Source: Segatella hominis (lineage in GTDB: Bacteria > Bacteroidota > Bacteroidia > Bacteroidales > Bacteroidaceae). Taken from it: DNA of 64,000 nt. Location: NCBI RefSeq assembly GCF_019249725.2, contig NZ_CP137559.1, forward strand, positions 1,983,501 through 2,047,500, in the 5' to 3' direction. The translations under genes were made by a program, and so were the position numbers. The notes under the pieces were generated by a model, which made no database searches, was not told the origin of the DNA, and was given only the letters and a program-made list of their open reading frames with translations. Shown here in pieces: positions 1 through 64,000 of this stretch (position 1 is the stretch's first letter; each line of letters starts with the position of its first letter).

Positions 1-1
1 G

Positions 2-445
2 GCATGCGTCATCGTGCTTTTAGTACTCTGCACGCTGAGTATCTCTCAGCCGCTCCGTTTCCAGTCTGCCAAGCAAGAACGGGAAAAGGCGGTGAAGGAA
101 ACACTTATGAAAATACGTACGGCAGAAGAGAGATATAAGGCACGGCACGGAGGCTACTCGGGGGATTTCCAGACACTCATCAAGGGAAAATATCTGCAGG
201 AATCCCTACAGTATATCCCCTATTCTGACGGAAAGAAGTTTACGCTCTCTGCCACAACCATCGTCAGCAAGAGCGGCAAGCAGATTCCGCTGATGGAATG
301 CGGTGCCTCTTATGAAGACTTCCTCAACGGACTGGACGAGAATGCCGTACAGGAACTCATAGACAATGCAATGATTTCAGGAGCATATCCTGGACTAAAG
401 ATAGGTGACATTACAACAGACAACAACAATGCAGGTAACTGGTAA
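2..445 (+). CDS. Membrane-anchored hypothetical protein, 5' truncated
   Basis: The reading frame is open to the left edge of the window, so the true start is missing; GTG at 14 is probably internal. The visible N-terminus is a hydrophobic stretch (VIVLLVLCTL) that looks like the end of a single membrane segment. It is followed by a basic, soluble part containing AEERYKARHGGYSGDFQTLIKGKYL, split here by no frame break, and an acidic Asn-rich tail. The shape, one N-terminal membrane helix then a small globular domain, recalls pseudopilin-like or small periplasmic proteins, but I recognise no family. The gene runs into the DUF3822 gene with an overlap of 17 bases if that gene starts at 429, so the two are probably co-transcribed. 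Confidence 0.6.
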   Translation, partial: ACVIVLLVLCTLSISQPLRFQSAKQEREKAVKETLMKIRTAEERYKARHGGYSGDFQTLIKGKYLQESLQYIPYSDGKKFTLSATTIVSKSGKQIPLMECGASYEDFLNGLDENAVQELIDNAMISGAYPGLKIGDITTDNNNAGNW

Positions 446-1244
446 CAACAAGAATTGGCAACAAGCCCGACTCACTATCCGCGTGAGCAACAATACACTC
501 AGCTTTTCCGTCGTGGACAGAGAAGCCGAGCATCAAGTGATATACGAACCTTACACGGTGAAAAGTGGAGTCTCCATGGCGGCAAACCTGCGCCAGGCTT
601 TCAAGGAGAGCGACTTGCTGCAACGAGGATACTCGAAGGTAAGAGTGTATATAGATACCCCTGTACTCATCGTACCGGTAGAAGATTTTAAGGAGGAAAA
701 CCTCACCATCCTCTACCAGCATGCTTTCACGAAGCACGACAGTGATGCCCTTCACTACCGGGTGCAACCATCACTGAATGTTGTGGCCATCTTCCCTATC
801 AACAAGGATTTGAAGTTGGTGGTAGAAGACAATTTCAGCAACGTGCGCTTCACCCCTATCCTGCAACCCGTATGGAACTACCTTCACCAGCGCAGTTTCG
901 CAGGAATCAGACGCAAGTTGTTTGCCTATTTCCATGACAAAAAAGTGGATATCTTCAGTTTTGAAAAGAACCGTTTCAAGTTCTTCAATTCATTCGAAGC
1001 ACCCCACCCAAAGGATGCCATCTACTTCATGATGTATATATGGAAGCAGTTGGGAATGGACCAGCAGCAGGACGAGCTGCATCTCGTAGGTGATATTCCA
1101 GACAAAGAATGGCTTCTCTACAACACCAAACTCTATATCAGGAAAGTGAATGTACTGAATCCTTGTGCAGAGTTCAACCGTGCCCCCATCACAGAGATAA
1201 AAGGCATGCCATTCGACCTGTTGACTCTATACTTGAGCAAATAA
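429..1244 (+). CDS. DUF3822 family protein
   Basis: About 271 aa. The sequence, with an early LTIRVSNNTLSFSVVD segment, a mid-protein VYIDTPVLIVPVEDF segment and a C-terminal LHLVGDIPD segment, fits the Bacteroidota-specific DUF3822 family. These proteins have an ASKHA-like look and unknown function. The family commonly sits beside rsmD, as here. ATG at 429 is chosen over the in-frame GTG at 405 because it lessens the overlap with the upstream gene and places the first beta strand near the N-terminus. I see no signal peptide or membrane segment, so it is probably cytoplasmic. The assignment is from recalled family features; function is not known. Confidence 0.75.
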   Translation: MQVTGNNKNWQQARLTIRVSNNTLSFSVVDREAEHQVIYEPYTVKSGVSMAANLRQAFKESDLLQRGYSKVRVYIDTPVLIVPVEDFKEENLTILYQHAFTKHDSDALHYRVQPSLNVVAIFPINKDLKLVVEDNFSNVRFTPILQPVWNYLHQRSFAGIRRKLFAYFHDKKVDIFSFEKNRFKFFNSFEAPHPKDAIYFMMYIWKQLGMDQQQDELHLVGDIPDKEWLLYNTKLYIRKVNVLNPCAEFNRAPITEIKGMPFDLLTLYLSK

Positions 1245-1347
1245 AGAAAAATCAGAAATATCCGATTTTCAATCAAAAAAATCAGGATTTAAATCAGAAA
1301 GGATCAGGATTTATAAACAACAATCAGATTGATAAACAGAAAGAATT

Positions 1348-1878
1348 ATGAGAATTATTACAGGACAATATAAGGGACGCCATTTTGACATTCCCCGTAC
1401 ATTCAAGGCGCGCCCTACCACAGACTTCGCCAAGGAGAACATCTTCAATGTGCTCCAGGGTTACATTGACTTTGAAGATGCCACTGCCCTCGACCTTTTC
1501 GCAGGAACAGGAAGCATCTCCTTGGAACTCGTATCGCGCGGTTGCAAGCAAGTGGTAAGCGTAGAAGCCGACCGTGATCATGCCAATTTCATCCGCCAAT
1601 GTTTCAAGAAACTCAATGAAGACAGAGACATCCTGGTACGTGGCGATGTGTTCCGCTTCCTGAAATCCTGCCACCAGAAGTTCGACTTCATCTTTGCCGA
1701 TCCTCCTTATGCTTTGGAAGACCTGGCAAAGATTCCAGACTTAGTATTAAACGGCGAGCTGCTCAACGAGGACGGCATCTTCGTTTTCGAGCATGGCAAG
1801 AACCATGACTTTTCCGCCCATCCGAGATTTTTAGAGCACAGAAGTTACGGCAGCGTCAACTTCTCCCTCTTCAGATAG
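1348..1878 (+). CDS. rsmD: 16S rRNA (guanine(966)-N2)-methyltransferase RsmD
   Basis: The 176 aa length is usual for RsmD, which methylates G966 of 16S rRNA in the 30S subunit using S-adenosylmethionine. The N-terminus MRIITGQYKGR with RPTTDFAKENIFNVL is the RNA-contacting signature. The SAM-binding loop is DLFAGTGSISLE (about residues 49-60), and the catalytic motif is FADPPYAL near residue 115, the DPPY form of N2-guanine and N6-adenine methylases. It follows DUF3822 after 103 bases of AT-rich sequence with repeated AATCAG words. A hairpin overlapping the convergent transporter gene ends the unit. Confidence 0.95.
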   Translation: MRIITGQYKGRHFDIPRTFKARPTTDFAKENIFNVLQGYIDFEDATALDLFAGTGSISLELVSRGCKQVVSVEADRDHANFIRQCFKKLNEDRDILVRGDVFRFLKSCHQKFDFIFADPPYALEDLAKIPDLVLNGELLNEDGIFVFEHGKNHDFSAHPRFLEHRSYGSVNFSLFR

Positions 1879-1902
1879 TCACCCCTTTTCTGGTAACCTG
1901 CC

Positions 1903-1940
1903 CTTTGCCTGATAACTACGCTGATGGTTATCAGACAAAG
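1903..1940. terminator. Bidirectional hairpin between rsmD and transporter
   Basis: CTTTGcCTGATAAC (1903-1916) pairs with GTTATCAGaCAAAG (1927-1940) around a 10-base loop. It lies between convergent genes and covers the transporter stop codon (1931-1933). There is no long T tract on either side, so it may act as a weak terminator or as mRNA 3' protection. Confidence 0.5.
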
Positions 1941-3589
1941 AACATGATGAGAATCTGAGCGATAATCACTCTGACAAACATGCCCAGGGGATAAACCGTA
2001 GCGTAAGTGATGCTTGGTGTATCCCCTTCCAAGGTATCATTGGCATAGTTCAGCGCCATCGGATTGGCCATACTTCCACAGAGAATGCCGCAGATGCTTC
2101 CGAAATCATACTTCTTGGTTTTCAGAATAATGAAACCCACGATGACTACAGGAACCAGTGTGATGAGGAAGCCGATGCCTACCCACATCAGACCTTCGGG
2201 ACGGACAACTGTCTCGAAGAACTGACCGCCAGCCTCCAAACCCAAGCACGCCAGATACAAGGCAAGACCCAATTCGCGCAACATCAAACCTGCACTGCGA
2301 GTCATATAGGAAATGAAATGCACACGAGGTCCCAAAGCACCAATCAGAATACCCATCACGATAGGTCCACCGGCAATACCGAGACGTACCGGAGCAGACA
2401 TGCCAGGGATGTTAAACGGAATCGTGCCAACGGCAAGACCTAAGATGATTCCGAGGAAGATAGCACCCAAGTTAGGTTCGTTGAGTGTCTTGACAGCATT
2501 ACCCAAGAACTGTTCCACATGGTCGATACTGGTAGGATCGCCCACTACCGTAAGACGATCGCCATACTGAAGTCGCAAATCATCGGTAGCCAACAGTCGG
2601 ATATCACCACGGAGCACACGGCTCACATTCACACCATAGCTGTTGCGCATCTGAAGATGTCCGAGTCGCTTACCATTGAGTCCCGGACGGGTAACCACGA
2701 TGATGCGGCTTTCCACCTTAGCATCAATGGCATTCCAGTCCACCTTATCATTATTCCACTCCTTATCCACTTTCTTACCGAAGAGAATCTGCATGGCAGA
2801 CACCTCGTCCTTATTCGTCACCACCAACACATTATCGCCTGTATGAAGCACGGTATCAGCTTGTGGCACAATCACCTGTTCACCACGCCAGACACGAGAG
2901 ATGATAAACTTACGGTGAGTGAGCATGGAGATTTCAGCAATCGTATTACCATTGAGTGCCGGATTCACAATCAGATACTGTCCGATGGAAGTATGGTCGT
3001 CATCATCATTGCTTCTGATTTGCAGATCCTCAGGCTTCACAAAGAGTTTGCGCAGCAGCATCATCGCTAAAATGACGCCCACAACGCCCAAGGGATAAGT
3101 GACCGCACAGCCCAAGGCAGCACCACCACTCGGCATGCCCAACTGTTGCAAAGCCTGCTGGGCAGCACCGAGCGCAGGTGTATTGGTAGTAGCACCACAG
3201 AGGATACCCACCATATCCGGCAAACTCACAGGAAGCACCCAGCACAGGAGCAGTGAGAAGAGCGTGCCCACCAAGATGACCGCCAAGCTCCAGAGGTTGA
3301 GCGAAATACCCTCATGGCGCATGGAACCAAAGAAGTTAGGACCCACGTAGAGTCCGAGCACATAGACAAACATGGTGAGACCAAAGCTTTCAGCAAACTC
3401 CAGCATATTGTGATCGACAGTCAGACCGAGATGTCCGGCTACGATTCCCACGAAAAAGACGAAAGCGATTCCCAATGATATGCCTTTGATATGGAGCTTA
3501 CCAAGCGCAAGACCCAAAGTACAAATCAAGGAAAGAATGACGATGCCCTGCACCGCCGAATGTACGTTGATTAATCCATCAAACCACAT
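1931..3589 (-). CDS. AspT/YidE/YbjL-type putative transporter with two TrkA-C domains
   Basis: The protein is 552 aa. Two hydrophobic blocks (residues ~1-185 and ~375-552) flank a cytoplasmic middle with two RCK_C/TrkA-C-like domains, at about 200-275 (LNGNTIAEISML...TGDNVLVVTNKDEV) and 290-370 (LNGKRLGHLQMRNSYG...YGDRLTVVGDP). The two membrane halves carry related motifs (LCGATTNTPAL and LCGSMANPMAL), the internal duplication of the AspT aspartate:alanine exchanger family. It should be an inner-membrane secondary transporter; the substrate cannot be read from sequence. It is monocistronic, with its own consensus promoter, and divergent from the PfkB kinase. Confidence 0.85.
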   Translation of the reverse strand: MWFDGLINVHSAVQGIVILSLICTLGLALGKLHIKGISLGIAFVFFVGIVAGHLGLTVDHNMLEFAESFGLTMFVYVLGLYVGPNFFGSMRHEGISLNLWSLAVILVGTLFSLLLCWVLPVSLPDMVGILCGATTNTPALGAAQQALQQLGMPSGGAALGCAVTYPLGVVGVILAMMLLRKLFVKPEDLQIRSNDDDDHTSIGQYLIVNPALNGNTIAEISMLTHRKFIISRVWRGEQVIVPQADTVLHTGDNVLVVTNKDEVSAMQILFGKKVDKEWNNDKVDWNAIDAKVESRIIVVTRPGLNGKRLGHLQMRNSYGVNVSRVLRGDIRLLATDDLRLQYGDRLTVVGDPTSIDHVEQFLGNAVKTLNEPNLGAIFLGIILGLAVGTIPFNIPGMSAPVRLGIAGGPIVMGILIGALGPRVHFISYMTRSAGLMLRELGLALYLACLGLEAGGQFFETVVRPEGLMWVGIGFLITLVPVVIVGFIILKTKKYDFGSICGILCGSMANPMALNYANDTLEGDTPSITYATVYPLGMFVRVIIAQILIMFFV

Positions 3590-3641
3590 GATCTAAATCT
3601 ATCAATAGTTGTTTTATTGAGTTTTTATTCAATTTCGAGTG

Positions 3642-3672
3642 CAAAGGTAATCAGAATCAGGGACAAAACAAA
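3642..3672 (-). promoter_or_regulatory. Bacteroidota promoter for the AspT-like transporter
   Basis: On the minus strand, TTTG (3672-3669), 19 bases, TACCTTTG (3649-3642). This matches the Bacteroidota -33/-7 consensus and lies about 50 bases upstream of the transporter start. Confidence 0.75.
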
Positions 3673-3734
3673 ATAAAATCGATTTTATTTCTCAGAAACA
3701 GTAAGAAAACTTTTTCTTTTTCCCGGTTTTTTAG

Positions 3735-3742
3735 TAACTTTG
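3735..3742 (+). promoter_or_regulatory. -7 box for PfkB kinase
   Basis: TAACTTTG fits TAnnTTTG; the -33 region is a T-rich tract without TTTG. The predicted 5' UTR contains a small hairpin, TGAGCCT (3771-3777) with AGGCTCA (3785-3791), ahead of the ATG at 3818. Confidence 0.6.
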
Positions 3743-3817
3743 CAACCGTTTTGCAAAAAGAACAAAGAAGTGAGCCTCCTGTGAAGGCTCAGCTCATCAG
3801 AAATAAAAACGATTATA

Positions 3818-4690
3818 ATGAAAGATATCTGTTGTATCGGTCACATCACAAAAGACAAGATTGTGACTCCAAACCGTACCGTCTATATGGCTGGCGGCAC
3901 CTCATTCTATTTCTCGTATGCCATCAACCAGCTTCCCAAGGATGTAACTTTTTCACTGGTTACAGCCATGGATCCTACAGAAAAGGAACCAGTAGAGAAG
4001 ATGCTCAAGGCTGGCATCGACGTATCGATGAATGCCTCCCGCAACACAGTGTTCTTCGAGAATATCTATGGAGAAAACCAGAATGAGCGCAAACAGCGCG
4101 TATTGGCAAAGGCCGATCCGTTTACCATCCAGCAGTTGGAGCATGTAGATGCCAAGGTTTTCCATTTAGGTAGTCTGTTGGCTGATGATTTTCCAACGGA
4201 GGTGGTGGAATATCTGTCTAGCAAGGGAAGGGTTTCCATCGACGTTCAGGGTTATCTACGCGAGGTGAGAGACGAGAAGGTGTATCCTATCGACTGGAAA
4301 GAGAAGTTGAAGGTACTGAAGCATACCTACTACCTGAAGGTGAACGAGACTGAAATGGAAACCATCACGGGTCTGAAAGATGCCCATGAGGCAGCAAAAC
4401 TGATTCATGCCTGGGGAGTCACCGAGGTGATTATCACCCTTGGCAGCGAAGGTTCCCTCGTCTATGTAGATGATAAGTTCTATGAGATTCCTGCCTATCC
4501 TCCTCACGAAGTGGTAGATGCCACCGGATGCGGAGATACTTATTCGGCTGGTTATCTGTATAAGAGACTGCAGGGTGCAACTCCTACGGAAGCTGGAAAA
4601 TTTGCAGCTGCCATGTGCACCATCAAACTGGAGCACAATGGTCCGTTCAACCGGTCTATTGATGATGTGGAAAAAATCATAAAGAAATAA
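3818..4690 (+). CDS. PfkB-family carbohydrate/nucleoside kinase
   Basis: The protein is 290 aa, usual for the ribokinase/PfkB fold. The N-terminal strand DICCIGHITKDK is followed by a substrate-side GGTSFYFSYA motif (residues ~27-36). The C-terminal signature VVDATGCGDTYSAGYLY (~232-248) holds the anion hole and the catalytic Asp of family motif 2. These enzymes transfer phosphate from ATP to a sugar or nucleoside hydroxyl in the cytoplasm. The exact substrate is not readable, and neighbours give no pathway hint. The gene is transcribed alone from the promoter at 3735 and ended by a strong hairpin. Confidence 0.85.
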   Translation: MKDICCIGHITKDKIVTPNRTVYMAGGTSFYFSYAINQLPKDVTFSLVTAMDPTEKEPVEKMLKAGIDVSMNASRNTVFFENIYGENQNERKQRVLAKADPFTIQQLEHVDAKVFHLGSLLADDFPTEVVEYLSSKGRVSIDVQGYLREVRDEKVYPIDWKEKLKVLKHTYYLKVNETEMETITGLKDAHEAAKLIHAWGVTEVIITLGSEGSLVYVDDKFYEIPAYPPHEVVDATGCGDTYSAGYLYKRLQGATPTEAGKFAAAMCTIKLEHNGPFNRSIDDVEKIIKK

Positions 4691-4702
4691 AGGTAAGTTC
4701 AG

Positions 4703-4758
4703 AAAAAGGCCCCACAGAGTTTTATATGGACCTGCTGTGAAATCTGTGGGACCTTTTT
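4703..4758 (+). terminator. Terminator of PfkB kinase (CCCACAGA family)
   Basis: The 16-bp stem AAAAAGGCCCCACAGA (4703-4718) / TCTGTGGGACCTTTTT (4743-4758) has one G-T pair and ends in a T run. The CCCACAGA/TCTGTGGG core recurs at 7002-7020 and 17645-17781. Confidence 0.85.
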
Positions 4759-4795
4759 AATGAGGGACCTGTCAGAGAAAACAGGAATTACTTAA

Positions 4796-5317
4796 TTATT
4801 CTTTTTTGAATCCCTCTATGGCTCCCTGCACCTTTTTCTTGGTACGCTTGAAAACCTTAGAGACTTTTGTGCCTATCGTATTGGCCACATCAGTAACCTG
4901 ATCAGTAGTCTTGTCAGTAAAGTTGCGCACCTGCAGTTTCTGGTAAGCCACCCTGGCTTTGCTCACGCGGCGCACATCCTCATCGCTGATAGAATCTTTC
5001 ACAATACTGTATTCCTCCAAATAAGCCTGATAAGTAGAGTCTATCTTTTCTTTCTGGGCATCAGACAATTCCCTGTTGGCAGAAGCACTCTTGACAAAAG
5101 TTTCAAACCTCTTGGCGAAAGTGCCGGCATGAGACAATGCAACCTGCTGCTCTTTCTCTACCGACTTCATTGCATTCTCCATCTTCTTTTGCTCCACCCC
5201 ATTATCAGACTTCTTCTGCTCCACTCCATTCACGGTCTTCTGTCCGATTTCATTCTGCGCAAAACCCGAAAGAGAAACAGCGAGCAAAAATCCTAAACTT
5301 AAAATTGTTTTTTTCAT
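4796..5317 (-). CDS. Secreted hypothetical protein, helical
   Basis: The protein is 173 aa with a clear Sec signal peptide (KKTILSLGFLLAVSLSGFAQ, cleavage after about residue 20). A degenerate repeat follows (NGVEQKKSDNGVEQKKMENAMK), then a charged, mostly helical region. The C-terminal part (TDQVTDVANTIGTKVSKVFKRTKKK) could be amphipathic. There is no lipobox. It is probably periplasmic, or outer-membrane associated. I do not recognise the family; small helical secreted proteins of this kind are common in Bacteroides and Prevotella. It is a single gene with a consensus promoter and no operon partner, lying opposite ddh. Confidence 0.75.
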   Translation of the reverse strand: MKKTILSLGFLLAVSLSGFAQNEIGQKTVNGVEQKKSDNGVEQKKMENAMKSVEKEQQVALSHAGTFAKRFETFVKSASANRELSDAQKEKIDSTYQAYLEEYSIVKDSISDEDVRRVSKARVAYQKLQVRNFTDKTTDQVTDVANTIGTKVSKVFKRTKKKVQGAIEGFKKE

Positions 5318-5363
5318 CTTTTTACTTCTCCTTTAAATATAAATACGTCACTCACTTCGGCTG

Positions 5364-5395
5364 CAAATATAGCATTAAATTATCAAACTCGCAAA
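5364..5395 (-). promoter_or_regulatory. Bacteroidota promoter for secreted protein
   Basis: On the minus strand, TTTG (5395-5392), 20 bases, TATATTTG (5371-5364); a full consensus match about 50 bases upstream of the start at 5317. Confidence 0.75.
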
Positions 5396-5541
5396 TAAAG
5401 TAACAATTATTCATATTTTTCAACGAAAACATCAAACTATAAGGTGGAAAAGTCGCCATCCTTACAATTTACAAGCAACAAATACCTAATATATATAATT
5501 TTATTACTTTTTGCACATTCAGATAGTTAAAAATCTGTTAT

Positions 5542-5576
5542 TTTGTTCATTATCTCAAAGAAAAGCTATAATTTTG
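5542..5576 (+). promoter_or_regulatory. Probable promoter for ddh
   Basis: TTTG (5542-5545) and TAATTTTG (5569-5576) are separated by 23 bases, slightly longer than the usual 19-21. The 5' UTR would be about 135 bases. Confidence 0.55.
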
Positions 5577-5718
5577 CAACCGAAATAGAAATAAAACCAA
5601 AACAATATTGCAATGTCATGCTAAAAACAATTGCAAAGAAATAGATTCGAAAGAGAATTCGGATAGATTCAGAATAGAATTGAGAATATAATAATAACAA
5701 TAAACAACAATAAAAGAA

Positions 5719-6618
5719 ATGAAAAAAATCAGAGCAGCCGTTATAGGATACGGCAACATTGGTAAGTTTTCTGTAGAGGCTCTTGAAGCAGCTCCAGACT
5801 TCGAGATTGCAGGTGTAGTACGTCGTCAGGGCGATAAGGACAAACCTGCTGAATTGGCTCAGTATGAAGTAGTAGATGACATCACAAAGTTGAAAGATGT
5901 AGATGTTGCCATCTTAGCAGCTCCTACCCGTTCATGCCCAGAGTATGCAGAGAAGATTGTGGCTCTTGGCATCAACACCGTCGATAGCTTCGACATCCAC
6001 ACCAGCATCCTCGACTACCGCACCAAGCAGATGGAGAACTGCAAGAAGGCTGGCAAGGTAAGTGTTATCTCTGCTGGTTGGGATCCAGGTTCAGACTCTA
6101 TCGTACGTGTACTCATGGAGAGCCTTGCTCCAAAGGGTCTGACTTATACCAACTTCGGTCCTGGTATGAGCATGGGTCACTCTGTTTGCGTAAAAAGCAA
6201 GAAGGGTGTTAAGAATGCACTCTCTGTTACCATCCCATTGGGTGAAAGCATCCACCGTCGTATGGTTTATGTAGAGTTGGAAGAAGGTGCTACTCTTGAG
6301 GCTGTTACTGCTGAAATCAAGGCAGACCCTTATTTCGCTAACGATGAGACTCACGTATTCGCAGTAGCTTCTGTTGACGACGTGAAGGATATGGGTCATG
6401 GTGTGAACCTGATTCGCAAGGGTGTTTCTGGTAAGACACAGAACCAGCGCTTCGAGTTCAACATGAGCATCAACAACCCTGCTCTTACTGCTCAGGTATT
6501 GGTGAACGTAGCTCGTGCTTCTATGCGCCTGCAACCAGGTTGCTACACAATGCCAGAGATTCCAGTGATTGACATGCTTCCTGCTTCTCGCGAGGAAATC
6601 ATCGCTCACTTGGTATAA
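5719..6618 (+). CDS. ddh: meso-Diaminopimelate dehydrogenase
   Basis: The protein is 299 aa. The N-terminal Rossmann motif AAVIGYGNIGKF binds NADP(H), and the substrate half contains ISAGWDPGSDSIVRV and the FGPGMSMGHS segment typical of Ddh. The enzyme interconverts tetrahydrodipicolinate plus ammonia and meso-2,6-diaminopimelate in one step, bypassing the acylated intermediates of the lysine/peptidoglycan pathway. Gfo/Idh/MocA relatives share the fold, but this combination of motifs and length points to Ddh. The gene stands alone with its own promoter and terminator. Confidence 0.92.
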   Translation: MKKIRAAVIGYGNIGKFSVEALEAAPDFEIAGVVRRQGDKDKPAELAQYEVVDDITKLKDVDVAILAAPTRSCPEYAEKIVALGINTVDSFDIHTSILDYRTKQMENCKKAGKVSVISAGWDPGSDSIVRVLMESLAPKGLTYTNFGPGMSMGHSVCVKSKKGVKNALSVTIPLGESIHRRMVYVELEEGATLEAVTAEIKADPYFANDETHVFAVASVDDVKDMGHGVNLIRKGVSGKTQNQRFEFNMSINNPALTAQVLVNVARASMRLQPGCYTMPEIPVIDMLPASREEIIAHLV

Positions 6619-6680
6619 GAGGCTGTTCTATACAAAGCATCTCAAGTAGAGCATTTTAAGTTTATTGAAAAAGAAAATAG

Positions 6681-6747
6681 GTATCCGCTATCAAAAGGGG
6701 ATACAAACAAAAAAAACGAGGGCGCTGTCACAGCGTTCTCGTTTTTT
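6681..6747. terminator. ddh terminator, bidirectional
   Basis: A small hairpin, GTATCC (6681-6686)/GGATAC (6699-6704), precedes the main stem. That stem pairs AACGAGGGCGCTG (6715-6727) with CAGCGTTCTCGTT (6731-6743) around a 3-base loop, with two G-T pairs. T runs follow on the plus strand and, through the A tract at 6711-6716, on the minus strand. Confidence 0.9.
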
Positions 6748-7025
6748 TCCTTTGTACTAAATTCTACCTAAACAAAAATAAACCTAAAACCTATTAACCT
6801 AAAATATATATTGTTGTTTTCACGCTGCAAAGATAGTAACTTTATCAAAAAGGCATTAGCACTTATCGTTCATAAAATGGTAAAATCATTCAATTTGCTG
6901 CAAATGAACGATTTTTAGCACATTTTTACCGATTTGTTACATTCATCTGTCGCCTTTTTCTGACTTTTCCCACAAATTTCTGTATTTTCATCAGATAAAA
7001 CATAAAGTCCCACAGATTTCAGAAC
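6748..7025. other. Intergenic region with orphan minus-strand -7 box
   Basis: No protein gene is visible between ddh and gmd. On the minus strand TATCTTTG (6835-6828) fits TAnnTTTG and would start a ~100-nt transcript ending at the bidirectional hairpin 6743-6715; no TTTG lies at the -33 distance. A CCCACAGATTT word occurs at 7007-7017. Confidence 0.35.
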
Positions 7026-7053
7026 AAAAAAAAGGTGTGACTGATGCCACACC
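7026..7053 (-). terminator. gmd terminator
   Basis: On the minus strand GGTGTG (7053-7048) pairs with CACACC (7039-7034), followed by eight T (7033-7026). It is a classic intrinsic terminator 27 bases after the gmd stop. Confidence 0.85.
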
Positions 7054-7079
7054 CTCTATATCATTACAAAATCAGATGA

Positions 7080-8192
7080 TTACTTTACGATACCCTTCTC
7101 AAGATATTCCACGAGGTTGCAACGAACCTTCTGACCTGCATCCTCGGCAGCAACCTTGGCCATATCGCTCTCTACCATGATCTTCACCAATTCCTCAAAA
7201 GAGGTGGTGTTAGGATTCCAGTTGAGCTTTGCCTTGGCCTTGGTAGGATCACCCCAGAGATTGACAACGTCTGTTGGACGGTAGAAATCTGGTGAAACCT
7301 CTACGAGGGTCTTGCCAATCAGATTCTCAGGACCTTCTACGCAGATACCCTTCTCGTTCTCATCCTTGCCTTCCCACTTCAGTTCGATACCTACATGATG
7401 GAAAGCCAACTGGGCAAACTCTCTTACAGAGTGCTGCTTACCGGTAGCGATGACAAAGTCCTCTGGCTTTTCTGCCTGGAGGATAAGCCACATACACTCT
7501 ACATAGTCCTTCGCATAACCCCAGTCACGCAAAGAATCCAAGTTGCCGAGATAGAGTTTCTCCTGCTTACCCTGTTTGATGCGGGCTGCAGCAAGAGTAA
7601 TCTTACGGGTAACGAAAGTCTCGCCACGGCGCTCACTCTCATGATTGAAGAGGATACCAGAGCAGCAGAACATATTGTAAGCCTCACGATACTCCTTGAC
7701 AATCCAGAAACCGTACTGCTTGGCTACGGCGTATGGAGAATATGGGTGGAATGGTGTATTCTCGTTCTGAGGAACCTCCTCTACCTTGCCATAAAGCTCG
7801 GATGTGGAAGCCTGATACATACGGCAGGTCTTCTCCAGACCGCACTGGCGGATAGCCTCCAAGATACGGAGCACACCTGTAGCATCTACATCGGCTGTAA
7901 ACTCAGGAGAATCGAAACTTACCTGAACGTGGCTCTGGGCTGCCAGGTTATAAACTTCGGTTGGTTTCACCTTGTTCATCACCTGAATGATACTCATAGA
8001 GTCGCCCAAGTCGGCATAATGAAGGTGGAAATTAGGTTTACCTTCCAGATGAGCGATACGCTCGCGGTAGTCAGTAGAAGAACGGCGAATGGTGCCATGC
8101 ACATCGTAACCTTTCTCTAATAGTAACTCTGCCAAATAAGAGCCGTCCTGGCCCGTAATACCCGTAATGAGGGCTACTTTTCTATTATCCAT
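7080..8192 (-). CDS. gmd: GDP-mannose 4,6-dehydratase
   Basis: The protein is 370 aa. The NADP-binding motif [20 protein letters not shown] is at residues ~10-29, followed by RRSS, and the catalytic YxxxK is YAVAK (~157-161) in [10 protein letters not shown]. Gmd converts GDP-D-mannose to GDP-4-keto-6-deoxymannose, the first step to GDP-L-fucose and other deoxysugars of capsule, O-antigen and surface glycans. A GDP-fucose synthase (fcl), the usual partner, is not in this window. It lies 17 bases downstream of an AraC-type regulator gene on the same strand, probably in one transcript with it. Confidence 0.95.
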
Positions 8193-8209
8193 GATCTCTA
8201 TATTAATTA

Positions 8210-9145
8210 TTATTCATTTATACTATTACCTCTTAGGCTCATCCTGTATTTCAGCGGCGACATCTTGAAATGTTCCCTTACATACTTACCGAAGAACGAG
8301 GTATTGGAAAAGCCTAAAATACCTGATATTTCCTTGATAGACTTATTGGTGGAACGCAGGTAGTAAGTGATATCCGCAAGCGTGTATTCCGTAATCCATT
8401 CTATAGCCGTCTTATTGCTATGGCGCTTGCAGACGATGGAAAGGTATTTCGGAGTAATGCACAACTGCTGGGCGAAGAACTCTACAGGTTTGTGTTTCAC
8501 CTCATTCTGTTGCAGCATCACCAGGAATCTGTCGAATATATCATAAGTCGAAGAATTGTTTTTAGTCACATCAGCCACCTCGGTCGTGAAAGCATTGCAA
8601 AGGGCGAGAAGTGCCGTTTTCAATAAGGTTTCCACAATTTCGCGGCGATAAGGATTCCAGGAAGAATGCTCCATGCGCTCTTCATCCAGACAGAGACGCA
8701 CCAGTTCGGTAAACTTGGCATAGAACAGCATTTCCTCGCTCGTCATCCTGATGACAGAAACCTTATCCACATACATGGCGCGATTCCACACATTAATATG
8801 TGATCGCAGGATATTCTGCATTCCATGATTGGTGACACAGAGAGCCACGCAGGTGAAATCCGATGAAAACTCAATGATATCCACGACAGAATTAGGCGGA
8901 CAAACGAAGATATCGTTTTTGCCCACTTCTACGGTCTTACCATTTACTTCCAGCTTCAGATTTCCTTTCTGGCAAGAAGCAATCATATTCATCTGGAGTC
9001 TCACAGGATCTGGATTGGCAAGTACCTTGATATTATCAATGATGAGAATATCCTCATCCAGATAGCTTGCACTGATCTCTGCACTCTGAGCAAACTCCCC
9101 CTGCTCAATACGTTGCTTTATGTCCTTCTGTTCTTGCTTTGCCAT
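8210..9145 (-). CDS. AraC-family transcriptional regulator
   Basis: The protein is 311 aa. The N-terminal two thirds look like a cupin-type sensor ([28 protein letters not shown] at ~75-100, split in the usual AraC beta pattern). The C-terminal ~100 residues form a double helix-turn-helix: [14 protein letters not shown], then [24 protein letters not shown] and MSPLKYR. It should bind DNA as a cytoplasmic regulator; the ligand is unknown. It is followed closely by gmd (17 bases) and preceded by rsgA (54 bases), so it is probably in the rsmA-side operon and may control gmd or glycan genes elsewhere. That target is an inference only. Confidence 0.85.
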
Positions 9146-9160
9146 GAATATATTCCTTTA

Positions 9161-9203
9161 CTCTTCACTTCTCATTTCTCACTTCTCATTTCTCATTTCT
9201 CAA
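9161..9203. repeat. Heptamer tract TTTCTCA/CTTCTCA
   Basis: About five imperfect copies of a 7-base unit (CTTCTCA or TTTCTCA) lie in the short gap between the AraC gene and rsgA and touch the rsgA stop codon. Related tracts occur at 12961-13003, 18375-18401 and 58232-58254. Confidence 0.7.
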
Positions 9204-10132
9204 AACGCCTCACGATACTTGTTCTCGTCCTTGTCTTCGAGCATGGACAAGTAGCTCTGGTATCGGCTGGCGGCAATGAAGTGTTCTTCCACCGCCTTGA
9301 TGACAGCACAACCCGGTTCGTGGGTATGCGTACAGTTGGAAAAACGACAGTCCTTGGAGAAATGGAAGATTTCCTTAAAATAACTGGTCAGTTCCTCTTT
9401 CTCGATATCAAACGTACCGAAGCCCTTGATTCCCGGAGTATCTATCAGATAACCACCTCCAGGCAGTTCAATCATCTCACTGAATGTGGTGGTGTGCATA
9501 CCCGTATTGTGCGCATCGCTGATTTCTGCAGTACGCTGGGAAGCATGAGGAATCAGGCGGTTGATGAGCGTTGACTTCCCCACACCACTATTGCCGCTCA
9601 GGAGAGAAATCTTGTCTTTCAGGATAGGGAACAACTGTTCCACACCCTCTCCCGTTTCGGCAGAGATCTCAACACACTTGTAGTCCACGGTCTCATAGAG
9701 CGTACACATCATCTTCTCATAATGCAATTCCTCTTCAGAGAGAAGGTCGTGCTTATTAAACACGAGGATGACCGGCACGCTATAAGCCTCGGCACTGGCC
9801 AAGAATCTATCAATAAAAGTGGTGGAAGTCTGCGGATAGTTGACAGTAACCACCAACAAAGCCTGATCGACGTTGGCGGCGAGGATATGACTCTGTTTAC
9901 TGAGATTAGGCGACTTTCGGATAATATAATTACGCCTATCCTCAATAGCAGAAATAAAAGCCGTACCTTCCTGATTGGTGATAATTTCCACATGGTCGCC
10001 CACAGCCACAGGATTGGTGCTGCGGATGCCCTTCAATCTGAAATTACCCTTGATTTTACTTTCAATAAGCTGGCCATCGTCAGTTTTGACGGTGTACCAG
10101 CTTCCTGTATTTTTGATGACTAGTCCTTTCAT
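9200..10132 (-). CDS. rsgA: Ribosome small-subunit-dependent GTPase A
   Basis: The protein is 310 aa with the circularly permuted G-motif order of RsgA/YjeQ. An N-terminal OB fold (residues ~1-70) is followed by G4 NKHD (~125), G1 [12 protein letters not shown] (~180-191), G3 DTPG (~230), and a C-terminal zinc finger [14 protein letters not shown]. The protein checks late 30S maturation and releases RbfA with GTP hydrolysis. The gene sits in a run of translation-related genes (rsmA, frr) on the same strand, consistent with growth-linked expression. Confidence 0.95.
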
Positions 10133-10171
10133 CTACTCACTGCAATAATGATTGTCAAAGAGTCAGTAAGA

Positions 10172-10732
10172 CTATACGGTCATGATTTCTTTTTCCTTCT
10201 CAGCCATCAGTGCTTCAAGCTGCTTGATGTATTTATCGTGCAATTTCTGCAACTCGTTCTCAGCGTCCTTCTCCAAATCCTCAGAAAGGCCGTCCTTGAT
10301 AGCCTTCTTCAGTTTGTCCTTGATTTCGCTACGCACATTGCGCACCTCCACCTTAGCCTTCTCAGCAATCTTGCCACACTGCTTCACGAGTTCCTTACGG
10401 CGCTCACCAGTTGGCTGAGGAATACCCAGGCGCACGATTTCACCATTGTTTTCAGGAGTGATACCCACACCACTATCCATAATAGCCTTTTCGATATCTT
10501 TGATGGCCTTCTTGTCCCAAGGGCGGATAGCGATGGTACGGGCATCAGGAGTGGTAATATTAGCCACCTGATTGAGCGGTACCATACTGCCATAGCTGTT
10601 GACTCTTACACCATCGAGGATAGCCACATTGGCACGTCCTGCACGAATATGAGAGAGCTCCTCTGCGAGATACATCGCTGCCATCTCCATACGCTCACCT
10701 GCTGAACTCAAAGTTTCTTTTACGTCTATCAT
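10172..10732 (-). CDS. frr: Ribosome recycling factor
   Basis: The protein is 186 aa, the normal RRF length. Family signatures include HIRAGRANVAILDGV (residues ~29-43), YGSMVPLNQVANI, and a helical C-terminal half ending in KQLEALMAEKEKEIM. With EF-G, RRF splits post-termination ribosomes. rsgA follows 39 bases downstream on the same strand; rsmA lies upstream after 114 bases. Confidence 0.97.
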   Translation of the reverse strand: MIDVKETLSSAGERMEMAAMYLAEELSHIRAGRANVAILDGVRVNSYGSMVPLNQVANITTPDARTIAIRPWDKKAIKDIEKAIMDSGVGITPENNGEIVRLGIPQPTGERRKELVKQCGKIAEKAKVEVRNVRSEIKDKLKKAIKDGLSEDLEKDAENELQKLHDKYIKQLEALMAEKEKEIMTV

Positions 10733-10803
10733 AATTCTTTATTTTATTACTTGTTATTGTTAGTTTCTATTTCTTTTCTGCCCGTAGGACTTCTTTTCCG
10801 CCA

Positions 10804-10811
10804 CAAAAATA
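10804..10811 (-). promoter_or_regulatory. Possible -7 box for frr-rsgA unit
   Basis: TATTTTTG on the minus strand fits TAnnTTTG about 70 bases upstream of frr. No matching -33 TTTG is seen, so the support is weak. Confidence 0.35.
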
Positions 10812-10846
10812 GGCATTTCTTATCAATTAGCCAAATTATCAGCTAA

Positions 10847-11656
10847 TTATTTTGCGCTTTCCAGGCGTTTCAGTTCCTCATCCACATAGTTGGTGAGTTC
10901 CACAAACTGCTGGATAGTGAGCTGTTCCGGGCGCTTGGTCATGATGTCTGTGGTATAGAAATCCTCACGTGGAGTCATTCCTGGGAACATCTGTTTCAGA
11001 CTGACGCGGAGCATTTTCCTACGCTGGTTGAACACGGTCTTGACGAGGCGCTTGAAGAGTTTTTCATCACAGCCCAATTCCTTCACATCATTGCGGGTCA
11101 TTCTGATGACAGCACTCTTCACCTTTGGAGGCGGATTGAACACGCCCTCATCCACTGTGAAGAGATACTCCACATCATACCAAGCCTGTATCAGGACACT
11201 TAGGATGCCATACGCCTTGTTTCCCGGTTCTGAAGCAATGCGCAAAGCCACCTCTCGCTGAATCATACCCGTACAGCATGGAATGAGTTCCTTGTAGTCG
11301 AGCATCTTGAAGAAAATCTGAGAGGAAATATCATAAGGATAGTTGCCAGTAAGCACAAACTGCTCTCCGTCAAAAATCCGGTTGAGATCCATGCGCAGGA
11401 AATCCTCACCGATGATACGATCCTGGAGCTGAGGGAAATTCTCATGCAGATAAGCCACCGATTCAGAGTCGATTTCTACTGCCTTTACCAGACGAGGTTT
11501 CTCCACAAGATACTGGGTAAGAACGCCCATGCCAGGACCTATTTCCAGCACAGGAATATCAGGACAAGCATCCACCGTATCGGCAATACGCTTAGCTATA
11601 TTCAGGTCGGTCAAGAAATGCTGACCGAGATTTTTCTTTGGTTTAACCGCTTTCAT
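10847..11656 (-). CDS. rsmA: 16S rRNA dimethyladenosine transferase RsmA (KsgA)
   Basis: The protein is 269 aa. The N-terminus KPKKNLGQHFLTD is the RsmA signature, followed by the SAM loop VLEIGPGMGVLTQYL (~35-49), the catalytic GNYPYDISSQI (NPPY-type, ~108-118) and the C-terminal helical domain with FNQRRKMLR. It dimethylates A1518 and A1519 of 16S rRNA, a late 30S assembly step. It is the first gene of the minus-strand rsmA-frr-rsgA run. Confidence 0.96.
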   Translation of the reverse strand: MKAVKPKKNLGQHFLTDLNIAKRIADTVDACPDIPVLEIGPGMGVLTQYLVEKPRLVKAVEIDSESVAYLHENFPQLQDRIIGEDFLRMDLNRIFDGEQFVLTGNYPYDISSQIFFKMLDYKELIPCCTGMIQREVALRIASEPGNKAYGILSVLIQAWYDVEYLFTVDEGVFNPPPKVKSAVIRMTRNDVKELGCDEKLFKRLVKTVFNQRRKMLRVSLKQMFPGMTPREDFYTTDIMTKRPEQLTIQQFVELTNYVDEELKRLESAK

Positions 11657-11740
11657 GCTAATTTATAAGTTGTTTTCAAGAAGTGATGCGTCTCATTCCT
11701 TTTTCGACCATGCAATGCGACAAATCACCCAATAATTCTG

Positions 11741-11748
11741 CAAATTTA
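11741..11748 (-). promoter_or_regulatory. -7 box for rsmA
   Basis: TAAATTTG on the minus strand fits TAnnTTTG about 85 bases upstream of rsmA. No clear TTTG is present at the -33 distance. Confidence 0.45.
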
Positions 11749-11942
11749 CTATTTTTTTTTGATATTCATGCAGTTAACTCTGTTAAATTATCAACTTTTC
11801 ACAAAATCAGTATCAGAACAGACGGCGCTGGAAGCCAAGATTCATGCAGTAGGAAAGTGCTTCTGATGTTTATTTATGCTAAAAATAATCACTTACATGC
11901 TAAAAAGTAATGTTTTTCATTCGCTATTGCAGATAAAAATCG

Positions 11943-11950
11943 TACCTTTG
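11943..11950 (+). promoter_or_regulatory. -7 box almost touching the flippase start codon
   Basis: TACCTTTG ends 8 bases before the ATG at 11959, so the transcript would have a 5' UTR of only about five bases or less. No TTTG is found at the usual -33 distance. Confidence 0.6.
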
Positions 11951-11958
11951 CACCAACT

Positions 11959-12957
11959 ATGAATATCAAGAAGACGATAAACAATATATTGAAGGTGGGT
12001 TGGTCACTCCTCTTGGGAGGTGCTATCCTCTACTGGATGTACCGTGGATTCGATTTCCAGCAGGTGAAAGACATCCTGCTGCACAAGATGAACTGGACCT
12101 GGATGCTCCTTTCATTCCCGTTCGGTATCTTGGCTCAGACCTTCCGTGGTTGGAGATGGAAACAGACACTCGACCCCATTGGAGAGCACCCTCGAAATAG
12201 TGTCAGCGTCAACTCCATTTTCATGAGTTATGCCCTAAGTCTGCTGGTGCCTCGCATTGGAGAGTTTGCCCGCTGCGGTGTACTGAAACGCTGGGAGGGA
12301 ATTTCATTCCCCAAGTCCTTGGGTACCGTGGTAACAGAGCGCATCATCGACTCTCTGTTGGTATTACTCATTACCGGTTGTGTCTTTCTCCTGCAGATAC
12401 CGGTGTTCCTCAATTTCTTCGACAAGACAGGCACCAGTATGGAAAGTATTCTGCACCAGTTTACTGCCACGGGATACATCGTTACTGCCATTTGCGGCAT
12501 AGCCATCCTCATCCTGTTACATTTCCTGCTCAAGAAACTTTCTATATATAATAAGGTGAAAGCCACCCTTCAGGGACTCTGGCAGGGAGTTGCATCGCTC
12601 AAGGACGTCAGGAACGTACCGCTTTTCATCGGTTTCACCTTGGGCATCTGGCTCTGCTATTTCCTGCACTATTTCCTCACCTTCCAATGCTTTGAGGCAA
12701 CCAGTCATCTCAGCGTGATGTGCGGACTGGTGACTTTCATCATCGGCAGTATCGCCGTAGTTGTGCCTACTCCGAACGGAGCAGGACCTTGGCATTTTGC
12801 CGTGAAGACGATGCTCATTCTCTATGGCATTTCATCAAACGATGCCTTGTTCTTCGTGCTGATTGTCCACTCCATCCAGACTCTGCTCGTCATCCTGCTG
12901 GGCATCTATGCATGGATTTCGCTCTCGTTCACGGATAAGAAAATGAGAAAGATATAA
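11959..12957 (+). CDS. Lysylphosphatidylglycerol synthetase-like / UPF0104 flippase-like membrane protein
   Basis: The protein is 332 aa with about eight predicted membrane segments. Family features are the N-terminal WMYRGFDFQQV region, RGWRWKQTL at the end of the second helix, LVPRIGEFARCGVLKRWEG (~90-108) and VPTPNGAGPWHFAVK (~270-284). These match the LPG synthase transmembrane domain (PF03706), which in this stand-alone form is thought to move lipid-linked substrates across the inner membrane. No catalytic aminoacyl-transfer domain is attached, so lysyl-lipid synthesis is not implied. pepD follows after 58 bases and could be co-transcribed. Confidence 0.8.
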   Translation: MNIKKTINNILKVGWSLLLGGAILYWMYRGFDFQQVKDILLHKMNWTWMLLSFPFGILAQTFRGWRWKQTLDPIGEHPRNSVSVNSIFMSYALSLLVPRIGEFARCGVLKRWEGISFPKSLGTVVTERIIDSLLVLLITGCVFLLQIPVFLNFFDKTGTSMESILHQFTATGYIVTAICGIAILILLHFLLKKLSIYNKVKATLQGLWQGVASLKDVRNVPLFIGFTLGIWLCYFLHYFLTFQCFEATSHLSVMCGLVTFIIGSIAVVVPTPNGAGPWHFAVKTMLILYGISSNDALFFVLIVHSIQTLLVILLGIYAWISLSFTDKKMRKI

Positions 12958-13015
12958 AAACCATTTCTCATTTCTAATTTCTAATTAAAAAACATTTCTA
13001 ATTAAATAAAGTATT

Positions 13016-14479
13016 ATGGCTGAAATTAAGAATCTGAACCCAGTAGAAATCTGGCGTAACTTCGACAAATTGACACAAGTTCCACGTCCATCAGGACATT
13101 TGGAGAAAATTCAGGCTTACTTGCTCAACTGGGCAAAGGAAGCTGGTGTAGAGGCTTTCCTGGACCCTGCAGGCAACATCGTGATGCGCAAACCTGCAAC
13201 TCCTGGTATGGAGAACCGCAAGGGGGTTATCCTGCAGGCGCACATGGATATGGTGCCTCAGAAAGCAAAAGACAGCAAGCACAATTTTGAAACCGATCCT
13301 ATCGAGACTATCATCGATGGCGACTGGGTTCATGCCAACCGTACTACCCTCGGTAGCGACGACGGTCTGGGCGTGGCTACTATCATGGCTGTCATGGAGG
13401 CTAAAGACTTGCAGCACGGTCCGGTAGAGGGTCTCATCACACGCGATGAAGAGACTGGTATGTTTGGTGCCAACGAACTCCCTGAAGGAGAACTGAACGG
13501 CGACATCCTGCTCAATCTCGATACTGAGGTTTGGGGTGAATTCGTCATCGGTAGTGCAGGTGGTATTGATATTACTGCAACCCTCGACTACAAGGAAGTA
13601 GAAACCGACCAGGAAGATGCTGCTGTCAAGGTAACCTTGAAGGGTTTGAAGGGCGGTCACTCTGGTATCGAAATCTGCGAAGGTCGTGCCAACGCCAACA
13701 AATGCATGGTTCGTTTCGTACGTGAAGCCATTGCCGAACTCGACGCTCGTCTTGCTTCCTGGAACGGAGGTAATATGCGCAATGCCATCCCATTCGAAGC
13801 AGAGGTTGTACTCACCTTGCCAAAGGAGAACGTAGAGGCACTCCAGGACTTGGTAGCAGACTGGAAGGAAGAGCTCCAGGATGAATTCAAGGGAATCGAG
13901 AACATCGAAAAGATAGAATTCTTCACAGAGAACGTAGAGACTCCTAAGATGGAAGTACCACAGGAGATACAGGACAATCTCGTAGATGCCATCTATGCTT
14001 GCCACGACGGCGTACTGCGCATGGCTCCATCTATGCCAGAAATCGTAGAAACCTCATCCAACCTTGCCATCGTAGAGATCGGCGAAGGAAAGGCAGCCAT
14101 CAAGATTCTCGCCCGTTCATCACACGAAGGTTACAAGGCTTACATCGCCACCATGTTTGAGAGCTGCTTCTCTATGGCAGGCATGAAGGTGGAATTCAGC
14201 GGCAGCTATGGCGGTTGGAATCCAAACCCAGACAGTGACATTCTGAAGCATGTACTCAAGGTATATAAGGAGCAGAACGGCGAAGACGGCAAGGTGCAGG
14301 CAGTTCATGCCGGATTGGAGTGCTCTATCATCTTGGGCAAATATCCACACCTCGATGTCGTTTCCTTCGGTCCTACCCTCTGCAGCCCTCACACCCAGTT
14401 TGAGCGTTGCCAGATCAGTTGCGTAGCACCATTCTGGAATCTCATGAAGCAGTTGCTTGCCGAGATTCCAACCAAATAA
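13016..14479 (+). CDS. pepD: Aminoacyl-histidine dipeptidase (peptidase M20)
   Basis: The protein is 487 aa, as usual for PepD. Metal and catalytic motifs are QAHMDMVPQK (~79-88; His and Asp), LGSDDGLGVA (~118; bridging Asp), TRDEETGMFGA (~145; catalytic Glu pair) and NLDTEVWGE (~172). A lid/dimerisation domain runs from ~205 to ~380 with GHSGIEI. The enzyme removes an N-terminal residue from Xaa-His and other dipeptides in the cytoplasm, with zinc. A strong terminator follows. Confidence 0.93.
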   Translation: MAEIKNLNPVEIWRNFDKLTQVPRPSGHLEKIQAYLLNWAKEAGVEAFLDPAGNIVMRKPATPGMENRKGVILQAHMDMVPQKAKDSKHNFETDPIETIIDGDWVHANRTTLGSDDGLGVATIMAVMEAKDLQHGPVEGLITRDEETGMFGANELPEGELNGDILLNLDTEVWGEFVIGSAGGIDITATLDYKEVETDQEDAAVKVTLKGLKGGHSGIEICEGRANANKCMVRFVREAIAELDARLASWNGGNMRNAIPFEAEVVLTLPKENVEALQDLVADWKEELQDEFKGIENIEKIEFFTENVETPKMEVPQEIQDNLVDAIYACHDGVLRMAPSMPEIVETSSNLAIVEIGEGKAAIKILARSSHEGYKAYIATMFESCFSMAGMKVEFSGSYGGWNPNPDSDILKHVLKVYKEQNGEDGKVQAVHAGLECSIILGKYPHLDVVSFGPTLCSPHTQFERCQISCVAPFWNLMKQLLAEIPTK

Positions 14480-14503
14480 ATTACAAAAAGGTTAAAATAT
14501 AGG

Positions 14504-14534
14504 GCCGGGAAGAAAATTCCCGGCTTTATTTTTG
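14504..14534 (+). terminator. pepD terminator
   Basis: GCCGGGAA (14504-14511) pairs with TTCCCGGC (14517-14524) around a 5-base loop, followed by TTTATTTTT. Confidence 0.9.
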
Positions 14535-14562
14535 CCATTTTGGTTTATTTTAGTTACCTTTG
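14531..14562 (+). promoter_or_regulatory. corA promoter
   Basis: TTTG (14531-14534), 20 bases, TACCTTTG (14555-14562); a full consensus match. Transcription should start near 14567-14569, giving a ~155-base leader before corA. Confidence 0.8.
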
Positions 14563-14588
14563 CAGCCGAAATTTTAAATATCAAACAG

Positions 14589-14627
14589 ATGGACGATTAT
14601 CACGCGGACAACAACAATGAATTGTAG
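14589..14627 (+). CDS. Candidate 12-residue acidic leader peptide upstream of corA
   Basis: ATG at 14589 opens a 12-codon frame, MDDYHADNNNEL, ending in TAG at 14625-14627. It is the first ATG of the predicted corA transcript, about 20 bases from the likely start of transcription. Four of the twelve residues are acidic and two stand directly after the initiator. In E. coli, acid- or proline-rich N-terminal nascent chains destabilise the ribosome at low Mg2+ and control the Mg2+ transporter gene mgtA through its leader. A similar role here is an inference from position and composition, not a homology call. Translation has not been shown. Confidence 0.4.
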   Translation: MDDYHADNNNEL

Positions 14628-14630
14628 GCG

Positions 14631-14717
14631 TGGAGATTCAGCAGAAAGAAACCCATTCACCGCTTTGGGGGCATAGCTAATCTCCATACCCCAAACTTTT
14701 ATTTTTTGGAGATTAGC
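14631..14717 (+). promoter_or_regulatory. corA leader with mutually exclusive hairpins
   Basis: GCTAATCTCCA (14676-14686) pairs perfectly with TGGAGATTAGC (14707-14717), ending 4 bases before the corA ATG. The same left arm, AATCTCCA (14679-14686), can instead pair with TGGAGATT (14631-14638) just after the leader-peptide stop. TTTGGGG (14664-14670) can pair with CCCCAAA (14689-14695), which together with the upstream pairing would form a pseudoknot-like fold. No T tract follows the downstream hairpin, so control of translation start is more likely than termination. It matches no riboswitch class I can name. Confidence 0.5.
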
Positions 14718-14721
14718 AACA

Positions 14722-15648
14722 ATGAGAACATATTGGAATACAGAGAATCATCTGAAGGCTATCAATGAATGGCAGCCTAACTGCTGGATACAAGTAACTT
14801 GTCCAACCGACGAAGACCAGCGCTTGCTGGAAGACGAATTCAAAATCCCTGATTATTTCCTCTCGGACATCAGTGATACCGATGAGCGTGCCCGCTACGA
14901 ATACGACGATGGCTGGATGCTCATCATCCTCCGTATTCCTTATGTCAAGGAAATCAGAAGCCGCACGCCTTATACTACCGTGCCATTGGGTATCATCCAC
15001 AAGCGGGATGTCACCATCACCGTCTGCTATTACGAAACCAACATGATGATTGATTTCGTGAGTTTCCAGCAGAAGCGAGGCGAAGGCTTCACCGACTATG
15101 TGGACATGATTTTCCGTCTCTTCCTTTCCTCTGCCGTATGGTATCTGAAGCGACTCAAGCAGATTAACTCGCTCATCGAGAAAGCCAAGCGCAACCTGGA
15201 TCATGGCGTCAACAATGAAAGCCTGATCGGTCTGTCACGTCTGCAAGATTCCCTCACCTATTTCATTACCTCCATCCGAGGCAATGAAAACCTGCTGTCT
15301 AAACTGAAATTCAAACTCCAGGTGGATGAGTTGGATGCCGACCTGATTGAGGACGTCAACATCGAGATGACCCAGGCGCGAGAAACCACCAATATCTACT
15401 CAGATATTCTGGAATCCACGATGGACACCTATTCCAGCATCATCAACAACAACATGAATACCACGATGCGTACCTTGACGTCCATCAGTATCGTCATGAT
15501 GTTGCCTACCCTGATTTCATCCTTCTTCGGAATGAACCTCATCAACGGTATGGAAAACAGTTCCATCGGCTTTGGCATCGCCATCCTTATCTCTATCGTC
15601 GTATCTGGATTGACGTGGGGATTCTTACGCTATAAGCGCTTGCTCTAA
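14722..15648 (+). CDS. corA: CorA-family Mg2+/divalent cation transporter
   Basis: The protein is 308 aa. The N-terminal ~240 residues form the cytoplasmic alpha/beta and long-helix funnel (VTCPTDEDQRLLEDEFKIP early; RLQDSLTYFITSIRGNENLL in the long helix). Two C-terminal membrane helices (~252-272 and ~283-302) flank the diagnostic loop FFGMNL with the GMN selectivity motif, here GMNLINGMEN. CorA pentamers carry Mg2+ (also Co2+ and Ni2+) into the cell. The leader ahead of it contains a candidate peptide ORF and competing hairpins, suggesting post-transcriptional control. Confidence 0.92.
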   Translation: MRTYWNTENHLKAINEWQPNCWIQVTCPTDEDQRLLEDEFKIPDYFLSDISDTDERARYEYDDGWMLIILRIPYVKEIRSRTPYTTVPLGIIHKRDVTITVCYYETNMMIDFVSFQQKRGEGFTDYVDMIFRLFLSSAVWYLKRLKQINSLIEKAKRNLDHGVNNESLIGLSRLQDSLTYFITSIRGNENLLSKLKFKLQVDELDADLIEDVNIEMTQARETTNIYSDILESTMDTYSSIINNNMNTTMRTLTSISIVMMLPTLISSFFGMNLINGMENSSIGFGIAILISIVVSGLTWGFLRYKRLL

Positions 15649-15726
15649 GGGGAAGCCAAGTGCCGCATAGCGCATGGACAGCGCCAGAAGAACACAAGAA
15701 GTCAGAAAATAATGATAAAAAAATAT

Positions 15727-15783
15727 AAAAAAGCGAGGATAAAAGCAAAAATAAAAAATAAAATTAGGATTTTTCGCTTTTTT
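15727..15783 (+). terminator. Weak terminator after corA
   Basis: AAAAAAGCGA (15727-15736) can pair with TCGCTTTTTT (15774-15783). The loop is long (37 bases) and A-rich, so the hairpin is only moderately convincing. Confidence 0.35.
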
Positions 15784-15787
15784 TACT

Positions 15788-15795
15788 TAAGTTTG
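15788..15795 (+). promoter_or_regulatory. -7 box for DUF349 gene
   Basis: TAAGTTTG fits TAnnTTTG 80 bases upstream of the DUF349 start. It overlaps the end of the T-rich corA 3' hairpin; no TTTG is at the -33 distance. Confidence 0.5.
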
Positions 15796-15816
15796 CAAAA
15801 TTATTGTGTGTGTATG

Positions 15817-15844
15817 TGGCAGATAGCGGCACCGTTATCTGCCA
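15817..15844 (+). promoter_or_regulatory. 28-base near-palindrome in DUF349 5' UTR
   Basis: TGGCAGATA (15817-15825) and TATCTGCCA (15836-15844) are perfect arms, and the inner GCGG/CCGT extends the stem with one G-T pair. It lies just downstream of the likely transcription start. It could be an operator for a dimeric regulator or a 5' stabilising hairpin. Confidence 0.5.
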
Positions 15845-15875
15845 AGAAATCGAATCATAAACTAAATACAGTGAA

Positions 15876-17636
15876 ATGATGGACTCTCAAGAAAATGCCC
15901 TTTTACAGGGAACCATGGAAGAACCTGCCAAGAAGGCGTATGCCACCAAGCAGGAAGTGCTCGAAAGAGTGAAAGAAATCGCTCGCAGTGCCGAAGCTCC
16001 TAACAAGGAAGAGCTCGACCATCTGAAGACAACTTTCTACAAGATTCACCTCGCAGAACGAGATGCTCAAACTAAGGAGTATTTAGAAAAAGGTGGTGAC
16101 CCGGAAAAATTCGTACTTCTACCTGATGACACAGAAGAAGCCTTCAAGGCTGAAATGCAGATCATCAAGGAAAAACGCGCCAAGATCTTCTTGGAGCAAG
16201 AAGAGGAAAAGCAGGAAAATTTAGCAAAAAAACTTGAGATTATTGAAAAGATCAAGGCAATGGCTACCTCTCCTGAGGAAGCTAACCAATCATATAATGA
16301 CTTCAAGACCCTGCAGCAGGAATGGAAAGATATCAAGGCCGTGCCTGCCGACAAGGCGAATGAGCTGTGGCGCAACTACCAGCTCTACGTGGAGCAGTTC
16401 TACGACCTCCTGAAACTCAACAGTGAGGCACGCGAATATGACTTCAAGAAAAACCTCGAGGCAAAGACTGCGCTCTGCGAAGCTGCCGAAAAACTCGATG
16501 AGGAAGAGGATGTCATCTCTGCCTTCCATCAGTTGCAGGACTTGCACCAGCAGTACCGTGAAATCGGTCCTGTTGCCAAGGAATTGCGCGAGCAAATCTG
16601 GAGCCGATTCAAGGCTGCCAGCACCGTGATTAACAAGAAGCATCAGCAGTACTTTGAGGATATCCGCGCTAAGGAAGAGAAGAATCTCGAACTGAAGACG
16701 GCACTTTGCGAGAAGTTGGAGGCTATCGACCTGGATGCCATCAAGACCGCTGCACAGTGGGAGGCTACTACCAAGGAGGTAATCGCTATGCAACAGGAAT
16801 GGCGTGAAATCGGTTTTGCTCCTCAGAAAATGAATGTGAAGATCTTTGAGCGCTTCCGCACCATCAATGATGTATTCTTCAGCAAGAAAGCTGAGTTCTT
16901 CAAGGAACTGAAATCGCAATATTCCAGCAATTTGGAAAAGAAGCAGGAACTCGTCAAGAAGGCACAGCAACTTGCTGATAGCACAGACTGGAAGAAGACG
17001 GGCGACAAAATTATTGCGCTGCAGAAAGAATGGAAGACCGTGGGCGTTGTGCCTCGCAAACAGGGTGAACTGCTCTGGAAGGACTTCCTCGATGCTTGCA
17101 ACAAATTCTTCGAGGCTCGCAACAAGGCTAATGCGGGCACCAGAAACACGGAGCACAGCAACTTGGCGAAGAAGCGCGAAGTAGTGGCTAAACTGAAGGA
17201 CTTGCTCGAAAACCCTGTAGAGAACGTGCAGCAGGCACTGCAGAAGCTGACAGAGGAATATAACTCCATCGGTCATGTGCCTTTCAAGGAAAAGGACAAT
17301 ATCTACAAGGAGTATCACGAAGTGCTCGACAAGATCTATAAGGACTTGCACATCAGCAATGCCAAGCGCCGTCTCGACAATTTCAAGAACAATCTGAAGA
17401 ATGTGGCCGAGAAGGGTTCTGATGCCTTGGACAATGAGCGTGGACGACTCTTGCGCCGCTACGACCAGTTGCGCAATGATATCACAACCTATGAGAACAA
17501 CCTCGGCTTCCTCAATGCTGCCAGCAAGAAGGGCAACAGTCTCGTAGAGGAAATGAACCGCAAGGTGCAGAAGCTCAAGGATGATCTCGAACTGGTAAAA
17601 AAGAAGATCAAGGCTATTGATGCAGAAAACAAGTAA
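15876..17636 (+). CDS. DUF349 repeat protein
   Basis: The protein is 586 aa, highly charged and almost all helical. It carries about five DUF349 repeats of ~65-70 residues, each ending in a W-(R/K)-x-(I/V)-G-x-(V/A)-P/A-type turn. Visible examples are QQEWKDIKAVPADKANELW, QQYREIGPVAKELREQIW, QQEWREIGFAPQKMNVKIF and QKEWKTVGVVPRKQGELLW, with a less typical IGHVPFKEKDNIY. DUF349 proteins are widespread in bacteria with no settled function. It is probably cytoplasmic; I see no signal peptide. ATG at 15879 is an equally possible start. It is transcribed alone and ended by a large hairpin. Confidence 0.85.
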   Translation: MMDSQENALLQGTMEEPAKKAYATKQEVLERVKEIARSAEAPNKEELDHLKTTFYKIHLAERDAQTKEYLEKGGDPEKFVLLPDDTEEAFKAEMQIIKEKRAKIFLEQEEEKQENLAKKLEIIEKIKAMATSPEEANQSYNDFKTLQQEWKDIKAVPADKANELWRNYQLYVEQFYDLLKLNSEAREYDFKKNLEAKTALCEAAEKLDEEEDVISAFHQLQDLHQQYREIGPVAKELREQIWSRFKAASTVINKKHQQYFEDIRAKEEKNLELKTALCEKLEAIDLDAIKTAAQWEATTKEVIAMQQEWREIGFAPQKMNVKIFERFRTINDVFFSKKAEFFKELKSQYSSNLEKKQELVKKAQQLADSTDWKKTGDKIIALQKEWKTVGVVPRKQGELLWKDFLDACNKFFEARNKANAGTRNTEHSNLAKKREVVAKLKDLLENPVENVQQALQKLTEEYNSIGHVPFKEKDNIYKEYHEVLDKIYKDLHISNAKRRLDNFKNNLKNVAEKGSDALDNERGRLLRRYDQLRNDITTYENNLGFLNAASKKGNSLVEEMNRKVQKLKDDLELVKKKIKAIDAENK

Positions 17637-17698
17637 AATATATAGCCCCACAGATCTCACGGACTTTACATAGGTCTTACATAGACCGATGAAAATTT

Positions 17699-17789
17699 AA
17701 AGTCCCACAGATTTCACAGATATCCACAGATTTATTTCTCTTCAAAAGATCTGTGTTAATCTGTGAAATCTGTGGGACTTTTTTTTAGA
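17699..17789. terminator. Large bidirectional terminator (CCCACAGATTTCACAGAT family)
   Basis: A 23-bp perfect stem runs from 17699-17721 to 17759-17781, with key word CCCACAGATTTCACAGAT on the left and its complement on the right. T run 17779-17786 follows on the plus strand. It separates the DUF349 gene from the convergent oxidoreductase operon. A shorter related word, CCCCACAGATCTCAC, stands at 17646-17660. Confidence 0.85.
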
Positions 17790-17835
17790 CCCTTAAGCCT
17801 GTTCTCGCCTTGCACGAACAGGACTTATATCACAC

Positions 17836-18378
17836 TTACATCTTTTCTATGATTTTCATGCCCTCTTCCACCGCTTTCATATTGAGTGGGATCAAACCAT
17901 GATGGCGCTCAGGCAACGACTTGAAGAGCGCTTTGTTCAGACCGTCTGTGCTCACCACAGGACAAACCTTCAGCAGACCACCCAGTACAATCATATTAAA
18001 CACCTTAGCGTTTTTCATCTCAGCCGCCTTGTCCATCGCATCAATACGATACACGGTGATGTCCTTACGCTGCGGAGGATTCATGATACCATAACCATCA
18101 TAGATCAGCACACCGCCCGGCTTAACCTTCGATTCAAACTTATCGAGCGAAGGCTGATTCAGTACGATAGCCACATCATAATGGCTCAAGATAGGCGAAG
18201 AGATACGGTCATCGCTCACGATTACCGTCACATTCGCCGTACCGCCACGCTGTTCCGGACCGTATGCAGGCATCCAAGTCACCTCTTTATCCTCCATCAG
18301 TCCAGAATAAGCCAGGATTTTTCCCATAGAGAGAACACCCTGACCACCAAACCCAGATATAATAATTTCTGTCTTCAT
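17836..18378 (-). CDS. 2-oxoacid:ferredoxin oxidoreductase, gamma subunit
   Basis: The protein is 180 aa from ATG 18378. The in-frame ATG at 18399 would place a TTTCTCA spacer tract inside the protein, so 18378 is preferred. Family motifs are ISGFGGQGVLSMGKIL at the N-terminus and PAYGPEQRGGTANV near residue 40, typical of the gamma/VorA-KorC subunit. The complex oxidatively decarboxylates 2-oxoacids (2-oxoglutarate or branched-chain 2-oxoacids) with CoA and reduces ferredoxin in anaerobes. It is the last gene of a five-gene operon (TPR, ferredoxin, alpha, beta, gamma). Confidence 0.88.
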   Translation of the reverse strand: MKTEIIISGFGGQGVLSMGKILAYSGLMEDKEVTWMPAYGPEQRGGTANVTVIVSDDRISSPILSHYDVAIVLNQPSLDKFESKVKPGGVLIYDGYGIMNPPQRKDITVYRIDAMDKAAEMKNAKVFNMIVLGGLLKVCPVVSTDGLNKALFKSLPERHHGLIPLNMKAVEEGMKIIEKM

Positions 18379-18399
18379 TTCTCGTTTCTCATTTCTCAT

Positions 18400-19164
18400 T
18401 TACATTCCCGTCGTATCCTTCAAGTCTCCCTTAGGATACTCCTTGAACATATTCTCTTCCATCCACTTATTAGCTTCCACAGGAGAAAGTTTCCAACCAC
18501 TGTTGCAGGTAGAAACGATTTCCACCAGACTGGAACCCTTGCCCTGCATACTCGCCTCAAAGGCCTTGCGGATAGCTTTCTTAGCCTTCCTGATGCTCGC
18601 TACAGTTTCCACGCTCTGTCGGGTCACATAGCAAGTACCCGTCAGATGGCTGGCAAGTTCGGTGATATTGAGCGGATAACCATGAAGATCTGGCTGACGA
18701 CCGTAAGGACAGGTAGCCGTCTTCTGACCCAGCAGAGTAGTAGGAGCCATCTGGCCGCCCGTCATACCATAAATGGCATTATTGATGAAGATAATGGCGA
18801 TATGCTCACCGCGGTTTAGGGCATGAATCGTCTCGCAAGTACCGATACAAGCCAAGTCACCATCACCCTGGTAAGTAAACACCAGACGATCGGGCCACAA
18901 ACGTTTGATGCCCGTAGCCACTGCAGGCGCACGACCATGAGCCGCTTCCTGCCAGTCAATATCCAAATAACGATAAGCGAAAACAGCGCAGCCCACAGGA
19001 CAAACGCCCACCGCCTTATCCTCCATACCCATCTCCTCTATCACTTCGGCGACAAGCTTATGCACCACACCATGCGAACAGCCCGGGCAATAATGCATCG
19101 GAACATCGTTCATCAGTGTCGGTTTCTTATATACCAGATTCTCTGGCGAAATTATATCATTCAT
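18400..19164 (-). CDS. 2-oxoacid:ferredoxin oxidoreductase, beta (TPP) subunit
   Basis: The protein is 254 aa from ATG 19164; a longer TTG-initiated form from 19188 would overlap the alpha gene and is less likely. HYCPGCSHGVVHKL (~24-37) holds a conserved cluster/TPP-proximal Cys pair. GDGDLACIGTCE (~95) with IIFINNAIYGMTGGQ (~125) is the thiamine-diphosphate/Mg2+ motif (GDG...NN). It forms the active site together with the alpha subunit. It is encoded 10 bases downstream of alpha and 21 bases upstream of gamma. Confidence 0.9.
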   Translation of the reverse strand: MNDIISPENLVYKKPTLMNDVPMHYCPGCSHGVVHKLVAEVIEEMGMEDKAVGVCPVGCAVFAYRYLDIDWQEAAHGRAPAVATGIKRLWPDRLVFTYQGDGDLACIGTCETIHALNRGEHIAIIFINNAIYGMTGGQMAPTTLLGQKTATCPYGRQPDLHGYPLNITELASHLTGTCYVTRQSVETVASIRKAKKAIRKAFEASMQGKGSSLVEIVSTCNSGWKLSPVEANKWMEENMFKEYPKGDLKDTTGM

Positions 19165-19174
19165 AATGTATAAT

Positions 19175-20275
19175 TTATTTCTTATCAATAATTAATCGCT
19201 TGAGCGCCTCCACAATTTCCTCTGGTTCAGGCACAATACCACCCAAACGACCGAAATGCGCTACAGGCACCAAACCGTTTACTGCCAGGCGTACATCCTC
19301 CACCATCTGTCCGGCATTGATTTCAGCCACAAGGATACCCTTCGTACTCTCAGCCAAGTGATGGATTTCCTGAGTAGGGAAAGGCCAGAGCGTGATCGGA
19401 CGGAAAAGTCCCACCTTGATACCCTGCTCACGAGCACTCTCGATACTCTTCTCTGCAATACGGGCAGCACTGCCGAAAGCCACGATCACATAGTCGGCAT
19501 CCTCACAATACTGCATCTCGTAGCGCACCTCCGTCTCACGGATTTTCCTGTATTTCTCCTGCATCATCAGATTGCGCTCCTCCATCACTTCCGGTTTCAG
19601 TTCCAGGGAAGTCATGATATTCGGCTTCCTGTCCTTCTTACGACCGATGGTAGCCCAAGGACATTCCTCCGCAATCTCCTGCTCCGTGCGGCGTGGTTTC
19701 ATCGGAGGAAGCGCCACCTTCTCCATCATCTGACCGATGACACCATCACTCAGTATCATCGCCGGATTACGGTATTTGAAAGCCAAGGTGAAAGCCAAGT
19801 CCACGAAGTCAGCCATCTCCTGCACAGAAGCCGGAGCCAATACGATCACATTATAGTCACCATTACCACCACCACGGGTAGCCTGGAAATAGTCACCCTG
19901 CGAAGGCTGGATAGTACCCAGTCCAGGACCGCCACGCTGCACGTTGACGATGACACCCGGAATCTCGGCACCCGCCATATAGGAAATACCCTCCTGCATC
20001 AAAGCCACACCCGGACTGGACGAAGTAGTAAGCACACGCTTACCAGCACCCGCACCGCCATAGACCATATTGATGGCAGCCACCTCACTCTCAGCCTGGA
20101 GCACCACCATACCAGAAGTCTCCCAAGGTTTGAGCAAAGCCAAAGTCTCTATAATCTCACTCTGTGGAGTAATCGGATAGCCAAAGAAACCATCCACACC
20201 ACATCTGATGCAGGCATGAGCAATCGCCTCATTACCCTTCATCAAAGTTATTTCACGTTTCTGTTGTTCAGCCAT
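19175..20275 (-). CDS. vorB: 2-oxoacid:ferredoxin oxidoreductase, alpha subunit (VorB-like)
   Basis: The protein is 366 aa. The N-terminal pyrimidine-binding domain starts with KGNEAIAHACIRCGVDGFFGYPITPQSE, split in this family around residue 25, and includes TSSSPGVALMQEGISY (~85-100) and RGGPGLGT. The C-terminal domain begins near DADYVIVAFGSAARI. In Bacteroides and Prevotella this four-subunit set is usually annotated as 3-methyl-2-oxobutanoate dehydrogenase VorB; 2-oxoglutarate is an alternative substrate that sequence alone cannot exclude. The start overlaps the ferredoxin stop by one base (TAATG), indicating coupled translation. Confidence 0.88.
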   Translation of the reverse strand: MAEQQKREITLMKGNEAIAHACIRCGVDGFFGYPITPQSEIIETLALLKPWETSGMVVLQAESEVAAINMVYGGAGAGKRVLTTSSSPGVALMQEGISYMAGAEIPGVIVNVQRGGPGLGTIQPSQGDYFQATRGGGNGDYNVIVLAPASVQEMADFVDLAFTLAFKYRNPAMILSDGVIGQMMEKVALPPMKPRRTEQEIAEECPWATIGRKKDRKPNIMTSLELKPEVMEERNLMMQEKYRKIRETEVRYEMQYCEDADYVIVAFGSAARIAEKSIESAREQGIKVGLFRPITLWPFPTQEIHHLAESTKGILVAEINAGQMVEDVRLAVNGLVPVAHFGRLGGIVPEPEEIVEALKRLIIDKK

Positions 20276-20508
20276 TATTCATTCTCCTTCTTACGATACA
20301 CGGTAATACATCCATCAGGGCATACGATGGCGCACGAAGTACAACCCACGCATGCATCCGGCACAGCCGCTTCCACATAGCGATAACCATGCACATTTAC
20401 TTTTTTCTCGGCTAATGCAATGACATGTTGAGGACAAGCCACCACACAGAGCGCACATCCCTTGCAGCGCCCTGTATCGACTACAATAGCCCCTTTAATC
20501 TTACTCAT
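20275..20508 (-). CDS. 2-oxoacid:ferredoxin oxidoreductase, 4Fe-4S subunit
   Basis: The protein is 77 aa with two complete ferredoxin motifs, CKGCALCVVACP (~15-26) and CVGCTSCAIVCP (~52-63), so it can bind two [4Fe-4S] clusters. It is the delta/ferredoxin-like subunit passing electrons from the TPP centre to external ferredoxin. It lies between the small TPR gene and the alpha subunit in the same operon. Confidence 0.92.
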   Translation of the reverse strand: MSKIKGAIVVDTGRCKGCALCVVACPQHVIALAEKKVNVHGYRYVEAAVPDACVGCTSCAIVCPDGCITVYRKKENE

Positions 20509-20576
20509 ATTCTTTTCGTTCTAATTATCTTTACGCTTGGAGTAAACCAAAACTGCCGTTGTCCACATGTCGGTTA

Positions 20577-20756
20577 TTATGGATTGTAGTAGTCCTTGCA
20601 ATAGAAGCTCATGATATCATCCAGCATCTCCTTGGCAGCCACGGCAGGACTCTCCGGATCGAGCGCAATGGCCTCCAGATAACAGTCGATGGCACGCTTA
20701 AAGTCGCCTTGCTTGCGCCAGGCGTTACCTTGTTGATAATAATCTTCTGCTTTCAT
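20577..20756 (-). CDS. Small TPR protein leading the oxidoreductase operon
   Basis: The protein is 59 aa (ATG 20756, TAA 20577). The sequence MKAEDYYQQGNAWRKQGDF, then KRAIDCYLEAIALDPESP, is one complete tetratricopeptide repeat with the W/G/Y/A/P spacing, followed by a short helix ending in FYCKDYYNP. It is the first gene of the operon, 68 bases before the ferredoxin subunit. It is probably a cytoplasmic protein-interaction module, possibly assisting complex assembly; that role is inferred from position only. Confidence 0.75.
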   Translation of the reverse strand: MKAEDYYQQGNAWRKQGDFKRAIDCYLEAIALDPESPAVAAKEMLDDIMSFYCKDYYNP

Positions 20757-20868
20757 TTACTCTATTTATTTTTAAGTTTTACGCTGCGAAAGTACTAAAT
20801 TTCAGCTAAGAAAAAGAATAAAAGCGGAAGATTTAAACTATATTAATGTTGATTTTCTAAAAAAATGC

Positions 20869-20889
20869 GCACACTACTTTTTAGTGTGC
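20869..20889. terminator. MATE terminator, bidirectional
   Basis: GCACACTA (20869-20876) pairs with TAGTGTGC (20882-20889) around a 5-base loop. On the minus strand it is followed by GCATTTTTTT, and on the plus strand by AATTTTTC. Confidence 0.85.
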
Positions 20890-20917
20890 AATTTTTCAAG
20901 AATAATATCCGATATTA

Positions 20918-22201
20918 CTACATTTTATTTTGGTAGATTACATACAGTACGATGCCACGCAAAACGAGATAAATGATGAAAGCCAGCCACAGGGCATGAT
21001 TGCCCATCAGTGGATGCAGGATGAAAAACAGGGCAAAGAAGGAAGCCGAAGCGATGGCAGTAGAACAGAGCATCGACTTCGACCGAGTGATGCCCACGAA
21101 GATGCCATCGAAGACAAAGGCCGCCATTCCAGCTAAGGGAATCAGAACCGCCCACCAGAAGTAATCACCCGCAGCCGTTATCACCCGCTCATCATCCGTC
21201 AGGAGCGCAAGGAAGTATTCTCCTCCTATCATATATAATAAGGTGAACCCCGCAGCCACCGCTAACCCGAAGCCCATCGTCCTGCGCACCACTTCCCGAA
21301 AGGCCACCATGTTCTTAGCCCCGTAATACTTGCCACTCAGGGCTTCTGCAGCGTAGGCAAAACCATCCATGAAGTAGGAAAAGATGGTGAAGAGCGTCAT
21401 CAGCAGGGTGTTCACCGCCAATACCAAGGTACTCTCCCTGGAACCAGCCGCCGTGAAGAAGAGGTTGACAGCCACCAGACACACCGTACGGAGAAAAATG
21501 TCCCTGTTGAGCGAGAAAAACCGTTTGAGAGGTTCCGCAGCTAAGAGATGCTGACGGAAATCATACTTGCCCAACCGGCGATAATGAAGACGGAAAAGCA
21601 GACACGCCATGAGGAAGCCCCACCATTGGGCGATGACCGTACCGAGTGCCACGCCCTCCACCGTCATCTTGCCCACGAAGACCAATAGCAGAGAAGCGAT
21701 GATATTCACCACATTCTGCGTCAGCGAAACCATCATCGGAATACGGGTATTCTGCATACCGATAAACCATCCCGTGAACCCATACAGACCCAATACGGCA
21801 GGAGCACCCCAGATGCAGACATAGCAGTATCTGCGGGCAAGTTCCACCACATCAGCCTCCGGCGACATCGCCCAGAGGCCACCCCCAATGAGCCATTTCT
21901 GGAGCACAAAGAAGAGCAGACCAATCCCCACACCGATGCCTAAGGAGCGCACCAAGAGCCTCATCACCTCCGCCAAGTCTCTCCTGCCCAACGCCTGCGA
22001 AGTCATCCCGCTCGTCCCCATTCTCAGGAAGCCGAACAGCCAATATACCACGTTGAAGAGCATCGATCCCACGGCAATGGCACCGATATAAGCCGCATCG
22101 CCGATATGTCCGACAATAGCGACATCCACCAAACCTAAAAGCGGCACCGTGATATTAGAAATGATCGACGGTACCGCTAATTGTAATATTCGTTTATTCA
22201 C
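20918..22201 (-). CDS. MATE-family efflux transporter
   Basis: About 427 aa from GTG 22201 (VNKRILQLAVPSIISN). Upstream residues in this open frame come from overlap with trpS. The protein has about twelve membrane segments and MATE features such as PLLGLVDVAIVGHIGD (~25-40), GMTSQALGRRDLAE, and the second-half counterpart with AEALSGKYYGAKN. It resembles the DinF branch. It exports drugs or metabolites using a Na+ or H+ gradient. The GTG overlaps the trpS stop by 8 bases, so translation is probably coupled to trpS. The substrate is unknown. Confidence 0.88.
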   Translation of the reverse strand: MNKRILQLAVPSIISNITVPLLGLVDVAIVGHIGDAAYIGAIAVGSMLFNVVYWLFGFLRMGTSGMTSQALGRRDLAEVMRLLVRSLGIGVGIGLLFFVLQKWLIGGGLWAMSPEADVVELARRYCYVCIWGAPAVLGLYGFTGWFIGMQNTRIPMMVSLTQNVVNIIASLLLVFVGKMTVEGVALGTVIAQWWGFLMACLLFRLHYRRLGKYDFRQHLLAAEPLKRFFSLNRDIFLRTVCLVAVNLFFTAAGSRESTLVLAVNTLLMTLFTIFSYFMDGFAYAAEALSGKYYGAKNMVAFREVVRRTMGFGLAVAAGFTLLYMIGGEYFLALLTDDERVITAAGDYFWWAVLIPLAGMAAFVFDGIFVGITRSKSMLCSTAIASASFFALFFILHPLMGNHALWLAFIIYLVLRGIVLYVIYQNKM

Positions 22202-23285
22202 GCGTTCTATATTTCGCTGCTTGCTCCTCAATATAAGCAGCATCACTGAAGTAGTCGATACGCATAGCCTTGCGCACCTCATCCATTGTCTGCGCAGCAA
22301 ATTCACGCGCATCCTCACTACCCTTCTTCAGGATATTGAACACCTCAGGAATATCCTGCTCAAACTCATGACGGCGGGCACGGATAGGGTCGAGCATCTT
22401 GTTGAGCACACTGTTCAAGAACTTCTTGCAAGTACCATCACCGATACCACCCTTCACATACTGCTCCTTCAGTTCATCGAGAGATTTGAATTCAGGCCAG
22501 AACTCAGCGAAGTCCTCATCAGTAGAGAAAGCCTCCATATAGGTGAACACAGCATTGCCCTCCAAGTGTCCAGGCTCCTCCATGCTCATGCGAGGCTCAC
22601 CATTCGACATCTTCTTCACCTTCTTCCAAACAGTCTTCTCGTCATCGCTCAGATAGATGCAGTTGCCCAAGCTCTTGCTCATCTTCTCCTTACCATCGGT
22701 ACCAGGAAGGCGACGGCAAACCGCATTTTCAGGGAGCAGAATCTCAGGTTCCACCAATACAGGCGCATAGATCTGATTGAATCGGCGCACCAGCTCACGG
22801 GTCACCTCCAGCATAGGCTCCTGGTCCTCACCAGCAGGAACGGTAGTAGCCTTGAAGGCAGTAATATCGGCAGCCTGGCTCACAGGATAGCAGAAGAAGC
22901 CCAATGGGATATTAGCCTCGAAGTTACGCATCTTGATTTCCGTCTTCACGGTAGGATTTCTCTGCACACGAGATACAGAGATGAGGTTCATCAAGTAGGT
23001 AGTCAACTCAGCCAATTCCGGAATCATACTCTGGATATAGAGTGTACATTTCTGCGGATCAAGACCAGCAGAAAGGTAGTCGAGAGCCACCTCAGTGATA
23101 TTCTGTCTAATCTTCTCAGGGTTATCAGCGTTGTCAGTCAGCGCCTGAACATCAGCCATGAACACAAACATTTTGTCGAAGTCGCCAGCATTCTGCAGCT
23201 GCACACGTCGCTGAAGCGAACCGATATAATGACCCAAGTGAAGTTTACCAGTAGGACGGTCTCCCGTCAATATAATCTTTCCCAT
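22194..23285 (-). CDS. trpS: Tryptophanyl-tRNA synthetase
   Basis: The protein is 363 aa. The class I signatures are PTGKLHLGHYIGSL (HIGH-like, ~11-24) and GKEKMSKSLGN (KMSKS, ~197-207). The ATP-side GEDQEPMLEVTRELVRRFN is typical of bacterial TrpRS. It charges tRNA-Trp. The length is slightly above the ~335 aa common in Firmicutes and matches Bacteroidota forms. It is the first gene of the trpS-MATE unit and has a full consensus promoter. Confidence 0.96.
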   Translation of the reverse strand: MGKIILTGDRPTGKLHLGHYIGSLQRRVQLQNAGDFDKMFVFMADVQALTDNADNPEKIRQNITEVALDYLSAGLDPQKCTLYIQSMIPELAELTTYLMNLISVSRVQRNPTVKTEIKMRNFEANIPLGFFCYPVSQAADITAFKATTVPAGEDQEPMLEVTRELVRRFNQIYAPVLVEPEILLPENAVCRRLPGTDGKEKMSKSLGNCIYLSDDEKTVWKKVKKMSNGEPRMSMEEPGHLEGNAVFTYMEAFSTDEDFAEFWPEFKSLDELKEQYVKGGIGDGTCKKFLNSVLNKMLDPIRARRHEFEQDIPEVFNILKKGSEDAREFAAQTMDEVRKAMRIDYFSDAAYIEEQAAKYRTRE

Positions 23286-23312
23286 TTACTTACAATTTAT
23301 TATTTTTAGCTG

Positions 23313-23343
23313 CAAAGGTACGGTTATTTAATCAAAAAACAAA
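23313..23343 (-). promoter_or_regulatory. trpS promoter
   Basis: On the minus strand, TTTG (23343-23340), 19 bases, TACCTTTG (23320-23313); a full consensus 28 bases upstream of the start codon. Confidence 0.8.
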
Positions 23344-23540
23344 ATTTTTTCTATCTTTTTTCATTTACCCTATCACCCAATCCTCTATATTCCCTTTGAA
23401 GAGTCGAAGTTGATACCAACTTTCGTTATAGATCTGCTGATAATTCCCTTATGATGAGACTAATATTTTTTGCATTTATACTTGACTAATTCAGATTTTC
23501 TTCGTAATTTAGCAGCGCAAAACGTAAGATAAGTAAGAAT

Positions 23541-25106
23541 ATGGCAAAAATAGTAAATTTCTATCCAGTAGGAATACAGACATTCTCGAATATACGAGAG
23601 GGCAATTATCTCTATGTAGATAAGACAAAATACATCATGGATTTTCGTAAGAAAAAGATGAAGTATGTCTTTCTGAGTCGCCCAAGACGATTCGGGAAGT
23701 CGCTTTTTGCCTCTACTCTCCAAGCTTATTTCGAGGGGAAAAAGGAACTTTTTGAAGGATTAGCCATTGCTGATTATGAGAAAGAATGGGTGAAACATCC
23801 TGTTTTTCATTTCGACATGAGTGGAGCCAAGCATTTTGATGCTGATGCTTTGAATAATTATCTGAATCTGGAACTTTTGCCATACGAAGAACTTTATAGT
23901 AAGGGAGAAGGTGAAAAATATCCTAATGAAAGACTGGAAGGAATCGTAAAGCGAGCTTACAAGCAAACGGGAGAAAAGGCTGTAGTCATCATCGATGAAT
24001 ATGATGCCCCTCTGCTGGATGTAGTGCATGAGAAGGAGAACCTGCAACCGCTCCGTCGTATCATGCAGAATTTCTACAGCCCATTGAAGAAGCTCGATCC
24101 ATACTTAGAGTTCACCTTCATCACGGGTATCACCAAGTTTTCACAGTTCAGTATCTTCAGCGAGCTCAACAACCTCGATAATATCAGTCTGTACGACCAG
24201 TATTCGGCAATCTGTGGCATCAGCAAGACAGAACTAACCACGCAGATGAAACCAGATGTAGAGGCAATGGGCGAAGCACTTGGTATGACGTATGAGGAAT
24301 GCCTGGCAGAGCTGACACGATTCTACGACGGCTATCATTTCAGTGAGAATTCGGAAGATATTTTCAACCCGTTCAGTCTGGTGAAGGCGTTGAATGCAGG
24401 CAAAATTGCCCCTTATTGGTTTGGTTCCGGCACTCCATCCTTTCTATTGAAACTATTGGATAAATATCATGTCAATCTTTCTACATTGGAAAGTCAGGAG
24501 GCAGTACTCAGCTCTTTCGACCAATCTACGGAGGAAATGACAGATGCCTTGCCATTGCTTTATCAGAGCGGTTACCTGACCATCAAGAAATATGATCCGA
24601 TGTTTCAGGAATATACTTTAGGCATCCCAAACGGGGAGGTACGTAATGGCTTACTCAATTCCTTGATTCCACATTATGTAAATCCTCGTCGTTCCGATAA
24701 TGATGCCTTCCTCTTAGGATTCTGCAAAGCAGTTTACCGCAATGATATTGAGGCGGCATTGGAACACATGCGCACGTATATGGCTACGATACCATACGAT
24801 TTGGAGAATCATAGCGAGAAGCATTATCAGACCATTTTCTATCTGATGTTCAGCTTCCTCAATATCTATATCCGTACGGAGGTGAAGAGTGCCATCGGTA
24901 GGGCAGATGCCGTGATGCACATGCCAGATACAATCTACGTCTTCGAACTGAAGGTAGATAAGAGCGCCGAAGAAGCTTTGACCCAGATAGACGAAAAGGG
25001 CTACATGCTCCCTTATCACTCTGAGGGTAAGCGACTGGTAAAAATCGGCATCAGCTTTGACAGCACCCAGCGTACCATCAGCGAATGGAAAATCAAGGAA
25101 GAATAA
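23541..25106 (+). CDS. AAA-ATPase-like / PD-(D/E)XK nuclease family protein (copy A)
   Basis: The protein is 521 aa. The N-terminal AAA-ATPase_like domain (PF09820 type) shows YVDKTKYI, the Walker A-like [11 protein letters not shown] (~49-59) and Walker [12 protein letters not shown] (~145-155). The C-terminal PDDEXK_9-like domain shows [19 protein letters not shown] (~453-471), the D...ExK pattern of the nuclease fold. The family is abundant in Bacteroidota genomes, and its function is not established. It converges on the 3' end of surface cassette 1. It is related to, but clearly diverged from, the tandem pair at 43300-46819. Confidence 0.85.
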
Positions 25107-25118
25107 GAAAAAAAGTAA

Positions 25119-25158
25119 TCCGAAACAGAAGCCATATCAGCTATCTGTTTCGGACTTT
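25119..25158. terminator. Terminator between copy A and cassette 1
   Basis: TCCGAAACAGA (25119-25129) pairs with TCTGTTTCGGA (25144-25154), followed by CTTTTTATT on the plus strand and preceded by an A tract (25107-25114) that gives a T run on the minus strand. Confidence 0.85.
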
Positions 25159-25205
25159 TTATTACCTATAGTAAATATCTTACTAAGCTCTTTATCAAGA
25201 TGTCA

Positions 25206-26339
25206 TTACTTAGCAACCATGATAGTAACACGGTTTTTGTCATTCTCTGAGAATGGTTGAACACGAGCACCCTTTGAATCTTCAGTGATTCTAGATTTTT
25301 CAATACCATATTTCTCTTTGAGGACCTTCACTACAGCTGCAGCACGCTTTGCAGAAATCGCATCATTGATTCTGTCATTACCTGTACCAGCATCAGCATA
25401 ACCTGTTACGACTACCTTAGCGTCTGGGTTAGCATTCAGGAAGTCAACCACCTCTTTGATCTTGCTCTCTTCATTAGAAGCAATCTTGTTAGAGTTGATA
25501 ACGAAGAATACATCACGTCTGATTTCTTCTACCTTTTTCTCCTCCACCTTTGGCTGTGGCTTTGGCTCTGGTTTTACATACTCCTCGACAGGGCGTGGAG
25601 TCTCCTTCACAGGCTCAGTCTTGGTGTAGCTCTTGCCGAGGTTGATGCGAAGACCAGCGAGGGCATTGAAATACCAGTCAGCGTTGCCTGCTTTCTTAGA
25701 GTTGTATTTATCGGTAGTGATATTGGCATTTCCTTCCAACATGATGCTGACAGCCTTGCTCACCTTGAACTCCAAGTCGATACCTGCACGGCCGAAAGGA
25801 CGAACCTTAGTACCATCCCAGAGATACTCTAAGTTGTATTTGTCGAGAGACTCCAGCGTCTTGGCAATATCGTTCACCTCATCGTTCTTCCAAGCGATGT
25901 TGGCACCACCTCCCACGAATGCGCTAAGATTGAATACACGGTTTGGATTCCAGCCGCAGAAGAGGTTGCTCAAATTGAACATGAAGTCTAATCCTGGTGC
26001 CACATAGTTGAATTTATAGTCAGCAGAGAATGGAGTATCACCGACTTTCTCTCGATAAGCAGCCCATCCACCCTTGCTCTGCCATCCATTAGCCTGGAGG
26101 CGCATAGCGAATACTGGAGAGAACTGGTAGCCCAATCCCAACTGTACGTTAGGAGAAATCAAGTCACCAAACTTAGCCTCACCAAGAGTGTACTGAGCAC
26201 CACCCTGCAAGTTGAGGAATGCGTGCTTCTTGAATGTGTACTCATTGCCATCTTTATCAGTGTAGGTGGCTTGTGCCATTGCAGCTGTTGTACCTAAAGT
26301 TAAGGCAGCAACAGTAAGGATTGATTTAAATGTTTTCAT
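25206..26339 (-). CDS. OmpA-family outer-membrane protein, cassette 1
   Basis: The protein is 377 aa. A signal peptide (FKSILTVAALTLGTTAAMAQ) leads into an N-terminal eight-strand-type barrel region (~25-225) with repeated Gly/aromatic strands such as AFLNLQGGAQYTLGEAKFG and NLFCGWNPNRVFN. A Pro/Glu/Lys linker (EEYVKPEPKPQPKVEEKK) joins it to the C-terminal OmpA peptidoglycan-binding domain. That domain has FFVINSNKI, VVVTGYADAGTGND, and ARVQPFSENDKNRV. It is the last gene of cassette 1 and a close paralogue of the proteins at 42070 and 51525. Its ending DRINDAISAK is shared with copy 3 and not with copy 2. Confidence 0.9.
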   Translation of the reverse strand: MKTFKSILTVAALTLGTTAAMAQATYTDKDGNEYTFKKHAFLNLQGGAQYTLGEAKFGDLISPNVQLGLGYQFSPVFAMRLQANGWQSKGGWAAYREKVGDTPFSADYKFNYVAPGLDFMFNLSNLFCGWNPNRVFNLSAFVGGGANIAWKNDEVNDIAKTLESLDKYNLEYLWDGTKVRPFGRAGIDLEFKVSKAVSIMLEGNANITTDKYNSKKAGNADWYFNALAGLRINLGKSYTKTEPVKETPRPVEEYVKPEPKPQPKVEEKKVEEIRRDVFFVINSNKIASNEESKIKEVVDFLNANPDAKVVVTGYADAGTGNDRINDAISAKRAAAVVKVLKEKYGIEKSRITEDSKGARVQPFSENDKNRVTIMVAK

Positions 26340-26372
26340 AACTTTATATTTTTAATGTTTAAGATTCATATT

Positions 26373-28565
26373 TTATCTTTTAATTTTTACAGGACGGATG
26401 TGACGACCAATATATCTATAATAGTAATTGCTGTGTGAAACTCCGCCATTTTTTGAAAACTCAAGATAATATGCAGAGTTATATCTAAAAGCATCCTGGA
26501 GAGTGTACATGGTGCTTGACCAATAACTACCATCCTCACTGCCTTCTTCAGTGACAGGCATGAAAATACTATTTGTGTTTGAATGATCCTTAGGTGTTAT
26601 TTTATAACCTGCTACGCCATTCTCAGTTGTCCATGTCCAGTCACATTCTGTTGTAAGTTCCAGCATCTCAGTATAGTTAGGCATTTTCCAATCGCCACCC
26701 CATTCTTTGTGAGCCACATCATAGTCAGTTCCTGCTATTTCCTCAATACCTTCGTGGATATATGCTCCGTTAGTATATAAAGAATAGTTATCTAATGTAT
26801 AATTCTCTGCTTTTCCTTCTCCTTTGGTGCTGGTTTCTCCCCAGGCATATTTATTGCCTGCTTCTGAAGAAGTAGTTGCTCCAACATTATATGATGCCCA
26901 ATAAACAGACAATCCCAAATCTACGGCAGCTCCATCATAAGGAGAAGGATTTACTATTATTTCACCTTTTGTAGGATCTGTGGTATTGGATTTGCCTAAT
27001 ACAGGTCTGATTCCCATTCCCAGATATTTAGAGGCATTTTGTAATCTTCCTGAAAGTTGTGCAGATGATGAGAAGGTGTAATATACGCCCAATGCCAACG
27101 AGTTAGCTTCGCTCGTCCAATAATAAGCATTGGTATTCTGCTGGTATGTATTTCCTTCTGCTTGTCGATTACCATTATATGGTAAGAAGATAGAATTTCC
27201 GTTAGGGCCTATTACTTTCCAGCCTCTGATAGGTGAGCTGACAGACTCCCAGGTACACTTTTCTCTTAGTTCTATGAAGTCATATCCATTAGGCATATGA
27301 GCACCTTTTCCTAATATGTATGTGGCTGGGTCATAATCTTTGCTTCCACTGATGTTGGTAGGTGCTTGATAGATGTAGTTCCAGTCGTAGTCGCCTTGGG
27401 AAGTATATTTCTCATTATTGTCTCCCCATGCAAAGAAATTGCCATATTCATCTTCGCTTTTAGCACCCAAGTTGTATTGGGCCCACTTTAACCCAGAAGG
27501 AAGACCTAAGTCAACCCATTCTACAGAATACTTAGTATCTGTAGTGAATGATTTTATATTAGTTAAAGAGTCTTTGCCATTGATAGTTGCAAAAGCTCGA
27601 TAATAGCATGTCGTATTATACCCAAGTCCATTGATATCAAAGAAATTTTGACCAGCTTCAGTCAATTGGCTATTGTCAATTTCTAAAGTTTTATAATTGT
27701 CTTCAATGTCGTTTGAACTGGTAGCATAGCGAATGCCAAGTTTTGATATGTTCTCTACATCACCCGAATACAATACGAATATTCTTGCTCCTGTATTGGT
27801 TATGGCATTGGCTTCGGAAACTTGCAGATTAATTCCTGCCTGGTAGTCGCCATAGACTGGTCTCATGGCGAATCCCATATATCGATTTTCTAAATCTATA
27901 TGGGTTGATACATTCTTCGTGTCATCTGTTGTAATTGAGAGGTAACTTGCTTTATTGCTGTTGTTGGATGATAGCATACCTGTCCAATAGTAGCAACCTT
28001 GATTGTTTTCATCAAGGATATTACCATCTCGCTTTGATGTGCAAGGCATATATATGTGATTTCCATTAGGACCTGTAACCATATAGCCTTTTACTTTTTG
28101 GTTCTCATCTTCTACTGCAGTCCAAGTACATTTGTCGATGAGTTCCTGTGTTTCTTTTGTAGAAGGCAATCTCCATTTGTCTCCCCATGATGTTTTCACG
28201 AAGTCGTATTTTGTGTTTACGATGTCGCCTTTAGGATAGAGGGAAGGGAAGTAGTTTAAGTCACGGCTTGTATTAAGTCCTGTGATGTCTCCCCAACCTA
28301 ACAGTAATCCTTTTTCTTCTTCGGATGAAGCGCCTATATTGAAACTTGCCCATTTTACGCTCAACCCAAGATCAACAGCAGTCGTCTCATCAGGTTGAGG
28401 TACGACGATAGGTGATACTTCGCCAAAAGTGATATCTTTGACTTGCCACACATACTTTTCTATGGTGGTACCGTCGTTTAAAGTGATGATTACCTTATGC
28501 TGACCGAAAGAAGGACAAGCACCTATAAATAAGCCCAGTAAGCTTGAAAGTATATATTTTCTCAT
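26373..28565 (-). CDS. Secreted FISUMP-like repeat protein
   Basis: The protein is 730 aa with signal peptide RKYILSSLLGLFIGACPSFGQ. Three related blocks start with VDLGLSVKWASFNIGA (~65), VDLGLPSGLKWAQYNLGA (~355) and VDLGLSVYWASYNVGA (~570). Each is followed by a WGD/WGE motif, a KWRLP- or DWKMP-type motif, an IFLP/IFMP strand and a Y-W-T/S segment. This is the layout of Fibrobacter succinogenes major paralogous (FISUMP)/DUF1566-like domains found in Bacteroidota surface proteins. Between blocks 1 and 2 is a fibronectin-like stretch (EANAITNTGARIFVLYSG). Its ATG overlaps the upstream stop (ATGA). It is cargo unique to cassette 1. Confidence 0.75.
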   Translation of the reverse strand: MRKYILSSLLGLFIGACPSFGQHKVIITLNDGTTIEKYVWQVKDITFGEVSPIVVPQPDETTAVDLGLSVKWASFNIGASSEEEKGLLLGWGDITGLNTSRDLNYFPSLYPKGDIVNTKYDFVKTSWGDKWRLPSTKETQELIDKCTWTAVEDENQKVKGYMVTGPNGNHIYMPCTSKRDGNILDENNQGCYYWTGMLSSNNSNKASYLSITTDDTKNVSTHIDLENRYMGFAMRPVYGDYQAGINLQVSEANAITNTGARIFVLYSGDVENISKLGIRYATSSNDIEDNYKTLEIDNSQLTEAGQNFFDINGLGYNTTCYYRAFATINGKDSLTNIKSFTTDTKYSVEWVDLGLPSGLKWAQYNLGAKSEDEYGNFFAWGDNNEKYTSQGDYDWNYIYQAPTNISGSKDYDPATYILGKGAHMPNGYDFIELREKCTWESVSSPIRGWKVIGPNGNSIFLPYNGNRQAEGNTYQQNTNAYYWTSEANSLALGVYYTFSSSAQLSGRLQNASKYLGMGIRPVLGKSNTTDPTKGEIIVNPSPYDGAAVDLGLSVYWASYNVGATTSSEAGNKYAWGETSTKGEGKAENYTLDNYSLYTNGAYIHEGIEEIAGTDYDVAHKEWGGDWKMPNYTEMLELTTECDWTWTTENGVAGYKITPKDHSNTNSIFMPVTEEGSEDGSYWSSTMYTLQDAFRYNSAYYLEFSKNGGVSHSNYYYRYIGRHIRPVKIKR

Positions 28566-29065
28566 TTCTTTAAGATCTTAAATGATTTCTTATTCGTCTT
28601 TACTACATACGCACCATTTGGAAGGTTCTCCAATGATATTGAGGCTTTTCCTTCTTCATTGGCTGGTTGCTGAGATAGAACCTTACCATCAATGGAATAT
28701 AGAGTAACCTTGCCTCCTTGAATTAATCCTGAGACTAACAGTGTTGAATTGCTAAGGAAAGCAATTTGAGGAATTTCTTTGTTTTTCGTAGAGATATCAT
28801 CTATGTTGGTGGTTTCTTCATCTACAAAACTGATGGATGTAACATTCTCGTATAGCAAAGATATGTTGACTCCACTAATCTCTATGTTTTTTGCAGAAAA
28901 TGAAATGATTGGTTTCTCTGTAAGTTTTACGTATGTAGTTTTGGAACCTTCACCATCTTCTGTGTATGTCAAAGCCAAGAGATAATTATTGTCATTGGCT
29001 CTTGAAACTAAAGAGCCAATAACAAGTAATACGAATATAATACTGTATTTGATAACTGAAGTCAT
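28562..29065 (-). CDS. Secreted protein with C-terminal sorting-like domain
   Basis: The protein is 167 aa. It has an N-terminal signal (IKYSIIFVLLVIGSLVSRA), a short beta-rich middle, then a C-terminal domain. That domain, LYSIDGKVLSQQPANEEGK with NLPNGAYVVKTNKKSFKILKK, matches the pattern of type IX-secretion type A sorting domains (G-x-V...L-x-x-G-x-Y-x-V-x...K-x-x-K). Whether this organism uses that system for it is not known. It is translationally coupled to the FISUMP-like gene by an ATGA overlap and follows DUF1573 by 9 bases. A similar tail is found on the 900 aa protein of cassette 2. Confidence 0.65.
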   Translation of the reverse strand: MTSVIKYSIIFVLLVIGSLVSRANDNNYLLALTYTEDGEGSKTTYVKLTEKPIISFSAKNIEISGVNISLLYENVTSISFVDEETTNIDDISTKNKEIPQIAFLSNSTLLVSGLIQGGKVTLYSIDGKVLSQQPANEEGKASISLENLPNGAYVVKTNKKSFKILKK

Positions 29066-29074
29066 AGTTGTTTG

Positions 29075-29512
29075 TTATTTTGTGATGGAACCTGTCAGAC
29101 TGATGATAGTTTCTGTTCCATTTACCGCATTCGACTTGATATAGAATTCTCTGATAAATGGATTTTGTACCTCCATTTCACTGACATCCAAAACTATTTC
29201 CATTTGATAAGTATCACCTGGTTGTATTGGCTCTTTAGGCATATCTGCACTTGCACAATAACAACTAGATAATACTTCTGTAATTTCCAAGGGAGTATCG
29301 CCTGAATTGAGTATTGGTACTTTATAGATGTGTTTCGTTGCATCCTTTTTTAGTGCACCTACTTCTATTTCTTTGTTCTCAATATCTATGTATGCTCCTT
29401 TGTGTTTTATATTAGCATGATTCGTACATGCAATAATTGTAAAAATCAAAAAGACAACACAATATTTAATATTGATCGTCCATGTGTTGTATGCCTTCTG
29501 CATCTTCATCAC
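29075..29512 (-). CDS. DUF1573 lipoprotein
   Basis: The protein is 145 aa. It has an N-terminal hydrophobic signal with probable lipobox FTIIACTN. The rest, IEVGALKKDATKHIYKVPILNSGDTPLEI with VLSSCYCASADMPKEPIQPGDTYQMEI, matches the Ig-like DUF1573 domain common in Bacteroidota secreted proteins. The start (29512) lies inside the 3' end of the upstream lipoprotein gene, overlapping by 47 bases; ATGs at 29509 and 29503 are alternatives. It is cargo unique to cassette 1. Confidence 0.75.
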   Translation of the reverse strand: MMKMQKAYNTWTINIKYCVVFLIFTIIACTNHANIKHKGAYIDIENKEIEVGALKKDATKHIYKVPILNSGDTPLEITEVLSSCYCASADMPKEPIQPGDTYQMEIVLDVSEMEVQNPFIREFYIKSNAVNGTETIISLTGSITK

Positions 29513-29975
29513 GCAAAGTTAAATACCAAACGTTATCAATTCTGACTGGGTTGAGCACGAGTTTGATGCAGCCTGACCCTGTTCTTACATCTGCATTAGG
29601 AGCGATCTTAAAGAAAATGCCTATTTTGTTGTCCTTTTCTCCTTCCAGATGGATGGAATTTTCCTCACAGCCGTGGAAAGGAAATTTTGTCATGATGATT
29701 TCAAACTTTTGTCGCTTTTCCACTGGTAGCTCGGCAATTTTACCTTTTTCTACAACATGAAGCATGGATGATGCATTGCTTAAGTCGCCATTATTGGCAT
29801 ACTGAACAAACATTTTTACCAAACTGTCTATGCTTGAGGTGTCTTTGGCCGTGAACTCTACAGAAGCTGGTCTGATGTAAGTTTCATCTATCTTGTCTTT
29901 TTGATTGCTTTTGCATGATACCATAGATAAGCATATTGCTAAAGCGAGAGATGAATATTTTGATAAGTATTTCAT
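29466..29975 (-). CDS. Small cassette lipoprotein, copy 1
   Basis: About 169 aa from ATG 29975. The earlier in-frame ATG at 30008 would start inside a terminator hairpin. The signal peptide ends in a lipobox (LSMVSCKSN). The mature part has an acidic helix (SSIDSLVKMFVQYANNGDLSNASSML) and a beta-rich half with TKFPFHGCEENSIHLEG and LVLNPVRIDNVWYL. The same layout, including the N-P-V-x-I-x-x-x-W near the end, occurs in copies 2 (38767) and 3 (50965). I recognise no named family. It probably sits on the outer membrane with the large lipoprotein encoded just upstream. Confidence 0.75.
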   Translation of the reverse strand: MKYLSKYSSLALAICLSMVSCKSNQKDKIDETYIRPASVEFTAKDTSSIDSLVKMFVQYANNGDLSNASSMLHVVEKGKIAELPVEKRQKFEIIMTKFPFHGCEENSIHLEGEKDNKIGIFFKIAPNADVRTGSGCIKLVLNPVRIDNVWYLTLRDEDAEGIQHMDDQY

Positions 29976-29993
29976 AATCTTTAAAATAAAAAT

Positions 29994-30023
29994 AAAGGGA
30001 GGAGGCATGAACCTCCTCCCTTT
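29994..30023 (-). terminator. Hairpin between large and small lipoproteins, cassette 1
   Basis: On the minus strand AAAGGGAGGAGG (30023-30012) pairs perfectly with CCTCCTCCCTTT (30005-29994), followed by ATTTTTATTTT. It looks like an intrinsic terminator inside the operon, likely to let only part of the transcription through. Confidence 0.85.
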
Positions 30024-30049
30024 TTAAGTCATTATATTTTTAATATAAT

Positions 30050-33000
30050 TTAGAAGCGCTTTGCGTTAGAGTGGGTATTCTTGATCTTAACATCAGCATA
30101 AGTTACAACTGTACCCCATTCGTAGGTTACCTCAAGAGGAACACGTACGGTGAATTCCTGTACTGTAGAACTCAAGTTCTCATACAACAAGTAACCATAC
30201 TTAGCCTTACCTGTAGTAGCAGTAGCATCCTTAACTGCACGGAACAATACCTGGTTAGAGATTGTGCTCTGCTTAACCTTCTGATCCAAAGTATTATTAT
30301 TCTGTCCACCCTTTGTCATCGTTGTGTAGATGAATGGGTTGATAATACCTGTTTCCTGATCGCTTTCTGTACCGAAGTTATAGTTACCGATTACACGGAT
30401 ATCCTTGATGTTGTAGAAAGTCCAATATGAAGCATGGTTTGCGAAGCCGTAATCACGCCAGTCGCTCAATGTTACCATGTCATAGAGGCTAATCATCTGC
30501 TTATTGTCTTGTGCGTCCTCAAGTTCCTTGTTTACACCAGCAACATTGATTGGACGGAGGAAGCGTACGTTGAACTCTTTGTTGGTTAAAGCAAGTTCAT
30601 GCTCGCAGACGGTAGTCTTAACCTTCAGAGCAACAATAGCCTTCAATACATCATCAGCCAACTTGTTGTGAGCAACATAGTTCAACAGAGAGTGTGCAGC
30701 GACAGTGTGAGCGTAAGAAATCTTCTGAGCCTTGATGCCTGTTGCATCGCAATAGCTGCCATCAATGCTTGCAATTTCCTGCGCTGTAATAACAACGCCA
30801 TTCTTCTCGACAGCCATCAACTTCTTACCATCAGCTGATACACCCAAAGTCCATGTTACAACCTGGTAATCACCTGTAGAAAGAGTCTCAATACCATTGA
30901 ATTTCTTACCATTATTGCTTGCAGAGAATACAAAGTTGTAGTGACGCTTATTAGGAGCGAAGTCCTTTGTTGATGTAACGTCAGTTACTGATGAGAGGAC
31001 GATGTCATTACCAGCAAATACGTCAGAGAATCTGTCGTCCAAATTCTTTGCTACAGAACCTGCATTTGGATCCTCAGGACTCAATGTCTGAGCGTGAATT
31101 TCAGCGAAACCATGATCATTCGCACTGTTGCCGTTGTCCTTGTACCAATACTCCTTGATACGATCACTACCATCAGCCTTCAAGAATTCACCTGATGGAG
31201 CTGCGATGGTGATGGCACCAGTCTTCAGTACGATGTACAAGTCAGGATACTTAGTCTTATCCTTAGACTCGTATTTCACGGCTACAGTGAATGGGTCATG
31301 GCTCTTCTTGCCATAGAGTGCCTTTTCAAGCTCTGAAGAAGAGATTGTCCATGTGAATGTAGAAGTCTCAGGACTCTCTGCATCATAGTTGTCAACAACT
31401 ACACCTACGTATGGGTTAAGCTCATCAGCCTCAGTTGCCTTTGTAGTGGTGATTGTTGAAGGCTTGAACTGCTTAACAACATCCCTTCCATTAATAACAA
31501 GCTGACCATTGTTCTCATAGTTTGCATCAAACTCTGCCTTGTGGAGATTCAAAGTACGCAATACATCGTACTCAATCTGATTCCATGTTGTAGAGAATTT
31601 GAATGCTGCAGGAACACACTCAGAGTTGTAATTGATAGGGTCGCCAGTATAGTTGATAACTACATTTGGCTTAACGATTTCCTCTGTAGCCTTGTCTGAG
31701 ATTCTGATCTTGATGTAACCATAATCCAATACGCGGTTGCCATTGTTGATGTCAACGAGAGTAACACGTACGATTGGCTGACGGTTTACAGAGTGAGAAC
31801 GTACATAGTCAGAGAATTCTGCTTCGGTCTTGCCTTCCTTCAATTCCTTAGCCTTTTCTGTATCGAACTCATCCCATGAGTAAGCCTTACCATCAGTCTT
31901 AGGGAACTGTGGACGGAATGTAGTACCCTTGATTGCAGCGTGAGCAGCCTCGCTGGTTTTGTTAGTACCCTCGTAGCTTGCTGTCAATTCAAACTTGTAC
32001 TCCAAGCCGTAGTCTTTCAATTCCTGTGCAGACAATACCTTGTGATTACCATTAGCATCTGCATAGTGTGTCTCTACCAACTTAGAGAGATCCAAAGTCT
32101 TGTCATACTGGCAAATATCCTGATACTTGATAGCCATTGCATCAAATACAGAAGGAATCAAGTGCAGTTTCTTGGTCTCGTCCAAAGTACAATTGTCAGT
32201 AGAGTGCAAGTTGTCATACTTGTTTCCGAAGTCCTTTACACAAGTGTTCTCCTGACCTGTGAAGCTGTTTTCATCACCAGTCTTTGTGTGAGACAATACC
32301 AAGTCTGTGATAGTTGTCTTGTAAACAGCTGCGTAATCTGAAGTTACAGTTGTATCCTTGTCAGCCTGCTTGTTAGCATATTTTGCCTGTGTAGCAAATA
32401 CTGTGATGTAAGAATCGTTCTTTACGCTCTTAATCTTGTTAGGATCATTGAACTTCAATGTAACGTCGAGCTGACCTGTAGTCTCATTCTTTGCAAAGCT
32501 CTTAACACTGATACCTGCAGCAGAAGCACGAGTTACGTGACCTTCAGTCTCAAAGTTCTTGTCATCGTCAAGGATGGTTACGAAATCAGGAGCAACTGCA
32601 GTAGAAGGATTCATGTGGTAGTGAGCTACCAAATCCTTAGCAGTAGAACCCTCAGCATGATCGTAGCGTTCGCAATTGTCATAACCTACAGCCTCTTTCT
32701 TATCAGCAGAAGCAGCAGCCCACTTTGAGTCTGTGATATAAGCATAGTCAAGAGTGATGGCCTTCAAAGCCTCAACACCCCAATAATATGCTTCAGGAAT
32801 GAAAGTCAAGCTGCGAAGTTGGCTAGAAACGAACACGTTTAATGTTGCGAGTTCCTTATTCAAACCTTCAATCTGCTTCAAGAGACTTGGAATAGTCTCA
32901 TCTTTCAAAGTCTTGATGTCGGTAGTGTTGCCTGTGATAGATGATGACAACTCTGTGATTTGATCTTGAAGAGTCTTCTGCAAATCGTTAATCTGCTTAT

Positions 33001-33544
33001 CGATAGCAGCTTTCTGCTCTTCTGTCATGCCAGGAAGGTTTGCCACCTTGGTTTGCAATGCCTCAAGAGCTTTTGTCTGCTCCTTCAAGTCAGCAGCAAT
33101 AGCCTTGCGAGCAGTCTCTTCATCTGTCAAGCCTTTGTCTAATCTTGCCAAAGTCTCGTTTACTGAAGCTAAATCTGCGTTCAATTTCTTGATGTCGCCC
33201 TTATTTGTGTCGATAGCAGCATTTACCTCTTTCAAGGTATTCTCTGCATTATCGATACGAGACTCAAGGCTTGACACCTTAGATGCGAGGTCTGTTACTG
33301 TCTTTGCGTCAGCTTTGTTTGCAATCGCTGTCTGCAATTGACCATCAGCTGCTTCCAATTGAGACTTAAGATCAGTGATCTCCTTCTCAAGGTCAGTCTT
33401 AATCGTCTTTAAGGTAGACAATGCATCAACTTGGCTCTGCAAGTTATTGATGTCGTCATCGTAATCCTTACAAGACGTAACTGTACTTGTGGCTGCAACA
33501 ACCATCGCACCCATAAGCAAAGCACTAAAAAACTTTCTTTTCAT
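30050..33544 (-). CDS. Large surface lipoprotein, cassette 1 (PL29 N-terminal-like)
   Basis: The protein is 1164 aa. A lipoprotein signal ends in TSCKDYDDD. Then come a coiled coil (~30-240; heptads such as LQSQVDALSTLKTIKTDLEKEITDLKSQ, in several blocks), a domain with LRSLTFIPEAYYWGVEA and YHMNPSTAV (~245-320) that copies 2 and 3 share, and long beta-rich repeats. The C-terminal strand ends in FTVRVPLEVTYEWGTVVTY. The N-terminus resembles Bacteroidota proteins annotated as PL29 N-terminal-like; no lyase domain is seen. It is probably anchored outside the outer membrane. The only consensus promoter of the three cassettes points at this gene, so it is the predicted ON copy in this assembly. 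Confidence 0.8.
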   Translation of the reverse strand: MKRKFFSALLMGAMVVAATSTVTSCKDYDDDINNLQSQVDALSTLKTIKTDLEKEITDLKSQLEAADGQLQTAIANKADAKTVTDLASKVSSLESRIDNAENTLKEVNAAIDTNKGDIKKLNADLASVNETLARLDKGLTDEETARKAIAADLKEQTKALEALQTKVANLPGMTEEQKAAIDKQINDLQKTLQDQITELSSSITGNTTDIKTLKDETIPSLLKQIEGLNKELATLNVFVSSQLRSLTFIPEAYYWGVEALKAITLDYAYITDSKWAAASADKKEAVGYDNCERYDHAEGSTAKDLVAHYHMNPSTAVAPDFVTILDDDKNFETEGHVTRASAAGISVKSFAKNETTGQLDVTLKFNDPNKIKSVKNDSYITVFATQAKYANKQADKDTTVTSDYAAVYKTTITDLVLSHTKTGDENSFTGQENTCVKDFGNKYDNLHSTDNCTLDETKKLHLIPSVFDAMAIKYQDICQYDKTLDLSKLVETHYADANGNHKVLSAQELKDYGLEYKFELTASYEGTNKTSEAAHAAIKGTTFRPQFPKTDGKAYSWDEFDTEKAKELKEGKTEAEFSDYVRSHSVNRQPIVRVTLVDINNGNRVLDYGYIKIRISDKATEEIVKPNVVINYTGDPINYNSECVPAAFKFSTTWNQIEYDVLRTLNLHKAEFDANYENNGQLVINGRDVVKQFKPSTITTTKATEADELNPYVGVVVDNYDAESPETSTFTWTISSSELEKALYGKKSHDPFTVAVKYESKDKTKYPDLYIVLKTGAITIAAPSGEFLKADGSDRIKEYWYKDNGNSANDHGFAEIHAQTLSPEDPNAGSVAKNLDDRFSDVFAGNDIVLSSVTDVTSTKDFAPNKRHYNFVFSASNNGKKFNGIETLSTGDYQVVTWTLGVSADGKKLMAVEKNGVVITAQEIASIDGSYCDATGIKAQKISYAHTVAAHSLLNYVAHNKLADDVLKAIVALKVKTTVCEHELALTNKEFNVRFLRPINVAGVNKELEDAQDNKQMISLYDMVTLSDWRDYGFANHASYWTFYNIKDIRVIGNYNFGTESDQETGIINPFIYTTMTKGGQNNNTLDQKVKQSTISNQVLFRAVKDATATTGKAKYGYLLYENLSSTVQEFTVRVPLEVTYEWGTVVTYADVKIKNTHSNAKRF

Positions 33545-33627
33545 ACGATAAAAATTAATTAAACATTGTATATATTAACTACTTTATTCTATGCTTTTTC
33601 TCTCTATCTCCTGACGAGAGATATTAT
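33545..33627 (-). repeat. 83-bp leader repeat, copy 1, with recombination-like site
   Basis: On the minus strand this runs from ATAATATCTC (33627) to the base before the ATG. It is identical to copy 2 at all but one position and to copy 3 at all but one. The site TATCTC-TCGTCAG-GAGATA lies at 33623-33605 (arms 33618-33623 and 33605-33610, core 33611-33617). Sequence similarity among the three copies stops abruptly just upstream of the left arm, as expected for a crossover point. It is inverted relative to copies 2 and 3. Confidence 0.9.
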
Positions 33628-33636
33628 ATTTCGGTG

Positions 33637-33668
33637 CAAACTTACACAAAAATATTGAAACATGCAAA
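33637..33668 (-). promoter_or_regulatory. Switchable consensus promoter driving cassette 1
   Basis: On the minus strand, TTTG (33668-33665), 20 bases, TAAGTTTG (33644-33637). Transcription should begin near 33630-33633, just outside the shared leader, giving a 5' UTR of about 88 bases. It lies on the recombinase side of the crossover site, so an inversion would move it to another cassette. Confidence 0.85.
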
Positions 33669-33674
33669 TAAATA

Positions 33675-33709
33675 AAAGGATTTTTGAAAAAAAACATCAA
33701 AAATCCTTT
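33675..33709. terminator. Insulating hairpin behind the switchable promoter
   Basis: AAAGGATTTTTGA (33675-33687) pairs perfectly with TCAAAAATCCTTT (33697-33709) around a 9-base A-rich loop. On the minus strand it is followed by TATTTATTTG just before the -33 box. It would block transcription entering the promoter from the recombinase side. Confidence 0.7.
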
Positions 33710-33995
33710 ATTTTCTTGTTGTAGATTGTTGAAACAGGGTAAATATTGCCCTTTTTAACATTTCTGTAACCTTCTTGGCCGTGCCTTATATTTCTGATTA
33801 CTATGTATAAAGCATCAAAATGAATCTTTTTTGATACTTACTCATCAAAATCTATTGAAGAAATGTCATTCACAATTCAATATATTCCTCCTTTTTACGT
33901 TATTAAAGCATAGAATACCTTATTCTCTTAAACAATGAATGCCCTTATTCTTTATTCTATGCATATCATCATATAAAATAGTAAATAAGAATAAT
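33710..33995 (+). promoter_or_regulatory. Upstream region of the recombinase with shared 10-mer
   Basis: No protein gene is seen. GCATAGAATA (33908-33917) and its complement TATTCTATGC (33953-33962) form a perfect inverted repeat ahead of the recombinase start. The same 10-mer occurs once in each 83-bp leader (33585-33594 minus, 35140-35149, 47083-47092). An AT-rich hairpin, ATCAAAA/TTTTTGAT, lies near 33815-33837. No full TTTG/TAnnTTTG promoter is found here. Confidence 0.5.
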
Positions 33996-35060
33996 ATGGT
34001 TTTAAAAATTGAAATTCCAGAGAATATAATATTAAGCAAAAATGACGAACTTGTCATCAGGTTTACAAACACACAGAATGCAACTTGCACTGTACATACT
34101 CTTTCTAATGATTTATCTATCGTCCCTAAGAGTACGGCTGCCGAAAGCCATAACACTTCCCTTCCTTCTTTTGTAGATCAGCTAAGAACACAATTTCTTC
34201 AACAGAACAAACTCAGATTAGCAGAAACTTACCAAAGTGCCTTGAATAGTTTCTGCCTATATATTAATAAGGTGGAAATACTTATGGAAGATATAGACAG
34301 CAAGATGATAGAAGGCTATGAGAGTTATCTCAAACAGAAGAAGCTCACTCTCAATACCATTTCCTTCTACATGCGGATTTTGCGAGCTATCTACAACAGG
34401 GCTGTCAAAAGTGGAACCATTGCAGATAAAAAGCCTTTCAGTCATGTATTCACGACAATGACAAAAACTGCTAAAAGAGCAATACCTATCCAGACCATAC
34501 GGAAAATAGCCCAAGCCCATATCACGAATAAGAACGAAGCATTGGCACGTGACCTTTTCCTGTTCAGCTTTTACACCAGAGGCATGTCGTTTGTAGATAT
34601 AGCGTATCTCAAAAAGACTGACCTCAACAACACGTACCTTATATATAAAAGGAAGAAGACTGGTCAGGAATTAAAAATCGCTTGGCGAAAGGAAATGCAG
34701 GAATTGGTGGATAGAAACAGTTCTAAAGACGGCGTCCACTTGTTTGGCATATTAGATGAAAACAGCGAGAAAAGTCTCCGATTCCAATATCATTATACAC
34801 AATGTATTATCAACACGGCTTTGAAACGATTAGGAAAGCAGCTAAACTTAGGAACCAATCTTACCATGTATGTAGCTCGACATTCTTGGGCTACAATAGC
34901 CCGACAGAAGAATATTCCTCTCAGCGTGATTTGCGATGGCATGGGGCACAATTCAGAGAAAACTACTCAGATATATCTACAGAGTGTGGATGCTGAAGCA
35001 ATTGACCGATGCAACGACAAGCTAATTGCTGCCATTACCAAATCTGACAAAAAGAAATAG
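33996..35060 (+). CDS. Tyrosine-type site-specific recombinase
   Basis: The protein is 354 aa from ATG 33996; an upstream in-frame ATG at 33939 overlaps the inverted repeat and is less likely. After an unusual N-terminal extension come a SAM-like core-binding domain (~60-160; FLQQNKLRLAETYQSALNSF) and the catalytic domain. Catalytic residues visible: Arg in FYTRGMSFVDIAYL (~195), Lys in YKRKKTGQ (~220), the RH of YVARHSWAT (~295), His in GMGHNSEKTTQ (~318) and the nucleophile Tyr in TQIYLQS (~327). No phage or conjugation genes accompany it. It lies between two inverted copies of the leader repeat and is the natural candidate to recombine them, as its relatives do at invertible Bacteroides promoters. 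Confidence 0.88.
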   Translation: MVLKIEIPENIILSKNDELVIRFTNTQNATCTVHTLSNDLSIVPKSTAAESHNTSLPSFVDQLRTQFLQQNKLRLAETYQSALNSFCLYINKVEILMEDIDSKMIEGYESYLKQKKLTLNTISFYMRILRAIYNRAVKSGTIADKKPFSHVFTTMTKTAKRAIPIQTIRKIAQAHITNKNEALARDLFLFSFYTRGMSFVDIAYLKKTDLNNTYLIYKRKKTGQELKIAWRKEMQELVDRNSSKDGVHLFGILDENSEKSLRFQYHYTQCIINTALKRLGKQLNLGTNLTMYVARHSWATIARQKNIPLSVICDGMGHNSEKTTQIYLQSVDAEAIDRCNDKLIAAITKSDKKK

Positions 35061-35106
35061 ATAAAGGACGAAGAAACTTTCTTGGAATACGAACGATAAG
35101 CTATGT

Positions 35107-35189
35107 ATAATATCTCTCGTCAGAAGATAGAGAGAAAAAGCATAGAATAAAGTAGTTAATATATACAATGTTTAATTAATTTTTATCGT
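35107..35189 (+). repeat. 83-bp leader repeat, copy 2, with recombination-like site
   Basis: It starts at ATAATATCTC and runs to the ATG at 35190. The site arms are TATCTC (35111-35116) and aAGATA (35124-35129) around the core TCGTCAG (35117-35123); one arm base differs from the other copies. It is in inverted orientation to copy 1 and direct to copy 3. The 46 bases between the recombinase stop and this repeat hold no TAnnTTTG box. Confidence 0.9.
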
Positions 35190-38681
<3,492 letters not shown>

Positions 38682-38710
38682 TCTAGTGATTCCAAAATAA
38701 AGCTCTAATT

Positions 38711-38748
38711 AGAGGGTGTGCCTAAAAGAGCAGGCACATCCTCTTTTA
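38711..38748 (+). terminator. Hairpin between large and small lipoproteins, cassette 2
   Basis: AGAGGGTGTGCCT (38711-38723) pairs with AGGCACATCCTCT (38732-38744), followed by TTTAATTTT. It occupies the same operon position as the hairpins in cassettes 1 and 3. Confidence 0.85.
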
Positions 38749-38766
38749 ATTTTAAACCATTTTGAA

Positions 38767-39267
38767 ATGAAAAGAATCTATTTGTTTTTATTTTTTGCTG
38801 CCTGCACATTGACTTTCATTTCTTGCAACAAGAAAAAAGAAAGTAGAGAGCAACAAGTGCAAGAGTTCCGTTCTCAGCTGACCGCCGAGGATACAACAAC
38901 TATGCTTCAACTTTGTGACAACGCAATGAAAGAACTGAAGGCTCGTAACATAGACAAAGTTTTAGCTTCACTATATGAATATACAGACTCTACGCAGGAA
39001 GTAAAGCCGTTGAGCGATAAACTCAAGAAAAAATACGCCGCTCAGTTCAAGTTATTCCCAGTGTTGGACTACAAGAGAATTTACTATTCTTTTCAGTTGG
39101 AAGGATGTAATGACGTAAAGTATGAGGTTACATTTGCCACGGCAGAACAAGCTGGAACCGGTGACCCAGCAAAAACGGCATTTATGTTCAATCCTGTGAA
39201 AATCAATGACGAGTGGAAACTTTGCGTTAAGACACCTTCTGAAGATATAGACCAAGAATATCGTTAA
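38767..39267 (+). CDS. Small cassette lipoprotein, copy 2
   Basis: About 166 aa from ATG 38767; earlier in-frame ATG 38716 lies in the terminator hairpin. The signal peptide ends in a lipobox (LTFISCNKK). The mature part has a helix with EDTTTMLQLCDNAMKELKARNIDKVLASLYEY, in two segments, then a beta half with FKLFPVLDYKRIYYSFQLEG and FMFNPVKINDEWKL. The FPVLDY word is shared with copy 3, and NPVxIxxxW with copy 1. Function is unknown. The next gene begins with no gap. Confidence 0.75.
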   Translation: MKRIYLFLFFAACTLTFISCNKKKESREQQVQEFRSQLTAEDTTTMLQLCDNAMKELKARNIDKVLASLYEYTDSTQEVKPLSDKLKKKYAAQFKLFPVLDYKRIYYSFQLEGCNDVKYEVTFATAEQAGTGDPAKTAFMFNPVKINDEWKLCVKTPSEDIDQEYR

Positions 39268-39285
39268 TTGAAAAAACAAAAAATA

Positions 39286-41985
39286 ATGAAACAGCTATTA
39301 TTATTATTGCTTTTTACTTTTTGTGAATTGTCTATGTGGGGACAAAAGACATCTGTCTCCACATTTGACTTCACCTATCCTACGAAGTTGAATCCACAAA
39401 TTTCTATTTCCAACAATTTGACCTCTATAGATGTTTCGACTAGCGTTTTTACCGCAGGTAAATTATCCCTTTCCTTCCAAAAAGGACTGAATCAATATCT
39501 TGGGGCGCAGTATATAACCAATAGCACAAGCGACCCTAAGGAATACTTCCTTAAACTTTGCAGAGGTTGCTCTATGACAATCAGCGGTATGGAAGGTGTA
39601 ACCTTGGATTCCGTAAAATTTGAGGTAGAGAAGGATATGTATGATATCAACCTCTCAGAAAATATGCCTGGAACCCTTTCCGAAGATCGTTATAAGAGGT
39701 TTTGGAGTAAGAATGAAGGGCAAGTAGTAAATGCTATTTCATTCTACAACTCAGGTATAGCTTCTGAAATCAAAAAAATCACTGTTTATTACAAGGAGCC
39801 AATATCAATCATATCGCCAAGCAACACAAGCTTTGCCAGCAAAGTTTTAAGTAGCTTCTTAAGTGAAACTCTTACCTTCGCTTCAAGCATTACCTTAAAT
39901 ACATCAGGTATTGGTGCATACATTTCTGATGCAGAGGGAAACCATCATCCTCTTACATTATCCGCTAAAGGAAATCTAGTAACGTTAAGTGTCTCAAATG
40001 CTATTGCTACTGATGGTCAATATACTATATACATTCCAGAAGGTTGTATCTGGGATGCAAGTGGCTATTGCAACAAAGCGCTAACTTATAATTTTACTAT
40101 TAGCACCCCTAAGAATACTTTAACTTACACTACTGTTACACCTGCAGAGGGTGAAATTGACAAGTTGTCAAGCCCTATTGTTTTGGAATTTGACAAGCAC
40201 TTGATGGCAATAAGTAATAATGAGTTGTATATATACAAAGATGGTGCTAAGGCTGCAAAAGCAAAGATTGAAAGATCTAGCACTTCTTCTAAAGATGTAA
40301 TCATCAGCTTTGATATTCCAGAAGGACTTACAGAAAAGGGTATTTATACGTTAACTATTAATGAGGGCATCATTAAAGACCAATTGGAAGAAACTTATAA
40401 TCCTACTTTCACCCTGACTTACAAAGTTGGATACGAAAAGGAACCAGAAGTTTCCGAAACTTACTTGGCTGCTAAGAATTTGATCAGCAAGACCGGGGTT
40501 GGTTATCCTGCCGATGATAGTGAGGCACGCATTGCCCTAAAGAATCTTGTCGAACAAGTTCCATTTGCTTCTGACGAAGAGCTTACAAAAGCTATGCTAT
40601 CATTTTATAGCGAAAAGAACATAACCATGCCTGAAACTGGAAAATATTACACTATTTCCAATATCAGTCAGAGCAATAAGGTTCTTTATATTTCGGTCGA
40701 TGATGAAGAGAACGTATCATTGACAAGCAATAAAGCTAAGGCTACGGCATTCCTAAGTTCTTGCGAGGATGGCAAATATACATTCCAAACACAAGGAGGC
40801 AAGTATTTCTTTGTCAACGGATTAACTTCAGATAAAGGTAAGTCATTGGATTTAAAGAAGTTCTCTCTATCTGGCGTAGATGACAAATTGGTATTAGGTA
40901 CGTTTAGTATCTATGGTTATTGCACTACAAACTCTGAGGACACAGAATTGAACGCCTATGCTTTGGTAAACCATTCTACAGGTAAAATCTCTACTGATGT
41001 TACTGCTTCGAGCTTGCACTTCAATGAAAAGCAATCAAATGCCTTTATGTTTACCGAAACGGCAAAGCCTGCAGAGGAAGCAACAGCTGTTGATTTCCAC
41101 ATGTCGCTTATTTGCACTGAGTTTACTGCCGATAATGGAATTTTGGAGTTGTCAACTGCAGGATACTCAGGATTGTCTTTGAATCCTGATAAGCAAAATG
41201 CCTCTCTCCTCAACAAAGAGCAGAAGGAGATTGGACAACTCAACATGACTTTAGGAAACAATGGAAATGTGAAGATTCCATTTAGTCAACTTTCCAATGA
41301 CACTTACTATGTTAAGGTTTCAAAAGGAAGCATACTTGGCGTCAAGGATGGGCAAACTTATACAAATAAGGAATTTACAGTTCCATTTACTGTTAAGAAA
41401 CAGGATATAGTTGTTCCAGACAATCCTGAATTTGACTATAGCTACAACAGTTTTTGGTATGTACCTTTTGAGTCTGAATATTATCACGATATTGACTTGA
41501 ATGGATTCAGCATAACAGATGCAGGTGATTTCGACGGTTTCGTTGTCAACGAAAGTAAAATGATAGAATTGGTACAACCTGATACATATCGAACTGTAAA
41601 AACTGGGCATTTCAAGAAGATTGATTACTTGCCAGGCTATCCTGAATACACAAATGCTTACCAGATAGAGTTTGATACCCCAATTAAATCTGGTGACTTG
41701 AAATCAGACAGGTATGTATTTGTCATTCCTATAGGAACATTTGGCGACAACAATTACGCAAAGTACTTGTCTGACCCTACATCAATCTCTCCTAGCAAAT
41801 GCAAGGTCAACCCTGTCATGAGAATCGTCTACAAAGTTGACAACGACAAGGCTACTGGTATTGATGAGATTACAACTGACTCGAATAAACCAAGCATCAT
41901 CTACGATTTGATGGGCCGTCGAGTACAAAACATGTCTCGCCCTGGCATCTACATCGTCAACGGCAAGAAGGTTGTCAAGAAGTAA
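39286..41985 (+). CDS. Secreted multi-domain protein with Ig-like domains and sorting-like tail
   Basis: About 899 aa from ATG 39286; a TTG at 39268 would add six residues ahead of the signal peptide (KQLLLLLLFTFCELSMWGQ). The middle includes two SbsA-type Ig-like (Big_5-like) regions: near residue 170-270 (ISPSNTSFASKVLSSFLSETL) and 280-380 (VTPAEGEIDKLSSPIVLEFDKH). A beta-trefoil-like stretch follows around 450-520 (YTISNISQSNKVLYISVDD). The tail, IYDLMGRRVQNMSRPGIYIVNGKKVVKK in pieces, is a type-A sorting-like C-terminus. It replaces the FISUMP/DUF1573 cargo of cassette 1. Its ligand is unknown. Confidence 0.75.
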   Translation: MKQLLLLLLFTFCELSMWGQKTSVSTFDFTYPTKLNPQISISNNLTSIDVSTSVFTAGKLSLSFQKGLNQYLGAQYITNSTSDPKEYFLKLCRGCSMTISGMEGVTLDSVKFEVEKDMYDINLSENMPGTLSEDRYKRFWSKNEGQVVNAISFYNSGIASEIKKITVYYKEPISIISPSNTSFASKVLSSFLSETLTFASSITLNTSGIGAYISDAEGNHHPLTLSAKGNLVTLSVSNAIATDGQYTIYIPEGCIWDASGYCNKALTYNFTISTPKNTLTYTTVTPAEGEIDKLSSPIVLEFDKHLMAISNNELYIYKDGAKAAKAKIERSSTSSKDVIISFDIPEGLTEKGIYTLTINEGIIKDQLEETYNPTFTLTYKVGYEKEPEVSETYLAAKNLISKTGVGYPADDSEARIALKNLVEQVPFASDEELTKAMLSFYSEKNITMPETGKYYTISNISQSNKVLYISVDDEENVSLTSNKAKATAFLSSCEDGKYTFQTQGGKYFFVNGLTSDKGKSLDLKKFSLSGVDDKLVLGTFSIYGYCTTNSEDTELNAYALVNHSTGKISTDVTASSLHFNEKQSNAFMFTETAKPAEEATAVDFHMSLICTEFTADNGILELSTAGYSGLSLNPDKQNASLLNKEQKEIGQLNMTLGNNGNVKIPFSQLSNDTYYVKVSKGSILGVKDGQTYTNKEFTVPFTVKKQDIVVPDNPEFDYSYNSFWYVPFESEYYHDIDLNGFSITDAGDFDGFVVNESKMIELVQPDTYRTVKTGHFKKIDYLPGYPEYTNAYQIEFDTPIKSGDLKSDRYVFVIPIGTFGDNNYAKYLSDPTSISPSKCKVNPVMRIVYKVDNDKATGIDEITTDSNKPSIIYDLMGRRVQNMSRPGIYIVNGKKVVKK

Positions 41986-41994
41986 ATATAGAAA

Positions 41995-42022
41995 GTCTTC
42001 TAGCTGCTCGCAGCTAGAAGAC
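41995..42022 (+). repeat. Perfect 28-bp palindrome upstream of cassette 2 ompA
   Basis: GTCTTCTAGCTGC (41995-42007) and GCAGCTAGAAGAC (42010-42022) are exact complements with TC between. It is followed by AAAAAAG rather than T, so it is not a standard terminator on the plus strand. It may be an mRNA-stabilising hairpin separating the OmpA message. Confidence 0.65.
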
Positions 42023-42069
42023 AAAAAAGAGAAACAATAAGTATTACATAATAAAACAATTAAACAGTT

Positions 42070-43203
42070 ATGAAAAAGTCTAAAGTTTTATTGGCTGCTG
42101 CTTTGATGGGTATGAGCACAGCTGCTATGGCTCAGGCCACTTACACAGATTCCGAGGAGAACGTGTACACTTTCCAAAAGCATTGGTTCCTAGACCTCCA
42201 AGGTGGTGCTCAGTACACACTCGGCGAAGCTAAGTTTGGTGACTTGATTTCTCCTAACGTACAATTAGGACTTGGTTATCAGTTCAACCCAGTATTCGGC
42301 ATGCGCCTCCAGGCTAACGGATGGCAGAGCAAGGGTGGATGGGCTGCTTATCGTGATAAAATCGGTGATGCGCCATTCTCTGCTGACTATAAATTCAACT
42401 ACGTGGCTCCAGGTTTGGATTTCATGTTCAACTTGAGCAATCTCTTCTGTGGCTGGAATCCTAACCGTGTGTTCAACGTGACTGCCTTCGTCGGTGGTGG
42501 TGCCAACATCGCCTGGGGTAACGACGAGGCCAATGAAATTGGTGCACACATCAAGGACCTCGACAAGTACAACTTGTTGTATCTCTGGGATGGTACCAAG
42601 ATACGTCCATTCGGTCGTGCAGGTCTCGACTTAGAGTTTAAGGTAAGCAAGTCTGTAAGCATCATGTTGGAGGGTAATGCCAACATCACTACCGACAAGT
42701 ACAATTCCAAGAACGCAGACAACCCAGACTGGTACTTCAACGCACTCGCTGGTCTTCGCATCAACCTCGGCAAGAGCCACACCAAGACTGAGCCTGTGAA
42801 GGAAGTTCCTGCTCCACGTCCAGTAGAGGAATATGTAAAGCCAGAACCTAAACCAGCTCCAGTAGAGGAGAAGAAGGTTGAGGAGATTCGTCGTGACGTA
42901 TTCTTCGTTATCAACTCCAATAAGATTCGTGAGTCTGAGGACGCTAAGATCAAGGAAGTAGTTGACTACTTGAACCAGTATCCTGAGGCAAAGGTAGTCG
43001 TAACAGGTTATGCAGATGCTGGTACAGGTAACAATACCATCAACGACCGCATTTCTGCTAAGCGTGCTGCAGCTGTAGTAAAGGTTCTCAAAGAGAAATA
43101 TGGTATTGAAGAATCCAGAATCACTGAGGATTCAAAGGGTGCTCGTGTTCAACCATTCTCTGAGAATGACAAGAACCGTGTTTCTATCATGGTTGCAAAA
43201 TAA
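42070..43203 (+). CDS. OmpA-family outer-membrane protein, cassette 2
   Basis: The protein is 377 aa with signal peptide KKSKVLLAAALMGMSTAAMAQ. The barrel region (HWFLDLQGGAQYTLGEAKFG) and linker (APRPVEEYVKPEPKPAPVEEKK) lead into the OmpA domain with FFVINSNKIRESEDAKIKEVVDYLNQYPEAKV, in two pieces, and NTINDRISAKRAAAV. From about residue 200 to the GTGN of the OmpA domain it is almost identical, in DNA as well, to the cassette 3 protein. Elsewhere it differs, which suggests exchange between copies. It ends the cassette before a bidirectional terminator. Confidence 0.9.
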   Translation: MKKSKVLLAAALMGMSTAAMAQATYTDSEENVYTFQKHWFLDLQGGAQYTLGEAKFGDLISPNVQLGLGYQFNPVFGMRLQANGWQSKGGWAAYRDKIGDAPFSADYKFNYVAPGLDFMFNLSNLFCGWNPNRVFNVTAFVGGGANIAWGNDEANEIGAHIKDLDKYNLLYLWDGTKIRPFGRAGLDLEFKVSKSVSIMLEGNANITTDKYNSKNADNPDWYFNALAGLRINLGKSHTKTEPVKEVPAPRPVEEYVKPEPKPAPVEEKKVEEIRRDVFFVINSNKIRESEDAKIKEVVDYLNQYPEAKVVVTGYADAGTGNNTINDRISAKRAAAVVKVLKEKYGIEESRITEDSKGARVQPFSENDKNRVSIMVAK

Positions 43204-43218
43204 AGATTGAAACAATAA

Positions 43219-43298
43219 CCATTCTCTAAAAGTGAGAATGGCAAAAAACAAAGCGAGGTTTCCATAGGAGTCAAATCCATCCTGGAAACCTCGCTTTT
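43219..43298. terminator. Tandem hairpins between cassette 2 and AAA genes
   Basis: The first stem is CCATTCTC (43219-43226)/GAGAATGG (43234-43241). The second, stronger stem is AAAGCGAGGTTTCC (43250-43263)/GGAAACCTCGCTTT (43284-43297). It serves both convergent genes. Confidence 0.85.
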
Positions 43299-43299
43299 A

Positions 43300-45045
43300 C
43301 TATACCTCATCCATTCGAAAGAGTTTCCAACCATTGAACTGCATGATAATCTTATGCAATTGGGTGCCTTGGCGCAGAGCCTCAACCCTTGGCGCCTCAG
43401 CATAATGCATAATTTGTTCTATGGCATCATCCCATTGCTTCTTGATGGCTGCCTCGTATGCTTCCAGGCTCATTCCCTTCTCTCTCTTGGGAATCAATTT
43501 CAACTCGATGATATAGCTATGTTTGGAAGCATAATGGGTCAAGTCTGGCAACAGGAAGAAGTCACAATAACCATGATTCAATTCCAACTCTGGTGCCGTC
43601 ATGTAGTAAGCATTCAAGTTGAGGTACGCCATGAAGAAACCTTGTATATTTCGCTCCGCCTCGATGCCGTCACGAACGGAAGATACCTTGGCGTACGAAT
43701 CTGCCAGGAACTGCAAAGCGTCATGCCACTTGCCATCGTATGCCATGTCATAATAATTATCAGTTAGTGCCTCAGTATCTAAAGAGGCCTTTTCTTCGTA
43801 CTTTTCCAACAAATACTCATAATACTGCTTGCGCACATTATTATTAGGAATTCCTAATATCATTTTGGTTCCACGAGTACCCTTGATGGTCAGCATTCCA
43901 TAATAGAAAAGCAAACTAGCAAACATGCGAGGATTTGTCAAAGTCTCGGCAGGAAACGTTGTTTCTATATTCGATACGATTTCCCCCTTTTCGGCAATCT
44001 CATAGATAATACCCTTACGGTTACCATCCAGTTTGTCCAATTGGAGAAGTTTCTTCATTTTATTGTAATCCGTCTTGGTATTCGGGTCTATCATCTGCTT
44101 TGGGGCTTCTCCTGTTTCTGCATAGTTTCGAAGAAAATAAAGCACCATATCACAATTGAACACCTTGCTTTGAGTCCGCAATGCATCCTCGGAGAAACAA
44201 TAGTTGTCATACCAAGGCTTCATCTCTGCGATTACTGATTCTATATCGCAATCAGGACGAACTTTTCCAAAGCTCTTGAAATATTCAAACATCTCTCGAA
44301 CTTCCTCTGTGGAAAAGCCAAGCATCTGGTTAAACTTAGGGTTTGTAGAGATATGCCAACCTACATTGAATCCACTCGTTAAATCATCTAAGGTAACAGG
44401 GCTGACTCCCGTCATAAAGATACGAGTGAACATACCTTTGAACACCTTGAATATCTCCCTGTAAAAACCCTTTGCGTGTGTTAATGCCCAATACACTTTC
44501 TCGCCATGCTCATTGAGTACGACATTGGTAAAGTTGTCATATTCGTCAACAATAAGATACAGTTGCATATTAGCGTCCTTCGCCTCTGCATCTATCATAT
44601 TTAGTTTATCTACTGCACTATATGCTTTCTTAATACTCTCAACTGTTTCAGGCCGATAAGCATCAGCATACTTTTCAATGAAATTATTGAGCCTTATATT
44701 GCAATAACTGTTGAATTTTTCTTTCAATTCCTTGATATCTCCTCCTATTTTCGAGAAATCCAAGTAGAGGATTTGGAATTTATTGTGAAGTTCAGTCGCA
44801 TGCTTTCCAATCCACAAATTGCCAAACAACTCTTGGAATTCATCTTTTCTATTGAGGTCATAATAAGCGCACATCATGCTAGTCCAAAGGCTCTTGCCAA
44901 AACGACGAGGACGAATGAAAAACAGATTGCGAGGTTGCTCTTCCAACTTTGGAAGATACATGGTTTTATCCACATAATACATGTTGGAACGTATTATCTC
45001 AATGAAATCAGAGACACTATAGGGTATTTCCTTTATCTTGTTCAT
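43300..45045 (-). CDS. AAA-ATPase-like / PD-(D/E)XK nuclease family protein (copy B)
   Basis: The protein is 581 aa. The N-terminal AAA-ATPase_like domain shows YYVDKTMYLPKLE, the Walker A-like [11 protein letters not shown] (~43-53), Walker B LYLIVDEYDNF and a sensor-like FMTGVSPVTLDDL. The C-terminal PDDEXK_9-like domain shows ELELNHGYCDFFLLPD and YIIELKL. It is a tandem near-duplicate of copy C, which ends 25 bases upstream, probably in one transcript. It converges on cassette 2. Families of this kind are multicopy in Prevotella and Bacteroides, and no function is established. Confidence 0.85.
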   Translation of the reverse strand: MNKIKEIPYSVSDFIEIIRSNMYYVDKTMYLPKLEEQPRNLFFIRPRRFGKSLWTSMMCAYYDLNRKDEFQELFGNLWIGKHATELHNKFQILYLDFSKIGGDIKELKEKFNSYCNIRLNNFIEKYADAYRPETVESIKKAYSAVDKLNMIDAEAKDANMQLYLIVDEYDNFTNVVLNEHGEKVYWALTHAKGFYREIFKVFKGMFTRIFMTGVSPVTLDDLTSGFNVGWHISTNPKFNQMLGFSTEEVREMFEYFKSFGKVRPDCDIESVIAEMKPWYDNYCFSEDALRTQSKVFNCDMVLYFLRNYAETGEAPKQMIDPNTKTDYNKMKKLLQLDKLDGNRKGIIYEIAEKGEIVSNIETTFPAETLTNPRMFASLLFYYGMLTIKGTRGTKMILGIPNNNVRKQYYEYLLEKYEEKASLDTEALTDNYYDMAYDGKWHDALQFLADSYAKVSSVRDGIEAERNIQGFFMAYLNLNAYYMTAPELELNHGYCDFFLLPDLTHYASKHSYIIELKLIPKREKGMSLEAYEAAIKKQWDDAIEQIMHYAEAPRVEALRQGTQLHKIIMQFNGWKLFRMDEV

Positions 45046-45070
45046 AATTGTTCGATTTATAAACTGAAAA

Positions 45071-46819
45071 TTAATTTACTTCATCCATCCGAAAGAGTTT
45101 CCATCCATCGAACTGCATGATGATCTTATGCAATTGGGTACCTTGGCGAAGAGCCTCAACCCTTGGAGCCTCAGCATAATGCTTAATTTGCACCTCGGCA
45201 GCATCCCATTGCTGCTGGATGGCAGCCTCGTATGTCTCTTGACTCATACCTTTTTCTTTTTTGGGGATGAGTTTTAATTCCAAGATGTAGCAGTGCTTGG
45301 AGGCATAATGGGTCAAGTCTGGCAACAAGAAGAAGTCACAATAACCATGATTCAATTCCAACTCTGGTGCCGTCATGTAGTAAGCATTCAAGTTGAGGTA
45401 CGCCATGAAGAAACCTTGTATATTTCGCTCCGCCTCGATGCCGTCACGAACGGAAGATACTTTGGCGTACGAATCTGCCAGAAACTGCAAAGCGTCATGC
45501 CACTTGCCATCGTAGGCCATGTCATAAAAATAGTCTTCAAGTTGATTCGTATCCAAGGAAGCCTTTTCTTCATACTGCTCTAACAAATACTCGTAGTACT
45601 GCTTGCGTACATTATTATTAGGAATGCCCAATATAAGGCGACTTCCACGAGTACCCTTGATGGTCAACATTCCATAATAAAACAACAGACTGACAAACAT
45701 ATTGGGATTTGTCAAAGTCTCGGCTGGAAATGTCGTCTCTAAATTCGATATGATTTTCCCCTTCTCGGCTATTTCTAGTATAACTCCCTTACGATTGCCA
45801 TCCAGTTTGTCCAATTGAAGGAGTTTCTTCATCTTGTTATAATCAGTCTTGGTGTTTGGGTCTATCATCTCTTCAGGAGCTTCGCCAGTCTCAGCATAGT
45901 TCCGAAGATAATAAAGAACCATGTCGCAATTGAATACCTTGCTTTGGGTTTGCAAAGCATTCTTTGAGAAGCAATAGTTGTCATACCAAGGCTTCATTTC
46001 TGCGATTACAGATTCTACATCGCAATCGGGACGAACTTTTCCTGCACTCTTGAAATATTCAAACATCTCACGTACATCCTCGGCAGAGAACCCCAACATC
46101 TGATTGAAGGCTGGCTTTGTAGATATGTGCCAACCTATATTGAAGCCACTGGTTAGGTCGTCCAGGGTCACAGGACTGACTCCTGTCATGAAGATGCGAG
46201 TGAACATACCCTTGAACACCTTGAAAATCTCTCGATAAAAGCCTTTCGCATGGGTCAATGCCCAATACACCTTCTCGCCATGCTCGTTGAGCACGACATT
46301 GGTAAAGTTGTCATACTCGTCAATGATAAGATATAGCTGCATGTTTGCATCCTTTGCTTCGGTATCTATCATATTCAGCTTATCCACTGCGGTAGGGGCA
46401 CTCTTTATTTTCTCGACAATTTCAGGGCGGTAGGCCCTCTTATATCTTTCTATGAAATTATCGAGTCGGATGTTGCAATAATTATTGAAATTCTCCTTCA
46501 AATCCTTTATATCTCCCCCGATTTTAGAAAAATCCAAGAACAAGACCTGAAACTTTCCTCGGTAAGGTGTTGGATGGGAGCCAATCCATAATTTGCCGAA
46601 CAGTTCCTCAAACCTATCAGACTGGTTGATGTCATAGTAAGCACACATCATGCTCAGCAAGAGGCTCTTGCCGAAGCGACGAGGGCGTATGAAGAACAAG
46701 CTATCCGCCTCCTCTTCCAACTTAGGGATATACATTGTCTTGTCAACATAATATTGATTTCTCTTTATTATATCGACAAAGTCAGAAACACCGTAAGGTA
46801 TACGTTTCACATTCTCCAT
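45071..46819 (-). CDS. AAA-ATPase-like / PD-(D/E)XK nuclease family protein (copy C)
   Basis: The protein is 582 aa, with the same architecture as copy [50 protein letters not shown], and the C-terminal GYCDFFLLPD...YILELKL nuclease-type motif. Long stretches are identical to copy B (for example AEMKPWYDNYCFS and DALQFLADSYAKVSSVRDG), indicating recent duplication. A full consensus promoter precedes it. It is divergent from cassette 3, with only 313 bases between. Confidence 0.85.
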   Translation of the reverse strand: MENVKRIPYGVSDFVDIIKRNQYYVDKTMYIPKLEEEADSLFFIRPRRFGKSLLLSMMCAYYDINQSDRFEELFGKLWIGSHPTPYRGKFQVLFLDFSKIGGDIKDLKENFNNYCNIRLDNFIERYKRAYRPEIVEKIKSAPTAVDKLNMIDTEAKDANMQLYLIIDEYDNFTNVVLNEHGEKVYWALTHAKGFYREIFKVFKGMFTRIFMTGVSPVTLDDLTSGFNIGWHISTKPAFNQMLGFSAEDVREMFEYFKSAGKVRPDCDVESVIAEMKPWYDNYCFSKNALQTQSKVFNCDMVLYYLRNYAETGEAPEEMIDPNTKTDYNKMKKLLQLDKLDGNRKGVILEIAEKGKIISNLETTFPAETLTNPNMFVSLLFYYGMLTIKGTRGSRLILGIPNNNVRKQYYEYLLEQYEEKASLDTNQLEDYFYDMAYDGKWHDALQFLADSYAKVSSVRDGIEAERNIQGFFMAYLNLNAYYMTAPELELNHGYCDFFLLPDLTHYASKHCYILELKLIPKKEKGMSQETYEAAIQQQWDAAEVQIKHYAEAPRVEALRQGTQLHKIIMQFDGWKLFRMDEVN

Positions 46820-47049
46820 GTTTATTTTATTTTCTGTTTTGCTGCAAAATTAAGCAAAAATATCGTAACCTCAAAACTTTTCGCTTCATTTCTTTTATTA
46901 TGCAGCTTTGTCTTCGAAACGGGAGTCTGATTTATTTTTACATTTCTTGGGGTGATTTGCCTTGCGCAAGCTTCAACCTATCCTCCTTTTCGTCCATAAA
47001 GATCTACATCTGTACCTCCAAAACACATAGATTCTCCATATCAGCGACG
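46820..47049. other. Region between AAA copy C and leader copy 3
   Basis: It contains the minus-strand promoter at 46845-46875 but no plus-strand TAnnTTTG box. Cassette 3 therefore has no recognisable promoter of its own in this arrangement. Confidence 0.6.
46845..46875 (-). promoter_or_regulatory. Promoter for AAA copies C and B
   Basis: On the minus strand, TTTG (46875-46872), 19 bases, TAATTTTG (46852-46845); a full consensus 25 bases from the start of copy C. Confidence 0.75.
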
Positions 47050-47132
47050 ATAATATCTCTCGTCAGGAGATAGAGAGAAAATGCATAGAATAAAGTAGTT
47101 AATATATACAATGTTTAATTAATTTTTATCGT
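47050..47132 (+). repeat. 83-bp leader repeat, copy 3, with recombination-like site
   Basis: It runs from ATAATATCTC to the ATG at 47133. The site arms are TATCTC (47054-47059) and GAGATA (47067-47072) around the core TCGTCAG (47060-47066). One base differs from copy 1 (AAAATG instead of AAAAAG). It is direct to copy 2 and inverted to copy 1. Confidence 0.9.
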
Positions 47133-50100
47133 ATGAAAAGAAAGTATTTTAGTGTATTGCTTATGGCTGCTATGACTGTGGCATCCACAAGTATGGTTAC
47201 TTCTTGTAAGGATTACGATGATGACATCAATAATGTACAGACACAAATTGATGCCGCCAACGACCTTATAAAGAAGTTGGACACCCAAGCTTCTACTTTG
47301 CAGACTGCCGTTACCACAGCACAGTCTACTGCGGACGCAGCTAAAACAGCTGCTGCAGAGGCTGCCACTGCTGCTAAGAACGCTCAGGCTACAGGTGACG
47401 AGGCATTGGCTACAGCTAAGACTGCTCAGGCTGCCGCTGAGGCTGCCAAGGCTGCTGCCGCTGAAGCTCAAAAGGCTGCTATAGAGGCTGCTACTAAGCA
47501 GGTTAATGACTTGAAGGCAGAGATTCAGACTGCTCTAGACAACAAGGTTGACGTTGCAACATTCAACACTGCCGTTGCTAAGCTCGAAGGCGATATCGCC
47601 GGTATCGATGCTAAGTTGAACACTTTGGGTGAGGATGTTAAGAACAACCAGAAGGAAATCACCACTGCTAAGGAAGCTATCGCAACTTTGGAGGCTGCAC
47701 AGAAGAATGCCGAGGTTCAGATTGCCGCTTTGGAGAAATTCAAGGCTACCTTGGAGTCAGAGACTATCCCTGGCCTTAATGATGCTATCAAGGCTAACGG
47801 CGTAGAAATCGAAGGCGTTAAGAAGAGCGTTGCTGACCTTAAAGATGCTACAACTAAGGCTCAGGAGAAGTTGGCTAATGATATTGCCAAGGTAGCTGCT
47901 GACCTTACCGCTTTGCAGGGTACCGTAGATGCTATCGACGCTGCTTACAAAGCTGGTGATGAGAATCTCCAGAAGCAGATAGATGATTTATTGAAGACTG
48001 TCAAGGCTAACAGTGGCAAGCACGATCAGGATGTTTCTGCTATCGATGCCAAGATTGCGGCTCTCGATAAGCTCATCTCTGATAATAAGTCTGAGTTGAA
48101 GAACTATACTGACGATGCTGTTAAGGCTGCAAAGAAAGACTTGCAAGGGCAAATCGATGCTTTGGCTAAGCTTAATATCGACGGTGTAGAGCAGGGCTTG
48201 GCTGACTGGATGAAGCAAATCAACGACAAGTTCGACAATTACTATACATCTGGCCAGATTGATGAGAAGATTAATACTTTGACAGACAACTACAAGCAGG
48301 CTATTGCTGATGCTATCGAGGAAGCTTCTGAAAACTTGACTTCTAGCATGAACAGTATCCGTACCGAGTTGCTCGGCGAGATCAACCTCCTCAACATCTT
48401 GTGTGGCCAGAGATTGACAAGCATGGTATTTGCTCCAACAACATACATTGATGGTATCGAGGCTATCAAGTTCTCTACCCTCAACTACTATGACTGGGGT
48501 ACTGACGCAACTGCTTGGGAGGCAGATGCTCCTACAACTAAGACTTATACTTATATCAACGACAAAGAGACAACGGTTAAGTACTACTTGAACCCTGCTA
48601 CAGTTTCTTTGGATGCTATCGATAAGTTCGACTTCGTTTCTCAGGATGCTACTAATGAGAAGAAGTTGACTCGTGCTGGTGCGGAGGCTCCTATCAAGGT
48701 GGCAGGCCAATCTCTCAAGAATGGCGTTCTTACCTTGAACGTACAGAAGACAGGCAATGCTCCATTGATGTCTGAGACTTCTTATGGCTGGGGTACTACA
48801 TACAGCAAGTTCCCTATCGTTGCTTTGCGGGCAAAGTTGACAGGCGAGGCTGTTACAGACAAGGACGATGCTGACAACTTGTTCGTTTACTCAGACTGGG
48901 CTCGTCTCTATGAGTCAACAGAGCGTCCTTACATCCACAATACTCAAGCTAAGGATGATGCAAATAATGTTATCGAGAATAACATAGGCAAGACGAATCC
49001 TGCAGCTTCTCACTTCTGGAGCTTCTCTGAGGCTTATGCTCGCAAGAAGAAGACTGACAAATTGCCTACAGCAGAGAACAGCAACTGCATCACCAAGAAG
49101 GTTGACTATGATAAGAGCATCGATTTGACTTCACTTGTAGAGGTGTGCGACAAGAGCGGTGCTATCTATGACCTCAACAAATTTGGCTTGAAGTTCGAGT
49201 TCCATATCATGGAGTACAACTTGCTCAATCAGGGTAGTACAACAGACTGGACTAACCAGCAGTACTTCGCTAAGTTGAAGGAAGATGGCAAGACATTGGT
49301 AGCTACAGCTCGCAATGGTGCTGAGGGCAACCGTGATGCTATCGGTCGTCAGCCAATGATTCAGGTTGTTTTGAAGGATGTGAACGATCCTAAGCACGAG
49401 AAGGTAGTTGATGTACGTTACTTCAAGATTCAGTGGGTTGATGTACAGGAGACTGTAGATTATGGCCCAATCGCTAAGGACTTCGAGGATGCATATAAGT
49501 GTGGTGAGATATACCAGTACATCATCGGTGAAGAGGCTATGAACAATGTTTATGCTACCGCAAACATGTCTCGTGATGAGTTCCATAAGTCTTACACTGT
49601 CAACCAGGCATTATTCCCATCTTACAATGACGTTGTAAACAATACTAATAGTTTTGATACAGGCAAGACTAACTTCAAGGATTTGAAGGACAATACTGCT
49701 GATGGTCAGACACACAACTTGAAGTGGACTATCAACTCTAACTACTTTGCTATGACTCAGGCAGAGTATGAGGCAGGTGAGGCTACACGTACAGTTTACG
49801 GTTACTTCTACAAGACTTCTAACCGTAATAGCCGAATCATCTTCTCTATGACTGTGAAGTGGACTATCAATAAGATGGCTTATGCTACAGGTGTTAACTA
49901 TAGCCAGGAGCAGTGGGAACCATCAGGCTTGACCATGGCTAACGGTTTGACCAACGCAGACAAGAAGAGATTTATCAACCCAGCTTTGCGTTCTGACAAC
50001 ATTTATGGTACAGTAAACTACCGCGATTGCCAGATTATTGGTGATTTGAAGGCTGGTTACATCAACAACGGTAAGGTTCCTGAAACCGTTCAGGCTCTCG

Positions 50101-50879
50101 TTAACTTTGGCATTGCTAAGTTGACATTCGACCCTGCTCGTTTGAGCGTTCTTCCTACCAAGAAGGCTACTGACAAGTGGACATTGTCTAATGACAACAT
50201 GAAACTCTACTACAATGGTGTACAGGCTGCAACAATCGACAGGGCTGGTATCATCAGCCTCTATGAGGGTGTAGCAACAAAGGCTGGTAACGATGGTGAG
50301 CCTACAGAGGGCGCTCTCCTCTTGGTTGGTAAGGACGTTCCAGTGAAGTTGGCTAGTGTTTACTGTGGAGTTTTGAATCAAGAGATTGATAAGTATCTCG
50401 TAAACTTCATCAAGCCATTGACTATGAATGAGGTTAAGATTGAGGATACTCTTAAGGATGTTATCGATGGTGGTAGCAGCTCAGTAAGCATCCAGGATAA
50501 GATCATTATCCGTGAGGCATTTGGCTTGAAACGTATGATTGTGGGTCCAACTAAGCAACTTGACAAGGATGCTGCAGCTCTCGGCAAGTGGTACATCGTA
50601 AAGTCAGCTTACTGGGATGAGGCTAACATCAAGACCAACCTCCAGAAGAATGGTTCTATTGGTGCTAATGCAAATGTTAAGCTCTCTGACTTGAAGAACG
50701 CTGATGGTTCTGTTAAGTATCGTGTAGCTATCGATACAAAGGCTCAGAAGGTAACATTCCACAACATGAGCGGTAACGCTATCTCTCAGAAGTTCATCGT
50801 ATCTATCCCTGTATCTGTTCAGACTAAGTGGGGTAAGTTCACACAGATGGTTGACATCACTGTTGTGCCAAACAAGTAA
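47133..50879 (+). CDS. Large surface lipoprotein with Ala-rich coiled coil, cassette 3
   Basis: The protein is 1248 aa. The lipoprotein signal ends in TSCKDYDDD. Residues ~35-430 form a long coiled coil, first very Ala/Thr/Lys-rich (AAKTAAAEAATAAKNAQ) and then regular (LEKFKATLESETIPGLND, IDGVEQGLADWMKQI). The shared domain has LTSMVFAPTTYIDGIEAI and YYLNPATVSLDAI (~435-500), followed by beta-rich repeats. The C-terminus FIVSIPVSVQTKWGKFTQMVDI matches the ends of copies 1 and 2. It is likely a surface-anchored fibrous protein. It is predicted OFF here because no promoter lies upstream of its leader. Confidence 0.8.
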   Translation: MKRKYFSVLLMAAMTVASTSMVTSCKDYDDDINNVQTQIDAANDLIKKLDTQASTLQTAVTTAQSTADAAKTAAAEAATAAKNAQATGDEALATAKTAQAAAEAAKAAAAEAQKAAIEAATKQVNDLKAEIQTALDNKVDVATFNTAVAKLEGDIAGIDAKLNTLGEDVKNNQKEITTAKEAIATLEAAQKNAEVQIAALEKFKATLESETIPGLNDAIKANGVEIEGVKKSVADLKDATTKAQEKLANDIAKVAADLTALQGTVDAIDAAYKAGDENLQKQIDDLLKTVKANSGKHDQDVSAIDAKIAALDKLISDNKSELKNYTDDAVKAAKKDLQGQIDALAKLNIDGVEQGLADWMKQINDKFDNYYTSGQIDEKINTLTDNYKQAIADAIEEASENLTSSMNSIRTELLGEINLLNILCGQRLTSMVFAPTTYIDGIEAIKFSTLNYYDWGTDATAWEADAPTTKTYTYINDKETTVKYYLNPATVSLDAIDKFDFVSQDATNEKKLTRAGAEAPIKVAGQSLKNGVLTLNVQKTGNAPLMSETSYGWGTTYSKFPIVALRAKLTGEAVTDKDDADNLFVYSDWARLYESTERPYIHNTQAKDDANNVIENNIGKTNPAASHFWSFSEAYARKKKTDKLPTAENSNCITKKVDYDKSIDLTSLVEVCDKSGAIYDLNKFGLKFEFHIMEYNLLNQGSTTDWTNQQYFAKLKEDGKTLVATARNGAEGNRDAIGRQPMIQVVLKDVNDPKHEKVVDVRYFKIQWVDVQETVDYGPIAKDFEDAYKCGEIYQYIIGEEAMNNVYATANMSRDEFHKSYTVNQALFPSYNDVVNNTNSFDTGKTNFKDLKDNTADGQTHNLKWTINSNYFAMTQAEYEAGEATRTVYGYFYKTSNRNSRIIFSMTVKWTINKMAYATGVNYSQEQWEPSGLTMANGLTNADKKRFINPALRSDNIYGTVNYRDCQIIGDLKAGYINNGKVPETVQALVNFGIAKLTFDPARLSVLPTKKATDKWTLSNDNMKLYYNGVQAATIDRAGIISLYEGVATKAGNDGEPTEGALLLVGKDVPVKLASVYCGVLNQEIDKYLVNFIKPLTMNEVKIEDTLKDVIDGGSSSVSIQDKIIIREAFGLKRMIVGPTKQLDKDAAALGKWYIVKSAYWDEANIKTNLQKNGSIGANANVKLSDLKNADGSVKYRVAIDTKAQKVTFHNMSGNAISQKFIVSIPVSVQTKWGKFTQMVDITVVPNK

Positions 50880-50911
50880 TTCTTTAGAAAGAAAAACTTT
50901 AAATAATAAAC

Positions 50912-50952
50912 GGAAAGGCATCTCGGGTACTCTCTTGGGGTGCCTTTCTTTT
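50912..50952 (+). terminator. Hairpin between large and small lipoproteins, cassette 3
   Basis: GAAAGGCA (50913-50920) pairs with TGCCTTTC (50941-50948), and the stem extends inward with wobble pairs (TCTC with GGGG). CTTTTAATT follows. Confidence 0.8.
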
Positions 50953-50964
50953 AATTAAGCAAAT

Positions 50965-51504
50965 ATGAAAATTATCAATAAGTTATTCATTGGTTGCTTC
51001 GTGCTAGGTAGTATTTTCTTGGCATCATGCTCTAGTTGTTCCAATAGTAAGGAGAAGGGTGGAAGAAGTGCTAACCAAACAGACACCGTGCCAACTTTTT
51101 GCAAGGCAGACACTACGCAAGTGTTGAAAATGGCAGAGGACTATTTGGAAGCATTGAAAAATCAAAAATATGACGAAGCTCTTTCCAAGCTGAACCTGAT
51201 TCTGAATGATAGCGTTAAGCCTCTACCGGAAAAAGACAAGCAAATGATTATTCGTCAGCAGCAAGTTTTCCCAGTGTTGGATTACCATTTGGAGTCATTC
51301 AAGTTCATCAATGAACATCGAGTTGAGGTGACCTATAGCATCGAGTTCTTCAAGAAAGAAGACCCTAATGATCCTATCCAGAACACGATCCGTATCACCT
51401 TTGCCCCTCAGAGAATCAACGCTCAGTGGTATTTGGCCTTGATGGACAAATCTTATGTTACCTATACTCCTGAAAAGCAAAAGGACATGGAGACGATTGA
51501 CTAA
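50965..51504 (+). CDS. Small cassette lipoprotein, copy 3
   Basis: The protein is 179 aa. The signal peptide ends in a lipobox (IFLASCSSCSN). The mature part has a helical half (QVLKMAEDYLEALKNQKYDEAL) and a beta half with QQVFPVLDYHLESFKFI and ITFAPQRINAQWYLAL. It shares FPVLDY with copy 2 and the R/K-I-N-x-x-W-x-L ending with copies 1 and 2. Function is unknown. ompA copy 3 follows after 20 bases. Confidence 0.75.
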   Translation: MKIINKLFIGCFVLGSIFLASCSSCSNSKEKGGRSANQTDTVPTFCKADTTQVLKMAEDYLEALKNQKYDEALSKLNLILNDSVKPLPEKDKQMIIRQQQVFPVLDYHLESFKFINEHRVEVTYSIEFFKKEDPNDPIQNTIRITFAPQRINAQWYLALMDKSYVTYTPEKQKDMETID

Positions 51505-51524
51505 TTTTCAATACATATCTAAAC

Positions 51525-52658
51525 ATGAAATCAATGAAAAATATTTTTCTAGTTTCTGCATTGTTGTTGGGCGCTAGCTCTGCCATGGCTGCTACCTATA
51601 CAGACAAGGAGGGTAATGAATATACATTCAAGAAACATGCTTTCCTCGACCTTCAGGGTGGTGCTCAGTACACACTTGGCGAGGCTAAGTTTGGTGACTT
51701 GATTTCACCTAACGTTCAGTTGGGACTCGGCTACCAGTTCAACCCTGTATTCGGCATGCGCTTGCAGGTGAATGGCTGGCAGAGCAAGGGTGGCTGGAAT
51801 GGTTTTGAACCACAGCACACTGGAAACCCTTACACGGCAGACTATAAGTTCAAGTATGTAGCTCCAGGTGTGGACTTCATGTTCAACCTCTCCAACCTCT
51901 TTTGCGGTTGGAACCCTAACCGTGTGTTCAATGTAACAGCATTCGTTGGTGGTGGCGCCAACATCGCTTGGGGCAACGACGAGGTCAATGACATCGCCAA
52001 GACCCTCAAAAACTTGAATGATTATAACCTCGAATATCTTTGGGATGGCACCAAGGTACGTCCATTCGGTCGTGCAGGTCTCGACTTAGAGTTCAAGGTA
52101 AGCAAATCTGTAAGCATCATGTTGGAGGGTAATGCCAACATCACTACCGACAAGTATAACTCCAAGAAGGCAGACAACCCAGACTGGTACTTCAACGCAC
52201 TCGCAGGTCTTCGCATCAACCTCGGCAAGAGCCACACCAAGACAGAGCCTGTAAAGGAAGTTCCTGCTCCACGTCCAGTAGAGGAGTATGTAAAGCCAGA
52301 ACCTAAGCCAGCTCCAGTAGAGGAGAAGAAGGTGGAGGAGATTCGTCGTGACGTATTCTTCGTTATCAACTCCAATAAGATTCGTGAGTCTGAGGACGCT
52401 AAGATCAAGGAAGTAGTTGACTACTTGAACCAGTATCCTGAGGCAAAGGTAGTCGTAACAGGTTATGCTGATGCTGGTACAGGTAATGACAGAATCAATG
52501 ATGCGATTTCTGCAAAGCGTGCTGCAGCTGTAGTAAAGGCACTCAAAGAGAAATATGGTATTGAAGAATCCAGAATCACTGAGGATTCTAAGGGTGCTCG
52601 TGTTCAACCATTCTCTGAGAATGACAAGAACCGTGTTTCTATCATGGTTGCAAAATAA
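51525..52658 (+). CDS. OmpA-family outer-membrane protein, cassette 3
   Basis: The protein is 377 aa; ATG at 51534 is an alternative start. The signal peptide is KNIFLVSALLLGASSAMA. Mosaic pattern: NVTAFVGGGANIAWGNDE and the linker APRPVEEYVKPEPKPAPVEEKK match copy 2, while VNDIAKTL, YNLEYLWDGTKVRPFG and DRINDAISAKRAAAV match copy 1. The loop WNGFEPQHTGNPYTADYKF is unique and probably surface-exposed. It has the usual eight-strand-type barrel plus a C-terminal OmpA peptidoglycan-binding domain. It is the last gene of the island. Confidence 0.9.
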   Translation: MKSMKNIFLVSALLLGASSAMAATYTDKEGNEYTFKKHAFLDLQGGAQYTLGEAKFGDLISPNVQLGLGYQFNPVFGMRLQVNGWQSKGGWNGFEPQHTGNPYTADYKFKYVAPGVDFMFNLSNLFCGWNPNRVFNVTAFVGGGANIAWGNDEVNDIAKTLKNLNDYNLEYLWDGTKVRPFGRAGLDLEFKVSKSVSIMLEGNANITTDKYNSKKADNPDWYFNALAGLRINLGKSHTKTEPVKEVPAPRPVEEYVKPEPKPAPVEEKKVEEIRRDVFFVINSNKIRESEDAKIKEVVDYLNQYPEAKVVVTGYADAGTGNDRINDAISAKRAAAVVKALKEKYGIEESRITEDSKGARVQPFSENDKNRVSIMVAK

Positions 52659-52761
52659 GATATACAAGCGTTAACAAAGATAGAAGATTTGTTTTTCTTA
52701 CTTATATTACTTTTATTACAATAGACATGTAAATAAGAAAACAAAGCATACAACAAAGAGG

Positions 52762-52801
52762 AGGGTGTGTCGTATTTTTTCTATGACACACCCTTGTTTT
52801 T
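52762..52801 (+). terminator. Cassette 3 terminator (GGTGTGTC family)
   Basis: AGGGTGTGTC (52762-52771) pairs perfectly with GACACACCCT (52785-52794), followed by TGTTTTTT. The same sequence family recurs at 53233-53261 and 58262-58300. Confidence 0.88.
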
Positions 52802-52953
52802 TCTGCTGAAAAAGTTCTATGATTTTATGCCTCATCTATTGCTACCATGAATTTTTCTCAAGGTATATGATCAAAGATCGACTGAAATTCGCTGTCTTGA
52901 AAGGAGTATAATTTGCTGATTTCCAGGAATATAACTGGTAGAAAATCCACATA

Positions 52954-53067
52954 ACCTAACGATGCGCTTCTTTAACACCTAATGATGCGCTTTATTAACA
53001 CCTAACGATGCGCATCATTAATACCTAACGATGCGCATCATTAGACCTTAATAAAGCGCATCATTAG
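52954..53067. repeat. Five tandem ~23-bp repeats with GATGCGC core
   Basis: Units start at 52954, 52977, 53000, 53023 and 53045, each beginning ACCTWA. Units 1-4 contain AACGATGCGC or AATGATGCGC; units 3 and 4 contain the palindrome GATGCGCATC. Unit 5 is rearranged: AATAAAGCGCATCATTA (53048-53064) is the exact complement of 52980-52996 in unit 2, so the whole array can fold into a large hairpin. There are no spacers, so it is not a CRISPR array. Confidence 0.8.
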
Positions 53068-53228
53068 AGTTCGTACTTGCACTTCTTTAGAGGAAATGCT
53101 GAGCTTAAATATAATTTTGTTAATAAAAATGATTGATTTTTGTTGTCTATAGCTACAGTATCTTTTTGTATTTCAATTACCAACAGCAACCTACCTAATT
53201 AATTTTAACTTAATTTATTCAAGTTGCG

Positions 53229-53261
53229 AAAAAGGGTGCGTCATGTAGTATGACACACCCT
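53229..53261 (-). terminator. asnS terminator
   Basis: On the minus strand AGGGTGTGTCAT (53261-53250) pairs with ATGACGCACCCT (53244-53233), with a single wobble, followed by TTTTTCG. Confidence 0.88.
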
Positions 53262-53288
53262 CTACTCTATCTTTTTATCGTATTCTAT

Positions 53289-54716
53289 TTAGAACTCTGC
53301 GTTCTTTGGTGTACGTGGGAATGGAATCACATCACGGATGTTCTGCATACCGGTTACGAAGAGGATCAGACGCTCGAAACCGAGACCGAAACCTGCGTGT
53401 GGGCATGATCCGTACTTGCGGGTATCGAGATACCAGCTCATATCCTTCATAGGTATGTTGCGAGCCTCTATCTCTCCCATCAGCTTGTCATAACTCTCTT
53501 CGCGAACAGAACCGCCGATAATCTCACCAATCTGTGGGAACAGGACATCGGTGCCCTGAACGGTCTGACCGCTCTTGCCTCCGAAACCGCTCTCCTCCTC
53601 GTCTATCTTCATATAGAATGCCTTGATAGCCTTTGGATAGTTGGTCATGATTACTGGACGCTTGAAGTGCTCCTCTACCAGGAAGCGCTCGTGCTCAGAT
53701 GCCAAGTCATCACCCCACTCGCATGGGAACTCAAACTTCTTGCCATTGGCGATTGCTTCCTGCAGGATGCGGATTCCCTCGGTATATGGGAGATGTACGA
53801 AGTCGGAATTCAAGACGCCTTCCAGACGGGCTATCAGACCCTTGTCGATCATCTTGTTCAGGAATGCCAAATCGTCCTTGCAATGATCCAACGCCCAACG
53901 GATACAATACTTGATGAAATCTTCCTCCAACTCCATCAAACCGTCCATATCCAAGAAAGCTACCTCTGGCTCTACCATCCAGAACTCTGCCAGGTGGCGA
54001 GGGGTATTACTGTTCTCTGCACGGAAGGTTGGACCGAATGTGTAGATAGCACCGAGTGCCGTAGCACCCAGCTCACCCTCCAACTGACCGGAAACGGTCA
54101 ATGAAGTCTGCTTTCCGAAGAAATCATCAGAGTAGTCAATCTTTCCATCCTCTGTTTTCTTGAGGTTGTAGAGGTTCTTGGTGGTTACCTGGAACATCTG
54201 TCCAGCACCTTCGCAATCGCTCGCTGTGATGAGCGGAGTGTTGAAATAGAAGTATCCATGCTCATGGAAGTAAGTGTGGATGGCCATCGCCATGTTATGA
54301 CGGATGCGCATCACGGCACCAAAGGTATTGGTACGGAGACGGAGATGAGCATACTGACGCATATACTCGAAACTCTGACCCTTCTTCTGCATTGGATAAT
54401 CACCGCCGCAGAGTCCGTAAATCTCTATGCTTTCGCACTGGATCTCTACGCTCTGGCCGGCACCCTGGCTCTCTACCAAAGTACCTACTACGCTGATGCA
54501 AGCACCTGTAGTAATCTGACGGAGCTGATTCTCATCGACCTTGGATGGGTCGACTACTATCTGAATATTATTAATAGTAGAACCATCGTTAAGAGCGATA
54601 AAATCGACTGCTTTGCTACTACGATGGGTACGTACCCATCCCTTTACATTCACGATTGAATCGTAGGCTGTGCTCTTGAGCAAATCTACGACTTTAGTTC
54701 TTTTTACTTTTTCCAT
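53289..54716 (-). CDS. asnS: Asparaginyl-tRNA synthetase
   Basis: The protein is 475 aa. The N-terminal OB fold (~15-110) contains [25 protein letters not shown], split around residue 30. The class II core has motif 2-like [21 protein letters not shown] (~231-251) and the motif 3 [12 protein letters not shown] near the C-terminus. The [12 protein letters not shown] form indicates AsnRS rather than AspRS. It charges tRNA-Asn, so direct asparaginylation is available. It is followed, toward lower coordinates, by its own terminator, and the pseudouridine synthase gene lies 15 bases upstream in the same direction. Confidence 0.93.
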
Positions 54717-54731
54717 TGTTTTTATTGTTTC

Positions 54732-56210
54732 TTATTCAAAAGCACCCATGCGGAGCATATCTACCTCTTTCTCTGTGAGGAAACGCCAGTCACCGCGACG
54801 AAGGTTCTTCTTGGTCAAACCAGCAAACTGTACTCGGTCGAGCTTGGTGACACGGTAGCCGAGGCTCTCGAAGATACGGCGAACGATACGGTTCTTGCCA
54901 CTGTGGATTTCGATGCCCACCTGTGACTTGTCGCGCTCGTCTGCATAATCTACTGCGTCTGCCTTGATCTCGCCATCATCCAAAGTAATACCATCACGAA
55001 TCTGCTGCAAATCATGAGCAGTGATGTTCTTGTCGAGATGTACGTGATATACTTTCTTCTTCAGGAACTTAGGATGAGTCAACTTACTTGCCAAATCACC
55101 ATCGTTGGTGAGAAGGAGGACACCTGTGGTGTTGCGGTCGAGACGACCTACTGGATAGATACGCTCTGGGCATACGTCCTTGACAAGATCCATCACGGTC
55201 TTGCGCTGCTGAGGATCATCGCTGGTTGTCACGTAATCCTTTGGTTTGTTGAGCAATACATATACCTTCTTCTCCAATGATACTGGTGCGTCGTGGAACT
55301 TCACCTCATCGGTGCGGAGAATCTTGGTTCCCAACTCTGTTACAACCTCACCATTGACTGTAACAACTCCTGCCTGGATGAACTCATCAGCCTCACGGCG
55401 AGAGCATACACCTGCATTGGCAAGGAACTTGTTCAAACGCAATGGCTCTGTTGGATCAAAGTTTTCCTCCTTATATTCTATACGCTTCTTCAGGCTATAC
55501 TTTGCATTTGGATCATAGCCTGGTGTATGCTGACGATAGCCGCCACCACGGTTGTTGTTGTAGCCGCCACGGTTGTTGTTGTAGCCACCACCACGGTTGT
55601 TGTTGTAGCCACCACCACGGTTGTTGCTGTTGTAGCCACCACCACGGTTGTTGCTGTTGTAGCCACCACCACGGTTGCTGTTGTAACCGCCACCACGGTT
55701 GCTGTTGTAGCCGCCACCCTGCTGACGTGGCTGGTAACCACCCTGCTGACGAGGCTGATAACCGCCCTGCTGACGTGGCTGGTAACCGCCCTGCTGACGT
55801 GGCTGGAAACCGCCTTCAGCATCGTTATTATTGTTGTTGTAGCGTGGACGATAACCACCTGCCTGCTGACGTGGCTGATAACCACCGGCACGATTGTTAT
55901 TATAGCCACCACCCTGTGGACGACCATAGCCGCCACGTGGTTGATAGCCACCACGCTGCTGTGAATGTTCACCATTTGAGCTCTGCAAGCCTGCGCCGAA
56001 GCCTTCTGGGCGGAATCCGCCCTCGCTATTACTGCTGCCTCTGTCGCTGCTATAAGCACGCTGCGAGTTAATACGTGGACGCTGTGGACGTCCGTTGCTG
56101 TGATAATTTCGCTGATAACCACCTGCTGGGTTATAACCTCCCTCACGGGTTCCTTCACTCTCAGTAGATTGACCTTGAGCTTTGTTTTCGATTTCTGAAT
56201 CCATAGTCAT
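54732..56210 (-). CDS. RluB/RsuA-type rRNA pseudouridine synthase with long Gly/Tyr/Asn/Arg tail
   Basis: The protein is 492 aa. Residues ~20-235 are low-complexity: copies of QPRQQGGY and many GGGYN/SNRG units. An S4 RNA-binding domain follows (~255-310; LNKFLANAGVCSRREADEFIQAG). The catalytic domain has the pseudouridine synthase motif GRLDRNTTGVLLLTNDG (~355-371) and ends in FAGLTKKNLRRGDWRFLTEKE. It should modify a 23S or 16S rRNA uridine; the exact site is not readable. An N-terminal disordered tail of this type occurs in Bacteroidota homologues, and its length here is notable. A second ATG lies two codons in. It is probably co-transcribed with asnS. Confidence 0.9.
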   Translation of the reverse strand: MTMDSEIENKAQGQSTESEGTREGGYNPAGGYQRNYHSNGRPQRPRINSQRAYSSDRGSSNSEGGFRPEGFGAGLQSSNGEHSQQRGGYQPRGGYGRPQGGGYNNNRAGGYQPRQQAGGYRPRYNNNNNDAEGGFQPRQQGGYQPRQQGGYQPRQQGGYQPRQQGGGYNSNRGGGYNSNRGGGYNSNNRGGGYNSNNRGGGYNNNRGGGYNNNRGGYNNNRGGGYRQHTPGYDPNAKYSLKKRIEYKEENFDPTEPLRLNKFLANAGVCSRREADEFIQAGVVTVNGEVVTELGTKILRTDEVKFHDAPVSLEKKVYVLLNKPKDYVTTSDDPQQRKTVMDLVKDVCPERIYPVGRLDRNTTGVLLLTNDGDLASKLTHPKFLKKKVYHVHLDKNITAHDLQQIRDGITLDDGEIKADAVDYADERDKSQVGIEIHSGKNRIVRRIFESLGYRVTKLDRVQFAGLTKKNLRRGDWRFLTEKEVDMLRMGAFE

Positions 56211-56308
56211 TAATTCTTAAAAAATAGCCTCCCGGCTGGGTTAGTAAATCTTATTATTATTATTTATTAATCAATATCGTTAAGAATAATACGCCACATC
56301 AATTCTCC

Positions 56309-57655
56309 TTAGATACCTGTATAATTACTTGGGGTAATCGCCATCAATTCTGCCTTCACGCTATCACTAACGTTTAATCCCTGGATAAACTCATGAATGG
56401 TTTCCTCTGTCATGTGCTTATTGGTACGTGTCAAAGCCTTCAGTGCTTCGTATGGATGTGGATAAGCCTCGCGACGCAAGATAGTCTGTATAGCCTCAGC
56501 CACTACTGCCCATGTATTGTTCAAATCTTCCTGCAACTTCTCCTCGTGCAAGATGAGCTTGCGCAAGCCCTTCAGGGTGCTCTGAATAGCAATCACACCA
56601 TGCCCCAAAGGAACACCGATGTTGCGAAGAACCGTACTGTCGGTCAAGTCACGCTGCAAACGGCTTACTGGCAACTTCAGAGCCAGGAACTGAAGAATGG
56701 CATTGGCAATACCCAAGTTACCCTCACTGTTCTCGAAGTCGATAGGGTTTACCTTATGGGGCATCGCACTGGAACCTACCTCACCTGCCTTGATCTTCTG
56801 CTTGAAGTACTCCATGGAGATATACATCCAGAAATCACGATCCAAATCGATGATGATGGTGTTGATACGACGAATGGCATCAAAGATGGCACCCAGATAG
56901 TCGTAATTGCTAATCTGAGTAGTATATTGTTCACGCTCTAAGCCTAACTTTTCGCTGACAAACTTGTTGCCGAATGCCTTCCAGTCGAACTGTGGATAAG
57001 CTACGTGGTGGGCATTGTAGTTGCCAGTAGCACCACCAAACTTGGCAGTGATCTTGCAGGCTTTCAAAGAATTGAGCTGTTCTGTGAGACGATAGACATA
57101 CACCATGATTTCCTTACCCAAACGAGTAGGAGAAGCTGGCTGTCCGTGAGTCTTTGCCAACATTGGAACATCCTTCCACTCATCAGCATAGGTCTGCAAC
57201 TGAGCAATGAGTTCCTCTACCTGAGGATAGTACACCTGTTCCAGAGACTCCTTGACAGAGAGAGGAACACTGGTATTGTTGATATCCTGAGATGTAAGAC
57301 CGAAATGGATAAATTCCTTATAAGCATCCAAGCCTCCGATCTTATCAAATTCTTCCTTAATAAAATACTCGACTGCCTTCACATCGTGATTGGTTATTTT
57401 TTCAATATCCTTCACACGTTGTGCCTCGTTCTCATCAAAATTACGATAGATGTCACGCAAACGATCAAAAAGAGCATGGTCAAATGATGCCAACTGCGGC
57501 AATGGCAGCTCACACAAAGTGATGAAATACTCTATTTCCACTCTTACACGATAACGAATCAGCGCAAACTCTGAATAATAATTAGCAAGCGCTTCTGTCT
57601 TTCCCCTATAACGGCCATCAATTGGTGATATGGCTGTCAACAAATCTAAATTCAT
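56309..57655 (-). CDS. purB: Adenylosuccinate lyase
   Basis: The protein is 448 aa of the aspartase/fumarase superfamily. It has the signature GEVGSSAMPHKVNPIDFENSEGN (~290-312, split here as GEVGSSAMPHKVNP and DFENSEGN) and TSQDINNTS (~123) and AKTHGQPASPT (~170) active-site segments. PurB splits succinylaminoimidazole carboxamide ribotide and adenylosuccinate, releasing fumarate, in purine synthesis. It is a single gene with a -7 box 34 bases upstream. Confidence 0.96.
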   Translation of the reverse strand: MNLDLLTAISPIDGRYRGKTEALANYYSEFALIRYRVRVEIEYFITLCELPLPQLASFDHALFDRLRDIYRNFDENEAQRVKDIEKITNHDVKAVEYFIKEEFDKIGGLDAYKEFIHFGLTSQDINNTSVPLSVKESLEQVYYPQVEELIAQLQTYADEWKDVPMLAKTHGQPASPTRLGKEIMVYVYRLTEQLNSLKACKITAKFGGATGNYNAHHVAYPQFDWKAFGNKFVSEKLGLEREQYTTQISNYDYLGAIFDAIRRINTIIIDLDRDFWMYISMEYFKQKIKAGEVGSSAMPHKVNPIDFENSEGNLGIANAILQFLALKLPVSRLQRDLTDSTVLRNIGVPLGHGVIAIQSTLKGLRKLILHEEKLQEDLNNTWAVVAEAIQTILRREAYPHPYEALKALTRTNKHMTEETIHEFIQGLNVSDSVKAELMAITPSNYTGI

Positions 57656-57688
57656 ATCTAATACGTATTAATATATCTGATTAGGCTG

Positions 57689-57696
57689 CAAAGGTA
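57689..57696 (-). promoter_or_regulatory. -7 box for purB
   Basis: TACCTTTG on the minus strand, 34 bases upstream of the purB start; no TTTG at the -33 distance. Confidence 0.55.
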
Positions 57697-57786
57697 GGAA
57701 AATTATCTGAAAAGACAGAAGAAATAATGATAAATTAGCTTAAAAAACAATAAAGGTTTCACAAGTAATCGTGAAACCTCTATTAG

Positions 57787-57861
57787 TGGGCGTTGACGGA
57801 TTCGAACCGCCGACCCTCTGCTTGTAAGGCAGATGCTCTAAACCAGCTGAGCTAAACGCCC
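57787..57861 (-). tRNA. tRNA-Val (anticodon TAC)
   Basis: 75 bases including discriminator A (57787). On the minus strand the acceptor stem is GGGCGTT/AACGCCC, the D arm starts TAGCTCAGCTGG, the anticodon loop is CTTACAA (TAC) and the T loop is TTCGAAT. CCA is not encoded. It is the last of three tandem copies. Confidence 0.96.
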
Positions 57862-57911
57862 GAAAAATATTCCCTGCAACTCAAATGAACTACAGGGAAC
57901 CACCCCTATAG

Positions 57912-57986
57912 TGGGCGCTGACGGATTCGAACCGCCGACCCTCTGCTTGTAAGGCAGATGCTCTAAACCAGCTGAGCTAAGCGCCC
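57912..57986 (-). tRNA. tRNA-Val (anticodon TAC)
   Basis: 75 bases, anticodon TAC. It is identical to its neighbours except for a compensated acceptor pair: GGGCGCT/AGCGCCC in place of GGGCGTT/AACGCCC (pair 6-67 changes from T-A to C-G). The pairing supports a functional gene. Confidence 0.96.
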
Positions 57987-58009
57987 TTACGTTACGTAAA
58001 GCTTAATAG

Positions 58010-58084
58010 TGGGCGTTGACGGATTCGAACCGCCGACCCTCTGCTTGTAAGGCAGATGCTCTAAACCAGCTGAGCTAAACGCCC
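58010..58084 (-). tRNA. tRNA-Val (anticodon TAC)
   Basis: 75 bases, identical in sequence to the copy at 57787-57861. It is the first of three on the minus strand, directly downstream of a full consensus promoter. Confidence 0.96.
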
Positions 58085-58104
58085 TTACGTTTCGTAAGCG
58101 GGTG

Positions 58105-58136
58105 CAAAGGTACGAACTTTATTTGATTCCACCAAA
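58105..58136 (-). promoter_or_regulatory. Promoter of the tRNA-Val cluster
   Basis: On the minus strand, TTTG (58136-58133), 20 bases, TACCTTTG (58112-58105), about 20 bases ahead of the first tRNA. Confidence 0.85.
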
Positions 58137-58231
58137 TTTTTTCGCAACTTTTTTCATTTTTTTCTTCAAAAAACTTCATTTTCCCATAAAAAGTAAAGCT
58201 TTTTACCCTTTTACCTTTTTACCCTTTTCCC

Positions 58232-58254
58232 GTTTCTCATTTCTCATTTCTCAT
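58232..58254. repeat. Heptamer tract TTTCTCA
   Basis: Three perfect tandem TTTCTCA units plus a partial, next to TTTTACCC repeats at 58201-58220. Same family as the tract at 9161-9203. Confidence 0.7.
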
Positions 58255-58300
58255 TAAAAAAAAAGAGGATGTGTCATAAAAAGTATGACACACCCTCTTT
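58254..58300 (-). terminator. Terminator of the 58323 OmpA gene
   Basis: On the minus strand AAAGAGGGTGTGTCAT (58300-58285) pairs with ATGACACATCCTCTTT (58277-58262) with one G-T pair, followed by a long T run. Same family as 52762 and 53233. Confidence 0.9.
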
Positions 58301-58322
58301 TTTAATATATATCTAATATAGA

Positions 58323-59471
58323 TTACTCTGCAATCTGAACAGTAGCACGACGGTTGAATGAGATTGGAGAAAGCTCATCTACACCACCATTAGCCTGAGT
58401 TGTGATATTACTTCTCTCTACACCCATCTTAACGAGCTCTGAAGCAACTGCCTCTGCACGACCCTCAGAAAGCTTCTGGTTGATAGCAGGAGTACCTGTT
58501 GCGCTATCAGCATAACCGTTGACGAGCAACTTAGAACCATTCTCCTTAGCGTACTTAGCAAGAGCCTGTACGTTAACCAAATCCTGCTGAGAAGCAATGT
58601 TAGTCTTATTGATGTTGAAGAATACAGAAACTGGAGTATTAACAAACTCCTTAACAGATGCAGGAGTCTCTACTGGCTTCTGGTTAGCAAGTTTCTCCTT
58701 CAAACGTTCATTCTCTGCATTAGCATCGTTCAACTTAGCATTGAGTGCATCAAGCTCTGACTGATGGAGAGCATTGATAGCATCTACGTCTGGAGTCTTC
58801 TTCCAAGTTGACTTGCCAAGATTGAACTGCAAGCCTACCTCTGCATAGAGGTTGTTGTCATGAGAATCCCAACCGCGGCGTCCGCGCTCGACACCACCAT
58901 CAATATCGTGCTCGATACGGTTCCAACCAGCCTCAAGATATACATTGAGTTTCTCAGCTACCTTCCAAGAAGACTGAACACCTGCACAGAGGTCCATTGA
59001 ATACAAGTTGTGAGTCATTGTACGACCAATACCACCACCGACGAAAGGAATTACATTCCAAACACGGTTCTCATTGTAACCGTAAAGCAAATTGCTGACG
59101 TTGAACAAGACGTGCTCGTTCAAAAGCCAATACTTATTGAACTTGCCCTGCTCGCCTGTTGCCATATCATAAACCTGCTTACCCCAGATACCCTGCAACT
59201 TGGTACGCAAACCGATACCAGGAGTAAACCACTTACCGATAGCTACAGAAACACCAGGATTAGAACGGAACTTCTTGAAAGGACTTGTTGCGAAATTCTG
59301 ACCATGCTCCTCGTTTGAATACCAAGCATTCCAATTAATACCAGCCTGAACAAACCAATTGCTCCAGAAAGAGTTTGTAGAAACACTATACTTTTCTGTA
59401 GGAGTTGCATCCTGAGCAAATCCACTCAATGAAAGACCAGCAAATGCCAGTACAGCTATTAACTTTTTCAT
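58323..59471 (-). CDS. OmpA-family porin-like protein, diverged
   Basis: About 382 aa from ATG 59471; an in-frame ATG at 59489 would add six residues ahead of the signal peptide KKLIAVLAFAGLSLSGFAQ. The barrel region (~25-215) shows FVQAGINWNAWYSNEEHGQ and NLLYGYNENRVWNVIPFVGGG. A short coiled coil (ALHQSELDALNAKLNDANAE) then precedes the OmpA domain with VFFNINKTNIASQQD and LLVNGYADSATGTPAINQ. It is clearly more distant from the three cassette OmpA proteins than they are from one another. It is probably the constitutive major OmpA of the cell wall-outer membrane link, with its own -7 box and terminator. Confidence 0.9.
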   Translation of the reverse strand: MKKLIAVLAFAGLSLSGFAQDATPTEKYSVSTNSFWSNWFVQAGINWNAWYSNEEHGQNFATSPFKKFRSNPGVSVAIGKWFTPGIGLRTKLQGIWGKQVYDMATGEQGKFNKYWLLNEHVLFNVSNLLYGYNENRVWNVIPFVGGGIGRTMTHNLYSMDLCAGVQSSWKVAEKLNVYLEAGWNRIEHDIDGGVERGRRGWDSHDNNLYAEVGLQFNLGKSTWKKTPDVDAINALHQSELDALNAKLNDANAENERLKEKLANQKPVETPASVKEFVNTPVSVFFNINKTNIASQQDLVNVQALAKYAKENGSKLLVNGYADSATGTPAINQKLSEGRAEAVASELVKMGVERSNITTQANGGVDELSPISFNRRATVQIAE

Positions 59472-59536
59472 AACTTTAATATTTAACAATCAATATATAA
59501 TTCATTAAAACGAAATCACCTTTTATATTTTGGGGG

Positions 59537-59544
59537 CAAAATTA
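59537..59544 (-). promoter_or_regulatory. -7 box for the 58323 OmpA gene
   Basis: TAATTTTG on the minus strand, about 65 bases upstream of the start; the -33 region is T/C-rich without TTTG. Confidence 0.5.
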
Positions 59545-59633
59545 CTACTTATTTTTTTATTTTTCCCTTTTTTCATAAAAAAAATGCACTTTTTTTTAAA
59601 AAAAGTTGTCTTTTTTCCATTTTTACCCCCATT

Positions 59634-61475
59634 TTAACCTAAAAGATGCTCAATTTCCTGCTGTTTGAGAATACAAAGCACATTTTTACCATCGGGAGTA
59701 TAGTTGACGTTGCTACACGCAAACAGGTCATTGACAAGGGTTTCCATCTCTTCATTGCTCAATACCTGTCCTTGCGGAATGGCAGCATTCCGTGCCAACG
59801 TCAGAGCCAACGACTGATGTACCTCATCTAAGGCCTTCACCCCCTTCTCTTTGGCTGAGAAAACCATATCCTGTACCAGATGCAGAGGGTTGACGCCATC
59901 AAGTCCGGTAGGAATCGCATTGACGGCATAACTTCCTCCACCCAGATTATCCAGTTCAAATCCCATCTTACTCATCTCCGGCAAAAGCTTTTCCAAGATC
60001 ACTTCGTCGGAAACTGGGAATTGAAGTACCTCTGGGAAAAGGACTTTCTGGGAATGACTCGTCTGTTGCTGAATCTGCTCAAGATACCGTTCATAAAGCA
60101 CTCTCACATGTGCCCGATGCTGGTCTATGATCATCAGTCCCGACTTCACCGCAGTCATCACATACTTACCTTTATATTGATAATGTGCTGGTGACTTTTC
60201 GGCTAAAATACTTTGGGATGTATTGATTTCCGTTTCGCTTTCCGACTCGAAGATATCAGCTTCTCTTTCCATCGAATCCTGATTATTCAATCCTTCATAC
60301 AACTGTTCCCACTGTTCATCCACCGGCTTTACCGCAGTTGGTTTCCCGGATGATGGGGAGGACTTGAATGGATTGTAATGCGGATTTAAACTAATCTTCG
60401 GGGCAGAAGCAGAAGAAACCACATCCGGATTGTACACCGGAATATCCGGTTTATCTTCCGTATCAAAATCGATGGAAGGAACATCATTGAACATTCCAAT
60501 GGATTCCTTGACGGCTGCCATCAAGATCTGCCAGATAGCCTGTTCGTTTTCAAACTTGATTTCTGTCTTGGTAGGATGTATGTTGACATCGATGTCATTG
60601 GGATTAACATCAAAGTACAGGAAATAAGGCACTTGTTCGCCCTGTGGAACCAATCTGTCGTAGGCTGTCATCACCGCCTTATTGAAATAAGGATGCTTCA
60701 TATATCGTCCGTTCACGAAGAAGAACTGATGGGCACCTTTCTTGCGTGCAGCTTCTGGCTTTCCCACAAAACCGGAAATCTTACACATGGTCGTCTCTAC
60801 ATTGACCGGCAAAAGATCCTGATTGATGCGCTTTCCAAACACGTCGATGATGCGCTGCCTCAGATTACCTGCCTTCAGATTAAACAATTCTGTATTGTTG
60901 CTGTGAAGCGTAAAGGCTATCTGCGGATTGACCAGTACGATGCGTTCAAATGCTGTCAGGATATTATTTAATTCCGTAGAATTGGATTTCAAGAATTTGC
61001 GGCGTGCAGGAACATTATAGAAAAGATTGTTCACTGAGAAAACACTTCCCACTGAAGAAGAACAAGCTTCCTGTCCCTCGAAGCGCGAACCAGAGATAGA
61101 CAATTGAGTACCGACTTCCTCTCCTTCCTGACGAGATTTCAGAACGACCTGAGCTACAGCTGCGATAGAGGCCAAAGCCTCACCACGGAATCCATTGGTA
61201 TGCAGATTGAACAAGTCTTCTGCCTGGCGAATCTTGGAAGTGGCATGGCGCTCAAAGGCCAGTCGGGCATCCGTTTCTGACATACCCTTTCCATCATCGA
61301 TCACCTGAATACTGGTTCGACCGGCATCCACAACGGCTACATCAATATTTTTAGCACCCGCATCAACAGAGTTTTCTACCAACTCTTTGATCACTGAAGC
61401 CGGGCGCTGAATGACTTCTCCCGCTGCTATTTGATTGGCGACAGAATCGGGCAATAATTGAATGATATCGCTCAT
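59634..61475 (-). CDS. mutL: DNA mismatch repair protein MutL
   Basis: The protein is 613 aa. The GHKL ATPase motifs at the N-terminus are [17 protein letters not shown] (~27-43), [11 protein letters not shown] (~60-70) and [12 protein letters not shown] (~95-106), followed by the transducer domain with HPTKTEIKF (~300). The linker (~340-430) is acidic and Pro/Ser-rich, and the C-terminal dimerisation domain starts near [23 protein letters not shown] do not see the DQHAxxExxxE-type endonuclease motif in full ([12 protein letters not shown] is close), so nuclease activity is uncertain. It is the third gene of a SurA-OstA-MutL run. Confidence 0.93.
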
Positions 61476-61501
61476 CTTTTATAATATTACATTTTTCTAA
61501 A

Positions 61502-63193
61502 TCATCGAGATGACTCAGTCTTCACGGGCATCTCGCTCTTTTTACTGGAAAGAACCTGCAAAGGCGCAGCATGGCGCTTGATTACCTTCAACTGCTGGTC
61601 TTGCTTCTTGCCTCTCCATACGAAAATATCATTTTTATCCTTGGGGCGGATATCGTCAAACCAAGCAAAATTAGGGAGTTTCAACTTGGCTGGCGGCACC
61701 TGGGTAATCGGATAGAATGTGCCTACAGACTTATTTGACCATATTTTCTGCAACTGACGTTCTGGAGACAAGTACATTCTCATCGTATCGGTCTCCATAT
61801 AATTCATGCCAACCAGTGAGCTATCCTTATCATTGGTAAGAAAATAGATGGTCTGGACATTACCGATAGACTCGCCCATCCGTGCCTGTCCGTTTTCAAA
61901 GTAAGCCTTCATCTCCTTGGAAGTTACCTGATTGAAATGCACGCTATCTGGCATCACATCCACAGAGAGTGCCTGTCCGATGACATGAGCCATGCGCACC
62001 GTAGAGTCATTCATGTAAACCTTGATTTCTTCTCCAAGGAGTTGACGATTCAGATTCCATACAATCGGGTCCTTATACATGGTCATGCATGAATCCTGGG
62101 AATTGAATACCATGGAATCGCAAACTGCCTGGACATCCTGTCGGTAAGCTCGCACCTTGCTGTAGGCATGCACCTTGCGATAAACAGAATCGGTATTGAT
62201 ATGGAAGGTATAAATCTTCATGGTATCTGAATGCACCCACAAAGTATCCTTCTGTGAATAATCAATGGCTACCGGATTACGGGTGGCAAAACCATATCCT
62301 GTCTTTTCATTATAACGCAAATAGTTGCAGTGAAGGGTATTGCGGTTTCTCTTATCATTGTAAATCACATTACCGAAGCCCTGACTGTTTCCGTCTTTCA
62401 CATAGTAAAGACTATCACCCGTAATGGTCTTGTCCTTATCCACTAAAGTGGAGCGGCCATACAACCGGGCACGATCTGTCTTGGTATTATAATAGCCATC
62501 CTTGGTATTAACCACACTGGAGCCGGAGACAATTCTGGAAGGACCTACCATGTGGGCTGTTGATTTCCTTACATCATAATATAAGGTATCGGTAGTCACC
62601 AGGTCCTTTCCGCTACGGAGTTTCACATTGAAGACAAACTTAGCCTCTCGGGTCTTTGTATGATATTCACCCCAATCTGATACAAGGCGGTCCCTACCGT
62701 CAATCAGCGTTCCACCTTCAAAGAAGTTGGCCATTTCATACAAACGGTCATAATCCAAGCTATCGGTACGCAGGACTTGTCTGCGATGGTGCAAAACCAC
62801 ATTTTTGCGGGCTCTCATCATCTGCATCAAACCGTCATATTCTGCCCTGTCACAAACCAAGGACAAAGTATCACCCTGACGGAAATGCACATGACCGAAC
62901 GCTTTCACCGAATTGGTGTTTTGGTAAAAATAGGCACTGTCGCAAGTAAGATGCGCCCCCTGATGAAGGAACGAGACCTTACCTTTGACAATCTGCGCAT
63001 CAGGATTACTACCAAACATATCATACTTCAGTACATCCGCATGAAGAAGGTAAACACGGTCGCCTTGTGGGCGCTTCGCCTTTTTCTTGGGACTCTGCAT
63101 GGCTTGCACCAAACAAAATCCAAATAGGCATAGAATCAGCAGGAGCTTGATTCTATGCCTGTTATTATTATTGAGAAAATTCTTACTCATCAT
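61502..63193 (-). CDS. OstA-like/LptA-like protein
   Basis: The protein is 563 aa. An N-terminal membrane anchor or signal (IKLLLILCLFGFCLVQA) is followed by repeated beta-jellyroll strands of the OstA/LptA type, such as YDMFGSNPDAQIVKGKVSFLHQGAHLTCDSAYFY (split), GDTLSLVCDRAEYDG and TITGDSLYY. In Bacteroidota such long OstA-like proteins are thought to take part in lipopolysaccharide transport to the outer membrane. Its ATG overlaps the SurA-like stop (ATGA), so translation is coupled. mutL follows after 26 bases. Confidence 0.82.
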   Translation of the reverse strand: MMSKNFLNNNNRHRIKLLLILCLFGFCLVQAMQSPKKKAKRPQGDRVYLLHADVLKYDMFGSNPDAQIVKGKVSFLHQGAHLTCDSAYFYQNTNSVKAFGHVHFRQGDTLSLVCDRAEYDGLMQMMRARKNVVLHHRRQVLRTDSLDYDRLYEMANFFEGGTLIDGRDRLVSDWGEYHTKTREAKFVFNVKLRSGKDLVTTDTLYYDVRKSTAHMVGPSRIVSGSSVVNTKDGYYNTKTDRARLYGRSTLVDKDKTITGDSLYYVKDGNSQGFGNVIYNDKRNRNTLHCNYLRYNEKTGYGFATRNPVAIDYSQKDTLWVHSDTMKIYTFHINTDSVYRKVHAYSKVRAYRQDVQAVCDSMVFNSQDSCMTMYKDPIVWNLNRQLLGEEIKVYMNDSTVRMAHVIGQALSVDVMPDSVHFNQVTSKEMKAYFENGQARMGESIGNVQTIYFLTNDKDSSLVGMNYMETDTMRMYLSPERQLQKIWSNKSVGTFYPITQVPPAKLKLPNFAWFDDIRPKDKNDIFVWRGKKQDQQLKVIKRHAAPLQVLSSKKSEMPVKTESSR

Positions 63194-64000
63194 TTAACCC
63201 AACCTTGATATTCAAATTTACAATTTTTGTAGCGATCGTTCATGCGCACATAAGTACGCTTTATCTTATCAACCACCCAATCATGCAAAGTCTTCTCACG
63301 TTCTTTAGCCAAGACGACATCCTTCATCACCTGGAAATCCTCTGTAATGGTAGCACGATGTCCTTCCACTTTATTGAGAAGTTTCACGATAGCACAAGTT
63401 GTCTTACCTCTGGAATTAATCATGGTGAAAGGTGCGGAGATTTCTCCTACCTTCATCGTATCAATGGCACGAGCCACCTCTGTAGGAAGATCTTTCAACT
63501 GGAATCGGGATGTACGGGTTCCTCCCTGAGTTGTATTGGCCATCAAACCCTTGTTGGAACGGGTATCCTTATCATCAGAAATGACTGTAGCTGCATCCTC
63601 GAATGTAAACTTCTTGTTTCTGATGTCGGTAGCAATTGAATCTAATCTTGACAAAGACTTGTCAATGGCCTCCTGAGATACGTTTGGCTTCAGAAGGATG
63701 TGGCGAACCTTGATTTTATCACCTCGTTTATCAATCAACTGGATGATATGATAACCGAACTCAGACTCTACGATTTTGGAAATTTTCTTAGGGTCAGTCA
63801 AGTTGAACGCTACATTGGCAAATGCAGGATCCAACATACCACGACCTACATAATCCATTTCACCACCCATGCGTGCAGAGCCTGGATCTTCAGAATAAAG
63901 ACGTGCTAAAGTGGCAAAAGAAGTTTCACCCTTATTGACACGATCTGTAAATTCACGCAGTTCGTTCTTGACACGAGTGATTTCCTCCATGGAAATCTTA
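63190..64000 (-). CDS. SurA/PpiC-type peptidylprolyl isomerase, 5' truncated by window
   Basis: The frame is open to the right edge, so ATG 63990 is internal and the N-terminus lies outside. The visible ~270 aa include the end of one parvulin domain (ARLYSEDPGSARMGGEMDYVGRG, then VESEFGYHIIQLID) and a second, degenerate one (KVRHILLKPNVSQEA to KVGEISAPFTMINSRGKTTCAIV). Two parvulin domains with a helical tail fit SurA, the periplasmic chaperone that hands outer-membrane proteins to the BAM complex. It is co-transcribed with the OstA-like gene, a sensible pairing for outer-membrane assembly. Confidence 0.85.
   Translation of the reverse strand, partial: KISMEEITRVKNELREFTDRVNKGETSFATLARLYSEDPGSARMGGEMDYVGRGMLDPAFANVAFNLTDPKKISKIVESEFGYHIIQLIDKRGDKIKVRHILLKPNVSQEAIDKSLSRLDSIATDIRNKKFTFEDAATVISDDKDTRSNKGLMANTTQGGTRTSRFQLKDLPTEVARAIDTMKVGEISAPFTMINSRGKTTCAIVKLLNKVEGHRATITEDFQVMKDVVLAKEREKTLHDWVVDKIKRTYVRMNDRYKNCKFEYQGWVK

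What the first reader, a model, noticed from the sequence alone, without database searches (positions are those of the whole stretch)
33545..47133. Recombinase-linked promoter switch that may select one of three surface-protein operons
Three large surface lipoprotein genes (33544 minus, 35190 plus, 47133 plus) share an 83-bp leader differing by at most two bases. Each leader starts abruptly at the small palindrome TATCTC-TCGTCAG-GAGATA (33605-33623, 35111-35129, 47054-47072), and sequence just upstream is unrelated. A tyrosine recombinase gene (33996-35060) sits between the two inverted copies. A single full consensus promoter (33637-33668) lies on the recombinase side of site 1. Recombination of sites 1 and 2 would flip about 1.5 kb and turn on cassette 2. 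Recombination of sites 1 and 3 would flip about 13.4 kb and turn on cassette 3. Sites 2 and 3 are direct, so they could delete cassette 2 and the AAA genes. Tyrosine recombinases that flip promoters are known in Bacteroides; a three-way selector carrying its own recombinase and promoter is the inferred novelty.
Basis: partly seen in the sequence, partly recalled or inferred. Interest (0 to 1): 0.93.

Follow-up and report, generated by a model that had tools for sequence, protein, structure and literature searches.

The report
One promoter, three swappable surface coats
In this Prevotella-related bacterium three neighbouring operons for predicted surface proteins start with the same short DNA site but only one has a promoter-like sequence in front, and a recombinase encoded beside it would likely flip the DNA so that the cell switches from one coat protein to another; related species show the same kind of layout in flipped states.

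Summary
Three copies of TATCTC-TCGTCAG-GAGATA head 83-bp leaders differing at no more than 2 bases, before three large lipoprotein genes. A tyrosine recombinase lies between sites 1 and 2. Only site 1 has a consensus promoter (TTTG-N20-TAAGTTTG) facing it, on the recombinase side. The window's genome is not held, so inversion was not seen in this strain. Relatives give strong comparative support. In one pair of close relatives the promoter-recombinase segment lies in opposite orientations, changing at the site, and the promoter faces different cassettes. Two single-contig same-genus genomes carry 17-site arrays of fimbrial-type lipoproteins beside a recombinase about 49% identical to this one; each has one promoter, exactly where cassette orientation reverses (1 left/16 right; 9 left/8 right). 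That is what inversion-only selection leaves behind. The window is most likely a three-way selector of S-layer-type operons within a broader Prevotella group (2-way, 3-way, 17-way). It works like Mycoplasma Vpma, but with whole operons and the recombinase inside the promoter segment: a new variant of a known kind. Deletion between sites 2 and 3 is untested; long direct-site arrays argue against it being frequent.

The parts
33605..33623 (-). site 1 (TATCTC-TCGTCAG-GAGATA), promoter side
   Evidence: exact match, 0.02 expected in the window
33545..33627 (-). 83-nt leader of cassette 1
   Evidence: differs at 1 position from each other copy
33637..33668 (-). predicted promoter TTTG-N20-TAAGTTTG facing site 1 and cassette 1 (consensus recalled)
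   Evidence: the match next to the site has N20 in each of 10 modules
33667..33717 (.). strong hairpin just upstream of the promoter, possible insulator/terminator
   Evidence: inverted repeat; MFE -17.4 (+ strand), z -5.8
33905..33962 (.). inverted pair of a 13-mer from the leader (AAAGCATAGAATA at 33905-33917; CTTTATTCTATGC at 33950-33962) before the recombinase gene; role unknown
33996..35060 (+). tyrosine recombinase gene (354 aa) inside the predicted invertible segment
   Evidence: PF13102, PF00589; R195, K221, R295, H318, Y327 invariant in 13 aligned homologues (assignment as catalytic recalled)
35111..35129 (+). site 2 (one mismatch in the right arm)
35107..35189 (+). 83-nt leader of cassette 2
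47054..47072 (+). site 3
47050..47132 (+). 83-nt leader of cassette 3
30050..33544 (-). cassette 1: large lipoprotein (1164 aa, SCKDYDDD)
29466..30008 (-). cassette 1: small lipoprotein-like protein (180 aa)
   Evidence: no Pfam match; sequence start seen
29075..29512 (-). cassette 1: DUF1573 protein (145 aa)
28562..29065 (-). cassette 1: Por_Secre_tail protein (167 aa)
26373..28565 (-). cassette 1: Lcl_C protein, weak FISUMP match (730 aa)
25206..26339 (-). cassette 1: OmpA-family outer-membrane protein (377 aa)
35190..38681 (+). cassette 2: large lipoprotein (1163 aa, DUF4988)
38716..39267 (+). cassette 2: small lipoprotein-like protein (183 aa)
   Evidence: 28% identical to the cassette 3 counterpart
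39268..41985 (+). cassette 2: Big_5 protein (905 aa)
42070..43203 (+). cassette 2: OmpA-family protein (377 aa)
   Evidence: 84-87% identical between cassettes
43300..45045 (-). AAA-ATPase/PDDEXK_9 gene between cassettes 2 and 3 (passenger)
45071..46819 (-). second AAA-ATPase/PDDEXK_9 gene (passenger)
47133..50879 (+). cassette 3: large lipoprotein (1248 aa)
   Evidence: no Pfam match
50965..51504 (+). cassette 3: small lipoprotein-like protein (179 aa)
51525..52658 (+). cassette 3: OmpA-family protein (377 aa)

Best explanation
Three neighbouring operons, each headed by a predicted surface-lipoprotein gene and ended by an OmpA-family gene, begin with the same leader and palindromic site, but only one has a consensus promoter in front of it, and the tyrosine recombinase encoded beside that promoter would invert the DNA between oppositely oriented sites and so likely hand the single promoter to one operon at a time. 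In the sequenced state operon 1 is predicted ON. Recombination of sites 1 and 2 (about 1.5 kb) would turn on operon 2, and recombination of sites 1 and 3 (about 13.4 kb) would turn on operon 3. Because the palindrome lies in the predicted 5' untranslated region, just after the predicted start, exchange there would keep the transcript start the same for every operon. Shown: sites, leaders, the single promoter match, a recombinase with invariant candidate catalytic residues, and opposite states in related loci. Inferred: that this recombinase acts on these sites, that promoter and lipoproteins behave as predicted, and that the proteins form alternative S-layer-type coats anchored by the OmpA-like partner. 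All operons point away from the promoter segment; inversion preserves this, so the promoter can move through the set without losing operons.
For: Site count against chance. Leaders 81-82 of 83 identical pairwise, with unrelated upstream flanks. Single promoter match 13 nt before site 1 and none facing sites 2-3. Recombinase domains and invariant R195/K221/R295/H318/Y327 in 13 homologues. Reachable-state enumeration. Comparative inversion: L085 vs L129, promoter segment 93.3% identical over 268 nt but in opposite orientation with outer flanks collinear; L085's promoter-adjacent cassette is 85.4% identical to L129's promoterless cassette and 56.4% to L129's promoter-adjacent one. Arrays: 17 sites each in two single-contig genomes, 34 of 34 pointing away from the one promoter, which sits at 1|16 in one and 9|8 in the other. 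The recombinase lies between inverted leader copies in 5 further S-layer-type loci (L085, L129, L126, L114, L117), in all 5 with the promoter on its 5' side as in the window; in L114 the right-hand lipoprotein frame was not identified. In each of 10 listed modules the promoter match next to the site has N20, the pattern allowing N18-21.
Against: No read-level or strain-level evidence of inversion in the window's own species; own assembly not held. The one near-conspecific contig (L002) joins the recombinase 3' side to a fourth cassette ending in about 100 bp of the cassette 1 flank, but further flank differs, so it does not prove inversion. In the L085/L129 pair the far (recombinase 3') end of the segment is not clean: L129 has about 2.8 kb between recombinase and site where L085 has about 0.3 kb, and the left cassettes are only 55.6% alike. 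The leader was found in only 1 of 398 same-genus genomes. Of 53 recombinase-centred regions fetched, 10 were recognised as surface-lipoprotein modules of this type; for L076, L079, L118, L119 no second site was found. Site 2 carries a mismatch. The usual box II His is Tyr in all 13 recombinases aligned. One SusC-type relative (L091) has the promoter on the recombinase 3' side. In the recombinase tree the selector-linked rows do not form one clade.
Confidence: 0.83

Rival explanations
1. Two-way switch plus archive: the recombinase flips only the 1.5-kb segment between sites 1 and 2, and cassette 3 is a distant copy that is rarely or never selected.
For: 6 of the 10 related modules recognised have two cassettes or two inverted leaders (L085, L129, L126, L117, L114, L071). 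The 1-3 inversion is 13.4 kb and carries two AAA genes.
Against: Site 3 is a perfect match and its leader is intact. In G310 the promoter sits 9 cassettes deep, so selection over many kb is indicated.
Confidence: 0.1
2. The shared leaders come from gene duplication and gene conversion, and rearrangements are caused by general homologous recombination across the 122-bp inverted repeats; the nearby recombinase is incidental.
For: The repeat is 122 nt at 96% and the OmpA genes are also 84-87% identical. In L114 the inverted repeat is 92 bp at 100% and no palindrome was picked out.
Against: Homologous recombinases sit in the same place relative to sites in other species. In L085/L129 the switch point lies at a short palindrome followed by diverged leader. 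Promoter placement is precise.
Confidence: 0.05
3. A frozen relic: the inversions happened in the past and the locus is now static, with cassettes 2 and 3 silent or read from unrecognised promoters.
For: No alternative junction was seen in this species; the lipoprotein gene of L002 is interrupted by an IS66-like insertion (naming by sequence look).
Against: The recombinase frame is intact and 97% identical in L002; leaders are near-identical; all three lipoprotein and OmpA frames are open.
Confidence: 0.05
4. Mobile-cassette (integron-like) system: the sites serve to excise and insert whole cassettes as circles rather than to invert.
For: Sites 2 and 3 are direct; arrays of many direct sites exist; L002 carries a different cassette next to the same recombinase flank.
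Against: Orientation reverses exactly at the single promoter in both complete arrays and the promoter segment lies in opposite orientations in two relatives; excision alone would not create left-facing cassettes.
Confidence: 0.04

Closest known systems
Vpma/Vsp loci of Mycoplasma agalactiae and M. bovis (PMC2268961: abstract and passages seen)
   Same: One unique promoter, a neighbouring tyrosine recombinase, recombination sites in the 5' untranslated region, alternative surface lipoproteins brought to the promoter by inversion.
   Different: Single genes rather than multi-gene operons; a distant phylum with different recombinase and sites; here the recombinase lies inside the promoter segment, and an OmpA-type partner is switched with each lipoprotein.
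Phase-variable S-layer/OmpA loci of Bacteroides thetaiotaomicron (BT1926-27 and others; passages of PMC12548429, PMC12118408, PMC12578637)
   Same: Large surface lipoprotein plus outer-membrane beta-barrel/OmpA partner, site-specific integrase nearby, promoter inversion.
   Different: There, by the passages, the S-layer operons are each preceded by a promoter flanked by a 19-bp repeat (CCGTTACC...) and switch on or off; here three linked operons compete for one promoter and the site is different. Protein homology to BT1927 itself was not tested.
Shufflon-type SusC/SusD switching by Tsr0667 in Bacteroides fragilis (passages of PMC4747536 and PMC11852207; the 2009 primary paper is not held)
   Same: Recombinase-driven multiple inversions giving alternative outer-membrane proteins in the same phylum.
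   Different: Different gene class; one recombinase acts on several distant regions; fine layout could not be compared.
Campylobacter fetus S-layer and Mycoplasma pulmonis vsa systems (named in passages; C. fetus details recalled)
   Same: Inversion brings alternative surface-protein genes to an expression site.
   Different: C. fetus inversion is RecA-dependent (recalled); vsa moves a promoter plus the first 714 nt of coding sequence (passage).

Membership tests
Tyrosine site-specific recombinase | Integrase catalytic domain and R-K-[H]-R-[H/W]-Y residues | tested here: met
   PF00589; R195, K221, R295, H318, Y327 invariant in 13; box II His is Tyr292 in all 13 (residue roles recalled)
Single-promoter inversion selector (Vpma type, as a mode of working) | One promoter for several alternative genes | tested here: met
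   only site 1 has a consensus promoter facing it; one per 17 sites in each of two related arrays; promoter activity itself untested
Single-promoter inversion selector (Vpma type, as a mode of working) | Near-identical recombination sites in the 5' untranslated region of each gene | tested here: met
   83-nt leaders with at most 2 differences
Single-promoter inversion selector (Vpma type, as a mode of working) | Alternative orientations observed | tested here: inconclusive
   seen between relatives, not in this species
Single-promoter inversion selector (Vpma type, as a mode of working) | Switching lost when the recombinase is disrupted | not testable with these tools
   needs a mutant
BT1927-type S-layer/OmpA phase-variable locus | Surface lipoprotein followed by outer-membrane partner, with nearby recombinase | tested here: met
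   OmpA gene ends all three operons
BT1927-type S-layer/OmpA phase-variable locus | Each operon has its own IR-flanked invertible promoter | tested here: not met
   no promoter facing sites 2 and 3; promoter shared; so not filed as a member
BT1927-type S-layer/OmpA phase-variable locus | Protein forms a surface lattice | not testable with these tools
   model mean pLDDT 72, pTM 0.46; PDB matches of low TM-score only
R64-type shufflon | Inversions swap C-terminal coding segments of one gene | tested here: not met
   sites lie upstream of whole genes
Integron cassette array | IntI-type integrase | tested here: not met
   integron integrase model far below its cut-off, 23.9 vs 265 bits
Integron cassette array | attC-type cassette sites | not tested
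   no attC search was run; the sites seen are short palindromes 5' of genes

The most novel reading that the evidence does not exclude
Prevotella carry a general 'outward array' selector: one promoter segment, often carrying its own recombinase, from which any number of surface-protein cassettes (2, 3, 17, perhaps 27 or more) point away on both sides, and a recombinase that is strongly biased to inversion walks the promoter through the set without ever losing a cassette. It serves whole S-layer-type operons, fimbrial adhesins and SusC/SusD receptors alike.
Probability: 0.6. Interest if true: 0.82.

Novelty: new variant of a known kind. Interest (0 to 1): 0.7.

Why it matters
[quoted passage not shown] A single-promoter selector of protein coats would give Prevotella another route to surface variation, possibly relevant to phage resistance and host recognition (function inferred). 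The outward-pointing rule makes states readable from any assembled genome, and long-read data could measure switching directly. Arrays of 17 cassettes with one promoter would be a large surface repertoire. My searches listed no paper whose title or abstract opening describes such a selector in Prevotella; the library is partial, several listings were capped (for example 20 of 47, 10 of 40), and I read only passages of a few papers.

Tried and rejected
Own-genome search for further site copies: assembly not held. Viral contigs: no relative of the recombinase or exact leader match. Site pattern with up to 2 mismatches in 149 genomes: 12 matched, one place each; apart from G001 none of the 11 is followed by the leader, so they were taken as chance. 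L002 as proof of inversion: rejected as decisive, because identity with the cassette 1 flank ends after about 100 bp and the relative of the window's neighbouring AAA gene lies on another contig with other neighbours (the BLAST part printed nothing, so only its ORF list and sequence were used). A 13-mer near the recombinase start as a general regulatory site: seen only in the window, not in L085, L129, L126, L117. A general promoter-upstream hairpin: only the window stands out clearly. Automated palindrome scan missed L085, L129, L114 and L117, so counts are lower bounds. Structure of the cassette 2 lipoprotein: moderate model; PDB matches by Foldseek, among them an S-layer protein at E 5.7e-10, had TM-scores of 0.14 or less by query length and were treated as uninformative. 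DUF4988 family search: of three genomes G001 gave a match below the cut-off and G025, G310 none; of the 14 named controls only Corynebacterium glutamicum rang, and whether a Bacteroides is among them is not told. A recombinase tree of 41 rows placed the window with L114 but did not unite the selector recombinases.
Full report
What is there. Three palindromic sites TATCTC-TCGTCAG-GAGATA (33605-33623 minus, 35111-35129 plus with one mismatch, 47054-47072 plus) are the only matches with up to three mismatches in the window, with 0.02 expected. Each lies in an 83-nt leader; the leaders differ at 1, 1 and 2 positions, and the 100 nt before them are only 26-31% identical. Each leader runs into a large lipoprotein gene whose first 49 or so residues are alike and whose remainder is about 22-34% identical where it aligns at all. 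Each operon then has a small lipoprotein-like gene, optional extra genes and an OmpA-family gene; the OmpA proteins are 84-87% identical. A 354-aa tyrosine recombinase lies between sites 1 and 2.

Promoter. The match TTTG-N20-TAAGTTTG at 33637-33668 on the minus strand ends 13 nt before site 1. None faces sites 2 or 3 from the 300 nt upstream; one at 46845-46875 lies upstream of site 3 on the opposite strand and points away from it. The consensus is recalled as the Bacteroidota -33/-7 form. Ten such matches (N17-22) occur on both strands of the window, so 0.004 would be expected this close to any of the three sites. A strong hairpin lies just upstream.

State space. Enumerating inversions between oppositely oriented sites from the present order gives four states. 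One cassette is at the promoter in every state, and cassettes 2 and 3 are each one step from the present state. Inversion between a left and a right site keeps all cassettes pointing away from the promoter segment.

Near relative. The nearest genome held (G001; contig L002, an uncultured Prevotella MAG) has the recombinase at 97% identity and the same 3' flank and leader, but a fourth lipoprotein cassette interrupted by an IS66-like insertion, ending in an OmpA gene and about 100 bp of the flank of window cassette 1. The sequence beyond differs, and the relative of the window's AAA gene lies on another contig with other neighbours. This shows that the junction carries different cassettes but does not prove inversion. 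The leader occurs in 1 of 398 same-genus genomes.

Distant relatives. Recombinase homologues at E of 1e-60 or better occur in 75 of 398 same-genus genomes. I fetched 53 recombinase-centred regions (20, 15, 18, the rest of those calls being extensions). Ten were recognised as surface-lipoprotein modules with a single facing promoter and inverted sites or leaders. L085, L129, L126, L114 and L117 have the recombinase between inverted leader copies and the promoter on its 5' side, as in the window; in L114 the repeat is 92 bp at 100%, no palindrome was picked out and the right-hand lipoprotein frame was not identified. L071 has two cassettes with ATPase-like genes (by sequence look) in the segment. 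L066 and L115 are arrays. L116 and L080 hold a single cassette plus recombinase between inverted sites, with the promoter outside and facing the recombinase 3' end, a predicted OFF state. The other 43 were not recognised as such, with unequal scrutiny: they include a truncated array (L111), a short sister of L129 (L128), two with promoter plus palindrome beside the recombinase that were not followed up (L098, L130), SusC-type loci, and L076, L079, L118 and L119, where the recombinase neighbours such a lipoprotein but no second site was found.

Inversion seen between relatives. In L085 and L129 the outer parts are collinear (92% and 88%) while the recombinase segment is reversed (84%). The 268 nt between recombinase start and site are 93.3% identical in opposite orientation. 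The promoter-adjacent cassette of L085 matches the promoterless cassette of L129 (85.4%) and not its promoter-adjacent one (56.4%). On the promoter side the change falls at the palindrome. The other side is less clean: L129 has about 2.8 kb between recombinase and site where L085 has about 0.3 kb, the left cassettes are only 55.6% alike, and the left lipoprotein of L085 has a broken frame.

Arrays. In two single-contig genomes, G025 and G310, a recombinase about 49% identical to the window's adjoins a row of lipoproteins; three of them that I tested have glycine-rich (PF12810) or fimbrillin-like domains, and the neighbours tested in G025 are FimA-type fimbrial genes. Each array has 17 sites and one promoter. 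G025 has 1 left and 16 right; G310 has 9 left and 8 right; all 34 point away from the promoter. G441, whose recombinase neighbourhood matches that of G025 at 83-91%, has 27 matches to an array protein on one contig, all in one direction, and its recombinase contig starts exactly at the site. This pattern is expected if the promoter moves by inversion only.

What the coats are. The cassette 2 lipoprotein has 998 relatives at E of 1e-10 or better among the 7983 candidates scored and a DUF4988 match. A model from 30 sequences is of moderate confidence and beta-rich, with only low-TM PDB matches. S-layer function is inferred by analogy with the B. thetaiotaomicron S-layer lipoprotein and its beta-barrel partner (passages), not tested.

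Known or new. The way of working is that of Mycoplasma Vpma and related systems named. The S-layer/OmpA gene pair resembles the B. thetaiotaomicron loci, but those are described with a promoter before each operon. I did not find a published single-promoter S-layer selector in Prevotella in searches, which list titles and abstract openings from a partial library with capped lists; the B. fragilis SusC/SusD shufflon paper is not held. I rate it a new variant of a known kind.

Limits. No reads, no expression data, no biochemistry. The catalytic box II His is Tyr in all 13 aligned recombinases (roles recalled). Whether the three cassettes are equally selected is unknown.

Noticed in passing
G025:C1:2381563-2413307 (L066, L106, L110) and G310:C1:1956505-1990619 (L115, L131, L132): 17-site single-promoter arrays of fimbrillin/glycine-rich lipoproteins beside a homologous recombinase (and, in G025, FimA-type fimbrial genes); orientation flips at the promoter in both.
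   Followed up: yes
G441:C15:537-48262 and G441:C5:1 (L111): A related genome has 27 matches to an array protein on one contig, all in one direction, and its recombinase contig begins exactly at the site, probably an assembly break at the repeat.
   Followed up: partly
L090, L091, L092, L094, L095: Recombinases of the same broad family lie between divergent SusC/SusD-like operons; L091 and L092 show one promoter beside a palindrome on one side only, so two-way selectors may also serve nutrient receptors (SusC/SusD naming by sequence look, recalled).
   Followed up: partly
window 43300-46819, 23541-25106; L071 16105-18005; G025:C1:2396190-2397509: ATPase genes sit inside or next to the selectors as passengers: AAA-ATPase_like/PDDEXK_9 in the window, ATPase-like by sequence look in L071 and G025.
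   Followed up: partly
window 33905-33962: A 13-mer of the leader recurs as an inverted pair before the recombinase gene; possible recombinase or regulator binding site, not seen in four related modules.
   Followed up: partly
window 53289-57655; L080, L083, L125, L126: The locus abuts an asparaginyl-tRNA synthetase-type gene; 4 of 24 recombinase loci checked also carry its relative, suggesting a shared chromosomal slot.
   Followed up: partly
L098 678; L130 9259: Promoter plus palindrome beside the recombinase in two more loci whose cassettes were not examined.
   Followed up: no
L002 3208-5825: IS66-like insertion (by sequence look) interrupts the lipoprotein of the near-conspecific cassette.
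   Followed up: no
L085 7935-9127: The promoterless left lipoprotein has a broken frame in this assembly.
   Followed up: no
L048 (G001:C336) 3100-3157: The contig end looks like a sequencing adapter (recalled), a reminder of MAG quality.
   Followed up: no
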